Below, in pieces: positions 1 to 64,000 of a DNA stretch of 64,000 nt. The first letter of the stretch is position 1. Each line of letters starts with the position of its first letter. This DNA comes from Idiomarina piscisalsi (GTDB taxonomy: Bacteria > Pseudomonadota > Gammaproteobacteria > Enterobacterales > Alteromonadaceae): the NCBI RefSeq assembly GCF_002211765.1, contig NZ_CP022133.1, positions 992,001-1,056,000 of the forward strand, given 5' to 3'. Below the pieces are notes generated by a model, which saw only the letters and a program-made list of their open reading frames with translations, was not told where the DNA came from and made no database searches. The position numbers were made by a program, and so were the translations under genes.

Positions 1-19
1 CATATTACTGAGGCGGGAT

Positions 20-751
20 ATGGCGCAAAAGAAACGTTCAAGTCGCTGGCGAGTTTGGCACCGTTGGTTGTCTTTAATTTTTGGCGTACAGATGGTCGTT
101 TGGGCACTAAGCGGTGCTTACATGGTGTTCTTTGACTTGGATTATATCCATGGTGATCATCTGGTTCAGGATATTAGTCAACCTTTGCCTGAACATACCC
201 ATATTGCGAGCCTCGATGAGTTGTTCGCCACCTACCCTGAGACGCGCTCGGTTTCCCTTGAAACCCGCTGGCTCGACAATACACTACAGACGGTTTACAA
301 GCTGGAAACGGCCAAAGGCTCGTTGTTGGTCAACGCCGAGTCGTTGCGGCTTATTGAGTTGAATGAGCAGCACATTAAAGCGCTTGCCAATCGTTATTAC
401 GCTCCAGAGCAAGCGAATATTGAATCGGTTGTTTATATGACTGATAACCCGCCTACGGAAATTAGTGAAAAACTGCTGCCGGTGTGGCAAGTCAATTATG
501 ACGACTTTGGTAATACCAGCCTTTATCTGTCAGAAACGACGGGAGACTTGTTGGTCAAGCGACACAATTTCTGGCGTGGCTTCGATATCGCCTGGATGTT
601 GCACATTATGGACTATGAAGAGCGTGTGGATATAGAAACCTGGTGGTTAAAAGGCTTTATTATTGGCACGTTCATTCTGATGGTAACGGGTATTGTTTTA
701 CTGGTTTATGCCATTAGCTTTAAACGAACGCCGGCCGGAGGTTCCCAATAA
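20..751 (+). CDS. PepSY-associated transmembrane protein
   Basis: A 243-residue inner-membrane protein of the PepSY_TM type. One transmembrane helix lies near residues 15-37 and a second near 210-232, bracketing a periplasmic region. The conserved LHIMDY element is just before the second helix. In known systems such proteins sit beside TonB-dependent siderophore receptors and help reduce or process imported iron chelates. The start is supported by GAGGCGGG about 7 bases upstream. The stop overlaps the next gene's ATG by one base (TAATG), so the two are translationally coupled. It looks like the shorter partner of the fusion protein that follows. The iron role is inferred from family and neighbour; the gene before it is outside the window. 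Confidence 0.85.
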   Translation: MAQKKRSSRWRVWHRWLSLIFGVQMVVWALSGAYMVFFDLDYIHGDHLVQDISQPLPEHTHIASLDELFATYPETRSVSLETRWLDNTLQTVYKLETAKGSLLVNAESLRLIELNEQHIKALANRYYAPEQANIESVVYMTDNPPTEISEKLLPVWQVNYDDFGNTSLYLSETTGDLLVKRHNFWRGFDIAWMLHIMDYEERVDIETWWLKGFIIGTFILMVTGIVLLVYAISFKRTPAGGSQ

Positions 752-2391
752 TGCGATTTATGCAGTGGCTGCATCGTTGGGTCAGTCTTATTCTGGTCGT
801 TCAGGTTGTATTGTGGTTAATCAGTGGTTTCTTTTTTGCGCTAACCGGGCATCAAGGCATGTCTGGACATCAATATATGGTGCCTCAAAAAACGTTTACT
901 GAACTGAGGAAAGTGGCAGCAAAAGTCGACTTTGAAGAAATAAAACAATGGTTTCCAAATGCTCATTCTGTTGAGTTGGTTAGTGTAGCCGGGGTTGGTC
1001 AGTATCAGGTGACATTACCGGATGATGTTATTTACATTGATGCAAACACTGGAGACTACTGGAGTACCGATGAAGCGCTGGCAACGCGATTGGCACTTCT
1101 CAGTTACAGTGGACCAGGCTCGGTTGAATCTGTTGAGCGGGTAACCGGTAGTAATGAAGTCAATGGATGGACTGATCCGGGCTTTCGTATCAATATGGCG
1201 GATGATCTCAATACGCGAATATACGTTGATATGGCGTCTGCTCAGGTGGTTGAGCATCGAAATACCCCGTGGACGATTGCTGATTGGGCTTTCCGTTTGC
1301 ATTTTATGGACTACAGCGGTGGTCGTAGCTTCAACCATTTATTGATTTGGAGTGCAGGGTTATTGGCGCTTTGGTTTTCGTTATCAGGGCTGATATTACT
1401 TGGACGTAACCTTATTAATGGCGACTTCAACCCCGGGCGCAAGAAGACGTGGCTTGAGCAATTTCAACAGCAAGGGCACCCGGTTGCCAGCAGTTGTGGT
1501 GGTGGCGGCACGTGTGGGCTTTGTAAAGTAACGTTGAAAGGCGATAACCTTCCTGAGCCAAATGACTCTGAGACTGCGTTGCTGAACCGTGACGAACTGA
1601 ACGCCGGCGTGAGGCTGTCCTGCCAACACAAAGTTTCTACGGCATACAGTGTTGAGTTGGCTGATAAAGCGGTGAGTGACACTCGCTTAACATTAGTCAA
1701 CAAGCGGCAACTAACACCATCGATTGTTGAGCTGACGTTTACCAGCCCCGGGAATCTTACCTACCATGCGGGACAGTTTATGCAGTTTCGTATTCCACAC
1801 CTAAATGAGGTGTTGATACGACATTATTCGATGGCAACGCGCCCAGACTTAAACAAGCTTGTCTTTAACGTACGGCAAATGACATCTCCTCAAGAGGGCG
1901 TTCCCCCCGGAGTTGGTTCTAATTATTTATGCCATTTAGAAGTGGGAGCCAATGTTGATGCGACTGGGCCCTTCGGTGACTTCCAGTTGACTGAACAGAA
2001 TAATAATACTCAAGTGTTTATTGGCGGTGGTGCCGGCATTGCTCCCTTACGTTCGCTTATTCAGGCGGAGCAGGCGAAACAGCAGCCGCGGCACAGTGTC
2101 TTTTTCTACGGAGCCCGAAATGAGGATGAATTGTGCTACCGGGATGAGTTTGAGGCTTATGATGGTGTTGCTTATACACCAGTGCTTTCGGAGACAACTA
2201 AAGCCGATGGGTGGTCAGGTAAAACAGGCTTTATACACGAAGCTGCTTTGGCTTGGCTTGCCAATGAGAACCTTAATGCAGTAGATGTTTATGTCTGCGG
2301 ACCACCGCCAATGCTTAAGGCTACGCTCAAAGCGCTTACCGATATCGGCATTAATCGCAGTCGTATCCGTTTCGATGATTTTGGAATTTAA
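751..2391 (+). CDS. PepSY membrane domain fused to 2Fe-2S ferredoxin and FAD/NAD(P)H reductase
   Basis: A 546-residue fusion. Residues 1-225 form a PepSY_TM unit: helices near 9-31 and 197-218, and an LHFMDY element near 183. Residues about 235-305 are a 2Fe-2S domain with Cys249, Cys255, Cys258 and Cys291 (C-x5-C-x2-C-x32-C, as in NqrF). Residues about 310-546 are an FNR-type reductase: RHYS at 357-360 for flavin, GGGAGIAPL near 425 and CGPPPML near 516 for the nicotinamide nucleotide. Electrons could pass from cytosolic NAD(P)H through FAD and the iron-sulfur cluster to a membrane or periplasmic acceptor, plausibly a ferric siderophore. The domains are clear; the acceptor is inferred. It is coupled to the preceding PepSY gene. 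Confidence 0.9.
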   Translation: MRFMQWLHRWVSLILVVQVVLWLISGFFFALTGHQGMSGHQYMVPQKTFTELRKVAAKVDFEEIKQWFPNAHSVELVSVAGVGQYQVTLPDDVIYIDANTGDYWSTDEALATRLALLSYSGPGSVESVERVTGSNEVNGWTDPGFRINMADDLNTRIYVDMASAQVVEHRNTPWTIADWAFRLHFMDYSGGRSFNHLLIWSAGLLALWFSLSGLILLGRNLINGDFNPGRKKTWLEQFQQQGHPVASSCGGGGTCGLCKVTLKGDNLPEPNDSETALLNRDELNAGVRLSCQHKVSTAYSVELADKAVSDTRLTLVNKRQLTPSIVELTFTSPGNLTYHAGQFMQFRIPHLNEVLIRHYSMATRPDLNKLVFNVRQMTSPQEGVPPGVGSNYLCHLEVGANVDATGPFGDFQLTEQNNNTQVFIGGGAGIAPLRSLIQAEQAKQQPRHSVFFYGARNEDELCYRDEFEAYDGVAYTPVLSETTKADGWSGKTGFIHEAALAWLANENLNAVDVYVCGPPPMLKATLKALTDIGINRSRIRFDDFGI

Positions 2392-2475
2392 CGTGATAGA
2401 ACTCTCGTGGATTGGTTTGGGCTCCGTTACTTTGTATAAAACCGATGAATTACTGCAACAGATAAGAAACGTCTC

Positions 2476-2994
2476 ATGAAAAAACTCTATTTAACCTATG
2501 TTGGCGGCACTGCTCCCGGCGCGAATATTGAGCTACATGATGTTCGTTTTGTTGTGGGGGAAGCTATTGAGCATACCTATTCGGCCATTCGAGCAGGCTG
2601 GTTCGGTACGCAAAAAGGTTTGCATCTGGATAGCTATGTTCAGTTGCATCATGTCGATGGTTATCGTATTGAACTTGCACAAGAGCGACAATTGGATTGC
2701 GCTAAAAAGCTTTATTTCGTGAATTTTGGTGGCTACTTTGACGGTAAGTTGGCGGAGTTTCATGATTTTACTGTTGTTGTGGCCGAATCTATTCAAGCGG
2801 CTAAACAGCAAGCTAAAGCTCAGGTGCTTAACAGAGGGTTAGCTGGTGCGGAACAATTGCATAAAGATGACTTGATAGCTGTCGACGATTGCCTGTGTCT
2901 CGATCTTATCGATAGTCACTACATTCACTTGTACCACGACGGCAAAAACCAGCCTTTGGTTCCTGACTGGAAAGGTTATCAGCCGCTTCCGTGA
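2476..2994 (+). CDS. DUF1543 domain-containing protein
   Basis: A 172-residue soluble protein that resembles the DUF1543 family. It contains two related halves, each opening with a strand of the type LYxxxxGG followed by an acidic/His-rich segment (residues about 3-60 and 77-130), which suggests an internal duplication. There is no signal peptide or membrane segment. Function is unknown in the family. It lies 84 bases after the PepSY fusion on the same strand and might be co-transcribed. The upstream ribosome-binding site is weak, so the start is the first good Met rather than one fixed by a strong Shine-Dalgarno. Confidence 0.75.
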   Translation: MKKLYLTYVGGTAPGANIELHDVRFVVGEAIEHTYSAIRAGWFGTQKGLHLDSYVQLHHVDGYRIELAQERQLDCAKKLYFVNFGGYFDGKLAEFHDFTVVVAESIQAAKQQAKAQVLNRGLAGAEQLHKDDLIAVDDCLCLDLIDSHYIHLYHDGKNQPLVPDWKGYQPLP

Positions 2995-3018
2995 TGAGTG
3001 TATTAAATGACATAGGTA

Positions 3019-3231
3019 TTACTGTTCGAGCCTTTTATGACGATGGTTTTTCCACACGTGATAAACCAACGAAATGGTGAAAGCTGTGGCAAAGTGTAAA
3101 ACGCCGGCGTGTCCCCAGGTAAACTCCCCAGTTTGAAAGTAAGCGACGAACATAGCGGCAACTGAGTAACCACCAACCAAAATCAGTGTAAAGTATAGTG
3201 TAGAGAGTACCGGGTTATTGTCTGAAAGCAT
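3019..3231 (-). CDS. small two-helix membrane protein, unknown function
   Basis: A 70-residue hypothetical protein with two probable membrane helices, near residues 9-31 and 41-60, and a basic His/Lys-rich tail (KNHRHKRLEQ). It is convergent with the DUF1543 gene, with 24 bases between the stops. I do not recognise a family. The hydrophobic pattern and positive-inside tail support a real small inner-membrane protein, but the short length keeps confidence moderate. Confidence 0.6.
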   Translation of the reverse strand: MLSDNNPVLSTLYFTLILVGGYSVAAMFVAYFQTGEFTWGHAGVLHFATAFTISLVYHVWKNHRHKRLEQ

Positions 3232-3324
3232 AAGGTCTATCGCTTAGGTTCTTTTAGTCTATATAGGGTAAGTTAATAAACTCGTAGGTATAAAATCAAG
3301 TTGTGCTCGCTTTTTATGACCTTT

Positions 3325-4125
3325 TTACACCAATACACGCTCAATATCGTCATCTATTTTAAATGTAGCTAGGTCGTCAGCGCGGGTTTTACCGCGCGTT
3401 AAAATGGCAATGGGTTGATTATTTTCAGCGGCCTGGCGGGCAAAGCGATAACCCGAAAATACCATTAATGATGAGCCTATAACCAATAACCCTCCGCTGT
3501 CAGCTAGCGCCTGTTTTGCTTCTGCAACTCGAGTTTTAGGTACGGTGTCGCCAAAATACACGACGTCCGGCTTTAAAATACCGCCGCACTTTAAGCAGTC
3601 GGCTATTTGGAAGGTTGAAAAGTCGGTTTCAATGTCTGCGTCGCCGTCGGGTAGGGCGGAGGCATCCATTTCTGCGAACTCTGGATTCAGTGCCAGACAG
3701 CGTTCGTGCATTTCCAAACGAGGCGATTGCGCACCACAGCTCATGCAAATCATGTCATTCGCGTAGCCGTGTAAATTTATCACGTCAGTGGCTCCGGCTC
3801 TTTGGTGTAAGCCATCTACATTTTGAGTAATGATAATGCCAATTAAGCCTTCCCTCTGCATCTTAGCTAATGCCAAGTGTGAGTCATTTGGCTGCGCATT
3901 ATAAAGCACCGGCCAACCATGTAATGCGCGCGCCCAGTAACGCTTGCGCAGTAGCTCGTTGGTCATGAAGTCGCGATGCTGCATAGGCGGGGCACTTTTC
4001 CAGTTGCCGTTACTGTCACGGTAGTCAGGAATACCCGAAGCGGTACTTAAGCCTGCACCTGTTAGTACGGTTACTGGTTTATTTTTAGATAGAAACTGAA
4101 GAAGTGTTTGTTTATTTGACGCCAT
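3325..4125 (-). CDS. Sir2-family NAD-dependent protein deacylase
   Basis: A 266-residue sirtuin. The NAD-binding GAGLSTASGIPDYRD motif is at residues 23-37, TQNVDGLHQRAG at 100-111 and the catalytic His119 in NLHG. A structural zinc site is formed by Cys127/Cys130 and Cys177/Cys180, with a long insertion between the two pairs. GSSL near 207 contacts NAD. Family members remove acyl groups from lysines, consuming NAD and releasing nicotinamide and O-acyl-ADP-ribose. The layout is closer to SIRT4-like class II enzymes than to CobB, so the acyl preference is uncertain. It is transcribed alone, divergent from the DUF1653 gene. Confidence 0.9.
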   Translation of the reverse strand: MASNKQTLLQFLSKNKPVTVLTGAGLSTASGIPDYRDSNGNWKSAPPMQHRDFMTNELLRKRYWARALHGWPVLYNAQPNDSHLALAKMQREGLIGIIITQNVDGLHQRAGATDVINLHGYANDMICMSCGAQSPRLEMHERCLALNPEFAEMDASALPDGDADIETDFSTFQIADCLKCGGILKPDVVYFGDTVPKTRVAEAKQALADSGGLLVIGSSLMVFSGYRFARQAAENNQPIAILTRGKTRADDLATFKIDDDIERVLV

Positions 4126-4202
4126 TACTTCAACTTGCAGCTTGTTGTTAGAGTGAAAGCCTATATGATCATAAAAAACAAAGAAACCTAACTGACAAAG
4201 AT

Positions 4203-4418
4203 ATGACAGTAACCCCAGGTATTTACGAACACTACAAAGGCAACCGTTACCGAGTGATAGACACGGTAACGCACAGTGAAACCGAGGAAACGCTGGTACT
4301 GTATCAGCCGCTGTATGGTGAACAAAAACTATGGGTAAGACCTTATGAAATGTTCACCGAGTCGGTAGATGTTAATGGTATAGAAAAGCCGCGTTTCCAA
4401 CTTATTGAAAAAGCCTAA
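4203..4418 (+). CDS. DUF1653 domain-containing protein
   Basis: A 71-residue protein with the compact DUF1653 fold. It starts with G-x-Y-xH-YKG-xx-Y and has the VLYQPLYG and LWVRPYEMF segments typical of the family, which covers nearly the whole chain. The function is unknown. It is divergent from the sirtuin gene (77 bases between starts) and convergent with the M24 peptidase gene, whose terminator overlaps its last codons. Confidence 0.8.
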   Translation: MTVTPGIYEHYKGNRYRVIDTVTHSETEETLVLYQPLYGEQKLWVRPYEMFTESVDVNGIEKPRFQLIEKA

Positions 4419-4444
4419 GGCTGCTATGACATGCAACCTTAGGC
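4413..4444 (-). terminator. rho-independent terminator of the M24 peptidase gene
   Basis: Perfect 8-bp inverted repeat GCCTAAGG (4413-4420) / CCTTAGGC (4437-4444) with a 16-base loop. Read on the minus strand it is followed by TTTTTC, so it fits termination of the M24 gene. The distal arm and its T tract lie inside the last codons and stop of the convergent DUF1653 gene. Confidence 0.65.
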
Positions 4445-4451
4445 GATACAT

Positions 4452-5831
4452 TCAGCGTATTAAGTGCCAACGTGTCTGGCGACCGGCGCTGTAAATAACG
4501 GTCTCTCCATCAAAGAACGCCGTTTGTTCCAGCATAATTTGAACGGTTTGGTTGTCCCATTCTGGGACGCTTTGCTTGATATTGCCTTCAATCGCATACG
4601 CGGTGTTAGCATACATTGCCCAGTCGCCACGAATAGCCGTTGGGCCTTGGTTGTCCCACATGCCAATAGTCGGTCCGGGCGCATGTCCGAAGAAGCCAAT
4701 AGGGTGGGTGTAGGTGCTGCTTTTTATTTCTTCTTTTAAACTCGTGGCTTGCGTTGCGGCAAGTATTTCATTACCACTCCGGCCAACAGCAAACTGCTCA
4801 GTGAGTATGTCCTGCCATTTATTACCTGTGGCTAAAGCGTTCTTTAGACCCTGAGGAGCACTGTCTTCATTTAACTTCAACACGTAAGCCATCTCCTGCG
4901 TATCAGTACACATTGATAAATAACAAATACCCACATCGGTATGGAGCACATCGCCACGCTCAATAACGCCCTTGCCGTTACTGCAGAATGGCATGTCGTC
5001 ACTGCATTCATTGCCTTCGCGCTGGAACGTCACATAGGGCATAAACCAAGCATCAAGGCCTAGCTCTTCAAATCGTTGACGAATATACCAGGCAACATCG
5101 TCTGTGTGTGTCACATCCGGTGTAATCACCTTTGAGCTAAAAGCTTCGGCAATAACTCCACGGGCGAGTGATACCGCGGTACTGAGAGTGCTGGCTTCTT
5201 TTTGAGTTCGAGTTTCAACCCAACGTACGACAAGCTGCTCTGCTGACGTTAGCCGTTGGTGATAGTCTTCCGGTAATACCTCAATAAGGCGTTGATGAAG
5301 CCCTTTTGTTAAACCGTCAGCAACTGGCCAGTCTCGGGATACATTTATGCCAATACGTTTAGGGTCTTTGTTCACAATAAGCTGTGCAAGGGCGTTCCAT
5401 TGCTGGCTTAAGTCGCCACCCGACCAGGCGGACTCATAAGGCTCACCGAACGGATAAGTATTAACGGAAAGCTTTTCAACCTCCCCGCTTTCCAAACGAT
5501 TAAATACAAGCATGGTCGTACGTCTGGCTGCAAAGGTCGGTTGTGGTACTAAAGTGAAGTAGACAGGATCTTCAGCGTACTCACGATTAATGACCAACCA
5601 CATATCAAGGCCAGCTTCTTTCATCAGTTCGGGGAGTAGTTGGTCAAGCCTATTAATGGTCATTTCATTAACAGGGGAAACTCGGTCGCGGTGGGGGATC
5701 ACCTGAAACAGGTCTGCTGACTGAATGACCCGTCCCTGACTAATTTCGGGCTTTAACGCAGCGTTGCTATTGAACGAAAACAACAGAAGGCACGTACTGA
5801 ATAAAGAAATTAGCGATGAGAATTTGAGCAT
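4452..5831 (-). CDS. exported M24 (Xaa-Pro aminopeptidase-like) metallopeptidase
   Basis: A 459-residue protein with a signal peptide (hydrophobic residues 8-20, probable cleavage in NSNA-A near 24), so it acts in the periplasm or outside the cell. The C-terminal pita-bread domain keeps all five expected metal ligands: two Asp in HTDVG and CTDTQ, His in FGHAPG, Glu in AIEGNI and Glu in MLEQT. The N-terminal half is the non-catalytic creatinase-like domain. The family cleaves peptide bonds next to proline, but the exact substrate cannot be read from the sequence. GGAACG lies upstream of the start. The gene is monocistronic with its own terminator. Confidence 0.88.
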   Translation of the reverse strand: MLKFSSLISLFSTCLLLFSFNSNAALKPEISQGRVIQSADLFQVIPHRDRVSPVNEMTINRLDQLLPELMKEAGLDMWLVINREYAEDPVYFTLVPQPTFAARRTTMLVFNRLESGEVEKLSVNTYPFGEPYESAWSGGDLSQQWNALAQLIVNKDPKRIGINVSRDWPVADGLTKGLHQRLIEVLPEDYHQRLTSAEQLVVRWVETRTQKEASTLSTAVSLARGVIAEAFSSKVITPDVTHTDDVAWYIRQRFEELGLDAWFMPYVTFQREGNECSDDMPFCSNGKGVIERGDVLHTDVGICYLSMCTDTQEMAYVLKLNEDSAPQGLKNALATGNKWQDILTEQFAVGRSGNEILAATQATSLKEEIKSSTYTHPIGFFGHAPGPTIGMWDNQGPTAIRGDWAMYANTAYAIEGNIKQSVPEWDNQTVQIMLEQTAFFDGETVIYSAGRQTRWHLIR

Positions 5832-5927
5832 AGCATCGTTCCATTTTTATTATTGTTCGTTTGTCAGTTTGGCATAACCTGCTAAATTGTGCAGTTCAAA
5901 TATGGTTGTGGGGTATTGGCTGGACTA

Positions 5928-7142
5928 ATGGATTCAAAATTAAAATTTAACGAGCTCATGATGGAGTGCAAGGAAGGTCAGCTTAAGCCGAACCTACGTA
6001 TCATCCTTCCTATTCTGCTTGCCATTTTGTTGCTTGTGCCTGTTACTCGTGCGGTGACACTTCAAGTGTTGTCGGACGCGTTTTTGCAGGTGTCGGTGTT
6101 TGTCTTTGCGTCGCTGGCGTTGTATTACAGTTTAACTCGCAACCTCGATAAAGAGCGTTTAGCCAGTTATATGCAACGGCATCCATTACAGGAAGTTGCT
6201 ATAGCAGCGTTACTGGGCGCGTTACCCGGCTGTGGCGGCGCGATTATTGTCGTAACACAGTTCACTCGCGGTTTGACAAGTTTTGGTGCGGTCGTTGCTG
6301 TGTTAACTAGTACTATGGGCGATGCTGCGTTTTTACTGCTGGCACAAAAACCTACCGATGCGTTACTTATTGTCGCAATAAGTTTGGTGATTGGAACCAT
6401 CAGTGGGTATATCGTTAATCTGTTTCATAAAGGAAAAACCGACTGGCTGCTGAGTAAAGGGGCTTCTGAGAGCAAAGAAAGCCTATGCGGACCCGAACCA
6501 AGCAGAACCCGCAAAACCGTGCTGCGCTGGTCTGTGCGCTTTTGGAAAATTATTTTTATACCCGCACTTATCGGGGCAGTAGCGGTTGCACTTCAACTTG
6601 AGCTTAACGAGCCGTTAAACTTACCCTCTAATACGGTTGAGACCATTGCCGCAACAGTGACTTTTCTTATCTTGGTGTTATGGGCGTTTACGTCCGATCT
6701 CACCGGCTATTCGGCAATAACTAGCGAAGAGCCCACGACACATCATGAGGGTTGGCTGAATAAATCGGTTCTGGATACTCAATTTGTAACCGGCTGGGTG
6801 GTGCTCGCATTTTTAGCGTTTGAATTGCCGGTGAAGTTGTTGGGAGTTGACCTCGCCGGGCTATTCGAGTCTTGGGGATCGGTAGTTATATTGATGGCTG
6901 TACTTATTGGTTTTTTACCGGGGTGTGGTCCCCAAATACTCGTGACAAGCCTGTACATAAATGGGTCTATTCCATTTTCGGCCCAACTTGGTAATGCCAT
7001 AAGTAACGACGGCGATGCGCTTTTTCCTGCCATAGCTTTAGCCCCGAAAGCAGCACTTTTGGCAACGGTATACTCGGCCATACCAGCATTTATAGCAGCG
7101 TATAGCTATTACTTTCTGTTTGAGGAAGCCTTGTTACTTTAA
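5928..7142 (+). CDS. putative ArsP_2-type 10TM metal transporter
   Basis: An integral membrane protein of about 404 residues. It carries two repeated signature segments, LPGCGGA followed by STMGDAAFLLLA in the first half and LPGCGPQ followed by SNDGDALFPA in the second. This inverted-duplication pattern is known from the ArsP_2 family (putative heavy-metal, manganese or iron exporters). About ten hydrophobic helices are visible, with a charged cytoplasmic loop in the middle (RTRKTVLRWSVRFWK). The reading frame extends upstream to a GTG at 5889, but I prefer the ATG at 5928; neither has a strong ribosome-binding site. The metal specificity is not evident. The Fur-controlled receptor gene follows. 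Confidence 0.75.
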   Translation: MDSKLKFNELMMECKEGQLKPNLRIILPILLAILLLVPVTRAVTLQVLSDAFLQVSVFVFASLALYYSLTRNLDKERLASYMQRHPLQEVAIAALLGALPGCGGAIIVVTQFTRGLTSFGAVVAVLTSTMGDAAFLLLAQKPTDALLIVAISLVIGTISGYIVNLFHKGKTDWLLSKGASESKESLCGPEPSRTRKTVLRWSVRFWKIIFIPALIGAVAVALQLELNEPLNLPSNTVETIAATVTFLILVLWAFTSDLTGYSAITSEEPTTHHEGWLNKSVLDTQFVTGWVVLAFLAFELPVKLLGVDLAGLFESWGSVVILMAVLIGFLPGCGPQILVTSLYINGSIPFSAQLGNAISNDGDALFPAIALAPKAALLATVYSAIPAFIAAYSYYFLFEEALLL

Positions 7143-7178
7143 GGTATCTGGAAATAGTTATTAGAAATTATAGATAAA

Positions 7179-7197
7179 AATAAGAATAATTCGCATT
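7179..7197 (+). promoter_or_regulatory. Fur box upstream of the TonB-dependent receptor
   Basis: AATAAGAATAATTCGCATT matches the Fur-site variant AATGAGAATNATTCTCATT at all but two defined positions. It lies 63 bases before the receptor start, in a promoter-like AT-rich region. It implies iron repression of the receptor gene. The match was scored by eye. Confidence 0.7.
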
Positions 7198-7259
7198 TAC
7201 TATTTTAAGTCCCCTGAGTATGATGAGCGCCGCTAAAACATACAAAAGGGGATGAACAC

Positions 7260-9638
7260 ATGAAAAGGTTTCTGCCGAGTGCTGTTGCACTTTCTCTCGC
7301 TGCTACTTTCTCGCACGGCGCTATCGCCGAAACCGCAGCTATAAACATGGACGATATTGAGCGTATGGTAATTACGGCGTCAGGTTTTGAGCAAAAGCTA
7401 ACTGAGGCGCCCGCCAGCATTTCTGTCATTACAAATGAAGATCTGCGCTTGCGCTCATTTACCTCTTTGCTTGATGCGGTGAAATTCCAGGAAGGTGTTG
7501 ATATTGGTGTGTCTCGTGATAAAACAGATCAGGGCAGCATCAGTATGCGAGGGCTAACTGGCGAGTACACTCTCATACTGGTCGACGGAGTGCGGCAAAA
7601 CAATCATGGTGATATTTATCCGAATAATTTTGGCGGCAATGCGTTCAATCATATTCCGCCACTGACTGCAATTGATAGAATTGAGGTGATAAGAGGCCCG
7701 GCATCGACATTATACGGAGCCGATGCGCTAGGTGGTGTTATTAACGTCATTACTAAGAAACATGCCAACGAATGGAATGGCTCAATTAGCTTTGGTCGCA
7801 GCTTACAAACCGACGATGATTTCGGCGATGACTTTACCACTGACTTTCATGTTAGTGGACCTATTATTAAAGACGTTTTGACTATGGGTATTCGTGGTAG
7901 TCTCTATGACCAGCAGGCGTCTAACCCTGAGTTCGAGCCAGCAGTAGACCCCAACGGCACCGTTCATGTACGTCAACTCGGTTTCGGCAGCGGCGGCCGT
8001 ACTGTTGACAATACCGACGAGCATTACGGCTTTTCGTTGTCATTTACGCCTGCTGAAAACCAAAATCTGAAGTTCAATTTTGACGACTCGCATCAGTCGT
8101 ATGACAACACGCCAAGCTATGACTTAGAAACCGGTACTATTACTTATCCGCTGGGAACAAAAGACAGTATTGAGTCACTGTGGCAGGATCGTGGAGGAAA
8201 TGTCGCACCAAGAGCTGGCTATGCTCAAAATCAATCTTATGACCGCACCTGGTGGTCATTAATTCACGACGCTGAATGGTCGTTTGGTAGTAGTTTATTC
8301 TCAGTGTCGCATGTTGATACGCAAAATAATGGTCGGACATTACCGCTAAGCGTCGACGAGCGTTTGAGACTGCAGGAAATGTATGACGGTACAGGTGAAT
8401 ACGAAGGGCTCACTGAGCAAGAGCGGCGTCAAATTGCGGAAGATACTTTCCTGCCACGTCCGGCTCGACCTTTAGAAAGCAGTCAGTATACGGTTGACGT
8501 GCGCTTTGATATTCCTGTTGAAAATGTTGCGGGGCATCACAACCTGGTTGTTGGCGGTCAGCTTATTGACGGCGAGCTAAAAGATGGTGTTTTTGGCTTG
8601 GAAAACGGAAATGCTGGCGCTATTCAAGAGCAAAAAATGTACTCTCTTTTTGTTGAAGATAACTGGATGCCTATTGCTGATTTTACTCTAACCGGTGGTG
8701 TGCGTTATGACGAGCACGATGTTTTTGGTAGTCAGGTGTCTCCCCGGTTATACGCCGTTTATAACGTGTCACGAAGCTGGGTAGTGAAGGGCGGCGTGAG
8801 TACCGGTTATAAAACACCTAAAACAACTGACCTGTACGACGGAGTAACGGGTTTTGGCGGGCAAGGAACGATTCCTTTCGCCGGCAATCCGAATCTTGAG
8901 CCTGAAACCAGTGTTAACTCTGAAATCGCCTTGTACTGGAACTCTCAACAGGCTGATCACAACTTCAACATTACCTACTTCAATACTCAGTTTGAAGACA
9001 AAATTGGGCGTGGTGATACGGTTCCTAGTTGCGATATTACTGGTGGCGAGCGTCCTTGCGTTAACTTAGGCGATTATCAGGCGTTGGGTTATGACTCGTT
9101 TAGTCAGGTTATCAATATTGATGAAGTCGATTTGCAAGGCGTTGAAGTCGCCGGACGTTATGCCATTAGTCAGTTTTGGACGGTTCGGGGTAACTACACC
9201 TGGACGGACAGTGAGCAGGTAACGGGCAGCCAGGCTGGTCAGCCATTAACTAACACAGCGGAACACATGGCTAACCTTTGGTTAGAGTGGCAAGCCGCAG
9301 ATGACTTGAACATTTATCTGCAGGGAGAAATTCGTTCAGATCGCTATCGAGGCTATGACGCAGTGCTTGAAGAACAGCAGTACTATGAAAACTATAGCCT
9401 ATTGAACTTGGGACTAAGTTACCAACTGAATGACTATACCCAGGTAAACTTGCGTGTGAATAATTTGCTCGATCGCGACTTTACAACCTATTCAACGACC
9501 TACACCGACTTAAACGGCGACGGTGAATATGAGTACGTCACGGGACGTGGCGCAGTGAGTGAAGTTGTTTTTACTGATGACTATAACGTCAAAGATAAAG
9601 CCCGTAATTTATGGATGGGGGTGACGGTTACTTTCTAG
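7260..9638 (+). CDS. TonB-dependent outer-membrane receptor
   Basis: A 792-residue receptor with a signal peptide (residues 1-23, cleavage near AIAE). A TonB-box-like segment (ERMVITAS) follows, then a plug domain (about 45-160) ending in the typical IEVIRGPASTLYGADALGGVINVIT region, then a 22-strand-type barrel. The last residue is phenylalanine in a WMGVTVTF terminus, as expected for BAM-assembled barrels. The plug resembles FepA/CirA-type catecholate-siderophore receptors. The Fur box supports a role in ferric siderophore import. The specific ligand cannot be assigned. GGGG precedes the ATG by 7 bases. Confidence 0.92.
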   Translation: MKRFLPSAVALSLAATFSHGAIAETAAINMDDIERMVITASGFEQKLTEAPASISVITNEDLRLRSFTSLLDAVKFQEGVDIGVSRDKTDQGSISMRGLTGEYTLILVDGVRQNNHGDIYPNNFGGNAFNHIPPLTAIDRIEVIRGPASTLYGADALGGVINVITKKHANEWNGSISFGRSLQTDDDFGDDFTTDFHVSGPIIKDVLTMGIRGSLYDQQASNPEFEPAVDPNGTVHVRQLGFGSGGRTVDNTDEHYGFSLSFTPAENQNLKFNFDDSHQSYDNTPSYDLETGTITYPLGTKDSIESLWQDRGGNVAPRAGYAQNQSYDRTWWSLIHDAEWSFGSSLFSVSHVDTQNNGRTLPLSVDERLRLQEMYDGTGEYEGLTEQERRQIAEDTFLPRPARPLESSQYTVDVRFDIPVENVAGHHNLVVGGQLIDGELKDGVFGLENGNAGAIQEQKMYSLFVEDNWMPIADFTLTGGVRYDEHDVFGSQVSPRLYAVYNVSRSWVVKGGVSTGYKTPKTTDLYDGVTGFGGQGTIPFAGNPNLEPETSVNSEIALYWNSQQADHNFNITYFNTQFEDKIGRGDTVPSCDITGGERPCVNLGDYQALGYDSFSQVINIDEVDLQGVEVAGRYAISQFWTVRGNYTWTDSEQVTGSQAGQPLTNTAEHMANLWLEWQAADDLNIYLQGEIRSDRYRGYDAVLEEQQYYENYSLLNLGLSYQLNDYTQVNLRVNNLLDRDFTTYSTTYTDLNGDGEYEYVTGRGAVSEVVFTDDYNVKDKARNLWMGVTVTF

Positions 9639-9659
9639 AAAAGCCTCAGACGAGACGAT

Positions 9660-9684
9660 AGCGCCGGATCTTAAGTTCGGCGCT
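9660..9684 (+). terminator. probable terminator after the receptor gene
   Basis: A 7-bp stem AGCGCCG / CGGCGCT with an 11-base loop sits 22 bases after the receptor stop. The T tract is poor (TCGTTG), so it may be a weak terminator or an RNA-stability hairpin. Confidence 0.45.
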
Positions 9685-9758
9685 TCGTTGCCTATGATTC
9701 TAATAGATGATAAAACGGAGCTTCTCAACCCTTCTTGGAAAACAGCTAGGCGTAAAGG

Positions 9759-10133
9759 ATGACAGACGAACAGTGTCCATGTGGCAGCGGGAATAGCTAT
9801 GCGCAGTGTTGTGAAAAACTTCACAATGGTCATTCAGTTGCTCAAACCCCAGAGCAACTCATGCGCTCGCGTTATTGTGCCTTTGTAAAACAGCTTACCA
9901 ATTATCTACTGAAAACCTGGCATCCCAGTACATGTCCCATGTCGCTTGACTTATCGGACTCACCTGATTGGCTAAAATTACAAGTCATGTCTTCTGAACA
10001 AACAGGTGATAAAGGCAAAGTACACTTCCGGGCGTTTTATAAAGAGGGCGCTGACGTAGGGTTTATGGAAGAGCATTCCGACTTTGTGCGCGAGCAAGGC
10101 CGCTGGTTTTATCTAAGTGACAAGGTGAAATAA
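9759..10133 (+). CDS. YchJ-family SEC-C motif protein
   Basis: A 124-residue YchJ/UPF0225-type protein. The SEC-C zinc motif CPCGSGNSYAQCC is at residues 6-18. It is followed by the conserved RSRYCAF and TWHPST segments and a C-terminal SDFVREQGRWFYL strand, an NTF2-like fold. The family is widespread; its role is unknown apart from probable zinc binding. It is convergent with the DUF4199 gene and shares a terminator hairpin with it that begins within the stop codon. Confidence 0.88.
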   Translation: MTDEQCPCGSGNSYAQCCEKLHNGHSVAQTPEQLMRSRYCAFVKQLTNYLLKTWHPSTCPMSLDLSDSPDWLKLQVMSSEQTGDKGKVHFRAFYKEGADVGFMEEHSDFVREQGRWFYLSDKVK

Positions 10134-10155
10134 CGACGCCCTTAAGAGCGTCGTT
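10132..10155. terminator. bidirectional terminator between ychJ-like and DUF4199 genes
   Basis: A perfect 8-bp stem AACGACGC (10132-10139) / GCGTCGTT (10148-10155) with an 8-base loop. A T run follows on the plus strand and an A run precedes it. It overlaps the stop codons of both convergent genes. Confidence 0.7.
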
Positions 10156-10612
10156 TTAGAAAGAAAGCCACAATAGCGGCGGTGATAGCACCCATCACCA
10201 AGGCGCCGATAGCTGACTGCATCATGTACGATGTCAGGTTAAAATACTTTTCAGCTTGAGTCTCGCTCATCATGCCAGATGCAATGGCGTGGCTTTTCAT
10301 ATTTGGAAAGAACTGCGGCGAAATAACATAGTGAACCAATAATTGCACAGCGGGCGATAGCACCGCCACCACAACCGCAATTTTTAAACCGCTAATAAAA
10401 CCTTGTAACCATGTCATTTCCTGATTGGGTAATGACGCTCTTTTATCGCGTAACGCAATGATATAAATGACAATGGCCACCACGGCAAACACGTTGGTAA
10501 ATATCGCGTGATACTCGATATTATGAGTGTGTAAGCCTGTTAGCCTCTCAATGATCAGCCACAAAATAATCGCTGCAACGAAAATTAAGCCCCATTTTAT
10601 TTCTTTCATCAT
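10142..10612 (-). CDS. DUF4199 family membrane protein
   Basis: A 156-residue inner-membrane protein with four helices (about residues 8-26, 38-56, 72-92 and 130-150) and the pattern of the DUF4199 family, common in Bacteroidetes and some Gammaproteobacteria. A WLQGFxSG segment precedes helix 3, and a periplasmic loop with FFPNMKSHAIASG follows it. The function is unknown. AAGGTCGAAAT precedes the ATG. It is divergent from the frameshifted diguanylate cyclase, so the 60-base gap holds both promoters. Confidence 0.78.
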   Translation of the reverse strand: MMKEIKWGLIFVAAIILWLIIERLTGLHTHNIEYHAIFTNVFAVVAIVIYIIALRDKRASLPNQEMTWLQGFISGLKIAVVVAVLSPAVQLLVHYVISPQFFPNMKSHAIASGMMSETQAEKYFNLTSYMMQSAIGALVMGAITAAIVAFFLKRRS

Positions 10613-10672
10613 TTCGACCTTGGTTTTGATTGTTGTTTCGTGTGTTTTGATAATAGCATTTGTTCAAAATAG

Positions 10673-11107
10673 TTGTTAGATTTACGAAAAAGACAACGGT
10701 TGATTATTTTGGAAAGACGAAAAGACGATCGCCGGCTGCGGCGGCATGAAAAGCTGACGACAGCTCTATTGGTCAAAATCAGTATCTGGGCAATTTCCCT
10801 TGTCGTTATTGCTTCTGCAATTACGTTCCTGACAACTTATAGTAATGCTCGGGAACGGGTAATACACCTGCTGCAACAAGACTTATCTCCAACGCTTGAA
10901 CGCAACCAGGCCTTATTCAAGCGTATTGAAAGTAACGCGAATATTTTAGCGGAAGAGTTTCTTTCTCAATATCAACTGATGAAAAGTAACGAATCCACCA
11001 ATGAGTGGTTTAATCAATGGTATCAGGAGACATCGCCGGGTGTTTTTCGGCTAAAGCCGGCTTTTAACCGGGGGTATCGTTTAATGGGGACTACTTTGAA
11101 TCGTTAA
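10673..11107 (+). CDS. N-terminal fragment of frameshifted GGDEF protein
   Basis: A 144-residue fragment. It has a basic cytoplasmic N-terminus, one membrane helix (about 30-54) and the start of a periplasmic sensor domain ending ...SPGVFRLKPAFNRG before the frame changes. The start is a TTG without a clear ribosome-binding site, so the true start is uncertain. On its own it has no catalytic domain. Confidence 0.45.
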   Translation: MLDLRKRQRLIILERRKDDRRLRRHEKLTTALLVKISIWAISLVVIASAITFLTTYSNARERVIHLLQQDLSPTLERNQALFKRIESNANILAEEFLSQYQLMKSNESTNEWFNQWYQETSPGVFRLKPAFNRGYRLMGTTLNR

Positions 11108-11160
11108 GTGCCTTTCTTGGACCTCGAGAGAAACCCATAAATGATGAATTAAAATCACGT

Positions 11161-12597
11161 GTGATTGCTGCGCAGTTTACGTTAAACGAGCTTGCCCCGG
11201 CATGGCAAAAGGATGTTGCGAACACGCACTTTTCAATGCCTGAAAACATTCTTTTGATGTACTCAAAAGAGTCTCCGTGGGGATTGCTGGCTGACAAAGA
11301 CTTGATTATAACCGACTTCTCGGTGGTTAAATCGACATTGCGAAGTAAGAATCCTGAGCGGAAGCCAAACTGGACAGGGTTGTATTACGACCTCTCTGCC
11401 GATGTCTGGACGATTACCTACCAAAAACCGATAGACTTAAATGGACAGCATTTAGCGAATGCGAGCTTTGATGTTGCGTTAGGCAGTTTGCTGAGTGATT
11501 TAACACAGAAAAAGAGACCTAAATCAGAACACATTGTTTTGAATACAAAGGGAGACTTAATTGCAGCATCCAACTTGTCTCAGGATTCAATCATTGAGCG
11601 CTCAACGCTGACTTCACAAACTTATGATGAGCCTTTGTATCAACAGTTGAGTCATCTGGTGATGGAGGCAGAGCTTAATGACACCTCTATAACGTTGGAA
11701 AATGCAGTAGATGATCAATTGCTTATTATTGATAAAATAGCTGGCCCTGATTGGTGGCACATAACCGCTTATCCGCTTGAGGAAATACGCAAGCAGGCTA
11801 TCATTTTACCGCTTCAACTGGTTGCCGCGGGTGTTGGTTTAGTGATAATGACATTGTTGATGACCTATTGGCTGATCCAGCGAGAAGTCTCCAAGCCATT
11901 GCATGAAGTTGCTACTGTGGCATCACTTATGGGTCAGCGAAACTATCAAGAAGCTTTGTCTCACCGTGCCGCATCAATAGAAGCGCGTGGTGAGGTCAAA
12001 CAGGCTTTGGATGCTTTTAAAACAATGGCCTCACGATTCATTGCCGCTCAAAATGACTTGGAGCAGCAGGTTGAGGCTCGTACGGAGGAGTTGGCCGAAG
12101 CAAACAGGCAACTTGACGCGCTGGCGCACATGGATGGGCTAACAGGGCTGTTCAATCGCAGGGCGTTTGATCGTGATCTGGAAGCTGCGATTGAATCAAG
12201 AAAGCCTTATTATTTAATGATGGCAGACATAGACGAGTTTAAGCCCTATAACGATAACTACGGACATGAGGCTGGCGACAGAGCATTGAAAAAAATAGCC
12301 GACTGTCTACTTGAAAGAACGCCACTGAAAGTCTATCGGTATGGGGGAGAAGAGCTTGCTATTATTATCCCCGCAGCTGAATCTATTGATAAAAAGTTGA
12401 ATGAGCTGCGTGAAGCGGTGATGACTTTGGCCATTCCTCATGACTTTAAGACAGCTGAGTTGTCGATACTGACAATAAGTATGGGGGCGGCTACTATTCA
12501 TTCAGATGAGTCAGCGGCTGATGCGATTAGACGGGCTGACCGGCAGTTATACGAAGCGAAAAAAGCCGGTCGGAATTGCGTATGTGTGGAGTCTTAG
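11161..12597 (+). CDS. C-terminal fragment: periplasmic sensor remainder, HAMP and GGDEF domain
   Basis: A reading frame of 478 residues from a GTG at 11161; the open frame extends back to 11068. It holds the remainder of the sensor domain, a membrane helix near residues 216-238, a HAMP-like segment, a short coiled coil (QNDLEQQVEARTEEL) and a GGDEF domain with GLTGLFNRRAF, ADIDEFKPYND and GGEEL. The GTG is unlikely to be the native start because the homologous protein continues upstream in the other frame. Confidence 0.5.
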   Translation: MIAAQFTLNELAPAWQKDVANTHFSMPENILLMYSKESPWGLLADKDLIITDFSVVKSTLRSKNPERKPNWTGLYYDLSADVWTITYQKPIDLNGQHLANASFDVALGSLLSDLTQKKRPKSEHIVLNTKGDLIAASNLSQDSIIERSTLTSQTYDEPLYQQLSHLVMEAELNDTSITLENAVDDQLLIIDKIAGPDWWHITAYPLEEIRKQAIILPLQLVAAGVGLVIMTLLMTYWLIQREVSKPLHEVATVASLMGQRNYQEALSHRAASIEARGEVKQALDAFKTMASRFIAAQNDLEQQVEARTEELAEANRQLDALAHMDGLTGLFNRRAFDRDLEAAIESRKPYYLMMADIDEFKPYNDNYGHEAGDRALKKIADCLLERTPLKVYRYGGEELAIIIPAAESIDKKLNELREAVMTLAIPHDFKTAELSILTISMGAATIHSDESAADAIRRADRQLYEAKKAGRNCVCVES

Positions 12598-14594
12598 TTC
12601 TGTAAGGGGACATAATACGAGCGCCCCTGATAGAGAATAGACGGTAGCATGGCATGTGCAACCACTTTGCGTAGGTGCTTTTCGCTCAAATTTTTACGGA
12701 GTGGCGTGAGCTCGTTCTGTGCCGGGGAGTAGAGAAACTGCTCTGCGGGTTTCTTGACTTGAAGTACCGTCAATATTTGCCCGTCTTTACTGCCTTGCAA
12801 CCAGCCATAATTGTCCTCAAATTGCATCATGGCTCGATTAGCCGGTTTAACATCTGATTGACTCAAGTCCTGCCCGATAGTTGGAACATAGGCGGAAGTG
12901 CCGGCTAAAGAAAGCAAGGTCGGAGCCAAATCAATTTGGCTGGTAATTGTAGATACTGTTTTTGGTTGAATATCAGCGCCCAAAATTAATCCCGGAATAT
13001 GAAACTTTTGCACCGGAACAAGTTCTTCGCCATAAACGCGGGTGTCGTGGTCAGCGACCACTAGAAATAGTGTATTATGCCAGTAGTCACTTTTTTTTGC
13101 CTTGGCGAAAAACTCACCGAGTGCATGATCCGCATACTTAACCGCATTGTGAACAGTTTGTTTCGGTTGCTCGGACAAGTTTATTTCCCCGTCAGGGAAT
13201 TCGAATGGCTCGTGATTCGATGAGGTAAATGCCAACGTAAACTGTGGTGTGGAAGCGTCTGTATTCACTAATCGTTGGTGTAACTTGTCGAATAAATCTT
13301 GATCGCTGACTCCCCAGCTGCCAACGAAGCGAGGGTTTTCGTAATCGTCCTGATCGGTGACGGACTGAAAGCCATTGCCGACAAAGAAACTCGCCATATT
13401 GTCGAAGTGCGCCTGGCCACCATAAATAAACTCGGTGTGGTAACCCTGACGACCTAGAACGTCTGCAAGCGTGAAAAACTGCCGTTGAGAGCCGGACAGC
13501 TTAACCGTAGAACGAGCCCGCGTTGGTAGAAAACCGGAAACAACTGCTTCGATACCGCGAACTGAGCGTATTCCAGTAGAGTACAGGCTCTCGAACCACC
13601 AACCCTGGCTTTTTAGGTGTTCAAGATTAGGCGTTAACGGCTTGCCCCCCAGTGACTCAACAAAAGTTGCTCCCAAACTTTCTTCCAGAATGATAACAAT
13701 GTTCAGCGGTTGGGAGCGGCTAACTGACGCCTGTTGGTAATGAACAGTCGGGTAGTTGTCATACGGGAATTCAGTGTTTCTTAAATATTCAGTTTGCCGA
13801 ATCTCGCTAATGACTTTGTCATTACTGAGCGAGCCATAGACACGATTGGCTTGTGCTTCGTGCTTAAGGTTGCAGAGTGCGTACTCCAACGTATAGGTGG
13901 AGTTTAAAATCAATGAATTCACCATGGCATCGGAGGTGACAGCAAAAAATGCCGGATTAGCGGGTCGGTGCGCGAGTGTTGAACGTATACCAAACAGCGT
14001 GCAAATTATTAAGATCGGTATGACACCGATAAGATAGCGACGTTTTATCGTTCGAGTGTTAAAACGGTTATCGGTTCTTTTATACCAACGGTACGCAACA
14101 AAAATAACGATTGTCGTAGAGGCGATGCCAATAAATAACCAACCTGCAAACCCGTTAATTAAAGTTGAAAATACCTCTTTAGGGTAGGCAAGATACTCAA
14201 AGAACAATCGGTTTGGACGAGTATCGTATTGTGCTAAAAATGCCGGTGTAGAAATTTCCATAAACCAGAATACGACGACACAAATGAGACTCCATACGAT
14301 CCATATACGTCGCCACCACAGCTGCATTAGTGGCTTATGCAGTGCGAACGCCATAGGCGATAACAGCAACAGTGGAATGAGAACAAAATAGCCGATTTGG
14401 ACGACATCTGCTCGAATGCCCAGCAATATAAAGTCAAACCAGCTAATAGCGTTGTCAACTCTATCGGAGTAGAGCCACGCCAGCATTAATCGGGAACTGC
14501 TCAGCAACGCCAGCGCTAGCAGAAAAAAGTACAATAGCGGCTTAAAAAGCGCCAGTGTTTGCCATAACGTATTCTGTGATCTTTCTGCAGGCAT
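12594..14594 (-). CDS. LTA synthase-like membrane sulfatase/phosphoglycerol transferase
   Basis: A 666-residue protein with about five N-terminal membrane helices (residues about 15-215) and a periplasmic sulfatase-fold domain. Motifs include VIILEESLG with the metal-binding Glu, YSTGIRSVRG at the nucleophile region (Ser where many relatives have Thr), TSSNHEPFEFP and VVADHDTRVYG. The family moves phosphoglycerol or phosphoethanolamine from a phospholipid to an envelope acceptor, releasing diacylglycerol. It is divergent from dgkA, which phosphorylates diacylglycerol, and a CTTAAG-N5-CTTAAG box lies between them. It overlaps the end of the convergent diguanylate cyclase by 4 bases. The acceptor is unknown: lipid A and periplasmic glucans are possible. 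Confidence 0.85.
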   Translation of the reverse strand: MPAERSQNTLWQTLALFKPLLYFFLLALALLSSSRLMLAWLYSDRVDNAISWFDFILLGIRADVVQIGYFVLIPLLLLSPMAFALHKPLMQLWWRRIWIVWSLICVVVFWFMEISTPAFLAQYDTRPNRLFFEYLAYPKEVFSTLINGFAGWLFIGIASTTIVIFVAYRWYKRTDNRFNTRTIKRRYLIGVIPILIICTLFGIRSTLAHRPANPAFFAVTSDAMVNSLILNSTYTLEYALCNLKHEAQANRVYGSLSNDKVISEIRQTEYLRNTEFPYDNYPTVHYQQASVSRSQPLNIVIILEESLGATFVESLGGKPLTPNLEHLKSQGWWFESLYSTGIRSVRGIEAVVSGFLPTRARSTVKLSGSQRQFFTLADVLGRQGYHTEFIYGGQAHFDNMASFFVGNGFQSVTDQDDYENPRFVGSWGVSDQDLFDKLHQRLVNTDASTPQFTLAFTSSNHEPFEFPDGEINLSEQPKQTVHNAVKYADHALGEFFAKAKKSDYWHNTLFLVVADHDTRVYGEELVPVQKFHIPGLILGADIQPKTVSTITSQIDLAPTLLSLAGTSAYVPTIGQDLSQSDVKPANRAMMQFEDNYGWLQGSKDGQILTVLQVKKPAEQFLYSPAQNELTPLRKNLSEKHLRKVVAHAMLPSILYQGRSYYVPLQN

Positions 14595-14647
14595 GAGTGT
14601 TAGTTCTTCCGGTAGTTCATTCTTTGTGAAGACGCTAACAATTATTT

Positions 14648-14664
14648 CTTAAGTTAAGCTTAAG
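14648..14664. promoter_or_regulatory. PmrA/BasR-like box between the LTA-synthase-like gene and dgkA
   Basis: CTTAAG (14648-14653), five bases TTAAG, CTTAAG (14659-14664). Two perfect hexamers at 11-bp spacing match the layout of PmrA boxes. It lies 55 bases before dgkA and 53 bases before the divergent gene. A candidate -10 (TTTAAT, 14688-14693) lies about 23 bases downstream on the dgkA side. The spacing recurs at two other sites in this region. Confidence 0.65.
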
Positions 14665-14719
14665 ATTGATTTAATAAACTCTGTCTGTTTAATTTATCAA
14701 TTGCAGGAAAGGAAAAACA

Positions 14720-15079
14720 ATGAAACCAGGCTATACCGGTATGATGCGCATTTGGAAAGCAACGTTTAACTCGTTGCGCGGAATAAAAGTAGTCTGGCGT
14801 TATGAAGCAGCCTTTCGCCAGGAGGCACTGCTTTGTGCGGTATTGGTTCCGGTGGCATTGTTGGTTGAGGCTTCGATTGTAGAGCGCTTACTGCTTATTA
14901 CGAGTTTATTTATTTTGGTGATTACTGAATTACTAAATTCCGCAGTAGAAGCTGTTGTTGATCGAATCGGAGCAGAATTCCATGAGCTCAGCGGGCGTGC
15001 CAAGGACATTGCTTCAGCTGCTGTTTTCTTTGCATTGATACTGTTAATGGTTACCTGGGTAACGATTTTATTTTTTTAA
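14720..15079 (+). CDS. dgkA: diacylglycerol kinase
   Basis: A 119-residue integral membrane kinase, the normal length for bacterial DgkA. Three helices (about 33-48, 52-68 and 97-118) follow an amphipathic N-terminus (RIWKATFNSLRGI). The catalytic signature ELLNSAVEAVVDR is at 66-78, followed by GRAKDIASAAV. It phosphorylates diacylglycerol to phosphatidic acid with ATP, recycling the lipid by-product of envelope phosphotransferases, which suits its divergent neighbour. AGGAAA precedes the ATG by about 6 bases. Control by the CTTAAG box is inferred. Confidence 0.95.
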   Translation: MKPGYTGMMRIWKATFNSLRGIKVVWRYEAAFRQEALLCAVLVPVALLVEASIVERLLLITSLFILVITELLNSAVEAVVDRIGAEFHELSGRAKDIASAAVFFALILLMVTWVTILFF

Positions 15080-15135
15080 TGGAATAAAAATTGGAACTTT
15101 TAACGGTCTGCGCAAACCATCATTCCGGAGATCAA

Positions 15136-15152
15136 TTTAAGTTTTCCTTAAG
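15136..15152 (+). promoter_or_regulatory. PmrA/BasR-like box upstream of the hemolysin-to-sensor-kinase operon
   Basis: TTTAAG (15136-15141), five bases TTTTC, CTTAAG (15147-15152): one mismatch to a paired CTTAAG box at the same 11-bp spacing as the box near dgkA. It lies 64 bases before the first gene of an operon that ends with a response regulator and its kinase, suggesting autoregulation. Confidence 0.6.
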
Positions 15153-15216
15153 TCTTTATTAATAAAGTGACTGCATTGACGCTGTTGCAGCCAGCTGGCT
15201 GACTTAAGGAGTAGAT

Positions 15217-15816
15217 ATGCATCACTGTTGGATCCTGCCTGAACATCCGCTACGCGAACAGGTTGAAACGTTTATTTGTGAACGCTATTGGTTAAACTTC
15301 CATGCCTGCTTGCGCACATTGCCCCGTTTATTGATTGCTGTATTTGAAGAGAGTCGATTAGTGGCTGCGTGCGGGGTGCAATTAGCCGACGAACAAGCTC
15401 TATTCTCCCAAGCTTACCTAACCCAGCCTTTAGAGAACTATCGTGTTAGCGACAAACCGCTGCCTCAATCAGAAAACCTGGCTGAAGTTGGTTCTATGGC
15501 GGCGTTAACTCCGACGTACTTGCCACATTTATTTCGAGCTGTTGTGCGGTTATTGGACGATAAAGGTCGTGATGTGGTTATTTTTACAGCGACCCGAGCT
15601 CTGCAAAAATATTTTCGTCGCATAGGCGTTGCGTTAACTGAATTAGAAACGGCACATAAAAGTGCATTGCCTGAATCGGTGCGTGATCTTTGGGGCAACT
15701 ATTATCAGCACCAACCGACGGTGCTTGCTGGCTGGTTAACGGACGGGAACGTCTTTGAGCAAATGACTACATCCTGCCAGTACGTGTTGTCTCAGCAGCG
15801 AGAGGTTGCGATATGA
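15217..15816 (+). CDS. thermostable hemolysin family protein
   Basis: A 199-residue protein of the T_hemolysin family, named after the Vibrio delta-VPH hemolysin. It shows no signal peptide and no membrane helix. The pattern of an N-terminal acidic/aromatic segment (FICERYWLNFHA), a VAACGVQLA strand, the AEVGSMAALTP strand and VIFTATRALQKYFRRIG looks like a GNAT-type acyltransferase fold, so a biosynthetic role may fit better than membrane lysis; this is inference. AAGGAG lies at 15206-15211 ahead of the ATG. Its stop overlaps the next start by 4 bases (ATGA), making it the first gene of a tight operon. Confidence 0.82.
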   Translation: MHHCWILPEHPLREQVETFICERYWLNFHACLRTLPRLLIAVFEESRLVAACGVQLADEQALFSQAYLTQPLENYRVSDKPLPQSENLAEVGSMAALTPTYLPHLFRAVVRLLDDKGRDVVIFTATRALQKYFRRIGVALTELETAHKSALPESVRDLWGNYYQHQPTVLAGWLTDGNVFEQMTTSCQYVLSQQREVAI

Positions 15817-17192
15817 ACGTGTTCTTTGAACGTCTACAAGCGCACGCCAATACGAACCCTGAAGCGATTGCTATTCGCTCAGAACGAAGACAACTCAGCT
15901 ACTCAGAGCTGCTGCAATCCGTTGAGCAACGGGCGGAGCAATTGCGCCAACAACCTCAGCGACTCTTTTTATTGAAGGAAACTGCCCCGGTAACTTGGGT
16001 AATAGAAGATTTAGCGTTGATGCTGGCCGACAAAGTATGCATTCCGGTGCCGCCATTTTTTGGTCAGCAACAGCAAACTTATTTGCAGACGAAAGTGAGT
16101 GCAAATAAGCCGTTACCGTCAGGAACCGCAAAAGTGACCTTTACGTCTGGCAGTACCGGCGAACCCAAAGGCGTTTGTTTATCCGTTGATAACCAACTGA
16201 TTACGGTAGCTGCATTAGCTGAGCGGGTTGCCGGTTCTTGCGTAAAGCGACACATGGCTATTATGCCGCTGTCGGTGTTGCTGGAAAATGTGGCGGGTGT
16301 TTACCTGGCGTTATGGCTCGGCGCAGAGGTCGTGCTGCTGAGAAGTGAAACACTTGGGTTACAAGGTTCGTCGTCGTTGCAGTTCAATCCGTTTTTTACC
16401 GCACTGACTCAGTATCAACCCGACAGTTTGATTCTGACACCAGCGTTGTTGGACGTATTAGTTACTGGTGTGGAGCGCGGACTTATCAATGCCCGACAAT
16501 TCAAATTACTGGCCGTTGGCGGAGCCCGCTTAAGCGACACATTGGAAGAACGGGCTCTGGCGCTGAAACTACCTATTGTTCAGGGGTATGGCTTGTCGGA
16601 ATTCGGCTCTGTGGTAGCGCTCAATGCGCCTTCAAATAGCGAACCTGGCACAGTTGGACCGCCGCTAAAGCATGCACGGGTTTCGTTTGAGAATGGCGAG
16701 GTTGTCGTGCAAGGCAATGCCATGCTGGGGTACTGGGATGATAGAAGCAGTTGGTTTCCTGCACAAATTCATACTGGTGATCTCGGGGCTCTGGATGATA
16801 AGGGACGCCTGATTATTTTAGGACGCCGTAAGAACATTATCGTGACGGAGTACGGCCGCAATATTGATCCTGAATGGGTTGAATCAGAACTTTGCAGTCA
16901 GCCCTGTATTGCACAGGCAGCCGTCCTAGGTGATGAACAAACACCTTTGACCGCTTTATTAGTACTAATGCCCTCCACAACCACCGCACAGGCTGATACT
17001 GCGGTTAGTCAGGTGAATACACAGTTGCCGGACTATGCGTGTATTCAGCGATATATCGTAATGACCGAACCTTTTACGGTAAGCAATGGCTTATTAACTG
17101 GAACCGGACGATTGCGGCGTCAGGCTATCCAAGCGTTTTTTGAATTGAAAGATCCCGCATCGACTAACGAGGTAAATGATGAAATTTTTTAA
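15813..17192 (+). CDS. AMP-dependent acyl/aryl ligase
   Basis: A 459-residue adenylate-forming enzyme, shorter than typical long-chain acyl-CoA synthetases (about 550). The P-loop-like TFTSGSTGEPKG is at 109-120, GYGLSEFGS near 257-265, HTGDLGALDDKGRL near 322-335 and GRRKNIIVTEYGRNI near 338-352. The usual A10 catalytic lysine region reads GTGRLRR, so the expected Lys appears as Arg. It would activate a carboxylic acid, perhaps a fatty acid, as an adenylate. Position two of an operon with a diiron-type protein and an SDR suggests lipid-derived chemistry, but the substrate is unknown. Confidence 0.85.
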   Translation: MNVFFERLQAHANTNPEAIAIRSERRQLSYSELLQSVEQRAEQLRQQPQRLFLLKETAPVTWVIEDLALMLADKVCIPVPPFFGQQQQTYLQTKVSANKPLPSGTAKVTFTSGSTGEPKGVCLSVDNQLITVAALAERVAGSCVKRHMAIMPLSVLLENVAGVYLALWLGAEVVLLRSETLGLQGSSSLQFNPFFTALTQYQPDSLILTPALLDVLVTGVERGLINARQFKLLAVGGARLSDTLEERALALKLPIVQGYGLSEFGSVVALNAPSNSEPGTVGPPLKHARVSFENGEVVVQGNAMLGYWDDRSSWFPAQIHTGDLGALDDKGRLIILGRRKNIIVTEYGRNIDPEWVESELCSQPCIAQAAVLGDEQTPLTALLVLMPSTTTAQADTAVSQVNTQLPDYACIQRYIVMTEPFTVSNGLLTGTGRLRRQAIQAFFELKDPASTNEVNDEIF

Positions 17193-17844
17193 TACGTTAT
17201 GTGAACAAACTCAAAGCGAACAGCATTATCTATTGAGCGCACCGGCCATCCAACAAGCGTTACAAGGCGACATCACTGCCGAGCGCTATGGTGCATTTTT
17301 AACGCAGGCTTACCATCACGTAAAGCATACTACACCGTTACTCATGCGCTGTGGCAGCAAGCTCTCGTTCACCGATGAATGGTTACGTAAAGCGGTTATC
17401 GAGTATATCAATGAAGAGTACGGTCACGAGCGTTGGATTTTAAATGATATTCAAGCGGCTGGTGGTGATGCGCAGGCAGTACAAAATAGTCAGCCACATA
17501 CAGCCACTCAGGCAATGGTGTCATTAGTTTACCACGCTATCGATAATGAACATCCGGCGGCGTTTTTTGGTATGGCGCATGTGCTGGAGGGAACGAGCGT
17601 TAAATTGGCGACACAAGCTGCGGGAAAAATTAAAGCAGCTCTGGGACTACCAGATTCAGCGTTCAGCTATTTGTTGTCGCACGGAGACCTTGATCAGGAG
17701 CACGTTCACTTTTTTGAACAGTTGATGAATAAGGTGACCGATGAAAATGCACAGCGAGTGATTATACGGACCGCAAAAAATGTCTATCGGCTTTATGGTG
17801 ACATGTTCCGCGCCTTGCCTGAACTGGCTGAGGAACCTGTATGA
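17179..17844 (+). CDS. haem-oxygenase-like iron-containing redox enzyme (HDO/TenA-like fold)
   Basis: About 221 residues, all helical, of the iron-containing redox enzyme family related to UndA and CADD. Candidate metal ligands, numbered from the ATG at 17176, are Glu81 and His84 (NEEYGHERW), Glu138 (HVLEGTS) and His176/His178 (DLDQEHVHFFE), plus His47/48/51 in the first core helix. Known relatives use a diiron or iron centre and O2 to oxidise fatty acids or amino-acid-derived substrates. Of two tandem ATGs (17176, 17179) the second has better spacing from GAGG. It overlaps the ligase gene. Acting on the ligase product is inference. Confidence 0.78.
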   Translation: MKFFNTLCEQTQSEQHYLLSAPAIQQALQGDITAERYGAFLTQAYHHVKHTTPLLMRCGSKLSFTDEWLRKAVIEYINEEYGHERWILNDIQAAGGDAQAVQNSQPHTATQAMVSLVYHAIDNEHPAAFFGMAHVLEGTSVKLATQAAGKIKAALGLPDSAFSYLLSHGDLDQEHVHFFEQLMNKVTDENAQRVIIRTAKNVYRLYGDMFRALPELAEEPV

Positions 17845-18659
17845 AAAATAACGTTAACGTCATCGATTGGTCTCGACAAACGATTGTGCTAACAGGAGCC
17901 GCCGGTGGGCTTGGTGAAGCGTTGGCAGAAGCACTTAGTCAACGTGGCGCTCGCGTAGTCTTGGTTGGACGCTCGGCGGAAAAGCTGGACGCGCTGGCAA
18001 CTCGTTTGCAACAAACATCGTTTGTCGCTGATATGACTCAAGCGGATGACCGACAACGGCTAGTTCAGTTTCTACAGCGACAGGAGTCATCATTGACCGG
18101 GCTTATTAATAATGCTGCGGTCACGCATGAGGGCCTCTTTAATGAGGCAACAGAAACCGATATAGAGCGAGTTATTTCCACTAACCTGACAGCGCCTGTC
18201 GCACTGACCCGCCAACTACTTCCGTTACTGAAAGTTCAGCAGGGGTGGGTATTACATGTGGGGTCGGTGTTTGGTGCTATCGGCTTTCCGGGGCAAGTGT
18301 TGTACTGCGCCAGCAAATTTGGTTTGCGGGGCTTTACACAAGCACTACAGCGTGAATTGAAGGCACACGATGCCTGCATTATGTACGCGGCTCCGCGTGC
18401 TATCAAAACATCGCTTAATCAAGGTTTGTTAAGCCAATTAAACCAACGCTTGAAGACACCGCAAGATCCGCCGCAACAAGTGGCACTGCAATTAATTAAA
18501 CAAATTCAACGGCAGAAGCAGATACAAACGTTGGGCTGGCCCGAACGACTATTCGTTCGTCTTAATGGATTGTGGTCGGAGCTGGTCAGTCGCAGCTTGC
18601 GTAAAACACGAGATACGTTGTATCAATTAATTGAGGAAAATCATCATGAAAAAAACTAA
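17841..18659 (+). CDS. short-chain dehydrogenase/reductase
   Basis: A 272-residue classical SDR. The cofactor motif TGAAGGLGEA is at about 19-28, NNAA near 91, and the catalytic Tyr and Lys are in YCASK near 155. An Arg after the second strand (VVLVGRSAEK) favours NADP(H). The C-terminal extension (about 200-272) is basic and may carry the substrate specificity or touch the membrane. It overlaps the preceding gene by 4 bases. Within the operon it could reduce or oxidise the product of the ligase and diiron enzyme; this step is inferred. Confidence 0.88.
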   Translation: MKNNVNVIDWSRQTIVLTGAAGGLGEALAEALSQRGARVVLVGRSAEKLDALATRLQQTSFVADMTQADDRQRLVQFLQRQESSLTGLINNAAVTHEGLFNEATETDIERVISTNLTAPVALTRQLLPLLKVQQGWVLHVGSVFGAIGFPGQVLYCASKFGLRGFTQALQRELKAHDACIMYAAPRAIKTSLNQGLLSQLNQRLKTPQDPPQQVALQLIKQIQRQKQIQTLGWPERLFVRLNGLWSELVSRSLRKTRDTLYQLIEENHHEKN

Positions 18660-19305
18660 AGTAATCGCATTCTTTATCGCTGGCTTTTTAAGCCTATCCG
18701 TTTTCTCTGCTGAGCTCTATTCCAGCGTTAACAGTCAACAGCGGCTGCATGATCTGCAACAACGCTGGGCCACTGTTAACTATACACTTAAGGACGACGC
18801 CCAGGAAAAAGCGTTTGAGCAATTGGTTGCAGATGCCCAACAGTGGGTTGAACAAGAGCCTGAGTCCGCGCCCGCACATATTTGGCTGGGTATTGTAAAA
18901 AGTACCTACGCGGGTGCAAAAGGAGGGCTTGGGGCATTGAGCTTGGCGAAGGAGTCGCGAAAGTCTCTGGAGAAAGCGTTGGAAATCGATCCAAATGCAC
19001 TAAGCGGCTCAGCCTATGCGTCATTGGGTACCTTATATTATAAAGTGCCCGGCTGGCCGTTTGGGTTTGGTGATGATGATAAAGCGGAAGAGCTATTGGA
19101 AAAAGCACTAGCAATTAACCCTAATGGCATTGACCCAAATTACTTTTACGCTGATTATTGGTTTGAACAGGGTGAGTACGTAAAAGCGGAAAGCTATGCG
19201 AATAAGGCGCTTGCCGCAGCACCACGACCTGACCGACCTCTTGCTGACGAATTTCGGCGGAAAGAAGTGGAACAGCTCTTGGCCAGAATAAAACGTGAAC
19301 AGTAA
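18646..19305 (+). CDS. exported tetratricopeptide-type protein
   Basis: About 219 residues from the ATG at 18646, which has GAGG 6-7 bases upstream and overlaps the SDR gene by 14 bases. The N-terminus is a signal peptide (VIAFFIAGFLSLSVFSA, cleavage near 23). The mature part shows TPR-like helices: APAHIWLGIVKSTYAG, ARESxxLEKALEIDPNA-type units near 98-115, LEKALAINPNGIDPNY near 150, and AESYANKALAAAP near 186. It probably acts as a periplasmic scaffold or adaptor within the system encoded by this operon. No enzymatic motif is visible. Confidence 0.8.
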   Translation: MKKTKVIAFFIAGFLSLSVFSAELYSSVNSQQRLHDLQQRWATVNYTLKDDAQEKAFEQLVADAQQWVEQEPESAPAHIWLGIVKSTYAGAKGGLGALSLAKESRKSLEKALEIDPNALSGSAYASLGTLYYKVPGWPFGFGDDDKAEELLEKALAINPNGIDPNYFYADYWFEQGEYVKAESYANKALAAAPRPDRPLADEFRRKEVEQLLARIKREQ

Positions 19306-19323
19306 TACAGGGGTATAGGGTGC

Positions 19324-19986
19324 ATGGATCTATTGTTAATCGAGGATGACGGGATGTTGGGACAGGCTGTTGAAATTGGCCTGTCTGAACGTCAGTTTTC
19401 GGTGCAGTGGGTAAGGACCGGAGCGGCTGCTATCAGTGAAAGTCAGCGGGCGCCTTATGACGCCGTTGTACTGGACCTCGGGCTACCCGATTTGGATGGT
19501 AGCCGAGTGTTGTCTGCGTTACGTAAAAAAGGTCAGCTGATGCCAGTGTTGGTGTTAACCGCGCGCGACGATAGTTCCGAGACCGTTAAATTGTTAGATC
19601 TGGGGGCGGATGACTATATGGTTAAGCCTTTCGATATGAATGAGCTGGCTGCGCGCTTGCGCGCGTTGGTTAGGCGTCAGCGCGGACAGGCGTCGGCTGA
19701 ACTGGTGGTTGGACCTATTCGTCTTGACGAAGTTAACTTTCAGGTTTTGGTCGATGAACAGCCGATTAACTTATCCCGACGTGAATTTGAGCTGTTACGC
19801 GCGTTAATGACGTCACCGGGACGTGTGCATAGCCGTGATAAGTTAGAGCAAGTGGTGTTTCGTAACGAACAGCAAGTGGAAAGCAATGCGTTGGAAGTGC
19901 ATGTACATAATCTGCGAAAGAAACTCGGCAATAAGGAGTGGATTCAGACCATTAGAGGGGTAGGGTATCGCCTGGCATGCAAATAA
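19324..19986 (+). CDS. OmpR-family response regulator, PmrA/QseB-like
   Basis: A 220-residue regulator with an N-terminal receiver domain: acidic pocket Glu7, Asp8 and Asp9, phosphoacceptor Asp51, a VLTARDD segment and the conserved Lys in VKPF near 101. The C-terminal winged helix (about 125-218) includes LSRREFELLRAL and the terminal TIRGVGYRL. It is most like the PmrA/BasR/QseB group. It is followed by its kinase with a 10-base overlap and preceded by the lipid-type genes. Paired CTTAAG boxes upstream of this operon, of dgkA and of the cytochrome gene are its likely targets; that link is inferred. Confidence 0.9.
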   Translation: MDLLLIEDDGMLGQAVEIGLSERQFSVQWVRTGAAAISESQRAPYDAVVLDLGLPDLDGSRVLSALRKKGQLMPVLVLTARDDSSETVKLLDLGADDYMVKPFDMNELAARLRALVRRQRGQASAELVVGPIRLDEVNFQVLVDEQPINLSRREFELLRALMTSPGRVHSRDKLEQVVFRNEQQVESNALEVHVHNLRKKLGNKEWIQTIRGVGYRLACK

Positions 19987-21329
19987 TTAGCCGTATAAGA
20001 ACAAAACTAAACTCCATACGTCGGCGCATTCTGGTTGCGGTATCGGCTGTCTATTTATTGAGTTCGGCCGTCTCTGCCACGTGGATTTATGCCGAAATCA
20101 GTCATGAAGTCGATGAGTTGTTTGACGCTGAAATGGTGCAGCAGGCGAAAACCTTGCTTGCACTTTTACCCCAAAATAATGAGTACGCGGATCGCGACAT
20201 TACCATTAGTCGTATTAATGCACATTCATATGAGGACAAACTCTCTTATCGTATCGAAACCACCTCTGGTGAGAGTCTATTGCAAACAGAAGGCTCGCTG
20301 GATCCGTCAGTGATTACCTTTAACGAAGGCTTTGCGGTTAAAATGATCAATAACGAGCTGTGGCATAGCTTCGGTTTATATTCGGCTGCAGGCGATTACC
20401 GCATTTTGCTGTTGCAGCAGGATGAATTCCGCTCTGAAATTCGCAATGATCTGACGGTTGATACCGTGATACCTATTATCACACTATTACCATTGATGCT
20501 GTGGCTAGGCTGGTGGACAATAAATCGCAACTTCGCGAGCTTCAGACGGTTAGCCGGAGCACTTAGACGCAAACGCTCAGACGACTACCGACCGTTTTCA
20601 GAGTCCAACGATACTGAAGAGGTCGCGTTAGTTAAAACTGCACTGAACCATTATTTACATCGCATTGAGCAAACATTCTTACGGGAAAAGCAGTTTTCTG
20701 CCGATGCAGCACACGAACTACGAACGCCGCTGGCAAGCCTGAAGGCTCAGTTACAAAATCAGATAGTCAAAGCGACGACCGATCAGCAAAAGTCTGAGCT
20801 CCAGTCGCTACTGGAAAGTACTGAGCGACTGGTGAGTCTGGTTGAAAGTTTACTATTGTTATCAAAAACAGAGCTTCCTCCTGAACAGTGGCGACAAGTG
20901 AATGCTGCGGCGGTTATTCGGCAAGTAATTTCTGACTATTATCCAAAAGCAGAAGTCCTGCAGTTGTCGCTAGAGGTGAATTTGCCTGATACCGTTGACT
21001 GGCGCTCTGAAGAAAGTTATCTGGCGGTATTATTCAGCAATTTGGTTGATAACGCGATTAAATATGCCCGACCGGCATCAACAGTAGATATTGCCTTTGA
21101 TGGCTCTGCGTTTGTCATTCGAAATTCGGTAGAAGCGACACATCATATTGATGTTCAACGCCTCACTGAACGTTTTTATCGCGGGGGACAGTTGCGTGAA
21201 CGAGGCTCTGGGCTCGGCTTAAGTATCGTAAGTAACCTGGCTCGGCAGCTCGGTTTAATACTGACATTCGAGCATCAAGATGGCGATTTCATCGTAAAAG
21301 TTGATCGACATCATAAAGAAGGAGAGTAA
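19977..21329 (+). CDS. sensor histidine kinase, PmrB/QseC-like
   Basis: A 450-residue two-helix sensor kinase. Helix 1 is near 17-40 and helix 2 near 161-182, enclosing a periplasmic sensor domain of about 120 residues with several acidic residues (EYADRD, EEVDELFDAE-like stretches). The phosphorylated His246 is in AADAAHELRTPLAS-type sequence. The N box NLVDNAIKYA and the G box ERGSGLGLSIV define the catalytic ATPase domain. It should phosphorylate the adjacent response regulator. The stimulus is unknown; for PmrB/QseC relatives cations, pH or antimicrobial peptides are known signals. Confidence 0.9.
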   Translation: MQIISRIRTKLNSIRRRILVAVSAVYLLSSAVSATWIYAEISHEVDELFDAEMVQQAKTLLALLPQNNEYADRDITISRINAHSYEDKLSYRIETTSGESLLQTEGSLDPSVITFNEGFAVKMINNELWHSFGLYSAAGDYRILLLQQDEFRSEIRNDLTVDTVIPIITLLPLMLWLGWWTINRNFASFRRLAGALRRKRSDDYRPFSESNDTEEVALVKTALNHYLHRIEQTFLREKQFSADAAHELRTPLASLKAQLQNQIVKATTDQQKSELQSLLESTERLVSLVESLLLLSKTELPPEQWRQVNAAAVIRQVISDYYPKAEVLQLSLEVNLPDTVDWRSEESYLAVLFSNLVDNAIKYARPASTVDIAFDGSAFVIRNSVEATHHIDVQRLTERFYRGGQLRERGSGLGLSIVSNLARQLGLILTFEHQDGDFIVKVDRHHKEGE

Positions 21330-21349
21330 TAAACCGTCTTCACTCATCT

Positions 21350-21366
21350 TTTAATGCTCGCTTAAG
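21350..21366 (+). promoter_or_regulatory. PmrA/BasR-like box upstream of cytochrome b561
   Basis: TTTAAT (21350-21355), five bases GCTCG, CTTAAG (21361-21366): the same 11-bp hexamer spacing as the two boxes upstream, 43 bases before the cytochrome start. It is the weakest of the three in sequence but keeps the geometry. Confidence 0.5.
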
Positions 21367-21409
21367 AATTCGTGTTTACTCTGGCGTGAAGAAACGTAAG
21401 GAGTAACGT

Positions 21410-21904
21410 ATGAACAGTAAATACACACCATTATCGCGCACACTTCATTGGCTTGGGGCGTTATCAATTTTTACCATACTGACACTTGGTTTTATGATGG
21501 TGTTTGCTGACTCCAGAGAGGTTAAACACTATTCCGAAGCCGCTCATATTGGTGTTGGTTTTTTTGTTTTCTTTATTGTTGCCTGGCGTATTGTTTTGCG
21601 CTTTTATCAAGGTTTTCCTGAGTCAACCACAACGGTAAAAGACAAACTCGTCAGATATCTTCATTATGCTTTATTACTAACTATGTTGGTCTTAATTGTA
21701 ACAGGGCCTCTTTATCTGTTTACCGAAAATGATCCTTTATCGGTATTTGGATGGTTCAGCGTATCCATGGACTTAAGTGGATTGCCATGGCTGCATGAGC
21801 CCTCAGAAGAAATACATAAAGTATTAGGTACGTATGTATTACCAGTGCTGGTTACTTTACATATTGCCGGTGGTGTTTGGCACTTTTACAAAGAAAAGGA
21901 CTAA
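21410..21904 (+). CDS. cytochrome b561-type membrane electron carrier
   Basis: A 164-residue four-helix membrane protein of the cytochrome b561/CybB type. Candidate haem-ligating histidines are His13 (RTLHW), His46 (AAHIG), His85 (YLHYA), His136 and His151 (TLHIAGG). It would carry electrons between quinols and a periplasmic or membrane acceptor. AAGGAG precedes the ATG. It has its own CTTAAG-type box 81 bases after the sensor-kinase stop, so it may be a separate member of the same regulon. It could donate electrons to the operon's diiron protein, but no evidence shows this. Confidence 0.85.
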   Translation: MNSKYTPLSRTLHWLGALSIFTILTLGFMMVFADSREVKHYSEAAHIGVGFFVFFIVAWRIVLRFYQGFPESTTTVKDKLVRYLHYALLLTMLVLIVTGPLYLFTENDPLSVFGWFSVSMDLSGLPWLHEPSEEIHKVLGTYVLPVLVTLHIAGGVWHFYKEKD

Positions 21905-21951
21905 ATTGCGAGCTGGTGCAAATTAGCCCTCAGTCTAGAATAAGAGCTTGG

Positions 21952-22878
21952 TTACTTTAACGTTTGGATATTTTCGGCAGTTAACTCAATAATGCGTTGT
22001 CTCGCTTCTGGTGAAGTCCAGGCGTTATGTGGTGTAACAATCAAGTTCAGTGGTTCATTTAGTGCATCAAGTAACGGGTGGCCATCTTTTGGCGGTTCTT
22101 GTGGCAGAACATCGGTTGCATAGCCGCCAATGTTTTCATTGCGAAGCGCATCTAAAACATCTTCCTCATTAGCTACGCCACCTCGGGCATTGTTAATGAC
22201 TAAAGTGTGAGGCTGGCAATGTTTGATATTGTTGCGGTTAAGCAAACCTTTCGTGTCATCCGTTAGCGGGCAATGGAAAGAAATAACGTCCGCTTGAGGT
22301 AACAGTTCGTCAAAGCTTGGGCGTGAGCCGTCTGCTTTACCAGGGCGTGCACTAAAGGTGACACGCATTCCCAGTGCTTCAGCCTGCTTCTTCACTGCCT
22401 GCCCAAGCTCGCCCGAACCAACAATGACTAAGTGCTTACCTTCTAATTGATAGGTAGGGGGGTCAAGCAGGGTAAATAATGGTGACGTTTGCCACTCGCC
22501 TGCAGCCATCCGTTGCTGCATTACGGGCATTTTAGTTGCCAATGACAGCATCATCATTAATGTATGCTGCACCACACTAGGTGTGCCGTACGCTTCAACG
22601 TTTTTTACCGGAATACCCAACTTTTCAGCCGCTTTTAAGTCGATATTGTTCATCCCGGTAGCCAGAACACAAACCAGTTTCAGCCGTTTTGCCTGTTTTA
22701 AACTGTCTTCATTCAGAACCACTTTATTGGTAATAACAATGTCGGCATCTTGAATGCGCTGATCGACGTGCCCGGGCGAGGTCAACGAATAGCAATCGAG
22801 CTCGTCGACTTGATTTTCAATAGGAGATAAATCAACACCAGTTCCCAAACTGCTGTTATCTAAAATTACCGCTTTCAT
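21952..22878 (-). CDS. D-2-hydroxyacid dehydrogenase
   Basis: A protein of about 308 residues from the ATG at 22878, which has GCAGGAG just upstream; the frame runs further back but that part looks non-coding. It has the NAD-binding GSGELGQAV fingerprint near 150 and the catalytic triad expected in the family: Arg in NNARGG, Glu in LPQEPP and His in VTPHNAW. These enzymes interconvert 2-keto acids and D-2-hydroxy acids with NAD(P)H, for example glycerate/hydroxypyruvate. The exact substrate is not clear. It is divergent from the DUF3137 gene. Confidence 0.88.
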   Translation of the reverse strand: MKAVILDNSSLGTGVDLSPIENQVDELDCYSLTSPGHVDQRIQDADIVITNKVVLNEDSLKQAKRLKLVCVLATGMNNIDLKAAEKLGIPVKNVEAYGTPSVVQHTLMMMLSLATKMPVMQQRMAAGEWQTSPLFTLLDPPTYQLEGKHLVIVGSGELGQAVKKQAEALGMRVTFSARPGKADGSRPSFDELLPQADVISFHCPLTDDTKGLLNRNNIKHCQPHTLVINNARGGVANEEDVLDALRNENIGGYATDVLPQEPPKDGHPLLDALNEPLNLIVTPHNAWTSPEARQRIIELTAENIQTLK

Positions 22879-22994
22879 AAAAACTCCTGCTGCAGACAAT
22901 AATCGTTGGTTTATCGATAGCTTACCATTAACTCCAAGTTTTGCTGGTACTAGCGAGGAAGAAACATTAAGCTTTCTTACCCAATTCAAACAAA

Positions 22995-24041
22995 TTGACA
23001 TTGCCAACCGTGCTCTACTATAAAAACAACAAAGCACTTATTTCGCTGCTGAAAAGTATTAAAAACAAAGTATCGCTAAGCCGCTCCAGGAAAGAGTTGG
23101 ACGCGGTTATTTCTGAGCTCAAATCCTTTCCCGGTAGTTATCAGCTTAAAACAAAAGTCTATTGGATTATTTTTACCGTCTTATTATTGGTGACCGGGCT
23201 ATTGGGTTACTGGGACTGGTCCCAGCGACAGCATTTTCAGCAAAGCACCTGGATTATTATTGCCGTTGGTGGCTTGTTAACGGTGCTTGCTGGTATTACA
23301 GCCTATTATCCTCATCGTCTTATGTCGAAAGTGTCTCATGCTTTATTGCAGCGCGACGGCCTGCTCGACAACAACCTGACGTTGGTAAGCTTTAACGGCA
23401 AAGCTACCGCTCAACAGTTTCAGCAACGCTTTAGCGAGTTTCACCGAGGCAACTACAGCCGTGAAATTAAAGAACTGTTTAAAGGCAGTTACCAGGGCGA
23501 TGAATATTCGTTTGACTATCACTATTACCATTTTCATTACGTCGATGAGCGTATTGTTACCGAAACCTACACTGACAGTAACGGCCGGGTAAGAACGCGC
23601 ACTCGTCGCGAGTACGATCATTATGATCGCTATGGTCTGATTTTACCTTTTGGCTTACTGCGTAATTTTGTGGTTATTGGTTTTAACCTTCCCGGAGCGG
23701 GTAAAGCAACTTACAAGCCTGCATCTAACCGTTTTAATAAAATGTTTAAGGTGGTCGCTGCTAGTGAGATTGAAGCGGCTAAAGCCATGAAGCCGACGGT
23801 TGTTGTCGCCTTTGAAGAACTTAGCAATGTACTATCGAAAATAAACTTCGAGGTGAATGACGCGGCCGATTTATGTCTTTCATTTGCCGACAAAGATCTT
23901 ATTGTAACACCCAATAGAGTAAAAATTAGCGAATTTGACGCCTTTATTGATGCGTTGGAAGGCGAACAGGAACTTGAAAAACTAAGAGCGACACTGAGTC
24001 ATGTTCATTATGTAATGACTAAATTGGACAGTAATTTTTAG
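22995..24041 (+). CDS. DUF3137-type membrane protein, LemA partner
   Basis: Up to 348 residues. Two membrane helices lie near 53-71 and 82-103. A long cytoplasmic or periplasmic domain follows with an unusual Tyr/His-rich stretch (DYHYYHFHYVDE near 176) and a DSNGRVRTRTRREYDHYDRYG segment. It resembles DUF3137 proteins, which are commonly encoded next to LemA. The start is uncertain: TTG at 22995 and GTG at 23010 are both possible and neither has a good ribosome-binding site. The stop lies 10 bases before lemA, so the two are almost certainly one operon. The function is unknown. Confidence 0.7.
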   Translation: MTLPTVLYYKNNKALISLLKSIKNKVSLSRSRKELDAVISELKSFPGSYQLKTKVYWIIFTVLLLVTGLLGYWDWSQRQHFQQSTWIIIAVGGLLTVLAGITAYYPHRLMSKVSHALLQRDGLLDNNLTLVSFNGKATAQQFQQRFSEFHRGNYSREIKELFKGSYQGDEYSFDYHYYHFHYVDERIVTETYTDSNGRVRTRTRREYDHYDRYGLILPFGLLRNFVVIGFNLPGAGKATYKPASNRFNKMFKVVAASEIEAAKAMKPTVVVAFEELSNVLSKINFEVNDAADLCLSFADKDLIVTPNRVKISEFDAFIDALEGEQELEKLRATLSHVHYVMTKLDSNF

Positions 24042-24051
24042 GAGCAAATAA

Positions 24052-24621
24052 ATGACTGGAATATGGATAGCGGTTGGTATTGCGGTAGTTTTGGTGATAG
24101 CCATTATTGCCATTTATAACGCCATTATTAACCGGGCGAATGCCGTTGAACGGGCTTGGGCAAACGTTATTACGCAAGAGCGCCAGAAGAATAAAATCAT
24201 TCCGCATTTAGAGGATGAGGTAAAAGATTACAAAGAGTTTGAACAGGGAACACTGACTAAAGTCACCGAGCTTCGCAGTGCGCTACAGGGCTTAGATAGC
24301 GGGAAAGTTGATACCACAAAACTGGAACAGGCTGAAGCAAAAACGGGTGAGTTACTAAAAAGCTTAAATGTCACCGTTGAAAATTACCCTGAATTGAAAG
24401 CGTCAGAAACCTATCAGAAACTCATGCGCGAAATTACCGACCAACAGGAAAACATTGGCGCAGCGATTCGTATTTTTAACCAAAACGTGGAAGACTTTAA
24501 TAATGGCATTGAAGTGTTTCCGAACTCACTGGTTAATGCCATGCTGAACCGTAAGGAAAAAATAAAAACGTTTTCTGATTCTCAGGCAGAAGAAGGCTTT
24601 GAGTATAAGCCTAATATCTAG
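24052..24621 (+). CDS. lemA: LemA family protein
   Basis: A 189-residue LemA-type protein with one N-terminal membrane helix (about 4-26). Coiled-coil helices follow, containing the family pattern NRANAVERAWANV, then the ENYPELKASETYQKLMREI and RIFNQNVEDFNNGIEVFPNS segments. Its biochemical role is not well defined. AGGAG precedes the ATG by 8 bases. It sits between a DUF3137 protein and an OmpA-domain lipoprotein, suggesting an envelope-associated set. Confidence 0.9.
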   Translation: MTGIWIAVGIAVVLVIAIIAIYNAIINRANAVERAWANVITQERQKNKIIPHLEDEVKDYKEFEQGTLTKVTELRSALQGLDSGKVDTTKLEQAEAKTGELLKSLNVTVENYPELKASETYQKLMREITDQQENIGAAIRIFNQNVEDFNNGIEVFPNSLVNAMLNRKEKIKTFSDSQAEEGFEYKPNI

Positions 24622-24716
24622 CTCTGGGTTGCGTAAAAGAACTGCAAATGGCGTTAGCGAATTTCTGAATTAATGCTAATTTTATGAGTACTCAAAGCGT
24701 TAAAAAGGAAAACGGT

Positions 24717-25343
24717 ATGAAGAAGTTAGCGTTATTAACGATAATGACCTCGCTCGCTTTAGTGGGCTGTGAAAATATGAGTAATACCCAGAAGGGCGCA
24801 ACCATTGGCGCTGTAACTGGTGCATTGCTTGGTAAAGGTACCGGCGACCACGATAAAAGCCGTTATGTATGGGGGGCGGCAGTTGGCGCATTAGCGGGTG
24901 GTGCTATTGGTTCCTATATGGACAAGCAGGAAGAAGAGTTTAGGGAAGAGCTGGCTGACAGCGGCGTTAAAGTCATACGTGAAGGCGATAATATCCGTCT
25001 GCAGCTACCAAGTAACATAACTTTCGCCACAGGTAGCGCAACCATCTCGCAGAGCTTCAACCCGGTTTTAGACGACGTTGCTCGAGTGCTGAAAAAGTAT
25101 GAAAAAACCACCATGCTTATTCAGGGGCACACGGACAGTACAGGCACCGCTGAATATAATCAGCAGTTGTCGTTAAACCGGGCTAACGCGGTGCGTAACC
25201 ATTTAGTGGGTAATGGCGTTGACACTCGTCGGGTGACAACCGAAGGGTATGGTGAAAGTCAGCCAATAGCAGACAATGACACAGAAAGCGGACGTCAACT
25301 CAATCGCCGCGTTGAGCTGCGAATTGTCCCCAATACCAAATAA
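24717..25343 (+). CDS. OmpA-domain lipoprotein with glycine zipper
   Basis: About 208 residues from the ATG at 24717, preceded by AAGGA. A lipoprotein signal (SLALVGC, Cys17) targets it to the outer membrane. A glycine-zipper region (about 25-70) follows, with GAxxGAxxGxxxG repeats. A C-terminal OmpA-like domain (about 95-205) contains IQGHTDSTGTAEYNQQLSLNRA and the peptidoglycan-contacting NRRVEL. This is the YiaD-like layout: an outer-membrane anchor to peptidoglycan. It lies 95 bases after lemA and may have its own promoter. Confidence 0.88.
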   Translation: MKKLALLTIMTSLALVGCENMSNTQKGATIGAVTGALLGKGTGDHDKSRYVWGAAVGALAGGAIGSYMDKQEEEFREELADSGVKVIREGDNIRLQLPSNITFATGSATISQSFNPVLDDVARVLKKYEKTTMLIQGHTDSTGTAEYNQQLSLNRANAVRNHLVGNGVDTRRVTTEGYGESQPIADNDTESGRQLNRRVELRIVPNTK

Positions 25344-25345
25344 GC

Positions 25346-25370
25346 TTCAGCGGTAACGTTTAACGCTGAA
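25346..25370. terminator. weak hairpin between convergent genes
   Basis: A 7-bp stem TTCAGCG / CGCTGAA with an 11-base loop, just after the OmpA-lipoprotein stop and spanning the stop of the convergent methyltransferase. There is no T tract, so terminator function is doubtful. Confidence 0.35.
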
Positions 25371-25971
25371 ACTCCAGAATTTGATTGTTTGCCGGCATAG
25401 CATGGGTGCTCTTCAAGCTAAACCCCTGTTGTCCGGCAAGCTTTGCAATCCATTGTTTATCACGTATTCCCATTTGGCTGTCACGCGCTTTTAATGATTC
25501 ATCAAATGAGCGGTTACTTTCACTGGTAAACTGACCGTTGTCATTGAATGGTCCATAAATGCATAAACGCTTTACCGACTTAAGGCTGTTTCCCAAATGC
25601 TCAAACAGTGCTTTCACTCCTTCTTTAGGCATAATGTGGCAGGTATTGGCGGTAAATAAAGCATCGAACTGACCATCAGGGGCTGACTGAAACACATCGA
25701 ACTCAACCGGCAAAGGCTGGCTTGGTACCCCTTCCTTTAAAATTCGGGCTTTTACGCCCGATAAATAGGCCGGTTGGTCACTTGCCTGCCATTCTATATG
25801 AGGGAGTTGTCTAGCGAAGTACACCGCATGTTGTCCGGTGCCACTGCCTACCTCCAAAACATGTGCAGCCTTAGCAAAAGCGACTGTCAGAACATCAAGT
25901 ATTGGCTTTTTATTGTTTTCACAAGCTTGTGAGAAAGGCAGCTCCATAAAATCTGACCCAGTTGTTGTCAT
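25360..25971 (-). CDS. DUF938 family SAM-dependent methyltransferase
   Basis: About 203 residues. It begins near the family's ELPFSQACENNKKPIL segment and has the SAM-binding VLEVGSGTGQHAVYFA motif near 38-53, then IEWQASDQP for the acidic ribose-contact strand and a YGPFNDNGQFTSESNRSFD segment typical of DUF938. The substrate is unknown. Starts at 25971 or 25947 are both possible; AGG upstream slightly favours 25971. It is convergent with the OmpA lipoprotein gene. Confidence 0.82.
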   Translation of the reverse strand: MTTTGSDFMELPFSQACENNKKPILDVLTVAFAKAAHVLEVGSGTGQHAVYFARQLPHIEWQASDQPAYLSGVKARILKEGVPSQPLPVEFDVFQSAPDGQFDALFTANTCHIMPKEGVKALFEHLGNSLKSVKRLCIYGPFNDNGQFTSESNRSFDESLKARDSQMGIRDKQWIAKLAGQQGFSLKSTHAMPANNQILEFQR

Positions 25972-26007
25972 TAGTACCTGGTACTCTAACAAAAAACAGG
26001 CCGTGTT

Positions 26008-27561
26008 TTACATCCAGGATTTTTTCAATGACTCAACCTGATGTAACGTTTCGTCAATTAATGTGTCACCAGAGATTTCTTTAATAAAAGGAATGGATTG
26101 TCCACCACAAGCGAGCACAAAGCCGACAGTGCACAATTTGAAACGCCGCATAAACCAGCTTTGGTAAAACGAGGTTTGTTGAACTTTGTGAATGGGGAAG
26201 CAGCGATAATTAACCCCAATGAGACCTTTGCGAATGTAAATAAACTGACCATCGTTTGCATAGCCCCAGCGCTTCCAACGTAGAGCAATAAGAGGAATAA
26301 GGAGTAAAAACAGGCCACCCAAGCCAAGTGACACTTCGTAGTAACCAAAGTAGCTAAAGGTAATGGAGGGTACAATCAACAACCAAAAGGCGATTAATAG
26401 ATTACGAGCCATAAGCCGTTTGCTTATCGGGTGAAAATTAATAGTGCCCATTTGGTGCTTTGGCCAAGCGTTTGCGGCCAGTCCCTCTGCTTCTTTCAGA
26501 GTCACTGAAGGCACCATGATTTTTCCGCCGGTCGTCGAAGCGCTGTAACGTTCAATACTGGCATTGAGTTGTTCGAATTTCAGGTTCACACGCTGTAGCA
26601 GACGATCAAGCCAGTTTTGTTGGTACACGATCATCTGTAGTCGGCGCAGTCGCATTGCCACTTCATGGCGGGTAAATAGACCGTTTCTCCGAATGTAGCG
26701 GTCGCCGGATCGAGTTAAGCGAAAATCGTAAAAGGTAATGACCGAACCAATGACAGAAACTAGCGCTAGTAGCGCAATAATAACGAAGGTGGCCGAGGCT
26801 ATAACCAGGATGTATTGCCACATAGCGTATTGGGTGGAGGACATAAGTGCTTCCAGATCGACGCCGAAGCTTTCTATTCCCTCAATCACTTGTTCAGAAA
26901 TCGAATTAAAAAAGGGCGCTAATGCCCCTAAGACAATCCAAATACGGTTGCTTGCTAGGCCGTGAATAACGAGATCTCTTACTGAACGAGTATTAAGAAC
27001 TGTTTCTCGATCTTCTTGCTTTTGTTCGGGTTCTGGATGATCTTCAGTGTTGGTCTTGTGATCTTTAAACAGCAGTATTTCTTGTTTAAGCGCTTCGGCG
27101 ACGGGCTTGGGAAGGGCGATGATTTTTGCTTCCGCCTTACTCGAACCAGCAGTGTCGAGCAGCATGCAGACGTGATCAGTAAAACGGTAATAAATAGGCT
27201 GCTCAAAGCGAATGTTTTGAATGCGCTCAAAGGGTAAATCTATGTGCTTCTTTTGAAAAACCCCTGAGTGAATTTGTGCTCGCTGTCCGGTAATTCGGTA
27301 TTGATAAAAGTAAAATTTAACCAACGCACTAACAGCAATAAACACCAAAATCCCGATGACACCAACAATAATAGAAATAATGTTGTCTGCCAGCTTCTGG
27401 TATCCAATGACGAATGCCGGAATTAAATAAACGAAGTTACTGGCGGTATTTTTAATAAACTGAATAGCAAAATAAATAATCGCGACGGGCGACAGTTTTA
27501 GCCATTTATCGCGATACTCTTCTGTCGAATTGTTAATACCCATTATTTGCTCGTTATTCAT
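26008..27561 (-). CDS. PH-domain membrane protein, YdbT-like
   Basis: About 517 residues from the ATG at 27561, which overlaps the stop of the upstream gene. Three bacterial PH-type units alternate with pairs of membrane helices, the layout of Bacillus YdbT; recognisable units include YYRFTDHVCMLLDTAGS and MIVYQQNWLDRLLQRVNLKFEQLNAS-type segments and a final RRFKLCTVGFVLACGG. The protein likely sits in the inner membrane as a partner of the YdbS-like product. In Bacillus, ydbS-ydbT have been linked to resistance to antimicrobial compounds; whether that holds here is unknown. An ATG at 27543 is an alternative start. Confidence 0.8.
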   Translation of the reverse strand: MNNEQIMGINNSTEEYRDKWLKLSPVAIIYFAIQFIKNTASNFVYLIPAFVIGYQKLADNIISIIVGVIGILVFIAVSALVKFYFYQYRITGQRAQIHSGVFQKKHIDLPFERIQNIRFEQPIYYRFTDHVCMLLDTAGSSKAEAKIIALPKPVAEALKQEILLFKDHKTNTEDHPEPEQKQEDRETVLNTRSVRDLVIHGLASNRIWIVLGALAPFFNSISEQVIEGIESFGVDLEALMSSTQYAMWQYILVIASATFVIIALLALVSVIGSVITFYDFRLTRSGDRYIRRNGLFTRHEVAMRLRRLQMIVYQQNWLDRLLQRVNLKFEQLNASIERYSASTTGGKIMVPSVTLKEAEGLAANAWPKHQMGTINFHPISKRLMARNLLIAFWLLIVPSITFSYFGYYEVSLGLGGLFLLLIPLIALRWKRWGYANDGQFIYIRKGLIGVNYRCFPIHKVQQTSFYQSWFMRRFKLCTVGFVLACGGQSIPFIKEISGDTLIDETLHQVESLKKSWM

Positions 27562-28096
27562 TGGCCGCAATATCACCGTGCTCAAGTATATACTGACGTA
27601 GTTCGCGGGCTTTTTCTTCGGGTAAGCCAGGAATAGCGAACGTATGCATAGCGCCGCCGGCACTGAATACCTCTAAAGAGGCAAGCCCAAAGTGACGATC
27701 GATTGGCCCATGTTTTAATTCAACGTGCTGTATTCGTAAGATGGGCTGACTGATAATGGACTTAAAAATAACGCCACTTTTGTAACTTAAGTCATGCTCT
27801 CGTAACGCATAGCCTTTTATTTTGTCGCCAATAACGCCGTAAACGGATAGCAACAGCCCTAATGAAGCAATGGCAATGAGTAAGCCGGGAATTGCTTTTT
27901 GCATAGGGCTGGGCAGTTCAAACCAAGGCTGCCAGTAAACGACAACCAAGGCGACTAAAATCACAAGCCAAAGCAGTAAGCGGCAAAGTAAATTAACTTT
28001 AACGTAGGCTGGACTTAACGGTAAAAATCGTTGTTCACGAGCTTTAGGAAGGCTGCTGCTTTCGATTGTCTCGTTTGAAAATGAACTGGTAGACAT
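27554..28096 (-). CDS. PH-domain membrane protein, YdbS-like
   Basis: A 180-residue protein with two membrane helices (about 34-51 and 65-87) followed by one bacterial PH domain (about 92-165) containing DLSYKSGVIFKSI and LRIQHVELKHGPIDRHFGLASLEV, typical of YdbS. It is the first gene of a two-gene operon with the YdbT-like protein, overlapping it by 8 bases. The function is unknown but probably a membrane complex. Confidence 0.82.
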   Translation of the reverse strand: MSTSSFSNETIESSSLPKAREQRFLPLSPAYVKVNLLCRLLLWLVILVALVVVYWQPWFELPSPMQKAIPGLLIAIASLGLLLSVYGVIGDKIKGYALREHDLSYKSGVIFKSIISQPILRIQHVELKHGPIDRHFGLASLEVFSAGGAMHTFAIPGLPEEKARELRQYILEHGDIAANE

Positions 28097-28181
28097 GACA
28101 GGCTGCTTGTTATTGTTGTTGGACCTTAAGTTAGCAAGCTTTTAAGTCTCCTGCTAGTGCCTGAAATGCTTTGATACAAAT

Positions 28182-28211
28182 AAAAAGAGCGGCAAATTTG
28201 CCGCTCTTTTT
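28182..28211. terminator. perfect inverted-repeat terminator
   Basis: A perfect 15-bp inverted repeat: AAAAAGAGCGGCAAA followed at once by its complement ending in CTTTTT. It forms a strong hairpin with T tracts on either strand, and most directly ends the BON lipoprotein transcript on the minus strand. Confidence 0.8.
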
Positions 28212-28228
28212 GACGCTAAGTGACGACG

Positions 28229-28729
28229 TTACTTCTTCACTTGAAGGTCGTTTTCAATGTCTTTCACGCCCTCGACGGTAGAAGCTAAGTTTTCAGCGGT
28301 ATCAATATCAGCGTCGCTTTCAACAAAACCTGACAGCTGAACAATACCGTTATTGGTTTCAACGCTAATATTCATGCTATTGAGGTTGTCGTCCTCAAAA
28401 ATAACGGCCTTAACGCGAGTGGTGATGATAGAGTCATCGATGTAGTCACCCGCTTGATCTGCTTTTTCTTCAGCGTAGTCGCCAGCTTCCTGAGCTTCCT
28501 CTTTGGTTTTATTCCAGGCATCTTCAGACGTTTCTTTGGTTTCATTCCAAGCGTCTTCTGACTTTTCCTGAGCGTCGTCCATGGTTTCCTTTGCTTTTTG
28601 CTCAGCCTGTTCCATTTTACTCTCAACTTCAGACTCTGCTTTGTCGGCTTCTTGCTCACTACAACCAGACAGCGCCAGCAGTGACAATGGAATTAAACTT
28701 GCGAATAAAGCGGCTTTTACGTTTTTCAT
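28229..28729 (-). CDS. BON-domain lipoprotein with charged helical repeat
   Basis: About 166 residues from the ATG at 28729, which has GGAGG 6 bases upstream. A lipoprotein signal ends in LALSGC. Next comes a highly charged helical region (about 25-95) with imperfect repeats of the form SEDAWNxTKE and AGDYxEExAD. A C-terminal BON domain (about 96-166) follows, with ITTRVKAVIFEDD and NNGIVQLSGFVESDADIDTAENLA. BON lipoproteins such as OsmY/DolP relatives are envelope proteins that bind phospholipid and respond to stress. It is monocistronic with a strong terminator. Confidence 0.85.
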   Translation of the reverse strand: MKNVKAALFASLIPLSLLALSGCSEQEADKAESEVESKMEQAEQKAKETMDDAQEKSEDAWNETKETSEDAWNKTKEEAQEAGDYAEEKADQAGDYIDDSIITTRVKAVIFEDDNLNSMNISVETNNGIVQLSGFVESDADIDTAENLASTVEGVKDIENDLQVKK

Positions 28730-28853
28730 CACTAACCTCCAGTGTTAACTAAAATACTAACGCTATTAAATATAGGACAATAATTTATGTTTATGGTGCT
28801 CTTTACAGATGTTTTTCAAAATACCCACAAAATATAAAGTGATATTCAAGAAG

Positions 28854-28867
28854 TTGATTTAGCTCAA
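28854..28867 (+). promoter_or_regulatory. possible FNR/CRP-like site upstream of DUF3149 gene
   Basis: TTGAT-TTAG-CTCAA matches the FNR consensus TTGATN4ATCAA at nine of ten defined positions, 56 bases before the DUF3149 start. A short palindrome like this can occur by chance in AT-rich sequence. Confidence 0.3.
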
Positions 28868-28922
28868 TAACGGGTTTGCTGCGTTCTCATAAACTGATGA
28901 AAACAAAATAGGAGTATTCGTT

Positions 28923-29063
28923 ATGAGTTTATGGCGAGAGTTTTTTAGTGACCCTGTTATCTTTATTTCTTTTAGTGGGCTGGCTATTGTTATTGGTATG
29001 TGTTTTTTCTACGCCGTATTTTTTTACATAAAAATGGTGAAGGCGGAGAAAAAGCGCAAATAA
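28923..29063 (+). CDS. DUF3149-like small membrane protein
   Basis: A 46-residue protein, start MSLWREFFSDP, with one membrane helix (about 12-36) and a basic tail (KMVKAEKKRK). The length and the opening pattern fit the DUF3149 family of tiny inner-membrane proteins. AGGAG lies about 8 bases before the ATG. It is followed 29 bases later by the ABM-type gene, probably in the same transcript. The function is unknown. Confidence 0.72.
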   Translation: MSLWREFFSDPVIFISFSGLAIVIGMCFFYAVFFYIKMVKAEKKRK

Positions 29064-29092
29064 CCGTACCTATAACCGCATAAAGGAGAGTA

Positions 29093-29413
29093 ATGAAATA
29101 TATTTTTCAGGTGCGTATAAAAGAAGGGTACACAGCAGAAGACTATGCAGAAGCCTGGGTTAAAGCCAGTGAAATTATTCAGCGTGCTCCGGGCGCACGA
29201 GGCACCGAGCTCCACCGTAAAATTGGCGATGATAAAACACTGATTGCTATTGCATCCTGGGACTCGAAGGCGCAGCGGGATGCAATGGAAAATCAACACA
29301 ACCCAGACGTTGCTGAGATTATCCGCGGCGCTGCGCCGTTTTGCGAGATCACGCCCTTAGGGGAGTTCGAAGATCCAGAGTGGGTTGTCTTACCGCCTGG
29401 AAAAACGACCTAA
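29093..29413 (+). CDS. antibiotic biosynthesis monooxygenase-like (ABM fold) protein
   Basis: A 106-residue protein predicted to have the dimeric ferredoxin-like ABM fold: a first strand YIFQVRIKEG, GARGTELHRKIGDD and LIAIASWDSKAQRDAM. Such proteins include quinol monooxygenases and haem-degrading enzymes, but many have unknown roles and key residues are not diagnostic. AAAGGAG precedes the ATG. It is convergent with ilvE, 14 bases away. Confidence 0.65.
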   Translation: MKYIFQVRIKEGYTAEDYAEAWVKASEIIQRAPGARGTELHRKIGDDKTLIAIASWDSKAQRDAMENQHNPDVAEIIRGAAPFCEITPLGEFEDPEWVVLPPGKTT

Positions 29414-29427
29414 AAGTGCTACATATT

Positions 29428-30423
29428 TCAGATTTTGGTTAGCCAACCATGTGTATCTTCTGCTTTGCCCCATTGAATATCATTTAAGGCCTTGCGGAGC
29501 TTCAGTGTGGTTTCGCCTGTGTTGCCATTGCCGACTGAGAACTCCTGACCATCATGAATAAGAGTACCAACTGGTGCTAAAACGGCTGCCGTACCTGATA
29601 GAGCGGCCTCGCAGTTTGGTTTTGCTGCGCGCTCTAATAATTCTTCAACACTTAGTTCCCGCTCTGACACTGTCATTCCTAAGTCTTTAGCAATGGTGAG
29701 AATAGAGTCACGAGTGACGCCGTGCAAAAAGCTGGTATCCAGTGCTTTGGTTATGATCTCATTGCCATCAATTAGCAAAAAGTTTGCCGCACCGGTTTCC
29801 TGAACGTCGCCGTTTGGACAGAACAATACTTGGTCAGCATTGACAGAGGCACGCGCCTCTAAAATAGGCTGTAGTGCACTGGCATAATTACCACCACTTT
29901 TCACCATCCCCATGTGCGCCGCGCAGCGGGAGCCGTTTTCTTCCAGCAACAGTCGCAGTGATTTATCGCCGCCCGAAAAGTAATCGCCGACAGGTGATAA
30001 CAACACATAAAGCATTGAAGAATGTGTTGGAGAAGCGGCTTTACCAATTGCGGCTTCGGTGCCAATATGGGTTGGCCGAATATACATAGAGCCCGGAGGA
30101 GCAGGGACTTCTTCGCTAAAGTGTTTTACAACATCGATAATCATGTGCTCGAGCATAGACTCGTTGAACGCAGGCAATGACAGCAGCTCGCTGCTCTGTT
30201 GCATACGTTTTACATTTCTATCCATCCGAAAAATATTAATTGAGCCGTCCTCATGCCGGAAAGCTTTTAGCCCCTCGAAGCAAGTGCTAGCATAATGCAA
30301 AACATGGGCACCAGGGTGCAACTGAATAGCGTCGGATGGAACAAGTTCAGGCGTGCTCCAATTTGAGTTTTCATATGTTGCTAACGCCATTTGTGGCATA
30401 AATACAGAGCCAAAAGCTGCCAT
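29428..30423 (-). CDS. ilvE: branched-chain amino acid aminotransferase
   Basis: A 331-residue PLP enzyme of fold type IV. The pattern ASTCFEGLKAFR near 45-56, RPTHIG near 116 and KSGGNYASAL near 172-181, containing the PLP-binding lysine, fit class II branched-chain aminotransferases. ETGAANFLLI near 208 and LSGTAAVLAPVG near 279 complete the active site. It makes or degrades Leu, Ile and Val by transamination with glutamate. AGGA lies upstream of the ATG. The gene is transcribed alone. Confidence 0.9.
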   Translation of the reverse strand: MAAFGSVFMPQMALATYENSNWSTPELVPSDAIQLHPGAHVLHYASTCFEGLKAFRHEDGSINIFRMDRNVKRMQQSSELLSLPAFNESMLEHMIIDVVKHFSEEVPAPPGSMYIRPTHIGTEAAIGKAASPTHSSMLYVLLSPVGDYFSGGDKSLRLLLEENGSRCAAHMGMVKSGGNYASALQPILEARASVNADQVLFCPNGDVQETGAANFLLIDGNEIITKALDTSFLHGVTRDSILTIAKDLGMTVSERELSVEELLERAAKPNCEAALSGTAAVLAPVGTLIHDGQEFSVGNGNTGETTLKLRKALNDIQWGKAEDTHGWLTKI

Positions 30424-30609
30424 AAGTTAATCCTGCTCGAGTAAAAAGTTGCGCAGTAATATACCATATTTTTTAACAATCGGATGACACCGACGAGACA
30501 GGAGACATGTCCGCTTGTTTCAAAGCCGTGGGTAATAATTTATCCTAAACGAGGTTCAACAAAGGTTCTCATGTATTTATTCACCTTCAGAAAGAGATAA
30601 CCGTCTTAG

Positions 30610-31020
30610 ATGATTAATATTTCTCAGCGTGTTGAAGTTGCGGAAAGTGAAATAGAGTGGCAATTTATCCGCTCCAGCGGGGCCGGTGGGCAAAATGTTA
30701 ATAAGGTGGCTACCGCCGCTCAACTTATTTTTGATATTCAGGCTTCGTCACTACCGGATTTTTATAAACAACGACTGCTTAAAAAGCATGATCACCGTAT
30801 TACTCAAAGTGGCAAAGTGATTATTAAAAGTCAGGAAACACGTAGTCAGGCAAGGAACAGAGAACTTGCCTTAGAGCAACTGACAGAGCTCATTCGAAGC
30901 GTTTCGAAAACACAGAAAAAGCGTATTCCGACCAAACCAAGCCGGGCAGCAAAAGAGAAGCGCTTGAATAAGAAGAAGCAGCACGGCCAGAAAAAGGTGC
31001 TTCGCAAAAAAGAGTTTTAA
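30610..31020 (+). CDS. arfB: alternative ribosome-rescue factor ArfB
   Basis: A 136-residue release-factor-like hydrolase. The GGQ motif lies in SSGAGGQNVNKV (about 22-33). A basic C-terminal tail (RIPTKPSRAAKEKRLNKKKQHG) would enter the empty mRNA channel, as known for ArfB/YaeJ. It frees peptides from ribosomes stalled on non-stop mRNA. It overlaps the end of the convergent small Cys-rich gene by 4 bases. The ribosome-binding site is weak (AGAAAGAGA). Confidence 0.92.
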   Translation: MINISQRVEVAESEIEWQFIRSSGAGGQNVNKVATAAQLIFDIQASSLPDFYKQRLLKKHDHRITQSGKVIIKSQETRSQARNRELALEQLTELIRSVSKTQKKRIPTKPSRAAKEKRLNKKKQHGQKKVLRKKEF

Positions 31021-31211
31021 CCACCAGCATCTCTCGTCTCACTTGAGCACGATATTCGGGCACATTCCAGTATAAGTTCCTTTAATTCGCATTGGCTGCA
31101 GTAGTCGCAGCAACGAATGTCACTTGCGACAACTCGCTTTTCTAACAGTAGATGTTTCAACTGCTCTTTGCTCATGGACAGTTGCAAACGTTCAGGTTTG
31201 TTCCTGCGCAT
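31017..31211 (-). CDS. small cysteine-rich protein, unknown function
   Basis: A 64-residue hypothetical protein with a cluster of cysteines (CCDYCSQCELKELILECARISC). The CxxC spacing could bind zinc, iron or a cluster. Its start overlaps the last codons of the upstream Cys-rich gene by 20 bases, which supports a two-gene operon. No family recognised. The Fur-like site upstream of the operon suggests an iron link. Confidence 0.55.
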   Translation of the reverse strand: MRRNKPERLQLSMSKEQLKHLLLEKRVVASDIRCCDYCSQCELKELILECARISCSSETRDAGG

Positions 31212-31611
31212 GGTTTAGCTCCTCAAGTTGCTGAGTGTAGTGTCCAACACAGCGAGAGTGCTGACATCCGGTAATCAATAACTGGCAGCAGTAGCGGCAC
31301 AACTCATTAATTTGTACGGAGGTTGTATTGGTGCGCCATTTCTGAAGTTGCCGGTTTGTACTCTCTTGTTGTTCCTGAGCGAGAAGCGGTTTATTCATCC
31401 GAATATAAACCGCAATGAGTAAAATCGACGCCGTCGTGTAGATTTGTATTGCATTGGCTGCCAAAACGACTTCTTTTGCAGCATAACGTGCATCTTCAAT
31501 TGCTTCTGACAGCACTGAGTCGGCGCTGTAATAGTTCTTCTGTTGTAGGTACTGGGTGGCTTTTTGCAGGTTTTCCTGACTGCTAAAGTAACCAGTGTAG
31601 GCATTTTTCAT
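31192..31611 (-). CDS. Cys-rich protein with one membrane segment, unknown function
   Basis: About 139 residues from the ATG at 31611, with AAGGAAAA upstream; the frame extends to 31710 without a good start there. A helical N-terminus (ATQYLQQKNYYSADSVLSEAIEDARYAAKEV) is followed by a hydrophobic segment near 55-72 and a C-terminal Cys cluster (ELCRYCCQLLITGCQHSRC). That cluster is similar in style to the next gene's product, so the two may be distant relatives. The function is unknown. Confidence 0.55.
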   Translation of the reverse strand: MKNAYTGYFSSQENLQKATQYLQQKNYYSADSVLSEAIEDARYAAKEVVLAANAIQIYTTASILLIAVYIRMNKPLLAQEQQESTNRQLQKWRTNTTSVQINELCRYCCQLLITGCQHSRCVGHYTQQLEELNHAQEQT

Positions 31612-31657
31612 TTTTATCACTTTTCCTTTTGGTCGTTGCTGAAAATAAGTTAACGCA

Positions 31658-31676
31658 AATGATAACTGTTCGCAAT
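31658..31676 (-). promoter_or_regulatory. Fur-like site upstream of the Cys-rich gene pair
   Basis: AATGATAACTGTTCGCAAT agrees with the Fur variant AATGAGAATNATTCTCATT at 13 of 18 defined positions. It lies 47 bases before the minus-strand start at 31611, and 85 bases before the divergent flavin reductase start at 31761. It could serve either gene. Confidence 0.45.
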
Positions 31677-31760
31677 AATGTTTTTTGTAAAGAGTCTTTC
31701 CAACGATCAAAAGTGGCTTTTCCTGCGTAATACAGATTAAAGATAAATCTTGAGGTTACT

Positions 31761-32417
31761 ATGAAACACTATAAACAAAACGATTTAGCCCAAATGCAAG
31801 ATAGGGAACGTGCCCGATTTGTGAACTGTCTTTCTGGCTTTAAGAGTGCCAATGTAATAGGCACACGCGATAGGCGTCAGCAGGATAACTTGGCTATTGT
31901 GAGTTCGGTTGTGCACCTTGGAAGCAACCCGCCGTTTCTTGGCTTTGTTATGCGTCCACAGTCAGTGACACGGCATACCTGGGAGAATATTGAGGAAAGT
32001 GGTGTGTATACCATTAATCATGTTGGCGAGAGTTTTTTTAAACAAGCCCATCAAACGTCCGCGCGCTATTCCAGAGAGCAGTCCGAGTTTGATGCTTGTG
32101 ACTTGACGCCTGAGTTTATGGATGGGTTCCATGCACCTTATGTCGCTGAAAGTTCTTTGCGCATTGGTATGCAATTGGTTGAAATTATTCCGATACAACA
32201 TAACGACACGGCACTTATTGTTGGCGAGGTGCGTTGGGTCGATGTGCAAGAAGATGCAGTGCAAAGTGATGGCTATATCGACATTGAAAGTCTCGGTACC
32301 ATGGCCATTTCCGGATTAGATGGTTACCACTCGACCTCACGCGCAGCACGCTTGTCATACGCCAAGCCTGACGAAGAGCTTCAGGAGCTGACAACCAGCG
32401 GTGAAGTTAAAGACTGA
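31761..32417 (+). CDS. flavin reductase family protein (split-barrel FMN-binding)
   Basis: A 218-residue protein of the flavin-reductase-like split-barrel family. RFVNCLSGFKSANVIGTRD opens the barrel, NLAIVSSVVHLGSNPPFLGFVMRP forms the FMN-contact strands, and HTWENIEESGVYTINHV follows. These proteins bind FMN and often reduce it with NAD(P)H for a partner. No oxygenase partner is adjacent. It is divergent from the Cys-rich pair, whose intergenic region carries a Fur-like site. Its stop overlaps the convergent MFS gene by 11 bases. Confidence 0.82.
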   Translation: MKHYKQNDLAQMQDRERARFVNCLSGFKSANVIGTRDRRQQDNLAIVSSVVHLGSNPPFLGFVMRPQSVTRHTWENIEESGVYTINHVGESFFKQAHQTSARYSREQSEFDACDLTPEFMDGFHAPYVAESSLRIGMQLVEIIPIQHNDTALIVGEVRWVDVQEDAVQSDGYIDIESLGTMAISGLDGYHSTSRAARLSYAKPDEELQELTTSGEVKD

Positions 32418-33591
32418 TAATATCCGGTACTTTACGGCTGTGTTTTTTAGTAACCCAAAATAGCAACAGACCGGCTAAAGACAAACCGCAGCCAACCCAG
32501 CCGGTACCTTGCCAGCTCAGTGGTGAAACAATAGCTAAGCCACCAAGCCATGCCCCAAGTGCATTGGCGGCATTAAAAGCGGAGTGATTCAGCGATGCGG
32601 CTAAGGTTTGTGCCTCTCCTGCGACGTCCATAAGCCTAACCTGAAGAGCCGGCACAAGAGCCGCGGCACTACCCAGTAACAAGACCATTGGCATGACACT
32701 CCAAATGCTTTCAAGGGTAAACGGAAAGACACCTAATATAACCGCAGACCAAATAAGTGAGCCGCCTATTGTTAACTTAAGGCTTCTGTCCGCGGCCCAA
32801 CCACCGACCAAACTTCCTGCCAGAGATCCGATACCGTAAATAAGCAATGCAATAGGTATCCAGTGGGGGGCGAGCTTTGTTGCGTTAATTAGGGTAGGCG
32901 CTATGTAGCTTAAAACCGCAAACATGCCGCCAAACCCAATAGCGCCAATCGCCAGCGTTAACCATACCTGAGGGTTTTGTAAGGCTCTCATTTCACCTCG
33001 GGCAGAGGTCTTTTGCTCGTTCGGGTGTTGTGGAACCACAAAAGCAATCATAACCAGTGCAACTAACCCCAACGCGCCAACAGTGTGGTAAACCGTGCGC
33101 CAGTCGATGAGTTGCCCGAGCCAGGTGGCAAGAGGGTTGCCAACTAAAATGGCGATGGTAAGACCCATCATCACCATAGTAACAGCCATACCGCGCTGGT
33201 TTCGGCCCACCATATCGGCAGCGACTAAACAGGCTATGCCAAAATACGCACCGTGAGGGAGGCCAGTCAGGAATCTTAAAACTTGCAGCAAAACGTAATT
33301 GTCTGCCGATGCACTGGCAAAATTACCAATAGCAAAAACGAACAACAGTACCAGTAGCATAGGCTTACGCGGAAAGCGCGCGAAGAGGATGGTAATAAGC
33401 GGCGCACCGATGACAACCCCTAATGCGTAAAGGCTGATCAAGTGCCCGGTTGTTCGCGTGTCCGTATTAAAGTCGGTAGCGACGTCAGGCAGTAACCCCA
33501 TAATGACAAACTCACCGATACCAATAGCAAAACTGCCAATGGCCATGGCAAATATAGCCAGTCGAACTTGTGCTTTGGAGAACTGAGTCAT
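32407..33591 (-). CDS. MFS transporter, DHA1/AraJ-like
   Basis: A 394-residue, 12-helix major facilitator. Helix 1 carries AIGIGEFVIMGLLPDVA, the loop 2-3 motif reads LFARFPRKPMLL (a variant of G-x3-D-R-x-G-R), and RFLTGLPHGAYFGIACLVAADMVG spans helices 4-5, a pattern of the AraJ/YdhP-type DHA1 exporters. The likely role is efflux of sugars, purine derivatives or drugs; the substrate cannot be deduced. It is convergent with and slightly overlaps the flavin reductase gene. Confidence 0.85.
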   Translation of the reverse strand: MTQFSKAQVRLAIFAMAIGSFAIGIGEFVIMGLLPDVATDFNTDTRTTGHLISLYALGVVIGAPLITILFARFPRKPMLLVLLFVFAIGNFASASADNYVLLQVLRFLTGLPHGAYFGIACLVAADMVGRNQRGMAVTMVMMGLTIAILVGNPLATWLGQLIDWRTVYHTVGALGLVALVMIAFVVPQHPNEQKTSARGEMRALQNPQVWLTLAIGAIGFGGMFAVLSYIAPTLINATKLAPHWIPIALLIYGIGSLAGSLVGGWAADRSLKLTIGGSLIWSAVILGVFPFTLESIWSVMPMVLLLGSAAALVPALQVRLMDVAGEAQTLAASLNHSAFNAANALGAWLGGLAIVSPLSWQGTGWVGCGLSLAGLLLFWVTKKHSRKVPDIISL

Positions 33592-33677
33592 GAGGCTGGC
33601 TGTATTCCTGTACTTATCGTCTTTGTTAAGAGTGCGCAGTTTAGCGAATGTGGCTACTATTGCAATTACTTACTAAT

Positions 33678-33697
33678 AACTGTATAAATAACCAGTA
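33678..33697 (+). promoter_or_regulatory. LexA (SOS) box upstream of yebG
   Basis: AACTGTATAAATAACCAGTA matches the LexA consensus TACTGTATATATATACAGTA at 16 of 20 positions, including CTGT and CAGTA. It is 28 bases before the yebG start. YebG is a known SOS gene in E. coli. Confidence 0.75.
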
Positions 33698-33725
33698 TCT
33701 GTAGACCTCAGCAAAGGACATAACC

Positions 33726-34037
33726 ATGGCTGTAGTAACCCAATACGTAGTGATTCGCGATGGAGCCGAAAAAATGACATTTACCTCGAAAGCCGAAGCC
33801 GATGCACACGATAAAATGTTGGATATGGCAGAAGCGCTAACGCCGCTGATAGAGGGCAGTGAGCTTTTTACTGACGATAAACAGCTTGAAGATATGGCGA
33901 TGTTTTTAGCGAAGGAACGAGAGAATGTATTAATTGCTCTGGGCGCTAAGAAGCCGAAAAAGCCGAAAGCGGAAAAAGCACCGGCAGAGAAAGCTGACAA
34001 TAAAGCAGAAAGTAAAGAGTCGAGCAAAGCGGCGTAG
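33726..34037 (+). CDS. yebG: YebG family SOS-response protein
   Basis: A 103-residue YebG-type protein. The conserved N-terminal part (VVTQYVVIRDG, TSKAEADAHDKMLDMAEAL) is followed by a Lys/Ala/Glu-rich low-complexity tail. The role of YebG is not settled, but in E. coli it is DNA-damage inducible, and the LexA box here supports the same control. The ATG is preceded by AAAGGA. M14 peptidase follows 69 bases later. Confidence 0.9.
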   Translation: MAVVTQYVVIRDGAEKMTFTSKAEADAHDKMLDMAEALTPLIEGSELFTDDKQLEDMAMFLAKERENVLIALGAKKPKKPKAEKAPAEKADNKAESKESSKAA

Positions 34038-34106
34038 CTTTGGTGCTTGCAAAGATTTTGGTAGTATAGCTGCCTCTTTCAAAGACGTAATGGATAGGAT
34101 CAGACT

Positions 34107-35018
34107 ATGACGCAAGAAACGATTTACCACATTGGTACTCCGGGTAAACCATGGGGTGCGGAAGAAAAAGCGCAATGGTTAGCGGAGCAAACTCAAAAGC
34201 GTTCATACTTTGATGATGTTGTCAGTAAGATAGAAACATTTAAAGACGACTTTGACGTTGAACAATATGGTGAGTTGGCTTATGAAAGTGCTACTTACCC
34301 CGTGTTCGCGGTGAAAACTAAGCGTTGGGACAGTAATAAACCGACGGTATTAGTCACTGGCGGTGTACACGGCTACGAAACCAGTGGTGTTCACGGCGCG
34401 CTGCGTTTTATCGAAACCAAAGCCAATAGTTATGCCGAGCACTTTAATGTCGTTGTTGCGCCATGTTTAAGCCCATGGGGTTATGAAACCATTAACCGTT
34501 GGAACCCAGCCGCTATTGATCCGAACCGTTCATTTGTTGCTGAGTCTCCAGCAGGTGAGTGCGCGCATATTATGAAGTATGTCGCAGATTTAGGCGTAGA
34601 TATACTGGCGCACATTGACTTGCATGAAACGACCGATACTGACAACAGTGAGTTTCGTCCGGCAAAAGCCGCAATGGACGGTATCGTGAATACCAACTGG
34701 AATATCCCTGACGGTTTTTATTTGGTGGGGAATGCTGAGAAGCCTTATCCTGAATTCCAAAAAGCGGTACTGGGCTCTGTCGAGAAAGTCACACACATAG
34801 CTGACGCTGACGAAGAGAATAAACTGATTGGTGAAGACATTGCGCAGCGCGGTGTTATTTTACTGCCAACGTCTAAGCTGGGACTTTGCATTAGCTTCAG
34901 TAAAGCTGAGTACGCCACAACCACAGAAGTTTACCCCGACAGCCCCAAAGCAACGCCTGAGCAATGTATTGAAGCTCAGGTCGCTGCGGTAACGGGTGGG
35001 CTGGATTTCTTAAAGTAA
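34107..35018 (+). CDS. M14 family zinc carboxypeptidase-like protein
   Basis: A 303-residue protein of the succinylglutamate-desuccinylase/aspartoacylase-like branch of M14. Zinc ligands His88 and Glu91 are in GGVHGYETSG, and His173 is in IDLHETT. NPNRSF-like DPNRSF near 138 supplies an arginine for the substrate carboxylate, and a TTEVYP segment near 274 contains the likely catalytic Glu. It has no signal peptide, so it acts in the cytoplasm. The substrate is unknown. GGAT precedes the ATG. It is convergent with rhlE. Confidence 0.85.
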   Translation: MTQETIYHIGTPGKPWGAEEKAQWLAEQTQKRSYFDDVVSKIETFKDDFDVEQYGELAYESATYPVFAVKTKRWDSNKPTVLVTGGVHGYETSGVHGALRFIETKANSYAEHFNVVVAPCLSPWGYETINRWNPAAIDPNRSFVAESPAGECAHIMKYVADLGVDILAHIDLHETTDTDNSEFRPAKAAMDGIVNTNWNIPDGFYLVGNAEKPYPEFQKAVLGSVEKVTHIADADEENKLIGEDIAQRGVILLPTSKLGLCISFSKAEYATTTEVYPDSPKATPEQCIEAQVAAVTGGLDFLK

Positions 35019-35037
35019 CCCCCCGCGACCAGTAAGG

Positions 35038-36291
35038 TTATGAGCGCCGTGTCGCCGGACGTTTTTGTCGTGGTGCGCGGCGCGAATTATTTGGTCGGCT
35101 ACCTCTGGGTTTTTGGATAGGCTCTGGTTTTATGCTTGGATCAGGCTCAAAGCCCGGAACCACTTCTTTGGGTATCTCATTTTTGGTCAGCTTTTCAATG
35201 TCGCGCAGCAACTTGTGCTCGTCCACACAGACCAAAGAAGCCGCTTCACCCTCACTGCCGGCACGCCCGGTTCGACCAATTCGGTGTACGTAGTCTTCGG
35301 CAACCTGCGGTAATTCGAAATTGATAACGTGCGGTAATTCATCGATATCAATGCCACGTGCCGCAATGTCGGTTGCGACTAAAACACGTAACTTTCCTGC
35401 TTTAAACTGCGCTAAAGCTTTGGTTCTGGCGCCCTGGCTTTTATTGCCGTGAATAGCCATTGCTGGTAAACCGTCGTCGCTAAGTTGAGTCGCCAAACGA
35501 TTGGCCCCGTGCTTGGTACGGGTAAAGACTAATACTTGCCGCCAGTTTCTGCTGCCAATCAGGTAGCTTAGTAACTCACGTTTGCGTTTCTTATCAACCG
35601 GATAAACGCGTTGCTCAATTGTGTCAGCGGTGGCATTTTGTCGAGCAACTTCCACCAGTTTAGGTTGGTGCACGAACTGCTGAGCCAGCGCTTTAATTTC
35701 TTTAGAAAACGTCGCCGAGAACAGCAGTGTCTGACGTTGTTCAGGAATCAGCTTCATGACTTTCTTAATGTCATGAATAAAACCCATGTCGAGCATGCGA
35801 TCGGCTTCATCTAATATCAATACATCAATCTTGCTCAAGTCGACCGTTCCTTGACGGCTGTGATCAAGCAGTCGTCCTGGTGTCGCAACTAAGATATCGA
35901 CACCTCGACGTAACGCGTTAATTTGTGGGTTGATACCAACGCCACCGAAAATGACCAGCGATTTGAGGCCCGTGTATTTTGCGTACGTGTTGAGGTTATC
36001 CTCAACCTGAGCTGCTAACTCACGTGTCGGTGTTAATATTAGCGCTCGAATAACAGGCTTACCTTCTGTCTTCGTCAAAGACAAGTTATGCAATAAAGGA
36101 AGCGTGAAACCTGCTGTTTTCCCGGTTCCGGTTTGTGCCGCTGCCAGTAAGTCATGACCTTTCATTACGGTCGGAATGGCTTGCTCTTGAATTGGGGTAG
36201 GGGTGGTATAACCGCATTCATTTACAGCTCGTAAGATATTGTCGTTCAGTCCTAGTGACTGGAACGAGCTCTGATTTTGTTCTGTGGACAT
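35038..36291 (-). CDS. rhlE: DEAD-box ATP-dependent RNA helicase
   Basis: About 417 residues from the ATG at 36291, which has CCGGAGCTTC upstream. All DEAD-box motifs are visible: the Q motif [18 protein letters not shown] (motif I), [19 protein letters not shown] (motif II), SAT (III), ARGIDI (V) and [10 protein letters not shown] (VI). The basic C-terminal tail ([18 protein letters not shown]) binds RNA. The layout matches RhlE, involved in rRNA processing and RNA decay. It is transcribed alone. Confidence 0.92.
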
Positions 36292-36478
36292 GAAGCTCCG
36301 GGAATTATAGGAAGTGGGCGTCACATTAACTGTGATTTTGCACTCATGATATCACAGGCCGAGTTAAACCTTTATTTAGAAAAACGCGTACAAGAATTAA
36401 TTTTGTTTGAGTTGATCAAAAAATGAGCGCATTATTCGCGATGATTAGATTGTATGTAAAGCGTTTTAAGGAAATCTT

Positions 36479-37966
36479 ATGCTGTACCGTCCCTGGGTAG
36501 TATCTGCGAACCGGGTTTTTACCGGTGTACTACTTGTTCAGTTGCTTATTACCATTTTTATCGCATTTTTTACCGATGAATGGTTTGTTCCCACTTTGTT
36601 GTCATTGTTTATTGTCTCTTTACCGTTGCTTCTTATTAAAACCTTGGGGCAAAGCAAGCTGACACGCCATGTGATAGCCGCCGCAATTCAACTTATAACC
36701 GCGGTTCATATTGATCAAACGATGGGTTTGGTCGAAATGCATTTTGAAATTTTTGTTGTTATGGCGTTTCTTATTTATTACAGAGACTGGGGGGTTGTGG
36801 TCACGAGTGTTGGGGTTGTTGCTGTTCACCATATTCTCTTTTTCATCTTACAGTCTAATGGCGCTGACGTTTATATTTTTGCTGAAGGCTATGTGACTTT
36901 ATCTATTCTCGCTATTCACGCTGGCTTTGCTATTGCTGAAGCAGCCGTGCTTTGTGTTATTGCAAAGCAGAGTGATAAAGAAGCTGTTAGTGCTCAGGCC
37001 TTGCGCAATAGCATTGCGGATATCGTCAAATATTCAGATAAATTGGACTTAATGGTTCATGTGGACGGAGAAACAAGCGAGGTTGCTGCTTTTAAGAACT
37101 TACTGGCCCAGTTTAGGAAGAATATTCAAAGTACCAGGGGCTTGTCTGAGGATGTTCAGGCTGTTTCAGCGACTCTTTTCTATGAGACTGAAGAGCTTAT
37201 AAAAAGCCGTGAGAATAGCTCTCAAGAAGTTGAAAGTATAGCGAGTGCCATAGAGCAAATGACGATGACTATCAGTAGTATTTCAGAGCAGGCAAATGAG
37301 GCAAAGGAAGCATCGGAAGAGTCAATAAGGCGTTCAAACGAGTCGGCTGAGATCTCAAAGGCGGCAGCGACTGCAATAGGTTCCCTAAAGTCTAATGTGT
37401 TGGATACGCATACTAAGTTAAAAACTCTCGACGAACAGTGCCGTCACATTTCTGATGTTGTAGGTGCAATTAATGATATTACTAAGCAAACCAACTTATT
37501 AGCATTAAACGCTGCAATTGAAGCGGCCCGAGCTGGTGAGGAAGGTCGTGGGTTTGCGGTGGTAGCTGACGAAGTAAGAGCACTAGCGACGAATACCGGA
37601 GAAAACGCGGAGCAGATAAGTAAGATAAGTAAAGATATACTGACAGAGGTTACAGAAGCCGTGGCTTCTATGGATGCTTGCGTTAAACAAATCGATGAAG
37701 CGGTTGATTACTCAACAGAGTCAGGGAAATCAATGAGTGCTGTTGCCGAGCGAATTAATGATGTGGCTCAAAAAGTGACTTCGGTCGCGGCAGCAACTGA
37801 AGAGCAAAGGAACGCGAGCGAAGATATTTCTCGCTCAGCACAGACCATGCGTGAGCTGTCAGAAGCGGAAACTAAATTACTGTTGAATGGACAAACTAAT
37901 GCTAATGCTCTGAAAGCAACATCGGCTCAACTTGACTCAGAGGTCGGGCGTTTCATTGTCGAATAA
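36479..37966 (+). CDS. methyl-accepting chemotaxis protein with polytopic membrane sensor
   Basis: A 495-residue MCP. The first 170 residues hold about six membrane helices with short loops and no large periplasmic ligand domain, so sensing may be within the membrane. The rest is a cytoplasmic signalling domain with the invariant hairpin [20 protein letters not shown] near 335-355 and flanking coiled-coil methylation helices. It should control CheA/CheW. AAGGAAATCTT precedes the ATG. A DUF6436-like gene overlaps its end, followed by a PAS-GGDEF gene, suggesting one transcript. Confidence 0.92.
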
Positions 37967-38507
37967 GTTACTCAACAAAGGTCGCCCTCAGTGGGTAGTT
38001 GTGACTGTTTTTTTATGGTTTGCAATAGCTTTATGGGGTTTAAGCTACTTATTAGAGCAACGTTTGGTATGGTTTGATTCAGAGGGCCAGTTAATTGAGA
38101 TGTCCGATAGTGGCGACCTTGGGCGGTCATTGAAGCTGGCATTAAAGAATAGCGGGTTTCATGTCGAAGGCAGTATTTTCCACATTTCATCACAAGGCTG
38201 TCGATGTAACTGGCGCAGTGCGGGTCATATAGGTAAAGTGAAAAGACAAGTCACTGAGTTTGGTGGCGAAAATTATAGTATTGACGTAGATCAAGTTGTT
38301 GAGTTGAAGCGGTTCGTTCCGGCGACACCTGCCGTTATTATGTTTAATAATTCTTCAGAGCTGATTTACCTTGGGCCTTATGCTGATGGCGCATTCTGTA
38401 CTACGAACAGCAGTTTCGTCGAAGAACTGATTCCTTTAGTTTTAATGGAAGGTGAAGCCCCCGCATGGATTAATGCGGTTGCAAAAGGGTGTTATTGTGA
38501 AGTTTAA
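37932..38507 (+). CDS. DUF6436-like thioredoxin-fold membrane-anchored protein
   Basis: Up to 191 residues. An N-terminal membrane helix (about 22-43) anchors a domain with cysteines in QGCRCNW near 89-95, an [23 protein letters not shown] segment near 140-160 and a C-terminal GCYCEV. It resembles DUF6436, thought to be thioredoxin-like, with extra Cys pairs. Redox activity is inferred. The start could be TTG at 37932 or TTG at 37956; both overlap the MCP gene. The stop is 20 bases before the PAS-GGDEF gene. Confidence 0.65.
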
Positions 38508-38527
38508 CTTAGTAAGAGAGTTGCGCC

Positions 38528-39430
38528 ATGGAAGTAAAACAAGCCTTTACCGATTTTCTTGAGATTATTCCCGATGGTGCAGTCGTTATAAACACTGAAG
38601 GGGTGATTGTCGCTGTGAATCAATCAGCAGCGACAATGTTTGGTTATTCGTCGTCTTCCATGTTGGAAATGCCGTTAAATTGCTTATTGCCCGAAGAATT
38701 TCGGGAAAAGCACGATGAACACCTGGTTAAGTTTTTTAAACACCCTGGGCGGCGCTCAATGGGAAATGGCCTAATTTTTCCCGCCGTTCGCCGTGATGGT
38801 TCTAAGTTTTATGTTGATATTATGCTGAACCAGATGGAAATTGATGGTGAACTGTTTGGCATTGCGATAGCTCGCGATTACACGCTGCTAAAAAAAGCGG
38901 AAGATAAAATTCGTTTGGAGCTGGAGTTTGAAAAACGTCAGGCGCTGACGGATCATTTAACTGGCATAATGAACCGACGAGCGTTTACAGCGCAGTTGAC
39001 CGATGAAATTACGCAGTTGGAGCAGCATGGAACGCCGTTCGCCGTTAGCTTTATTGATCTTGATGACTTTAAAGAAATTAACGACGAGTACGGTCACCAG
39101 TATGGTGATGAAGTCCTACAAAAGATTGCTGAACTTATTCGTTTGCACAGTCGGCATACTGATTATGTCGCTCGTATTGGCGGCGACGAGTTTGCGACTA
39201 TTCATCCGATGATTGCAGCAAGTGACGCTGAGCAAATGATGCAGCGTTTAAGAGCTGAATTAGTCAGCGGAATAGGGCATGCAAAGTTGCCAGTCACCTT
39301 GTCTATTGGTTTATGCCAATGCGACAAACCGTCAGAGCATTACACTGTTGAAAATATTATGGCGCGGGCAGACCGGGCTATGTATCAGGCTAAAAAGGAA
39401 GGCAAGAACGCCGTTGTTCTGACGGGTTAG
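38528..39430 (+). CDS. PAS-domain diguanylate cyclase
   Basis: A 300-residue cytoplasmic protein: a PAS domain (about 7-120; opening IPDGAVVINTEGVIVAVN) and a GGDEF domain (about 135-298) with DHLTGIMNRRAF, IDLDDFKEINDEYGHQYGD and the active GGDEF. An RHTD inhibitory site sits five residues before GGDEF, so product inhibition is likely. It makes cyclic di-GMP from GTP. It lies behind the DUF6436-like and MCP genes on the same strand. Confidence 0.9.
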   Translation: MEVKQAFTDFLEIIPDGAVVINTEGVIVAVNQSAATMFGYSSSSMLEMPLNCLLPEEFREKHDEHLVKFFKHPGRRSMGNGLIFPAVRRDGSKFYVDIMLNQMEIDGELFGIAIARDYTLLKKAEDKIRLELEFEKRQALTDHLTGIMNRRAFTAQLTDEITQLEQHGTPFAVSFIDLDDFKEINDEYGHQYGDEVLQKIAELIRLHSRHTDYVARIGGDEFATIHPMIAASDAEQMMQRLRAELVSGIGHAKLPVTLSIGLCQCDKPSEHYTVENIMARADRAMYQAKKEGKNAVVLTG

Positions 39431-39516
39431 TGAGTCTTGCGTTAAGTCGTGTAATTTTGTTTGATTATTGCCCATAGTCTAGCCTAGAGTTGTTTTAGAC
39501 TGCGTAAGGAGAGAGC

Positions 39517-40023
39517 ATGGGTGTTGTCACATCTTACCTGAGAATTATTTTGCTGATTCTGGGCGTACTGGCTGGTATTCAATTACCGGGCTTTGTTGAT
39601 CAATACGGCAAAAGCCTTAATGCTCATCTAATAGAGTCAGAAAAAAGCCTTGATGCATTCAGAGACGAAGCAGAGAAGTTTTTCGATGGTGATATCGAAC
39701 AGCTCATTGCTCACTATGAGGCCAGTGACGATATCGTCTTCCAGGAAGGAGGACAAAGCATTAGCGCTATTTACACGCGCCATCAGTTATTACTCCGTGC
39801 GCTGAATAAATTTAACGAAAACGCCTGGAATGCTTACACTCAGGCTTTTATTTCTCCCGTACCAGACATACAACAGGAAGTCAGAATTGACTTTTCCTAC
39901 ACGGTTAAGTTGAATCCGGGCGCTATCCTATTTGGCTTGGTTTGCGGTTTAGTACTCGCTATTGTCGGTGAACTATTTATTCGTTTGTTGGCGCGCCCCT
40001 TTCGACGATCGCCGCACAGTTAA
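39517..40023 (+). CDS. DUF2937 family membrane protein
   Basis: A 168-residue protein with an N-terminal helix (about 7-25), a central charged periplasmic region with coiled-coil character, and a C-terminal helix (about 133-157) ending in a basic tail (RPFRRSPHS). GIQLPGFVDQYGKSL after helix 1 is typical of DUF2937. The function is unknown. AAGGAGAG precedes the ATG. Its last 47 bases overlap the convergent acyl-CoA dehydrogenase gene. Confidence 0.8.
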   Translation: MGVVTSYLRIILLILGVLAGIQLPGFVDQYGKSLNAHLIESEKSLDAFRDEAEKFFDGDIEQLIAHYEASDDIVFQEGGQSISAIYTRHQLLLRALNKFNENAWNAYTQAFISPVPDIQQEVRIDFSYTVKLNPGAILFGLVCGLVLAIVGELFIRLLARPFRRSPHS

Positions 40024-41653
40024 GTCCACTCGGCATGGTTCCATAATTCAAGCCGCTATTGGACGCTAGGCGGCTTGCGCAAAAGGCGTCAGCAACATCA
40101 TTTGTGGCGTGTTGAAGCAATAAAGCACCCTGTAAGCCTACCGCCATTTTGTCTGCAATAGTCCTTGCTCTATATTGCAGAGTGTTTATATCGCTAAATT
40201 CCGATTTTAAGCTACGCACAAAGGTATCAAAGCGTTGATCCGCTCCCTGAGCCTTCGCTAATTCAGTAAAGTAAGCGTCGAGAACCTCCGGTTGCTTTTC
40301 AATTGCACGCAAAATATCAAGGCACTGAACATTGCCGCTGCCTTCCCATATCGCATTCACAGGTGACTCCCGGAATAAACGCGGCATAATATGGTTTTCC
40401 ATCACACCGCTGCCACCAATAACCTCCATCGCCTCGTAGGCATGGTTTGGTGTACGCTTGCAAATCCAATATTTCCCAATGGGTGTGGCAATGCGGGACA
40501 ACAACTTTTCGTGCTCGTTGTCCTGGTTGTCCATTGCTCGGGCAATGCGCATGGTGTATGTCATGGCCGCTTCACTTTCTATTGCCAGGTCAGCCAGTAA
40601 GTTTTGCATGAGCGGTTGCTCGCTTAACCGGGCACCGAAAGCTTTGCGATTAGAGGCGTGATGGATGGCTTGAGCCACCGCCTGGCGCATGCCGGACGAC
40701 GAACCTATCATGCAGTCGTAGCGAGTGGTAGCGACCATTTCGATAATCGTGCGAACACCGCGACCTTCTTCGCCGACCATCCAGCCCAAAGCTCCGCGCA
40801 ACTCGGTTTCGCTGGAAGCGTTGGCGGCGTTGCCCATTTTTTGTTTCAACTGTTGTATTTGTAGCGGGTTTTTAGATCCATCGGGGCGCCAACGGGGGAC
40901 TAAAAAGCACGATAAACCGTTTGTCGTTTGTGCTAACACAAGAAAAGCGTCACACATAGGTGCTGAAACAAACCATTTGTGTCCAATGAGCTCATAGGCT
41001 TCCCCCGAACCTTGTTGACCAATGGCGTAAGCGCGAGTCGAGTTTCGACGCACGTCAGAGCCACCTTGCTTTTCGGTCATCGCCATACCAATCGTCACGG
41101 CGCTTTTTTCGGTATGGGGTCGGTTGCTTGGGTCATAAACGCGGGCTGTGATTTTAGGCGCCCATTCTTTGAGTAAATTGGGTTGGTGGCGCAGAGCCGG
41201 AAGAGCGGCAAAGGTCATCGTAATAGGGCAGCCGTGCGCGGCTTCAACTTGAGTATGCAGGTAATATTTTGCGGCGCGAGCCACATGAGCTCCCGGTTTA
41301 GGGTCGCTCCAGGGGCTGGCATGCAACCCATGCTCAATGGCGGTTGTCATTAATTGGTGATAACTGGGGTGAAAGTCGACCTGATCAATACGATGCCCAT
41401 AGCGGTCGTGAGTTCTTAGCTCCGGCGGATATTTGTTTGCCTGAAACCCAAGCTCAATACTTTCACGTTGACCGGCCAGTGCACCAAAAGCAATAAGGTC
41501 AGAATAGGCCCAGCTGGCTCCCTCACGTTCGACCGCCGCCTGAAGTGCCTTGTCAGCTAAATACAGATTATAGTTTTCTAAAGGCTCAGGCTGGTTTTCA
41601 ACCTCATGCGTGCTGGCCATGAACTCATTGGCTTTTGGGTATTGTGGCGTCAT
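39977..41653 (-). CDS. AidB-like acyl-CoA dehydrogenase
   Basis: A 558-residue flavoprotein of the AidB branch of acyl-CoA dehydrogenases, longer than usual members. AHGCPITMTFAALPAL near 138, MAMTEKQGGSDVRRN near 186-200 for FAD, YELIGHKWFVSAPMCDAFLVLA near 214 and YEAMEVIGGSGVMENHIMPRL with the C-terminal flavin contacts support this. E. coli AidB is linked to alkylation damage and binds DNA, while others oxidise isovaleryl-CoA; which applies here is open. AAGGAGTGAAAC precedes the ATG. Confidence 0.88.
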   Translation of the reverse strand: MTPQYPKANEFMASTHEVENQPEPLENYNLYLADKALQAAVEREGASWAYSDLIAFGALAGQRESIELGFQANKYPPELRTHDRYGHRIDQVDFHPSYHQLMTTAIEHGLHASPWSDPKPGAHVARAAKYYLHTQVEAAHGCPITMTFAALPALRHQPNLLKEWAPKITARVYDPSNRPHTEKSAVTIGMAMTEKQGGSDVRRNSTRAYAIGQQGSGEAYELIGHKWFVSAPMCDAFLVLAQTTNGLSCFLVPRWRPDGSKNPLQIQQLKQKMGNAANASSETELRGALGWMVGEEGRGVRTIIEMVATTRYDCMIGSSSGMRQAVAQAIHHASNRKAFGARLSEQPLMQNLLADLAIESEAAMTYTMRIARAMDNQDNEHEKLLSRIATPIGKYWICKRTPNHAYEAMEVIGGSGVMENHIMPRLFRESPVNAIWEGSGNVQCLDILRAIEKQPEVLDAYFTELAKAQGADQRFDTFVRSLKSEFSDINTLQYRARTIADKMAVGLQGALLLQHATNDVADAFCASRLASNSGLNYGTMPSGLNCAAIVERGAPTNE

Positions 41654-41779
41654 GTTTCACTCCTTATTAATGTTGAGTGAAGCAAGATAAATTCGCCCCG
41701 TCAATAGACTAAAGGTTGCCTTTTGAGGGTTTTTTGATAACAGTAAGAGACATAATAAAAAATAATAAGACGGTTTATA

Positions 41780-43192
41780 TTGCGCCAAATAATTATAAGA
41801 ACATTACTGTTAGCGCTTGCCTGGATAATTTTGTGGCGTGTTGCAGGAATAATGGAATACGCGCCGCACGCCAGTATTTGGTTTCCGCCAGCGGGGCTGA
41901 CGTTCGCTGCATTTCTGGTTATGAGCTGGCGAGCCTTTCCCGCAATACTGCTTGGCAGTATCGTGACAACGTTATGGGTATCTGATTTATACGGTGACCA
42001 AACACCGGTCAATGAGTTACTCGTTACTGGTTTGATTTTTGGGGTTGCGCATACGGCGCCTTATTTCTTAGGCGCCTGGTTGCTGCGTTCTAAATTACTT
42101 CGCTTAGGCAGCCACGGCTTGTCGAGCACCATTATGGCGTTTTTAGGTATTGCTGCACTGTCGTCATTTTGTGCGGCGTGGCTGGGTACTGAGGTCATGG
42201 TTGCCGGTAACTTGCTTCAAGCTGAGGCGCTTTGGTACACCTGGTTGCCTTGGTGGATAGGGGACTTGAGCGGGGTTATCGTGCTCACGCCTATTTTTAT
42301 TGCGTTGGTAAGTTGGCGTTACCCACAAATAGAACGTTGGTTAGGCGGCTTAAAGTTTACTGAAGGCGGAGGCAGCTGGTCGTCCTTCTCTACAAAGTTG
42401 TTGATTATTGTCATTATGTTGGCAGTTTGCTTAGTCATTTCTATGTTTTCCAGCTACGAAGAGGCTGCCTTTCTGGTCTTCTTTTTAATTTTACCTTTGC
42501 TTTGGGTTTCCTATACCGAGTCGCCTTTAAAAACCGCTATAGCACTTGCCGTCTTTAGTACCATTACGGCCTTCTCTATTGGCCTATTAGGGTTGATGGA
42601 TTACGCTATCGTGTATCAGTTTGCGGTCACTGTTATAGCGTCAACGGCTTGGTTTGGATTAACAGTTCCGGCGCTAGTCGCACATAATCAATACCTGACG
42701 CATCAAGTGTCGCAAGACGGTTTAACAAGCGCAGCGTCTCGTGAACACTTTATGCAACAAGCGGACTTATTACTGAAAATGGCTCGGCGACGTAACAAAC
42801 CTATTTCAGTCATTATGTTTGATCTCGATAAGTTCAAAGCAATTAACGACACTTACGGTCATATTGTTGGTGACTCAGCGCTTGTTGAAATTACCAATGC
42901 GGTCAATGCGCAGTTGCGGGAGTCGGATGTACTCGGTCGCTTTGGTGGCGACGAGTTTATGATTTTACTTCCTGATACCGATCAAAGCGGTGCCGTGGGT
43001 GTTGCGCATAAACTGAGAGAAGGCATATCGAAAATAGTCATACCATCACTTGCAGAGCGTTTGTCATGCAGCTTTGGTGTAGCACAGGTATCAAAAGATG
43101 AACATATTATGGTCGCTGTTGACCGGGCCGATAGGGCGTTATTACAAGCAAAGCGAAACGGCCGTGATCGCATAGAAAAGGACGCTGTATGA
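41780..43192 (+). CDS. MASE1-domain diguanylate cyclase
   Basis: A 470-residue protein with an N-terminal MASE1 sensor (about eight membrane helices, residues 1-300; signature PHASIWFPPAGLTFA near 29-43). A GGDEF domain (about 315-465) follows, with FDLDKFKAINDTYGHIVGD and active FGGDEF; RESD five residues before is an inhibitory site. It makes cyclic di-GMP. The start is a TTG at 41780 with no strong ribosome-binding site, so it is uncertain. The stop overlaps the MBL-fold gene's ATG (ATGA). Confidence 0.88.
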   Translation: MRQIIIRTLLLALAWIILWRVAGIMEYAPHASIWFPPAGLTFAAFLVMSWRAFPAILLGSIVTTLWVSDLYGDQTPVNELLVTGLIFGVAHTAPYFLGAWLLRSKLLRLGSHGLSSTIMAFLGIAALSSFCAAWLGTEVMVAGNLLQAEALWYTWLPWWIGDLSGVIVLTPIFIALVSWRYPQIERWLGGLKFTEGGGSWSSFSTKLLIIVIMLAVCLVISMFSSYEEAAFLVFFLILPLLWVSYTESPLKTAIALAVFSTITAFSIGLLGLMDYAIVYQFAVTVIASTAWFGLTVPALVAHNQYLTHQVSQDGLTSAASREHFMQQADLLLKMARRRNKPISVIMFDLDKFKAINDTYGHIVGDSALVEITNAVNAQLRESDVLGRFGGDEFMILLPDTDQSGAVGVAHKLREGISKIVIPSLAERLSCSFGVAQVSKDEHIMVAVDRADRALLQAKRNGRDRIEKDAV

Positions 43193-44547
43193 AAATTGTA
43201 TTTCTTGGCGGTGCAGAAACCGTAACGGGCTCTAAATACTTAGTTGAAACCGATTCCACCCGACTCTTGATCGACTGTGGCTTATTTCAGGGCTACAAGT
43301 GGCTACGACGCCGCAATTGGCAGCCTTTGCCAATGGGTATTCAGGATGTTGACGGTGTGGTTCTGACACATGCGCATTTAGACCACTCCGGTTTTATTCC
43401 GGTTTTGTATAAAAATGGCTACCGTGGTCCTGTTTTTACGCATCACGCAACGGTCGGTCTGTGTGATATTTTGCTGGCGGACAGTGGCCGTATACAAGAA
43501 GAGGACGCCAAGTACCTTGGTAAACATAAGCTTAGTCGGCATGAAAAACCTGAACCTCTCTACGACGAAGCCACGGCGAAAGCGTCTATGACGTTATTTC
43601 AAGGCGTTGAATATCATCAACAATTTTCCATTGGCGATATTACTATTACGTTAAGAAAAGCGGGCCACATTTTAGGTGCTGCCAGCGTTATTTTGGAAGC
43701 TGACGGTAAGCGGGTTGGCTTTTCCGGTGATCTTGGTCGGCCAAATGACATTATGATGTATCCGCCGGAGCCGCTGCCTGAACTTGATTTACTGATGTTG
43801 GAATCGACTTATGGAGACCGGCGTCATCAGGCAACCGAGAGTGCAGAAGAACAATTAGCGGAAGTGGTCAATGAAACCTCTCAGTCCGGTGGTGTCCTTT
43901 TAATACCGAGTTTCTCAGTAGGCCGCGCCCAGTTGTTACAGTATTTGTTGGTAAAATTAATGGATGAAAAGCGGATTCCAAGGCAACCTATTTTCCTGGA
44001 TTCTCCCATGGCCATTAATGTGTCCGGCTTGTATCAACGGTTTCATGACTTGCATAAGTTGTCGGATGCTCAGTGCCAAAATACTTTTAACAAAGTGGAG
44101 TACACGCGTTCAGTTGATGACTCAAAGGCGATAGCCTCTCAAACTGGACCGCATATCATAATTGCCGGTAGCGGTATGGCAACAGGTGGCCGAATTTTGC
44201 ATCATTTCAAGCATTGGCTGGCCGATCATCGCGCAACGGTGCTGTTCAGCGGTCACCAGGCAGGCGGTACACGCGGTGCAAAAATGCTACAAGGTGTTGA
44301 GTCGATTAAACTGCATGGCGAGTGGCTGCCGGTTAAGGCTCGTATAAGAGCGTTAGAGGGGCTGTCAGGGCATGCGGATTATGAAGAAATTACACAGTGG
44401 TTGAAGCAGTCTGAATTAAAGCCCAATACGGCGATTCAGTTGGTGCATGGCGAGCCTGACGCTCTCGAAACATTCCGCGATCACCTTATGCAGACGACGC
44501 CTTTCGACGTCGATGTCGCGGATTATCAAGGGGTGTATCATTTATAG
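43189..44547 (+). CDS. MBL-fold / beta-CASP RNA-processing-type hydrolase
   Basis: A 452-residue metallo-beta-lactamase with a beta-CASP domain. Zinc motifs are HAHLDHSG near 66-73, H in KAGHILGA near 158, D in FSGDLGR near 180, and H in LSGHADY near 394. The beta-CASP region includes PSFSVGRAQ and GSGMATGGRILHH. It resembles CPSF73/RNase J-type enzymes of the YsxC-independent bacterial group; probable RNA endo- or exonuclease activity. It overlaps the MASE1 cyclase gene by 4 bases. Confidence 0.88.
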   Translation: MKIVFLGGAETVTGSKYLVETDSTRLLIDCGLFQGYKWLRRRNWQPLPMGIQDVDGVVLTHAHLDHSGFIPVLYKNGYRGPVFTHHATVGLCDILLADSGRIQEEDAKYLGKHKLSRHEKPEPLYDEATAKASMTLFQGVEYHQQFSIGDITITLRKAGHILGAASVILEADGKRVGFSGDLGRPNDIMMYPPEPLPELDLLMLESTYGDRRHQATESAEEQLAEVVNETSQSGGVLLIPSFSVGRAQLLQYLLVKLMDEKRIPRQPIFLDSPMAINVSGLYQRFHDLHKLSDAQCQNTFNKVEYTRSVDDSKAIASQTGPHIIIAGSGMATGGRILHHFKHWLADHRATVLFSGHQAGGTRGAKMLQGVESIKLHGEWLPVKARIRALEGLSGHADYEEITQWLKQSELKPNTAIQLVHGEPDALETFRDHLMQTTPFDVDVADYQGVYHL

Positions 44548-44549
44548 AA

Positions 44550-44573
44550 AAATGGCACTTAAAAGTGCCATTT
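44550..44573. terminator. bidirectional terminator between MBL and OmpK genes
   Basis: A perfect 11-bp stem AAATGGCACTT / AAGTGCCATTT with a two-base gap. It overlaps the stop codon of the minus-strand OmpK gene and follows the MBL stop by two bases. Confidence 0.65.
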
Positions 44574-45257
44574 AATCAATAAGTTCGGGTTTTTCTCGTT
44601 AACCCCGTCAATATAAAACTTATTGCGCCAGTATACGTACTCGAGCCCAACGTAAAGTGGCGCAGACAGGTCAAAATAAGGCGCCAAATTCCACTTGAGC
44701 TGAGACGTAAAATTCATATTAGCCGGGCCGATACCGCTAATACCAGAGGCATAATCTAAAAAGCCGTCATACATCCATTGGGTTTCACCAATGGAGAAAG
44801 GCACACCCCAGGACAAGGTCACTTGGTAGTTGTTGTCAAACCCATCGTTGTTTCTCTTGTACGCATCAACTTCAAAAAACTGAAAGCCGGGTACATCAAA
44901 AGCTGCGCCTATGCCATAAAGGTAGTGAGTAAAACCGTCACCAACTTCTGCGGTCGTGGTAACGCTTAAGTTATTGACGATGTTGTCTTCAAACTGGACG
45001 AAGTAGATTTCCGGAGAGATCTCAATATAGGTTTCGGTATCGCCGTTATCAGACTCTAAGCGGTCGGCGAAAGAGAAAATTTTGCCCCAACTGTACCCGC
45101 CAACGTATTCAAGAGTGATAACCTGGCGGTCAGGGTCGCCAACTTCATAGTCACTACCATTTAAGTAGGTGAGACTGGTGTCTGACCAATACTTTTCTGC
45201 GGTTGCTGAAAAAGGCAAAGCTAAAAGAATGAGTAAAGAGAAAACGATGTGTTTCAT
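44559..45257 (-). CDS. OmpK/Tsx-type nucleoside-specific outer-membrane channel
   Basis: A 232-residue outer-membrane protein with a signal peptide (IVFSLLILLALPFSATA, cleavage near 20). Twelve-strand barrel features follow: alternating aromatic strands, WSDTSLTYLNGSDYE at the mature N-terminus, NLLIKWHF at the C-terminus with terminal Phe. It matches the Channel_Tsx/OmpK family, which admits nucleosides. The window also has udk and nupC, so nucleoside uptake genes exist nearby, but they are not in the same operon. Confidence 0.88.
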   Translation of the reverse strand: MKHIVFSLLILLALPFSATAEKYWSDTSLTYLNGSDYEVGDPDRQVITLEYVGGYSWGKIFSFADRLESDNGDTETYIEISPEIYFVQFEDNIVNNLSVTTTAEVGDGFTHYLYGIGAAFDVPGFQFFEVDAYKRNNDGFDNNYQVTLSWGVPFSIGETQWMYDGFLDYASGISGIGPANMNFTSQLKWNLAPYFDLSAPLYVGLEYVYWRNKFYIDGVNEKNPNLLIKWHF

Positions 45258-45428
45258 GGATAAAGCGCCTAAATTTTAGTCAAGTTTGCAAAAACGGAGC
45301 GATTATACGCAAGCTGGACTGTAAATTTAAAGAAATATCTGCGATTGCGGGCTGTTATTATTCAATCGAATTCGTTACATTACAAAAAGCTAACATCTCT
45401 ACTGAGTCGCTGAGGTAATCAAGCGCGA

Positions 45429-47018
45429 ATGCGTGATCAATTTTTGTTAAAGCAGTACATAAATACGTTAGAGTCTACTGCGCTTTGTGCCCGACTGTCG
45501 CCGTCTGGTCACATTCGTTGGTTAAGTGACTCCATGCATAAGCTGCTCGATATTCACTACCTAAAACAGACCACAGCGTTTCGTGATTTCCTGCACCCTG
45601 ACAACAGACAGCATGTAACAGAAGTTATAAGCTATGCAATTGAATCGGGTAACAGCTGGAACGGTACGGTTTGCCTTGAAAGCAATACACGCACGAACTG
45701 GTGTCGTTGTATGACCATTCCACTATACGACGAAGCGGGTACGCTAAATGAATTGGTTCTGTTGTTTCAGGATATCTCCCGAGAAGTTCACCTCGATGAA
45801 CTGCTGCAAGAAGCGCGCTATGATCGGGTAACCGGCTTACCAACGAGAGTTGATTTATTAAACGACCTGAAACGTGTAAAAGCACAATGTCTTGCCGTAC
45901 TTGATATACGAAAGTTCCGCAGTTATGCGGACTTTTATGGTTTAGACTTTGGTGACGAACTGCTTCGTAAATTCAGTTTATGGGCACAAAAGCAGCTAAA
46001 GCCAAACCATATTAATATTTATCGCTTGTACAGTGACAAGTTTGCACTGATTCCTGATTTTCGAATGATACCCACGTTGTTTGAAAGTCATTTACTGCAC
46101 TTTTATGAAGCCTTGTCTGACCTTAAGTTGCAAGTGCGTGACGTAGAGGCGAATTTGGACGTGGCCATAGGAATGGGGGTTGGCGACAGCAAGCACCTGC
46201 AGCTCGCCGAGAGTGCTTTGTCAAAAGCCAAGGCAATTTATTCCGGGCACAAAATAGAAGTCGTGCGAGAACGCGAGTTCTTAAAGGAAAACAGGGTTAA
46301 TTGGATTCCTAAAATTCAATCGGCTATTACTGATCATCGTTTTGTGAACTATTACCAGCCAATTAAAAGCACCTCGAACGAGCGTCCGAGTTATTATGAA
46401 GCACTGGTGAGAATGCGCGACAACAACAGTGACTTACCTCCGGGAATGTTTCTCGATAAAGCAAAAACGACGCGTTATTACTGTGAAATTACACGTTCAG
46501 TTATAGAGCAAGCGGTGTTAGCGTCTGAAGAATTTGGCGTTGCGATATCGGTGAATTTGTCCATTGAAGACATACTCAACGACAAAACCGTGAATTTCAT
46601 ACAGTACGTGCTCATGGAACACAAAAAAGCGCAGCTGATATTTGAAATCACCGAAACGGAATCGACTGAAGATTTTGAAAAAGTTCAGACGTTTGCGCAA
46701 GAGGTAAGGCAGTTGGGCGGTCAAATTGCGATTGATGATTTTGGTGTAGGGTATTCGAATTTCTCCCGATTAATTAGTCTGCGTCCGGACTACCTGAAAA
46801 TTGACGGTAGTATCGTTCAGAATGTTTTATATGATGAGACCAGTGCTAGCATTTTGAATGGCATGATTAGCATTTGTAAGGAATTGAATATTCCTATTGT
46901 GGCTGAGTTTGTTGAAAACGAAGAAGTGAACAGCTATCTGTGTAGCCAGAACATTGAGTACCTGCAAGGCTACTACATTGGCAAACCAAGTCCTGAAGTA
47001 AACCGACTACTAAACTGA
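45429..47018 (+). CDS. PAS-degenerate GGDEF-EAL cyclic di-GMP phosphodiesterase
   Basis: A 529-residue protein. A PAS-like domain (about 15-125) precedes a degenerate GGDEF domain (about 135-280) in which the active motif reads YSDKF, so cyclase activity is unlikely. An EAL domain (about 290-529) has all key motifs: YEALVRM, NLSIEDI, EITETE, IDDFGVGYSN, LKIDGSIV and AEFVENEE. It should hydrolyse cyclic di-GMP to pGpG. The start at 45429 has GAGG about 17 bases upstream. The 2OG oxygenase gene follows 7 bases later and is probably co-transcribed. Confidence 0.88.
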   Translation: MRDQFLLKQYINTLESTALCARLSPSGHIRWLSDSMHKLLDIHYLKQTTAFRDFLHPDNRQHVTEVISYAIESGNSWNGTVCLESNTRTNWCRCMTIPLYDEAGTLNELVLLFQDISREVHLDELLQEARYDRVTGLPTRVDLLNDLKRVKAQCLAVLDIRKFRSYADFYGLDFGDELLRKFSLWAQKQLKPNHINIYRLYSDKFALIPDFRMIPTLFESHLLHFYEALSDLKLQVRDVEANLDVAIGMGVGDSKHLQLAESALSKAKAIYSGHKIEVVREREFLKENRVNWIPKIQSAITDHRFVNYYQPIKSTSNERPSYYEALVRMRDNNSDLPPGMFLDKAKTTRYYCEITRSVIEQAVLASEEFGVAISVNLSIEDILNDKTVNFIQYVLMEHKKAQLIFEITETESTEDFEKVQTFAQEVRQLGGQIAIDDFGVGYSNFSRLISLRPDYLKIDGSIVQNVLYDETSASILNGMISICKELNIPIVAEFVENEEVNSYLCSQNIEYLQGYYIGKPSPEVNRLLN

Positions 47019-47025
47019 TTTTCCT

Positions 47026-47721
47026 ATGACTGATTTTATAGAAACTTACGATAATGCATTGTCGTCAGACTTTTGTAAGCAGTTGATTGATACGTTTGAG
47101 AGCTCCAGACACACCTTTCAAGGCCGCACTGGCGGTGGCGTGGATGTGGAGAAAAAGTCGAGTACAGACTTAATGCTTAACTCTCACGCGGAGTATCAAG
47201 ACTTACTGCTGAAAATTCAAAAAACGACGGCAGACCATGCCTTGCAGTATTTTAAGAAATATCACTTTGCGTTAATTGCGCCGGTTGCGTTGACACTGCA
47301 ACACCCTAAAACCCAAAAGCCAACGCCTCTGACTCATGAAAACTTCGATGAAATAGCCAAAGGCAATGAAATGGCTATTATGCAAAAGTTGTTTCGAGTT
47401 GGTGCTATTCAAATGCAGCGATACCGAAAAGGTGAGGGTAACTACAATTACTGGCATTGTGAGACGTTTCCACAAAAAGGCTCAACCGAGCCACTGCATC
47501 GAGCTTTGTTATTTATGTACTATTTAAACGATGTGGAAGAGGGGGGTGAGACTGACTTTTACTATCAGAAACGTTCGTTAAAGCCCAAAGCCGGGCAAAT
47601 GGTCATTGCCCCAGCTTACTTCACCCATACTCACCGCGGCAGAACGCCGGTATCTAATGATAAGTACATTCTCACCAGCTGGATTCTGCATAGTCGCGCC
47701 GAGCAGTTATTTGGCGCTTAG
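47026..47721 (+). CDS. 2-oxoglutarate/Fe(II)-dependent oxygenase (prolyl-4-hydroxylase-like)
   Basis: A 231-residue oxygenase. The jelly-roll core includes MQRYRKGEGNYNYWHCE, LLFMYYLNDVEEGGETDF and PKAGQMVIAPAYFTHTHRGRTP. Predicted iron ligands are His144, Glu146 (an HxE pair instead of the common HxD) and His203; Lys213 or Arg206 could hold 2-oxoglutarate. The family hydroxylates proline or other residues. The substrate is unknown. It follows the EAL gene by 7 bases and ends at a strong bidirectional terminator. Confidence 0.82.
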   Translation: MTDFIETYDNALSSDFCKQLIDTFESSRHTFQGRTGGGVDVEKKSSTDLMLNSHAEYQDLLLKIQKTTADHALQYFKKYHFALIAPVALTLQHPKTQKPTPLTHENFDEIAKGNEMAIMQKLFRVGAIQMQRYRKGEGNYNYWHCETFPQKGSTEPLHRALLFMYYLNDVEEGGETDFYYQKRSLKPKAGQMVIAPAYFTHTHRGRTPVSNDKYILTSWILHSRAEQLFGA

Positions 47722-47754
47722 CGGTTCAAGGCATTAGTTAGCGTTAAGGCATAA

Positions 47755-47791
47755 AAAAAGCCCCGGCTTCATCATTAAGCCGGGGCTTTTT
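47755..47791. terminator. strong bidirectional terminator
   Basis: A 15-bp stem AAAAAGCCCCGGCTT / AAGCCGGGGCTTTTT with a 7-base loop. A and T tracts on either side serve both the 2OG oxygenase (plus) and M16 peptidase (minus) genes. Confidence 0.88.
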
Positions 47792-47810
47792 ATTGAGCCT
47801 GTTTTACTTT

Positions 47811-50582
47811 TTATTCTTCGTCACTTTGAAGAATAGTGATTTCGCCCAGATTCAGTTCGCGAACTTTATCTTCGATTTCAGCTAAGTCACCAACAATAAC
47901 CCAGGTCATTGCGTTTGGCGTTAAGACATTGTCTGCACTTTGCTGGATATCATCCAGAGTAATTGCATTGATGCGCTGACCATAGGACTCAAGATACTCG
48001 ACATCCTTGCCTTTGTTAAAGGTATTCACCAACCCGCTCAGCAAAGCGCCTTTGGTTTCATAAGCGCCAGGAAGCTTGGCGGTTTTGTTGGCTTTAACTT
48101 TGGCTAGTTCATCGTTGGTTGCCGGCTTACCGTTTTCATATTGAGTAAACTCTTTGACAATTTCCTGAATGGACTCCTGAGTCTTGTCCGTTTGAACCGG
48201 CGCAAGTGCCATTAATAGCCCGGGACCTTCATTGTCCAGCCAGATAGAACGGGCACCGTAAGACCACCCCTTATCCTCACGAAGGTTCATGTTTAAACGA
48301 CTGGTGAAACTGCCGCCAAGAATCGTATTCATCACGTCAATCGTGTCGGCGTTGTCGACTTGACCTGACGGTGCAAGCTGACCGGCAATAATTAATGACT
48401 GAGGTGTTCCCGGTTTATTAATCAGGAAAACGCGACTGTTGGTTGACGCTGCAGACGCGTCCAATGTTTTTTCAGGCTTAGGTGTTGCCGGAGCCTGCCA
48501 GCTGGCAAATTGCGCTTCCAGCAGTGATTTAGCTTGTTCTACTGTGGTATCACCCACAATGACCAGTTTTGCATTGTCCGGACGTAGCCAGGTTTGTGCA
48601 TGTTCAACTAAGTCTTCACGCGTCAGAGACTTAATTGACTCGACCGTACCAGAGCCCGTCAGTGGCTGGCTATATGCATGACCGTCACCGAACATTAAGC
48701 CAGGTAAAACACGCAGAGCCTGAGTTTGAGGACGAGCTTCCTCTTTGCGAATACCCTCTATCCAGTTTGAGCGCTTACGTTCAATTTCTTCTTCTGAGAA
48801 AGCTGGGTTTTGCAGTACGTCATTCATGAGTGCCATGCTTTCTGCAAAGTTAACGCTCAGGGTGTCCATACTAATGCGGGAACTATCCAGACTGGCTGAC
48901 GCATTTAGGTTGGTACCTAAAGATTCTAAGCGTTCACTTAATTCTAACGAGCCCAAACTTTCAGTTCCTTCTTTCAGCATTGACATGGTGTAGCTTGCGG
49001 TACCTAATTTACCGCCAACATCCGACGCATAACCGCTGTCAAAAACTAAGCTCATTTCAATGGTGGGTGTATCAGTACGTTGTGCCAAATAGACATCTAA
49101 ACCATTCGACAATGCAAACTGCTCAACCTCCGGTAACTCCAGCTGAGGTAAGTCGCCAACATTAGGGAGTTCAGAGCGATCCGCATCCGTTTCCTGTGCC
49201 ATATAGTTTGGCTGAGGCACAACATTGAGAACAAAGTCACCATTGGATAACCATTCTTGAGCGGCATTTTGAAGGTCACTGACGGTTGCCTGTTTCGTCC
49301 ACTCCATTTCCTGTGCATAGAAACCAGGGTCGTCGTGGTAGACGGCACCAGAGGCGAGAATGTCAGACTTACCACCGAAGCCACCGACTTTTTCGGCACG
49401 GCGGACAAAATTCGCTGTATTACTGAATTTAGTGCGTTGCAGCTCAGCTTGTGTCGGGCCTTCATTAATTAGGCGTGACAGTTCTTCATTAATGATGGCT
49501 TCAATTTGCTCGAGTTCAACGCCCGCTTTGGCATCGGCGGTAATCATAAACTGCCCGGCAAGAGTACGACCATATTGGAACGCACCGACTGAGCTGGCAA
49601 TTTGCTCTTCGTATACTAAGCGCTCATAAAGACGTGAGTTTTTACCATTAGCTAGGATGTCAGCAAATAGTTCAAGATATTCGGAGTCGGCTGTACCCAT
49701 TTGTGCAGTATTCCAAACTTTATAAACTCGAGCGGCTGGAACACGGTCTTCCATGGTCGCACGTTTGGTTTCATCGCGTTTTGCGACCCAGGTTTCTTGT
49801 TTTTTCAACGGTTTGCCTGGGTCGATGTCAGCAAAGTATTTGGTGACCTTCTCTTTCGCGGTTTCAACATCAATGTCACCCGCTAAGACGAGTACAGCGT
49901 TGGCGGCACCATAGTAGTCTTTAAACCATTGGTGTACGTCGTCCAGTGTCGCTGCATTTAAGTCTTCCATCGAGCCAATAACCGACCATGAATAAGGATG
50001 ACCTTCCGGGAACGTTTGCTCGGCAATGTAGCTCCAGGCTTTACCGTATGGCTGAGCTTCACCCTGGCGCTTCTCGTTTTGTACAACGCCACGTTGTTCG
50101 TCGAGCTTTTCTTGAGTAACAGCGCCTAACAAATGACCCATGCGGTCCGACTCCATCCATAACGCCATATCAAGCGCAGGAGTCGGGACATTTTCAAAGT
50201 AGTTGGTGCGGTCGTTGTTGGTGGTGCCGTTCATTTCAGTGGCGCCGGCACGTTCAAAGGGACCAAAGTATTCGTCGTCGTAGTTTTCAGTACCATTAAA
50301 CATCAAGTGTTCAAACAGGTGCGCGAAACCCGTTTTACCAGGTTTCTCGTCCTTAGAGCCAACGGCGTACCAGACGTTAACGGCAACAATGGGGGCTTTG
50401 CGGTCTTCATGAACGACAACCGTTAACCCGTTATCTAAGGTAAAGGTTTCATAGTTAACCTTTACTTCAGGAAACTGAGACTGGCTAACAGCGGTTGTAT
50501 TACTAACCGATGTTGTTGACTGGCAGCCACCTAAAAGAACCGTCGTCACTGCGACTGCAGTGAGGGTTTTCATCATTTTCAT
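47811..50582 (-). CDS. M16 family zinc metallopeptidase lipoprotein
   Basis: About 923 residues from the ATG at 50582, which has GGGA upstream. A lipoprotein signal ends in LLGGC. Two M16 repeats follow: the N-terminal one carries the inverted zinc motif HLFEH with a downstream RGVVQNEKRQGEAQ segment; the C-terminal half (VEQFALSNGLDVYLAQR onward) lacks it, as usual for pitrilysin-type enzymes. It likely degrades peptides in the periplasm, anchored to a membrane. It ends at the strong bidirectional terminator shared with the 2OG oxygenase gene. Confidence 0.9.
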   Translation of the reverse strand: MKMMKTLTAVAVTTVLLGGCQSTTSVSNTTAVSQSQFPEVKVNYETFTLDNGLTVVVHEDRKAPIVAVNVWYAVGSKDEKPGKTGFAHLFEHLMFNGTENYDDEYFGPFERAGATEMNGTTNNDRTNYFENVPTPALDMALWMESDRMGHLLGAVTQEKLDEQRGVVQNEKRQGEAQPYGKAWSYIAEQTFPEGHPYSWSVIGSMEDLNAATLDDVHQWFKDYYGAANAVLVLAGDIDVETAKEKVTKYFADIDPGKPLKKQETWVAKRDETKRATMEDRVPAARVYKVWNTAQMGTADSEYLELFADILANGKNSRLYERLVYEEQIASSVGAFQYGRTLAGQFMITADAKAGVELEQIEAIINEELSRLINEGPTQAELQRTKFSNTANFVRRAEKVGGFGGKSDILASGAVYHDDPGFYAQEMEWTKQATVSDLQNAAQEWLSNGDFVLNVVPQPNYMAQETDADRSELPNVGDLPQLELPEVEQFALSNGLDVYLAQRTDTPTIEMSLVFDSGYASDVGGKLGTASYTMSMLKEGTESLGSLELSERLESLGTNLNASASLDSSRISMDTLSVNFAESMALMNDVLQNPAFSEEEIERKRSNWIEGIRKEEARPQTQALRVLPGLMFGDGHAYSQPLTGSGTVESIKSLTREDLVEHAQTWLRPDNAKLVIVGDTTVEQAKSLLEAQFASWQAPATPKPEKTLDASAASTNSRVFLINKPGTPQSLIIAGQLAPSGQVDNADTIDVMNTILGGSFTSRLNMNLREDKGWSYGARSIWLDNEGPGLLMALAPVQTDKTQESIQEIVKEFTQYENGKPATNDELAKVKANKTAKLPGAYETKGALLSGLVNTFNKGKDVEYLESYGQRINAITLDDIQQSADNVLTPNAMTWVIVGDLAEIEDKVRELNLGEITILQSDEE

Positions 50583-50795
50583 AATTATTCCCAATATTGT
50601 TTTTATAAGCCCCTCTACTATACGAAACCCCAACGGGGTGTGCCCGATAAATGACCTGTTAAATTGTAACGAAATTAAACATATTGAAACCGCCCACTGT
50701 TTTTTGTGATAAATAAGGTTTCAGTCAAGTCTTTTAATTACGCAGACAATCAAGGATAATTGCGCGCGATTTGCAGAAAATAGATACGGTATCTT

Positions 50796-50819
50796 GTGAA
50801 TAAGACGGTGAATAAGACG
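50796..50819 (+). repeat. 12-bp perfect tandem duplication at the udk start
   Basis: Two adjacent copies of GTGAATAAGACG. In the reading frame it encodes MNKT-VNKT, so the duplication keeps the frame and duplicates the start codon. Confidence 0.85.
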
Positions 50820-51440
50820 ACAGTTATAGCAATAGCGGGGGCTTCAGCGTCAGGCAAAAGTTTGTTTGCCTCGACGGTTTATCAGGAGTTAGTTGCGGAG
50901 TTGGGCACTGACGGTATCGCCATTCTCGCCGAGGATGCCTACTACCGTGATCAGAGTCATATGACGATGGAACAGCGAGTTCTGACCAACTATGACCAAC
51001 CGGCGGCCTTCGAGCATGACTTGCTCATGAAGCACTTAAAACAGTTGAAGGCTGGCGAAGCAGTTGAAATGCCGCAGTACAGCCATAAAACGCACACCCG
51101 CCTTCCCGAAACCATTAAAGTGGCCCCGGCAAGGGTGGTTATGGTTGAAGGTATTTTATTACTGACGGACGAAAAGCTGAGGGAACAGTTCGATATTTCC
51201 GTATTTATGGATACCCCCCTTGATATTTGCTTGCTGCGTCGTATTAAACGCGATATTGAAGAGCGTGGCAGAAATTTACAGTCGGTAACAGAGCAATACG
51301 AACAGTATGTGCGCCCGGCGTTTTTTGACTTCATTTTCCCATCTAAGCAATACGCTGATCTTGTTGTCACTCGTGGTGGCCAGAACGAAATAGCCATTGA
51401 CATTATAAAAACAAAAATACGTCAGTTGCTGGCGGAATAA
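50796..51440 (+). CDS. udk: uridine kinase
   Basis: A 214-residue kinase with P-loop GASASGKS near 15-22, AEDAYYRDQ (catalytic Asp region) and [13 protein letters not shown]. It phosphorylates uridine and cytidine to UMP and CMP. Two identical 12-base units, GTGAATAAGACG at 50796-50807 and 50808-50819, create two in-frame GTG starts, so the protein may begin at either. Neither has a strong ribosome-binding site. nupC follows 12 bases later: a pyrimidine nucleoside uptake-and-salvage operon. Confidence 0.9.
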
Positions 51441-51452
51441 ACTGGTTTTCTT

Positions 51453-52661
51453 ATGAATAGTATTCTTGGCATTGCCATTATTTTTCTCGTTGCTTATCTG
51501 GTTTCGACAAACCGCAAAGCTATCCGCTGGCGAACCGTTCTCGGTGCGTTTGCTATTCAAGTTGTTCTTGCTGGCTTCGTACTTTACGTGCCTATTGGTC
51601 GTGAAATGCTGTTTGGTTTCGCACAGGGCGTATCGACTGTTATTGGCTACACCAAAGCGGGTATCGACTTTTTGTTTGGCAACTTAGCATCCGAAGACTT
51701 TGGTTTTGTGTTTGCCATTCAAGTGCTGTCCGTGATTGTCTTTTTCTCTTCACTTATTTCCGTGCTCTACTATCTGGGCATTATGAAGTGGGTCATCCGC
51801 ATACTCGGTGGTGGTCTGCAGAAACTGCTGGGCACCAGTCGTCCGGAATCAATGTCAGCGGCGGCAAATATTTTCGTGGGGCAGACAGAAGCGCCCATGA
51901 TGGTGCGGCCTTTCATCGGCACCATGACACGCTCTGAACTTTTTGCCGTAATGGTCGGCGGCATGGCGTCCGTTTCCGGATCCGTTTTAGCGGGTTATGC
52001 AGGGGTTGGCGTGGAGCTAAAATACCTAATTGCGGCAAGCTTCATGGCAGCTCCAGCTGGCTTCCTTATGGCCAAAATGATGATTCCGGAGTGTGAAAAG
52101 CCACGTAACGATCTTGAAGAAATAGAAGTGGATGATAACTCAGCTAACGTTATTGATGCGGCAGCGCAAGGTGCGTCCAGTGGCTTACAACTGGCGATGA
52201 ATGTGGGCGCAATGTTGCTGGCGTTTGTGGCGCTTATTGCGTTAATTAATGGGATTTTCGGATGGGTTGGTAGCTGGTTTGGTTACGCTGATTTAACCTT
52301 GCAGGAAGTATTTGGTTATGTCTTTCAGCCGGTCGCGTATGTGTTAGGCGTCAGCTGGGATGAAGCGAACCTTGCCGGTAGTTTCATTGGCCAAAAGCTG
52401 GTTATAAATGAGTTTGTTGCTTATCTCGATTTTGTGAATTACAAAGAGCAAATGAGCGAGCACTCGCAGGTGATTGTGACGTTCGTGCTATGTGGCTTTG
52501 CGAACTTTTCATCCATTGCTATTTTGCTTGGTGGTCTTGGTGGTATGGCGCCAAGTCGCCGTCATGACATAGCCAGACTGGGTATGAGAGCGCTTTTAGC
52601 CGCGACGCTTGCAAATATGATGAGTGCCGCTATTGCTGGGTTCTTTGTTTCTCTAACCTAA
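51453..52661 (+). CDS. NupC-family concentrative nucleoside transporter
   Basis: A 402-residue CNT transporter. The Nucleos_tra2 core shows [32 protein letters not shown] (substrate/ion site) and [13 protein letters not shown], with about ten helices. It imports nucleosides with protons or sodium. It lies 12 bases after udk, so uptake and phosphorylation are coupled. E. coli NupC is similar in length; subtype unassigned. Confidence 0.9.
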
Positions 52662-52669
52662 TAAAAAAC

Positions 52670-52697
52670 GAGAGGCCGCAATTAACTGCGGTCTCTC
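52670..52697 (-). terminator. terminator of tesB
   Basis: An 11-bp stem GAGAGGCCGCA / TGCGGTCTCTC (one G:U pair in RNA) with a 6-base loop, followed on the minus strand by CGTTTTTTATT. It overlaps the tesB stop and last codons and may also help end nupC. Confidence 0.75.
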
Positions 52698-53542
52698 ATG
52701 ACACCTTCCTGAATGGTCGATGCGACCAACATACCGTCTCTGGTATATATTTGACCACGTACCAGGCCACGCTGCCCACTGGCCGATGGGCTGTCTATTG
52801 CGTACAAGACCCAGTCATCCATGCGGAAATCACGATGGAACCACATGGCGTGGTCAATGGTCGCAACCTGCATATTGGGTTGCGCAAAACTAACGCCATG
52901 AGGCTGTAACGCGGTTGGAAGAAAGTTAAAGTCTGACGCATAAGCCAGTAGGTATTTATGCACGCGAGTGTCCGCGGGCATATTGCCGTTGGCTTTTAAC
53001 CAAACATAACGCTTTGGTTCGTCCTTTTCCGGTTTAAATGGGTTATAGGGCGTCACAAAACGCATTTCTATTGGTTTTTCACAAATAAATTTATTGCGAA
53101 GTGGCGCCGGAATCAATTCTTCGTGTTCGCGGTAAATATCCAGATCTGATATCAAGCCTTCTGGTCCGGGAACTTCCGGCATGACGTCCTGGTGTTCAAA
53201 ACCGCTTTCCTGCTGTTGAAACGATGCGGTCATATAGAAAATAGGCTTGCCGTACTGAATGGCTTGTACCCGCCGCGCTGAAAAACTTTTACCGTCGCGA
53301 ATGTTTTCTACGTCGTAAACAATGGGCTTTTTAGCATCGCCCGGACGCAAAAAGTAGCTGTGAAACGAGTGGCAGACACGTTCGGCCGGTAATGTTTCTT
53401 TTGCCGCAGACAGCGCCTGACCAATGACCTGGCCGCCAAATACAGCACCAAAGCCTAAATCCTGACTTTGACCGCGGTATAACCCGTCTTCAATGGTTTC
53501 CAGTGTCAATAGGTTCAATAAATCGTCGAGTACCTTGCTCAT
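52682..53542 (-). CDS. tesB: acyl-CoA thioesterase II
   Basis: A 286-residue double hot-dog thioesterase, the normal length of Tes[23 protein letters not shown] near 24 begins the first domain, [13 protein letters not shown] near 57 follows, and [25 protein letters not shown] near 232 forms the second with an Asp of the catalytic triad. It hydrolyses acyl-CoAs to free acids and CoA. AGGAAATGA-type sequence precedes the ATG. It is divergent from acnA across a 256-base gap. Confidence 0.92.
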
Positions 53543-53721
53543 TTCCTGCGTCCTGTAGTGCTGATTTAAACTTAAGTCTTATTGATCTTAAACGGTTTTT
53601 TCGGACTATGTAATATAAAGTAAGAAAATAACGATTATAGTAGATTAAGTGAACATTTTACGTGCGGTGTGTTGGCACAAGTCTTAGATTTGTGTTTGCA
53701 TAGAAAGCACTTTATGTGGCT

Positions 53722-53759
53722 CAAACGATTCTGTTTGTCTATATTAGAAGTATCGTTTG
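53722..53759. promoter_or_regulatory. inverted repeat in the acnA upstream region
   Basis: CAAACGAT (53722-53729) and ATCGTTTG (53752-53759), a perfect 8-bp inverted repeat separated by 22 bases, lies 40 bases before acnA. It could be a regulator site or an mRNA leader stem. The rest of the tesB-acnA gap (53543-53798) shows only AT-rich promoter-like sequence and no gene. Confidence 0.35.
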
Positions 53760-53798
53760 GCTTAACAAAACGCTTAAGAAGCGAAAGGGAGAGTATCT

Positions 53799-56468
53799 AT
53801 GTCAGGCAACGACAGTCTGAAAAACTTAAGTACATTAGAGGTTAACGGAAAAACCTTTCATTACTACAGTTTGCCCAAAGCGGCAGAAGCTCTAGGGGAT
53901 ATTTCAAAACTTCCGGCTTCAATGAAAGTGTTGTTAGAAAACTTGCTGCGCAATGAAGACGGCAGCACAGTGAATGAAGACGATTTAAAAGCCATGGTCG
54001 ATTGGCAGAAAGAAAAGAAAATTGACCGTGAAATACAGTACCGCCCGGCGCGCGTACTGATGCAAGACTTTACTGGTGTACCTGGCATCGTCGATTTAGC
54101 CGCCATGCGAGACGCGGTTGATAAAGCGGGGCACGATCCGGAAACCATTAACCCGTTGTCACCGGTCGACTTGGTTATCGACCACTCGGTAATGGTTGAT
54201 AAGTACGCAAGTCCTGAAGCGTTTAAAGAGAACGTTCGCATTGAAATGGAACGCAACAAAGAGCGTTACGAGTTCCTGAAATGGGGGCAGGGCGCGTTTG
54301 AAAACTTCCGCGTAGTGCCGCCAGGCACAGGTATTTGTCACCAGGTAAACTTGGAATATTTAGGTAAAAGTGTCTGGACTAAAGAGGAAGACGGTAAAAC
54401 GTTTGCATTCCCGGATACTCTAGTTGGTACTGACTCACACACCACCATGATCAACGGTATTGGTGTATTAGGTTGGGGTGTTGGCGGCATTGAAGCAGAA
54501 GCCGCAATGCTGGGCCAGCCGGTTTCTATGCTGATTCCAGAAGTGGTTGGTTTCCGTTTAACTGGTAAACTCAACGAAGGCGTTACCGCAACCGACTTGG
54601 TATTAACCGTTACGCAAATGCTGCGTGAAAAAGGTGTGGTTGGTAAGTTTGTTGAATTCTACGGTCCAGGTTTAGACAACCTGCCGCTGGCAGACCGTGC
54701 GACCATATCAAATATGGCACCAGAGTATGGTGCAACCTGTGGTTTCTTCCCGGTGGATGATGAAACATTGCGTTACTTCCGCCTGTCAGGTCGTGACGAA
54801 GAGACCATTGAACTGGTTGAAAAGTACAGCAAAGCTCAGGGCTTATGGCGTGACAACGACAACGAACCTGAGTATACCGACTCGTTGGAGTTAGACTTAG
54901 GTGATGTGACGGCATCGCTTGCTGGACCTAAACGTCCACAAGATCGCGTCAACATGGAGCAGTTAGGTAGTAACTTTGACCTGATTCTTGAGACAAATGG
55001 TCAATCGGCTGAAAAAGATAAAGAAGTACCTGTAAAAGGCAAGGATTACAGCTTGTCACATGGTGACGTTGTTATCGCCGCTATTACCTCTTGTACCAAC
55101 ACCTCAAACCCAAGCGTTATGATGGCAGCGGGTCTATTAGCTCAAAAAGCGATAGAAAAAGGGTTAATGCGTAAGCCGTGGGTTAAGTCATCGCTTGCGC
55201 CAGGCTCTAAAGTCGTGACTGATTATCTGGCGAAAGCTGGTTTAGATGACTACCTTGATAAACTTGGGTTTCACCTAGTGGGTTACGGTTGTACGACGTG
55301 TATTGGTAACTCGGGTCCATTGGACGATGAAATTACCGAAGCGATTCAAGAGGGTGATTTAACCGTATCTTCGGTGTTGTCGGGTAACCGCAACTTTGAA
55401 GGGCGTGTTCACCCAGAAGTTAAGGCAAACTGGTTGGCGTCACCACCGCTAGTCGTTGCTTATGCGTTAGCCGGGACAACTCGTACTGACTTAACTAAAG
55501 ACCCTATTGGTAAAGACAAAGACGGAAACGACGTATTCTTGAAAGACATTTGGCCAAGCAGCGCCGAAATCTCGGAAGCGGTGAAAACGGTTGATAACCA
55601 AATGTTCGGCAAAGAGTACGCTGAAGTCTTTGCTGGTGACGAAGAGTGGCAGAACATTAGTGTCGCTGAGGGTAAAACCTATAATTGGCAGGATGAGTCG
55701 ACCTACGTTAAGAACCCACCGTTCTTCGAAGGTATTGATAAGCCATTAGAAGGGCCAAGCGATATAAAAGACGCAAATGTCTTAGCGGTGTTTGCCGACT
55801 CGATTACCACTGACCATATTTCGCCAGCGGGTTCTATTAAGCCGGATTCTCCTGCGGGCAAATACTTGCAGGAAAACGGTGTGGCAGTGAAAGACTTCAA
55901 CTCGTATGGTTCGCGTCGTGGTAATCATGAAGTCATGATGCGCGGCACATTCGCCAATATTCGTATCAAGAACCAAATGCTCGACAATGTTGAGGGTGGC
56001 TTTACTAAGTTCATTCCGACCGGCGAGCAAATGCCAATTTACGACGCTGCCATGAAGTACATGGAAAACGACACACCTTTAGTCGTGTTGGCTGGTAAGG
56101 AATACGGTACGGGCTCTAGCCGAGACTGGGCAGCAAAAGGTACTCGGTTACTGGGCGTTAAGGCTGTTATCGCAGAAAGTTACGAGCGTATTCACCGTTC
56201 TAACCTGGTTGGCATGGGCGTTCTGCCGCTGCAATTTGCCGACGGAGAGAGCGTTGAGGATCACAAACTCACTGGTGAAGAGCAAATTTCGGTATTGGGG
56301 CTGAGCGATGACCTTAAACCGGGTCAAATGCTGGACGTTGTTGCAAAACGCAAAGACGGTTCAGAGGCTAAGTTCAAGGTGAAATGTCGTATCGACACTG
56401 GTAACGAAATGAACTATTACAAGAATGGCGGTATTTTGCATTACGTACTGCGCCAAATGCTTAAGTAA
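53799..56468 (+). CDS. acnA: aconitate hydratase A
   Basis: An 889-residue aconitase of the AcnA/IRP type, normal length. Iron-sulfur ligands lie in [15 protein letters not shown] near 437 and [12 protein letters not shown] near 503-514. [25 protein letters not shown] near 210 and the C-terminal swivel domain ([28 protein letters not shown]) complete the active site. It isomerises citrate and isocitrate in the TCA cycle. AAGGGAGAG precedes the ATG. Confidence 0.95.
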
Positions 56469-56485
56469 TCGTTATCTAGTACGAC

Positions 56486-56516
56486 AAAACCCCGGCGTCT
56501 TAGCCGGGGTTTTTTT
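56486..56516 (+). terminator. rho-independent terminator of acnA
   Basis: An 11-bp stem AAAACCCCGGC / GCCGGGGTTTT with a 6-base loop and a run of seven T. It also suits the convergent FolM-like gene on the other strand. Confidence 0.9.
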
Positions 56517-56540
56517 ATTGGCTGTTAACAGGTAACGGCA

Positions 56541-57248
56541 CTACAAATTAAGCGCTCTGCCACCATCAACTTTTATCGACTCGCCGGTTAGAAATGGGTT
56601 GTCACGTAAAAAGCGGACGGTGTCTATCATTGGCTCTAATCCACCTTCTACACGTAAAGGTGTTTCGTCTAGCACCTGCATTTTATGTTCGTTGTCATGT
56701 TCCGGCAGGAATAAAATCGGTCCTGGTTGAATGGCGTTCACACGTACATCCGGCGCTAATGCTTTTGCAAAGGCCTGAGTCATATTGGCTAAGCCGGCTT
56801 TCGCTGCGCAGTAAGCAATGTAATTAGTGGACGGTTTGTCAGTGTAGATATCCGTAATGTTGATTATAAGCCCATTGTCGGAATTCGACAGTTGCTGTTG
56901 CAAACCCGTTATGAGCAAATAGGGAGCAATATTGTGTACCTGAAAGATGGCTTCAAGCGCTTCTGAATCGTTGTCTACGGTGTCGTTGTCGAAAAAACAG
57001 GACGCATTATTAATCAACAGATCCAGTTTGGAACTGTGCTTCTTAATTTGAGTAACCATCTCTTTAACGTCGTGCTGGCGGGCAAAGTTCGCTTGAATGG
57101 GCTCTGCACCTAATTGACTCAGTTCATCAACACCGTCTTTTGAGCTGTTGTAATGCGCAAAAACTTTGTAGCCGTCTTCTATCAGTGCTTTGGCGACTTC
57201 AAATCCGAAGCGGCGTCCAGCACCTGTCACTAGTGCGGTTTTTGTCAT
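56541..57248 (-). CDS. FolM-like dihydromonapterin/pteridine reductase (SDR)
   Basis: A 235-residue SDR. The cofactor motif TGAGRRFG (TGxGRRxG), typical of pteridine reductases and FolM, is at 8-15; NNAS near 84; catalytic YCAAK near 146; and NAIQPGPILFLPEH as in FolM. It likely reduces dihydromonapterin or dihydrofolate with NADPH. The upstream short FolK-like gene overlaps its start by 4 bases, so they are one operon for pterin metabolism. Confidence 0.82.
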   Translation of the reverse strand: MTKTALVTGAGRRFGFEVAKALIEDGYKVFAHYNSSKDGVDELSQLGAEPIQANFARQHDVKEMVTQIKKHSSKLDLLINNASCFFDNDTVDNDSEALEAIFQVHNIAPYLLITGLQQQLSNSDNGLIINITDIYTDKPSTNYIAYCAAKAGLANMTQAFAKALAPDVRVNAIQPGPILFLPEHDNEHKMQVLDETPLRVEGGLEPMIDTVRFLRDNPFLTGESIKVDGGRALNL

Positions 57249-57613
57249 GATGCAAGCCCCAATTCTGTTGTGAGTGATTGTAAGTAATCTGGCACTTCCG
57301 GCCCCTCATCAAGAGGTCCTAAAATATCGATATCGATGGTTCTGTCTTTTATGCTTCTTTCTGGATCACTGCGATCGCGTCCCAGAGCTTCCTCTATTTG
57401 GTTAAACCGTTGTTTAAGCTCATGTGAGCTAAGTGATGTATCGATAATAAACAAGGCATTGAGAAACCCGTTTTGTGTATCAATATCAACCGGCTTCGTG
57501 GCTATGTTTTGACTGAATAAGCAGTTACTGTTCAACGCCTGTAACTGTTGTTTTGCGTGGTGGATATTCATTTCAGGATCGATGTTCGACCCCAGACTGC
57601 ATAAATATTTCAT
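57245..57613 (-). CDS. short FolK-like (HPPK) protein
   Basis: A 122-residue protein similar to 6-hydroxymethyl-dihydropterin pyrophosphokinase but shorter than the usual about 160. It keeps the N-terminal LGSNIDPEMNIHHA, the PVDIDTQNGFLNALFIIDT strand, and GRDRSDPERSIKDRTIDIDIL with the two magnesium-binding Asp. The C-terminal HPR-type segment that normally closes the active site is missing. It may be a specialised paralog. It overlaps the FolM-like gene (ATGA), pointing to a shared pterin pathway. Confidence 0.75.
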   Translation of the reverse strand: MKYLCSLGSNIDPEMNIHHAKQQLQALNSNCLFSQNIATKPVDIDTQNGFLNALFIIDTSLSSHELKQRFNQIEEALGRDRSDPERSIKDRTIDIDILGPLDEGPEVPDYLQSLTTELGLAS

Positions 57614-57755
57614 AAGTAAAAGCCACTAAACGTAAAAAATATGTTGTGTCATATACGGTGTACAGCGTAAAACGGATGCCGCCTGAAACAGTTGAAATTG
57701 CTATAATTGGCTGATAGCCTGAAATTTCAACTTGCGTTGGCGAGCAGATGTCTCA

Positions 57756-58259
57756 ATGACAAAAAACAAAAAAAGCGTTAACTATTGTTATATCTTGTTT
57801 TTATTTTGTTTTATTGGCTTTCTGCCAACGACAGCCCTTGCCGATGAATCCTCTTCTCAGCTTACCATTGAAGGGCCAAGCTCGGTTATTAAAGAAGGGT
57901 ACTTTAATGTCTCAGTGTCTGCAAAGTCTGATAAGCAAAAGCTTAATAAGCTTACGATTGAAGTCGCGACCGATACCGACTTCACTCAGAATAAAAAACA
58001 GTTTCCTGCATTAGGGGATTTTTCCACCATTTCACTGACTGGTTTTTCAGATGGTCTTTATCATTTAAGAGCCAGAGCCGAAACCTCGGACGGCGATGTA
58101 CTGGTCAGTAATGTCATTCAAGTCACAGTTGAGCATTACCCGTTATGGCAGGCGCTGACACTATTTTTTATTGGTTTAATTATTTTTGTGGCCGTCGTAA
58201 CGACGTTGCTTCTATTTCACCGTAACTGGACACACTCACGGCACCATTCTCATGACTGA
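57756..58259 (+). CDS. exported membrane-anchored beta-sandwich protein
   Basis: About 167 residues from the ATG at 57756. An N-terminal signal (NYCYILFLFCFIGFLPTTA, cleavage near ALA) is followed by a domain like fibronectin type III (SSSQLTIEGPSSVIKEG through SNVIQVTVEHY), then a C-terminal helix near 132-158 and a His-rich tail (NWTHSRHHSHD). The domain would face the periplasm. The stop overlaps the symporter start by 8 bases. A role as an accessory to the transporter is inferred; no family is recognised. Confidence 0.7.
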   Translation: MTKNKKSVNYCYILFLFCFIGFLPTTALADESSSQLTIEGPSSVIKEGYFNVSVSAKSDKQKLNKLTIEVATDTDFTQNKKQFPALGDFSTISLTGFSDGLYHLRARAETSDGDVLVSNVIQVTVEHYPLWQALTLFFIGLIIFVAVVTTLLLFHRNWTHSRHHSHD

Positions 58260-59685
58260 ATTTGCACTGGACACTCGTACCGGCATTCTCATCATTGTGC
58301 TTTTCGGCCTATTTTGGATAGGCTTCGGTTATTGGCTCGGGCGTAAAAATAAAAGCCACGAAGATTTTGCGCTGGCCGGTCGAAATGTTGGCTTTGCGTT
58401 TGCAGCTGCTACAGCAATGGCAACCTGGGTGACCAGCAACACCACACTGGTTGCACCGCAACTGACGTTCCAGTTTGGCGTGTGGGGTATGATTGGCTAC
58501 TCATTCGCGGCGCTTGGCCTCATTCTGTTTGCCCCTATGGCAAAACGCATTAAAGAGTTGTTGCCCAACGGTTATACCTCAGGTGACTTTATCCGACTGC
58601 GCTATGGTCAGTTTGCCTGGGTCGTGTTCATGATTATTTCTGTGGTCTATGCATTCGGCTGGTTAATCAGTCTGGGCATGGCGGGCGGTATTCTTTTGGA
58701 GTCTTTGACCGGTCTTGAGTACCACATTGGTATGACGACCATTTTGGTCATTTGTGTGGGATATACCTTGTTTGGCGGCATGCGCGCGGTTATCGCAACC
58801 GACTTTATCCAGGCTCTCATTATTATCGCTGGGGTCAGCTTTATTGCCTATTGGCTTATCGACAATATCGGTCTTGGCAGCATTCATGATAATTTGACAG
58901 CGGAGCACCCAAAACTGCTGGATGTCTTATTTCCTGCCGCCGTTATGTTCTTATTTAATAATATTTTCTTTGGTCTGGGTGAGATATTTCACTCCAACGT
59001 ATGGTGGTCACGGGCATTGTCGTTTAAAAAAGGTGTCGCTTATAAAGCCTATTTGACGGGCGGATTAATGTGGCTTCCTATACCTATTGTTACTGGTTTT
59101 ATTGCTTTGGCGGCACCGCAGCTGGGTATATTTCCGCCGAGCATGGACATGATAGGCCCCACGGTTGCAGCTGCCGTTTTAGGGAAAGCTGGCGCGGTTA
59201 TCGTTTTCATCGTGATATTTTCAGCCTTAGCGTCCAGTCTTGACTCTTTACTGGCAGCGACCTCAGACCTGGTTACACAGGATATTTATCATAAAAAGCT
59301 AAAACCAGGTGCGTCAGATAGAAACCTGATGCGGTTTAACAGAAGCTGTATTTTAGGGCTTGGTATTGTGACCTGGCTTTTCTGCCTGCCAAAAATTGCC
59401 ACTCTGGGGGCATTACTGAATTTTGCTGGAGCATTTGTGGCGAGCACTATCTGGCCCATACTGTTAGGGCTCTATCACAAAAAGCTGACAGGCACCTATG
59501 CGGCCATAGCAATGGCTATTGGCACCGCATGCGGCATGATAGGGTATTTCATCATCGGGTTTTATGTGGCTGCGCTGGTGTCGTGTGCCGTATCGGGCGT
59601 GATATGTGCTGTGGGTATTATGACCAGCCAAGACAGCTTTGACTGGAACCAACTGCGGGAGGAAGACGCACATGATAATGAGTGA
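58252..59685 (+). CDS. sodium:solute symporter family transporter
   Basis: A 477-residue SSS transporter with about 13 helices. AGRNVGFAFAAATAMATWVTSN forms the first discontinuous helix, GMRAVIATDFIQALIIIAG the SSS signature, and FSALASSLDSLLAATSDLVTQD the sodium-site region. The style is like DUR3/urea and proline transporters. The substrate is unknown. It overlaps the upstream anchored protein gene and the downstream 40-residue protein gene, and is followed by carbamoyltransferase and amidotransferase genes, hinting at a nitrogenous substrate. Confidence 0.88.
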   Translation: MTEFALDTRTGILIIVLFGLFWIGFGYWLGRKNKSHEDFALAGRNVGFAFAAATAMATWVTSNTTLVAPQLTFQFGVWGMIGYSFAALGLILFAPMAKRIKELLPNGYTSGDFIRLRYGQFAWVVFMIISVVYAFGWLISLGMAGGILLESLTGLEYHIGMTTILVICVGYTLFGGMRAVIATDFIQALIIIAGVSFIAYWLIDNIGLGSIHDNLTAEHPKLLDVLFPAAVMFLFNNIFFGLGEIFHSNVWWSRALSFKKGVAYKAYLTGGLMWLPIPIVTGFIALAAPQLGIFPPSMDMIGPTVAAAVLGKAGAVIVFIVIFSALASSLDSLLAATSDLVTQDIYHKKLKPGASDRNLMRFNRSCILGLGIVTWLFCLPKIATLGALLNFAGAFVASTIWPILLGLYHKKLTGTYAAIAMAIGTACGMIGYFIIGFYVAALVSCAVSGVICAVGIMTSQDSFDWNQLREEDAHDNE

Positions 59686-59794
59686 GTTGGTATTCGAGTG
59701 GATGATCATCATCGCATTGATCCTCAGCTGCTTAGCGCCTGTAATACTTCTGGTGCTCTGGGTAAAAGATTTAATTTCAAAAACAATATGGTAA
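59672..59794 (+). CDS. 40-residue membrane protein coupled to the symporter
   Basis: A short reading frame, MIMSELVFEW onward, encodes 40 residues with one long hydrophobic helix (about 9-32) and a KDLISKTIW tail. It overlaps the symporter stop by 14 bases, has GGGAGGAAG upstream and ends 4 bases before the carbamoyltransferase ATG. Position and hydrophobicity support a translated small subunit or regulator of the transporter. No family recognised. Confidence 0.6.
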   Translation: MIMSELVFEWMIIIALILSCLAPVILLVLWVKDLISKTIW

Positions 59795-59798
59795 TTCT

Positions 59799-60866
59799 AT
59801 GAATATAAAGGATGTATCCTTCGAACGTGAGCGCCCAGATGTCTGTGGTGATGCCCACCCGAAGGCGTTGTTAAAAGCTATTCAGGAGGACGGCGATTAC
59901 CTACTGAAATTGGCGAATCAACACATCGTGTCGGCTGATCAGTTTTCTCAGCAAGGCATGTTGCAGTTGTTTCGCTTGGCGGCAAAGTATGAAGCTAACC
60001 CGCGTCGTTTTAGTACGTCGTTACAGGGCAAGATTCTAATCAGTGCTTTCTACGAGCCCAGCACTCGTACGCGGCTCTCTTTTGAAAGTGCATGGCATCG
60101 GCTAGGCGGCGATATTATGTCAATAACCGACCGCTCAACTACTGGTATCGCAAAAGGCGAGTGTTTGTCGGACATCGCTGAAATGTTCAATAACTACGGC
60201 GATTGCGTGGTGCTGAGGGACAACAACGAGACCTCGTTAGAGGAAATGATCGATTCACTGCGTATTCCAATTATCAATGCTGGCAATGGTGCCGACGAGC
60301 ACCCGACGCAAGCACTGTCAGATATGTACGCGATATTTAAATGGCGCCCTGATTTAGTCACTGAAGAAGCGGAAAAAGCGCCTATAAAAGTCGGTATTAT
60401 CGGTGTGCCCAATAAAATGCGTACGGTGCGAAGCTTTATAAAGTGTTTAACCAAGTTTCCGAAAGCTATCGATGAAGTGGTCATCATCCACGATGAAGCG
60501 TCAACAGAGCAGCTATTTGGTAGCGAACAAAAAGAACAGGTAGAGCAGGCGGGTATTAAGATTCGCAGCACCAGAGATCTCGATGAGGTATTACCAGAGC
60601 TTGATGTGGTTTATATCAATGCCATTTCATGGGAAGGTAACTCAGTGAATACGTACGGCAGTGAATTTCATTTGTCGGCAAAGTCGCCACTGAAAGAAAG
60701 CGCCATTATTTTGCATCCACTGGCGCGTGGTGAAGAACTTTCAACGGACTTAGATCATACGCCTCATAACTGGTATTTCAGTCAGGCCAGAGGGGCAGTG
60801 TTTTTACGTATGGCGCTACTGACCTGCATGGTTCAGCGAGCTGAGCGCGTCATTGATGTCGTTTAA
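59799..60866 (+). CDS. aspartate/ornithine carbamoyltransferase family paralog
   Basis: A 355-residue transcarbamylase, longer than E. coli PyrB (about 310). The carbamoyl-phosphate site is intact: Ser88-Thr-Arg-Thr-Arg92, Lys119, Arg140 and His168 (HPTQ). Arg208 matches the aspartate alpha-carboxylate contact Arg167 of E. coli, and HPLAR at 306-310 is the ATCase-type motif. The Arg229-x-Gln231 loop that binds the aspartate side chain is replaced here by NAISWEG (274-280), and the SMG motif of ornithine enzymes is also absent. The second substrate is therefore probably not aspartate or ornithine. It lies between the symporter unit and asnB-like genes. Confidence 0.85.
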   Translation: MNIKDVSFERERPDVCGDAHPKALLKAIQEDGDYLLKLANQHIVSADQFSQQGMLQLFRLAAKYEANPRRFSTSLQGKILISAFYEPSTRTRLSFESAWHRLGGDIMSITDRSTTGIAKGECLSDIAEMFNNYGDCVVLRDNNETSLEEMIDSLRIPIINAGNGADEHPTQALSDMYAIFKWRPDLVTEEAEKAPIKVGIIGVPNKMRTVRSFIKCLTKFPKAIDEVVIIHDEASTEQLFGSEQKEQVEQAGIKIRSTRDLDEVLPELDVVYINAISWEGNSVNTYGSEFHLSAKSPLKESAIILHPLARGEELSTDLDHTPHNWYFSQARGAVFLRMALLTCMVQRAERVIDVV

Positions 60867-60884
60867 TACGAGGAAAAGCAAAGA

Positions 60885-62900
60885 ATGTGCGGAATTGCTG
60901 GCGTTTTTCATCACCAAACGGAAAGAGACATTAACCCTCAAACCCTGGTTAACATGGCGGCGATTATGCATCATCGCGGGCCTGATGGGTTTGGCTACAA
61001 GATTCAACCAGAGCGTGGCGTAGGCTTTAGTCACGCTCGCTTATCTATTATTGACCTCGATGAAAACCGGGGACGGCAACCTTTTATGTCGGCAGATAAA
61101 CGCTTAATGCTGACACATAATGGCGAATTCTATGATTTTAAACGTATTCGGGCTGATTTAACGGCACGCGGTGCACGCTTTAACAGTAAAAGCGACTCAG
61201 AAATTGTTCTGCACTTGTTCGAGCGTTATGGACTGGAAGAAACGCTAAAAGAGCTGCGTGGCGAGTTTGCATTCGGTTTGTTTGATGCCAAAGACGACAG
61301 TCTGTATTTAGTGCGCGACCGTTTCGGCATCAAACCATTGTACTGGACGGAAACCGAGCACGGAGTAGTGTTTGGCTCGGAATTGAAGGTGCTGTTTGCG
61401 CACCCGGACGTTAAGCGCGAATTCTCAGCTGAGGGCTTGTACCACCAATTAATCCAGGTCATGGTGCCCGGCTCGACAGCGTTTGAGGGCATTAATCAGG
61501 TGCAACCGGGCTATGTTGTTAAATTGCAGCGTAAAAACGGCAAAGTGGTTGCGTCAGAACACAAATACTGGGACGTCGATTTCCCGCCTGAGCACAGTTA
61601 TCCGGGCGCTGATGTTGATGAAGACGAATACATTGAAGGCGTCCGTGCCAAGTTACTCGAAGCGGTGCAACATCGAATGACCGCCGATGTGCCGGTAGGC
61701 TGTTATTTGTCAGGTGGCATCGACTCATGCTCGATATTGGGTCTGGCTTCAGCGTCAACGCAAACTTCCGTAAAAGCGTTTACCATCGGTTTCGATTCCG
61801 ACGACTATGACGAAACGCCAATAGCGAAAGAAATGGCCGAAGCAACCAATGCTGACCACCACATTATGAGCCTGAATGCCAACGACCTTTACGATCACTT
61901 TGTGAAAACGCTGTGGCATACCGAGCGAACCATCTATAACACTCTGGGTGTTGCTAAATACCTGATGAGTCAACAAGTGCACGAAGCAGGCTACAAAGTG
62001 GTGATGACGGGTGAGGGCTCTGACGAATTATTTGCTGGCTACCCGGCGTTCCGCAAAGACATGTTTTTGCATGGACTGGATCACTTGCCGGAAGTTGAGC
62101 GAGTTGAATGGCAGGAGTTGTTGGAGAAGAACAACGCTTTATTTAAAGGAGCAATGCTGGCTCGTGAAGAGTTTGTCAGTGAGGCGTTTAATAAGAAAAT
62201 GGGCTTTACGCCAAGCTGTGTGCAGCCTTGGTTGTCCTGCTCTTCCGTAGCCTTACCCTTGATGTCGGCGAAGAAGCGACAAGAAGTCGAGAGTTATGAT
62301 CCGAGCGAAGCAATTGCGGATACTTTGGACGAGAGCATGCTGGAAGGGCGTCATCCGCTCGACAGAGCCCAGTATGTTTGGATTAAAACTATGCTGGAAG
62401 GGCAGATACTCACCTGGGGTGGTGACCGCGTCGATATGGCAAACTCGATGGAAGCGCGTCCTGCGTTTCTTGATCACCATTTAGCGGAGTATGCGTTTAC
62501 GGTGCCGCCGCATTTACGCATTAAAGGCAACAAAGAAAAGTACGTACTGCGCGAAGCGATGAAAGGTTTATTACCGGAAACCCTGTATAAACGCGAAAAA
62601 TTTGCCTTTATGGCACCACCGGCGCATACCGACCCCGAGAAGTGGAAAGCCGTAGAGAAGCTGGCTGAACAGTTTTTAAGTAAAGACGCAGTAGAGTCAG
62701 CAGGGTTACTCGACTATGACGAAGTGGTTAGAACCTTTGAACGTCATCAGGACGAAAGTGTGCCTAACGAAGAACGTGTACAGCTGGACGCTGTGATTAA
62801 CCACATGCTGGGTGTTCAGGTGTTACACCACCACTTTGTCGCAACCGACGTCCCTCAGCAAGCAGAACAGCGAGCAAAAGAACTCGGCTGGACTGCTTAG
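60885..62900 (+). CDS. asparagine synthetase (glutamine-hydrolysing) family, long form
   Basis: A 671-residue class II amidotransferase, longer than E. coli AsnB (554). Cys2 is the glutaminase nucleophile (MCGIAGV), with MHHRGPDGFG, LTHNGEFYDF and VRDRFGIKPLYW following. The synthetase domain has the SGGIDS ATP loop near 274 and a TGEGSDELFAGYP segment near 373. It could make asparagine or amidate another acid. GAGG about 12 bases upstream supports the start. It follows the carbamoyltransferase paralog by 18 bases, so it is likely the last gene of that operon. Confidence 0.85.
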   Translation: MCGIAGVFHHQTERDINPQTLVNMAAIMHHRGPDGFGYKIQPERGVGFSHARLSIIDLDENRGRQPFMSADKRLMLTHNGEFYDFKRIRADLTARGARFNSKSDSEIVLHLFERYGLEETLKELRGEFAFGLFDAKDDSLYLVRDRFGIKPLYWTETEHGVVFGSELKVLFAHPDVKREFSAEGLYHQLIQVMVPGSTAFEGINQVQPGYVVKLQRKNGKVVASEHKYWDVDFPPEHSYPGADVDEDEYIEGVRAKLLEAVQHRMTADVPVGCYLSGGIDSCSILGLASASTQTSVKAFTIGFDSDDYDETPIAKEMAEATNADHHIMSLNANDLYDHFVKTLWHTERTIYNTLGVAKYLMSQQVHEAGYKVVMTGEGSDELFAGYPAFRKDMFLHGLDHLPEVERVEWQELLEKNNALFKGAMLAREEFVSEAFNKKMGFTPSCVQPWLSCSSVALPLMSAKKRQEVESYDPSEAIADTLDESMLEGRHPLDRAQYVWIKTMLEGQILTWGGDRVDMANSMEARPAFLDHHLAEYAFTVPPHLRIKGNKEKYVLREAMKGLLPETLYKREKFAFMAPPAHTDPEKWKAVEKLAEQFLSKDAVESAGLLDYDEVVRTFERHQDESVPNEERVQLDAVINHMLGVQVLHHHFVATDVPQQAEQRAKELGWTA

Positions 62901-62912
62901 CTTTCTAATCCC

Positions 62913-63995
62913 TTACTCACCGGTGACTGCAGAGATGTAGTCACCGTATCCTCTCTCTTTCATGTCTTCCAGTGGAATGAACTTTAAGGCGGCTGAATTC
63001 ATGCAGTAACGCAGGCCAGTTGGTGCCGGACCGTCTTCAAACACGTGCCCAACATGAGAGTCAGCGTATCGACTGCGTATTTCAGTGCGGGTATAAAACC
63101 AGCTATTGTCCTCTTTCTCAACCACGGCATTGGAGGTTATGGGTTGCGTAAAGCTTGGCCAACCAGTGCCGGACTTATACTTATGCGCAGAAGAAAATAA
63201 CGGCTCACCGCTAACCACATCGACATAAATACCGGGCTGTTTATTATCCCAATAGGGGTTGTTGAAAGCTTCCTCTGTTTCATCCTCCTGTGTGACGGCG
63301 TATTGAATAGGGGTTAACTGTTCACGCAGCTGTTGCTTAGAAGGTTTTTTAAAATTCACCCATGGCTTATTGTTGGATTTGACGGATTGAAGCTCGCCAC
63401 CGGGGGTATCATTAGTGAAGCGTTGGTAGTCAACGTCTGAGGTTTCACCCCAATGTTTTTCGACAAAGTCATAGCGTCCTGAGTTGTAGGTATAGACTTT
63501 GTAGCGAATAGGGTTCTTATCGTAATAGTCCTGATGGTACTCTTCGGCTTTGTAGAAAGAGGTAAAGTCAGTTATGGGAACAATAATTGGCTCGTTAAAC
63601 GGGCCATTTTCGGCCAGCCACTGCTTGGATGCTTGTGCAATACGGCGCTGCTCTTCGTTGTGAACGAATATTTCGGGGCGGTATTGTTTTCCACGATCAA
63701 CAAACTGACCATCCGCGTCCGTAGGGTCCATAATGCGCCAAAACTTCTGCAATAGACCTGCATAGCTGATAATGTCAGGGTTATAGTAAATTTGCGCAGC
63801 TTCCGTGTGGCCGGTTCGACCGGAAGAAACTTGCTTATAGGTTGGGTTCTTTTCGGTACCGCCAGCGTAACCCGAGACGACTTCTCGTACCCCACTAAGC
63901 TGTTCAAAAGCTTCTTCGACACACCAGAAACAGCCACCGGCAAGAGTGGCCACTTTTTCATTATTTTGCTTTGTTGGCTCGTTATTTTGTGCCAT
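62913..63995 (-). CDS. msrAB: bifunctional peptide methionine sulfoxide reductase MsrAB
   Basis: A 360-residue fusion. The MsrA part (about 14-200) has the catalytic [11 protein letters not shown] and the [10 protein letters not shown] segment. The MsrB part (about 215-360) has [28 protein letters not shown] and the catalytic [11 protein letters not shown]. No CxxC zinc pair is visible in MsrB, so it is probably the zinc-free type. It repairs both S and R methionine sulfoxides. No signal peptide is seen from the ATG at 63995, but the gene could extend beyond the window edge 5 bases away. Confidence 0.88.
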
Positions 63996-64000
63996 GCTGA

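What the first reader, a model, noticed from the sequence alone, without database searches (positions are those of the whole stretch)
15217..19305. Candidate undescribed lipid- or fatty-acid-modifying operon under two-component control
Thermostable-hemolysin family protein, short AMP ligase, haem-oxygenase-like diiron protein, SDR and an exported TPR protein overlap end to end (4, 14-17, 4 and 14 bases) and are followed directly by a PmrA/PmrB-like pair. Activation, oxidation and reduction steps suggest a small pathway acting on a fatty acid or similar acid, with an envelope output. The 'hemolysin' may be a GNAT-fold acyltransferase rather than a lysin. The pathway itself is inference.
Basis: partly seen in the sequence, partly recalled or inferred. 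Interest (0 to 1): 0.75.

Follow-up and report, generated by a model that had tools for sequence, protein, structure and literature searches.

The report
PmrA-box operon with misnamed 'hemolysin'
Five overlapping genes that travel together through many Proteobacteria look like an undescribed pathway for an acylated small lipid, probably switched on by an envelope-stress type regulator, and the gene labelled 'thermostable hemolysin' is probably the enzyme that attaches the fatty chain.

Summary
In detail: coordinates, overlaps and gene identities are right. The five genes (THL 'thermostable hemolysin', AMP ligase, haem-oxygenase-like oxidase HDO, SDR, exported TPR protein) form a real unit: 134 of 139 distinct THL loci read carry all five, in gamma- and betaproteobacteria; copies elsewhere are less complete. 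In 8 of the 139, ligase and oxidase are one protein. THL is predicted (pLDDT 91.6) to have an acyltransferase fold whose first-ranked solved matches are LuxI-type synthases, so it is probably an N-acyltransferase, not a lysin; yet the Arg of the LuxI/OlsB motif is absent in 134 of 134. HDO keeps its metal-ligand set (63 of 63). New here: a PmrA/QseB-type box (CTTAAG-N5-CTTAAG) upstream of THL far above chance (>=11/12 in 78 of 142 regions, 0.05 expected), tracking the adjacent two-component pair; in the host genome the only two exact sites lie 0.5 kb apart here. Best reading: a PmrA/QseB-controlled pathway making an oxidised N-acyl lipid for the envelope. Substrate, product and step order are inference. 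Ten searches of an open-licence library found no description of the operon; one paper reports its apparent Pseudomonas copy induced 38-389-fold by fungal exudate, read as beta-oxidation.

The parts
15136..15152 (.). PmrA/QseB-type box TTTAAG-N5-CTTAAG (11/12), with a weaker third half-site to 15163; 64 bases before the THL start
   Evidence: upstream of THL in 78 of 142 regions at >=11/12 against 0.05 in shuffles; 74 of 136 distinct loci
15217..15816 (+). THL, PF12261 'thermostable hemolysin'; predicted GNAT/LuxI-like acyltransferase, 199 aa
15813..17192 (+). AMP-forming ligase (ANL superfamily), 459 aa; the A10 catalytic-lysine position is Arg433
17176..17844 (+). HDO: haem-oxygenase-like diiron oxidase, PF14518, 222 aa; likely ligands E81, H84, E138, H169, D173, H176
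17841..18659 (+). SDR of NCBIfam PRK09072 family (304 bits, cut-off 238); N115-S142-Y155-K159 invariant in 63 of 63
18646..19305 (+). TPR protein with N-terminal signal peptide by inspection
19324..19986 (+). OmpR-type response regulator, groups with E. coli BasR(PmrA)/QseB
19977..21329 (+). sensor histidine kinase, nearest QseC profile
14648..14664 (.). exact CTTAAG-N5-CTTAAG box (weaker third half-site to 14675) between the divergent sulfatase-fold gene and dgkA
12594..14594 (-). membrane sulfatase-fold transferase (PF00884; nearest NCBIfam, far below cut-off: phosphoglycerol transferase I), possibly co-regulated
14720..15079 (+). DgkA diacylglycerol kinase, possibly co-regulated
21350..21366 (.). 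weaker box TTTAAT-N5-CTTAAG (10/12), 43 bases before cytochrome b561
21410..21904 (+). cytochrome b561 (PF01292), recurrent neighbour (23 of 139 loci)

Best explanation
A PmrA/QseB-type two-component system senses an envelope or metal stress and switches on, through a CTTAAG-N5-CTTAAG box before THL, an operon that makes an N-acylated, oxidatively tailored lipid. Most likely steps: (1) THL, a LuxI/FeeM-like N-acyltransferase, moves a fatty acyl chain from acyl-ACP or acyl-CoA onto an amine, probably of an amino acid; (2) the AMP ligase adenylates a carboxylate, either of that N-acyl amino acid or of the acid feeding THL; (3) the diiron HDO, fused to the ligase in some species, oxidises the product with O2 (desaturation, hydroxylation or decarboxylation); (4) the SDR reduces the resulting carbonyl; (5) the exported TPR protein helps to place the product in the envelope. 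Gene unit, box, predicted folds of THL and HDO, and the fusion are computed results; regulator binding, the signal, substrates, order, product and role are inferred.
For: Unit: all five genes in 134 of 139 distinct loci; distances between the five proteins correlate over those 134 loci (Spearman 0.27-0.69, lowest with TPR; shared ancestry not removed). Ligase-HDO fused in 8 of 139 and in L269. THL: AlphaFold pLDDT 91.6; Foldseek ranks 1-3 are TofI, TofI, LasI, FeeM is rank 6, MesI has the highest listed TMq, 0.58; profile comparison with six LuxI-like proteins 81%, E 1.3e-5, unrelated controls below 0.5%; E90 aligned to the LuxI/OlsB glutamate and invariant in 134 of 134; no signal peptide by inspection. 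HDO: six likely metal-ligand positions invariant in 63 of 63, model 94.6, matches CADD and lauric-acid-bound UndA. Control: box >=11/12 in 78 of 142 upstream regions against 0.05 in shuffles; >=10/12 in 77 of 88 loci with the regulator downstream against 16 of 40 with none near, p=7e-8 (phylogeny not corrected); only two exact sites in the host genome, both here. Neighbours: b561 in 23, FTR1 plus cupredoxin in 20, DgkA in 10 (nine of them Idiomarina-type loci), EptA in 5 of 139. Precedent: ChoA, annotated hemolysin, is an N-acyltransferase whose lipid product, not the purified protein, lyses cells (PMC5643525, passages).
Against: Fold match is moderate (TMq 0.37-0.58 in the 50 rows listed) and general acetyltransferases also match (222 hits at E<=0.001). 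With only three clear LuxI sequences the profile match falls to 43%, with eight OlsB-like proteins to 7%. The Arg of the ExxR motif is absent in 134 of 134 (N 103, S 18, H 12, Q 1). The ligase's A10 lysine is Arg in 122 of 134, so its half-reactions may be unusual. No carrier protein gene lies between the overlapping genes. 42 of 139 loci have no such regulator near, and 37 of 136 have no box >=10/12. Envelope role rests on neighbours in a minority of loci. Outside gamma/beta the unit is looser. FTR1, cupredoxin and VIT neighbours could mean metal handling instead.
Confidence: 0.5

Rival explanations
1. Fatty-acid catabolism: the genes activate and oxidise fatty acids for growth, as authors read the apparent Pseudomonas alcaligenes copy.
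For: In P. alcaligenes AVO110 genes annotated AMP-binding FadD, iron-containing redox enzyme, SDR, TPR and response regulator, consecutive in numbering, rise 389-, 373-, 318-, 107- and 38-fold in fungal exudate (PMC8304167, passages and section 3.4); fadD of that cluster was among genes found by signature-tagged mutagenesis as needed in exudate.
Against: No acyl-CoA dehydrogenase, hydratase or thiolase in the unit; HDO and an N-acyltransferase fold are not beta-oxidation enzymes; the PmrA/QseB-type box and DgkA/EptA neighbours point elsewhere.
Confidence: 0.1
2. The product is a secreted signal or surfactant, and the adjacent two-component pair senses it.
For: THL fold class is that of AHL synthases and FeeM; regulator lies downstream in 89 of 139 loci; the name 'hemolysin' would fit a heat-stable surfactant lipid, as for ChoA.
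Against: Regulator family and box are the general PmrA/QseB type, the box being shared with dgkA/sulfatase-fold and b561 genes; no exporter in the conserved unit; 42 of 139 loci have no such regulator near.
Confidence: 0.17
3. The pathway makes a metal-binding small molecule (metallophore-like), not an envelope lipid.
For: FTR1 permease plus cupredoxin in 20 of 139 loci, mostly right after the kinase; VIT-family neighbours on the Pantoea and Paracoccus plasmids; Paracoccus has a TauD/TfdA oxygenase where HDO is absent.
Against: No TonB receptor or NRPS in the conserved unit; 119 of 139 loci show no FTR1 or cupredoxin in the flanks examined (flanks of 16 loci are short).
Confidence: 0.13
4. THL is a true protein cytolysin and the other genes are an unrelated stress operon.
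For: Family name, from hemolysis of a Vibrio relative (recalled).
Against: No signal peptide by inspection, acyltransferase fold, tight unit with enzymes.
Confidence: 0.04

Closest known systems
LuxI-type AHL synthases, FeeM, OlsB and ChoA/COG3176 N-acyltransferases
   Same: Predicted fold; glutamate of the ExxR-type motif; ChoA was likewise annotated hemolysin
   Different: THL is not listed for PF00765 or PF13444 at E<=0.01 and has N/S/H/Q instead of the motif Arg; I recall no other member in an operon with ligase, HDO and SDR
Oxazolone-lipid pathways OxzAB, TyzACB, TrzAS
   Same: Logic: N-acyltransferase plus ATP-dependent carboxylate activation and O2-dependent oxidation, the last two fused in OxzB and TrzS (PMC12856293, abstract and passages)
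   Different: Those use a ThiF-like cyclase and a flavin oxidase; here an ANL ligase and a diiron oxidase, plus SDR and TPR
UndA, CADD and other haem-oxygenase-like diiron oxidases
   Same: Fold and likely metal ligands
   Different: UndA is not found by sequence at E<=1; CADD's model is far from reached (36.6 of 200 bits)
PmrAB/BasRS and QseBC regulons; CprA
   Same: Regulator type, box form (recalled), EptA/DgkA neighbours in some loci; CprA is a PmrAB-controlled SDR proposed to act on lipids (PMC11752146, abstract, outline and passages)
   Different: CprA is an extended SDR, not this SDR family; regulator and kinase here reach neither the PmrAB nor the QseBC cut-offs

Membership tests
PF12261 T_hemolysin | profile score above cut-off | tested here: met
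   150.9 bits, cut-off 27
LuxI/OlsB N-acyltransferases | Pfam PF00765 or PF13444 match | tested here: not met
   only PF12261 listed at E<=0.01
LuxI/OlsB N-acyltransferases | fold | tested here: met
   model pLDDT 91.6; ranks 1-3 TofI, TofI, LasI, TMq 0.51-0.56; general acetyltransferases match too
LuxI/OlsB N-acyltransferases | ExxR motif | tested here: not met
   Glu 134 of 134, Arg 0 of 134
LuxI/OlsB N-acyltransferases | acyl transfer to an amine | not testable with these tools
   needs enzyme assay
Haem-oxygenase-like diiron oxidases (HDO) | PF14518 and six metal ligands | tested here: met
   112.7 bits; E81, H84, E138, H169, D173, H176 in 63 of 63; that these are the ligands is recalled from UndA/CADD; metal binding untested
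CADD p-aminobenzoate synthase | TIGR04305 score; sacrificial Tyr | tested here: not met
   36.6 bits against 200; the column aligned to CADD Tyr27 (number recalled) is Ile in the consensus
UndA 1-undecene synthase | sequence kinship | tested here: not met
   no UndA chain at E<=1, though folds match
ANL acyl-CoA/ACP ligases | PF00501 and A10 catalytic lysine | tested here: inconclusive
   PF00501 117.8 bits; A10 position Arg in 122, Lys in 12 of 134; Arg in the window
PmrAB or QseBC | NCBIfam equivalog cut-offs | tested here: not met
   RR 215.6/330 PmrA, 213.5/345 QseB; HK 214/475 QseC, 128/314 PmrB
PmrA/QseB-type regulators | clade and tandem CTTAAG box | tested here: met
   tree with E. coli BasR and QseB (support values not examined); boxes; binding untested
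OxzAB/TrzAS oxazolone pathway | ThiF-like cyclase and flavin oxidase | tested here: not met
   neither domain in the operon's proteins

The most novel reading that the evidence does not exclude
A second, unrelated enzyme set has converged on the oxazolone-lipid logic: THL N-acylates an amino acid, the ANL ligase (with its altered A10 lysine) activates the carboxylate so that it cyclises without CoA or carrier, the oxidase, in some species fused to it, desaturates it and the SDR tailors it, giving a new envelope or signalling lipid under PmrA/QseB-type control. The heat-stable 'hemolysin' of this family would then be a lipid, not a protein.
Probability: 0.15. Interest if true: 0.87.

Novelty: new variant of a known kind. 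Interest (0 to 1): 0.72.

Why it matters
The unit is common (THL in 78 of 398 sampled Pseudomonadota genomes; all five genes in 35 of the 36 of those contexts read), occurs on plasmids, one typed conjugative, and carries a virulence label that is probably wrong. It predicts an undescribed lipid and the enzyme that makes it, links it to a regulator family tied to polymyxin and metal stress, and makes the question what 'thermostable hemolysin' really is directly testable.

Tried and rejected
Paper searches (10 of 10 used) found no description of the operon; the library holds open-licence papers only. Three further papers opened for their HDO annotation gave nothing that I could tie to this unit (PMC8069873, PMC9431628, PMC7296048; passages). 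An apparent lack of HDO in L270, L272, L277 and of SDR in L276 was an artefact of my ORF choice. A first profile comparison (66%) used wrong frames for several rows and was redone. The control-ORF test gave boxes >=11/12 before 19 of 557 other ORFs and >=10/12 before 28, above the shuffle rate; six of the 19 are divergent b561 genes of Pseudomonas whose site is the THL box read backwards, and one is the sulfatase-fold gene of Idiomarina abyssalis (L118), so this control is not clean. Of six other OmpR-type regulators of the host put in the tree (of seven), one, a 422-aa protein on a long branch, fell inside the operon clade; two regulators lying upstream of the unit (L163, L169) fell outside. 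Promoter and terminator scans were at chance level. pABA synthase, UndA, AHL synthase proper and cytolysin readings were set aside on the tests listed. Whether PF12261 already sits in an acetyltransferase clan of Pfam was not checked. That the P. alcaligenes cluster is this operon rests on its annotation and order, not on sequence. Of 142 upstream regions, six pairs come from the same genome; without them 74 of 136 score >=11 and 99 >=10.
Full report
What is there. The window lies in a 2.59-Mb genome; the closest named HDO relatives are from Idiomarina. From 15217 five genes overlap end to end and run into a two-component pair; coordinates and overlaps match the finding. Pfam and NCBIfam give: THL (PF12261), AMP-binding ligase, Haem_oxygenas_2 oxidase (HDO), SDR of the PRK09072 family, TPR protein, OmpR-type regulator, histidine kinase. 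Upstream is dgkA, then a divergent sulfatase-fold membrane transferase; downstream cytochrome b561.

Is it a unit? I read contexts anchored on THL (66 loci: 6 plasmid, 59 genome, the window) and on HDO (the best 80 of 582 confirmed relatives in named genomes, a capped list). In the first set AMP, HDO, SDR and TPR are present in 64, 63, 63 and 64 of 66. In the second all 80 have the ligase and 79 THL, the other being cut by the contig end. In a sample of 398 Pseudomonadota genomes 78 have THL; I read 36 of those 78 contexts (L058-L093), and AMP, HDO and TPR were present in 36, SDR in 35. The two sets share 6 loci; without duplicates, 134 of 139 THL loci have all five, two have THL alone and three lack one gene. 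Five named loci have TPR before SDR (L147, L151, L152, L171, L187). In 8 of the 139, ligase and HDO are one reading frame, and so they are in L269. Protein distances correlate across 134 loci, least for TPR. Within the host's genus 14 of 19 genomes searched, the host counted, have THL, so presence is patchy.

Outside gamma- and betaproteobacteria the unit is looser. In the class of G301, unnamed and taken by me to be Alphaproteobacteria without proof, 13 of 289 genomes have THL. Of ten further loci read (nine of that class, one, L277, from the phylum sample), six have all five genes, two lack TPR, one has only THL and ligase, one only THL. Of 20 plasmid records with THL I read eight: five carry all five genes (Citrobacter, Pantoea, Variovorax, Vibrio, Photobacterium), Paracoccus has THL, ligase and SDR with a TauD/TfdA oxygenase and no HDO, Methylosinus and Rhizobium have THL without ligase or HDO in the stretch.

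Regulation. Two direct CTTAAG hexamers 11 bases apart, the form recalled for PmrA and QseB, precede THL. In 142 upstream regions the best site scores 12/12 in 22, >=11 in 78 and >=10 in 105; shuffles that keep dinucleotides give 0.05 at >=11 and about 1.5 at >=10. Among 136 distinct loci 74 reach 11 and 99 reach 10. Sites of >=10 occur in 77 of 88 loci with the regulator downstream and in 16 of 40 with none near (Fisher p=7e-8; >=11: 56 of 88 and 13 of 40, p=0.001); loci are related, so the p-values are too small. In the host genome only two places match YTTAAG-N5-YTTAAG exactly: 15136-15152 before THL and 14648-14664 between dgkA and the sulfatase-fold gene; with one mismatch allowed 71 strand-matches occur against 39 for the reversed pattern. 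A weaker site precedes b561. In six named Pseudomonas loci a divergent b561 gene shares the THL box. Other ORFs of the named loci have a site >=11 in 19 of 557. Downstream regulators of the named loci group with E. coli BasR and QseB; one long-branched host protein also fell inside that clade, and I did not examine support values. The kinase is nearest QseC.

Proteins. THL: 42-row alignment, model pLDDT 91.6; Foldseek ranks TofI, TofI, LasI first, with FeeM, MesI and many general acetyltransferases below. hhalign against six LuxI-like proteins gives 81% and E 1.3e-5, against three clear LuxI 43%, against eight OlsB-like 7%, against HDO, TPR and SDR profiles below 0.5%. E90 falls on the glutamate of the LuxI/OlsB motif and is invariant; the Arg is never present. 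In ChoA both residues of that motif were needed. So THL may work like, but is not a sequence member of, those families. Ligase: nearest solved structures by sequence are MenE and fatty-acyl ligases, but the A10 lysine is Arg in 122 of 134. HDO: likely ligand positions invariant in 63 of 63, model 94.6, nearest solved folds 3dde and CADD and, at rank 11, UndA with lauric acid; TenA and haem oxygenases match too. SDR: N115, S142, Y155, K159 invariant in 63 of 63.

Neighbours. With profiles made from these loci, b561 lies near in 23 of 139 loci, FTR1 permease and cupredoxin in 20, DgkA in 10 (nine Idiomarina-type), EptA in 5; 123 of 139 loci have at least 3.5 kb on both sides. In L151 THL, AMP, HDO, TPR, SDR, EptA, PAP2, regulator, kinase, cupredoxin and FTR1-type genes are on one strand.

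Literature. No paper in ten searches describes the operon. Seen: PMC8304167 (passages, section 3.4; strong induction in fungal exudate, read as beta-oxidation), PMC6344628 (passages; fadD), PMC10469919 (passages; a network links VP1729 THL and VP1731 HDO to regulator VP1735), PMC5643525 (passages; ChoA), PMC4657338 (abstract and outline), PMC12856293 (abstract, outline, passages), PMC11752146 (abstract, outline, passages), and three by passages that did not help.

Verdict. A real, widespread, apparently undescribed gene unit under probable PmrA/QseB-type control; the most likely product is an oxidised N-acyl lipid. Unit, box, predicted folds and fusion are computed results; chemistry and role are inference.

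Noticed in passing
L265 (Paracoccus sp. AK26 plasmid pAK1) 6962-11200: THL, ligase and SDR genes without HDO, followed by a TauD/TfdA-annotated oxygenase and a DUF6134 protein, near glycosyltransferase, b561/PepSY and two-component genes: possible replacement of one O2-dependent iron oxidase by another. No box found upstream (7/12).
   Followed up: partly
L150, L151, L161, L164 downstream of the kinase: Recurrent cupredoxin, FTR1-like permease and unknown exported-looking protein genes, the first overlapping the kinase gene.
   Followed up: partly
window 20-2391, 5889-9638: Two PepSY-TM proteins, the second joined to FAD/NAD/2Fe-2S reductase domains, an ArsP_2 exporter (5889-7142) and a TonB receptor (7260-9638): possible metal-related block.
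   Followed up: no
window 22995-24041: 348-aa protein without a Pfam match at E<=1e-5, directly before a LemA-family gene 24052-24621.
   Followed up: no
L197: Contig titled Klebsiella pneumoniae MAG carries the unit with EptA, cupredoxin and FTR1-type genes like marine loci; the label looks doubtful.
   Followed up: no
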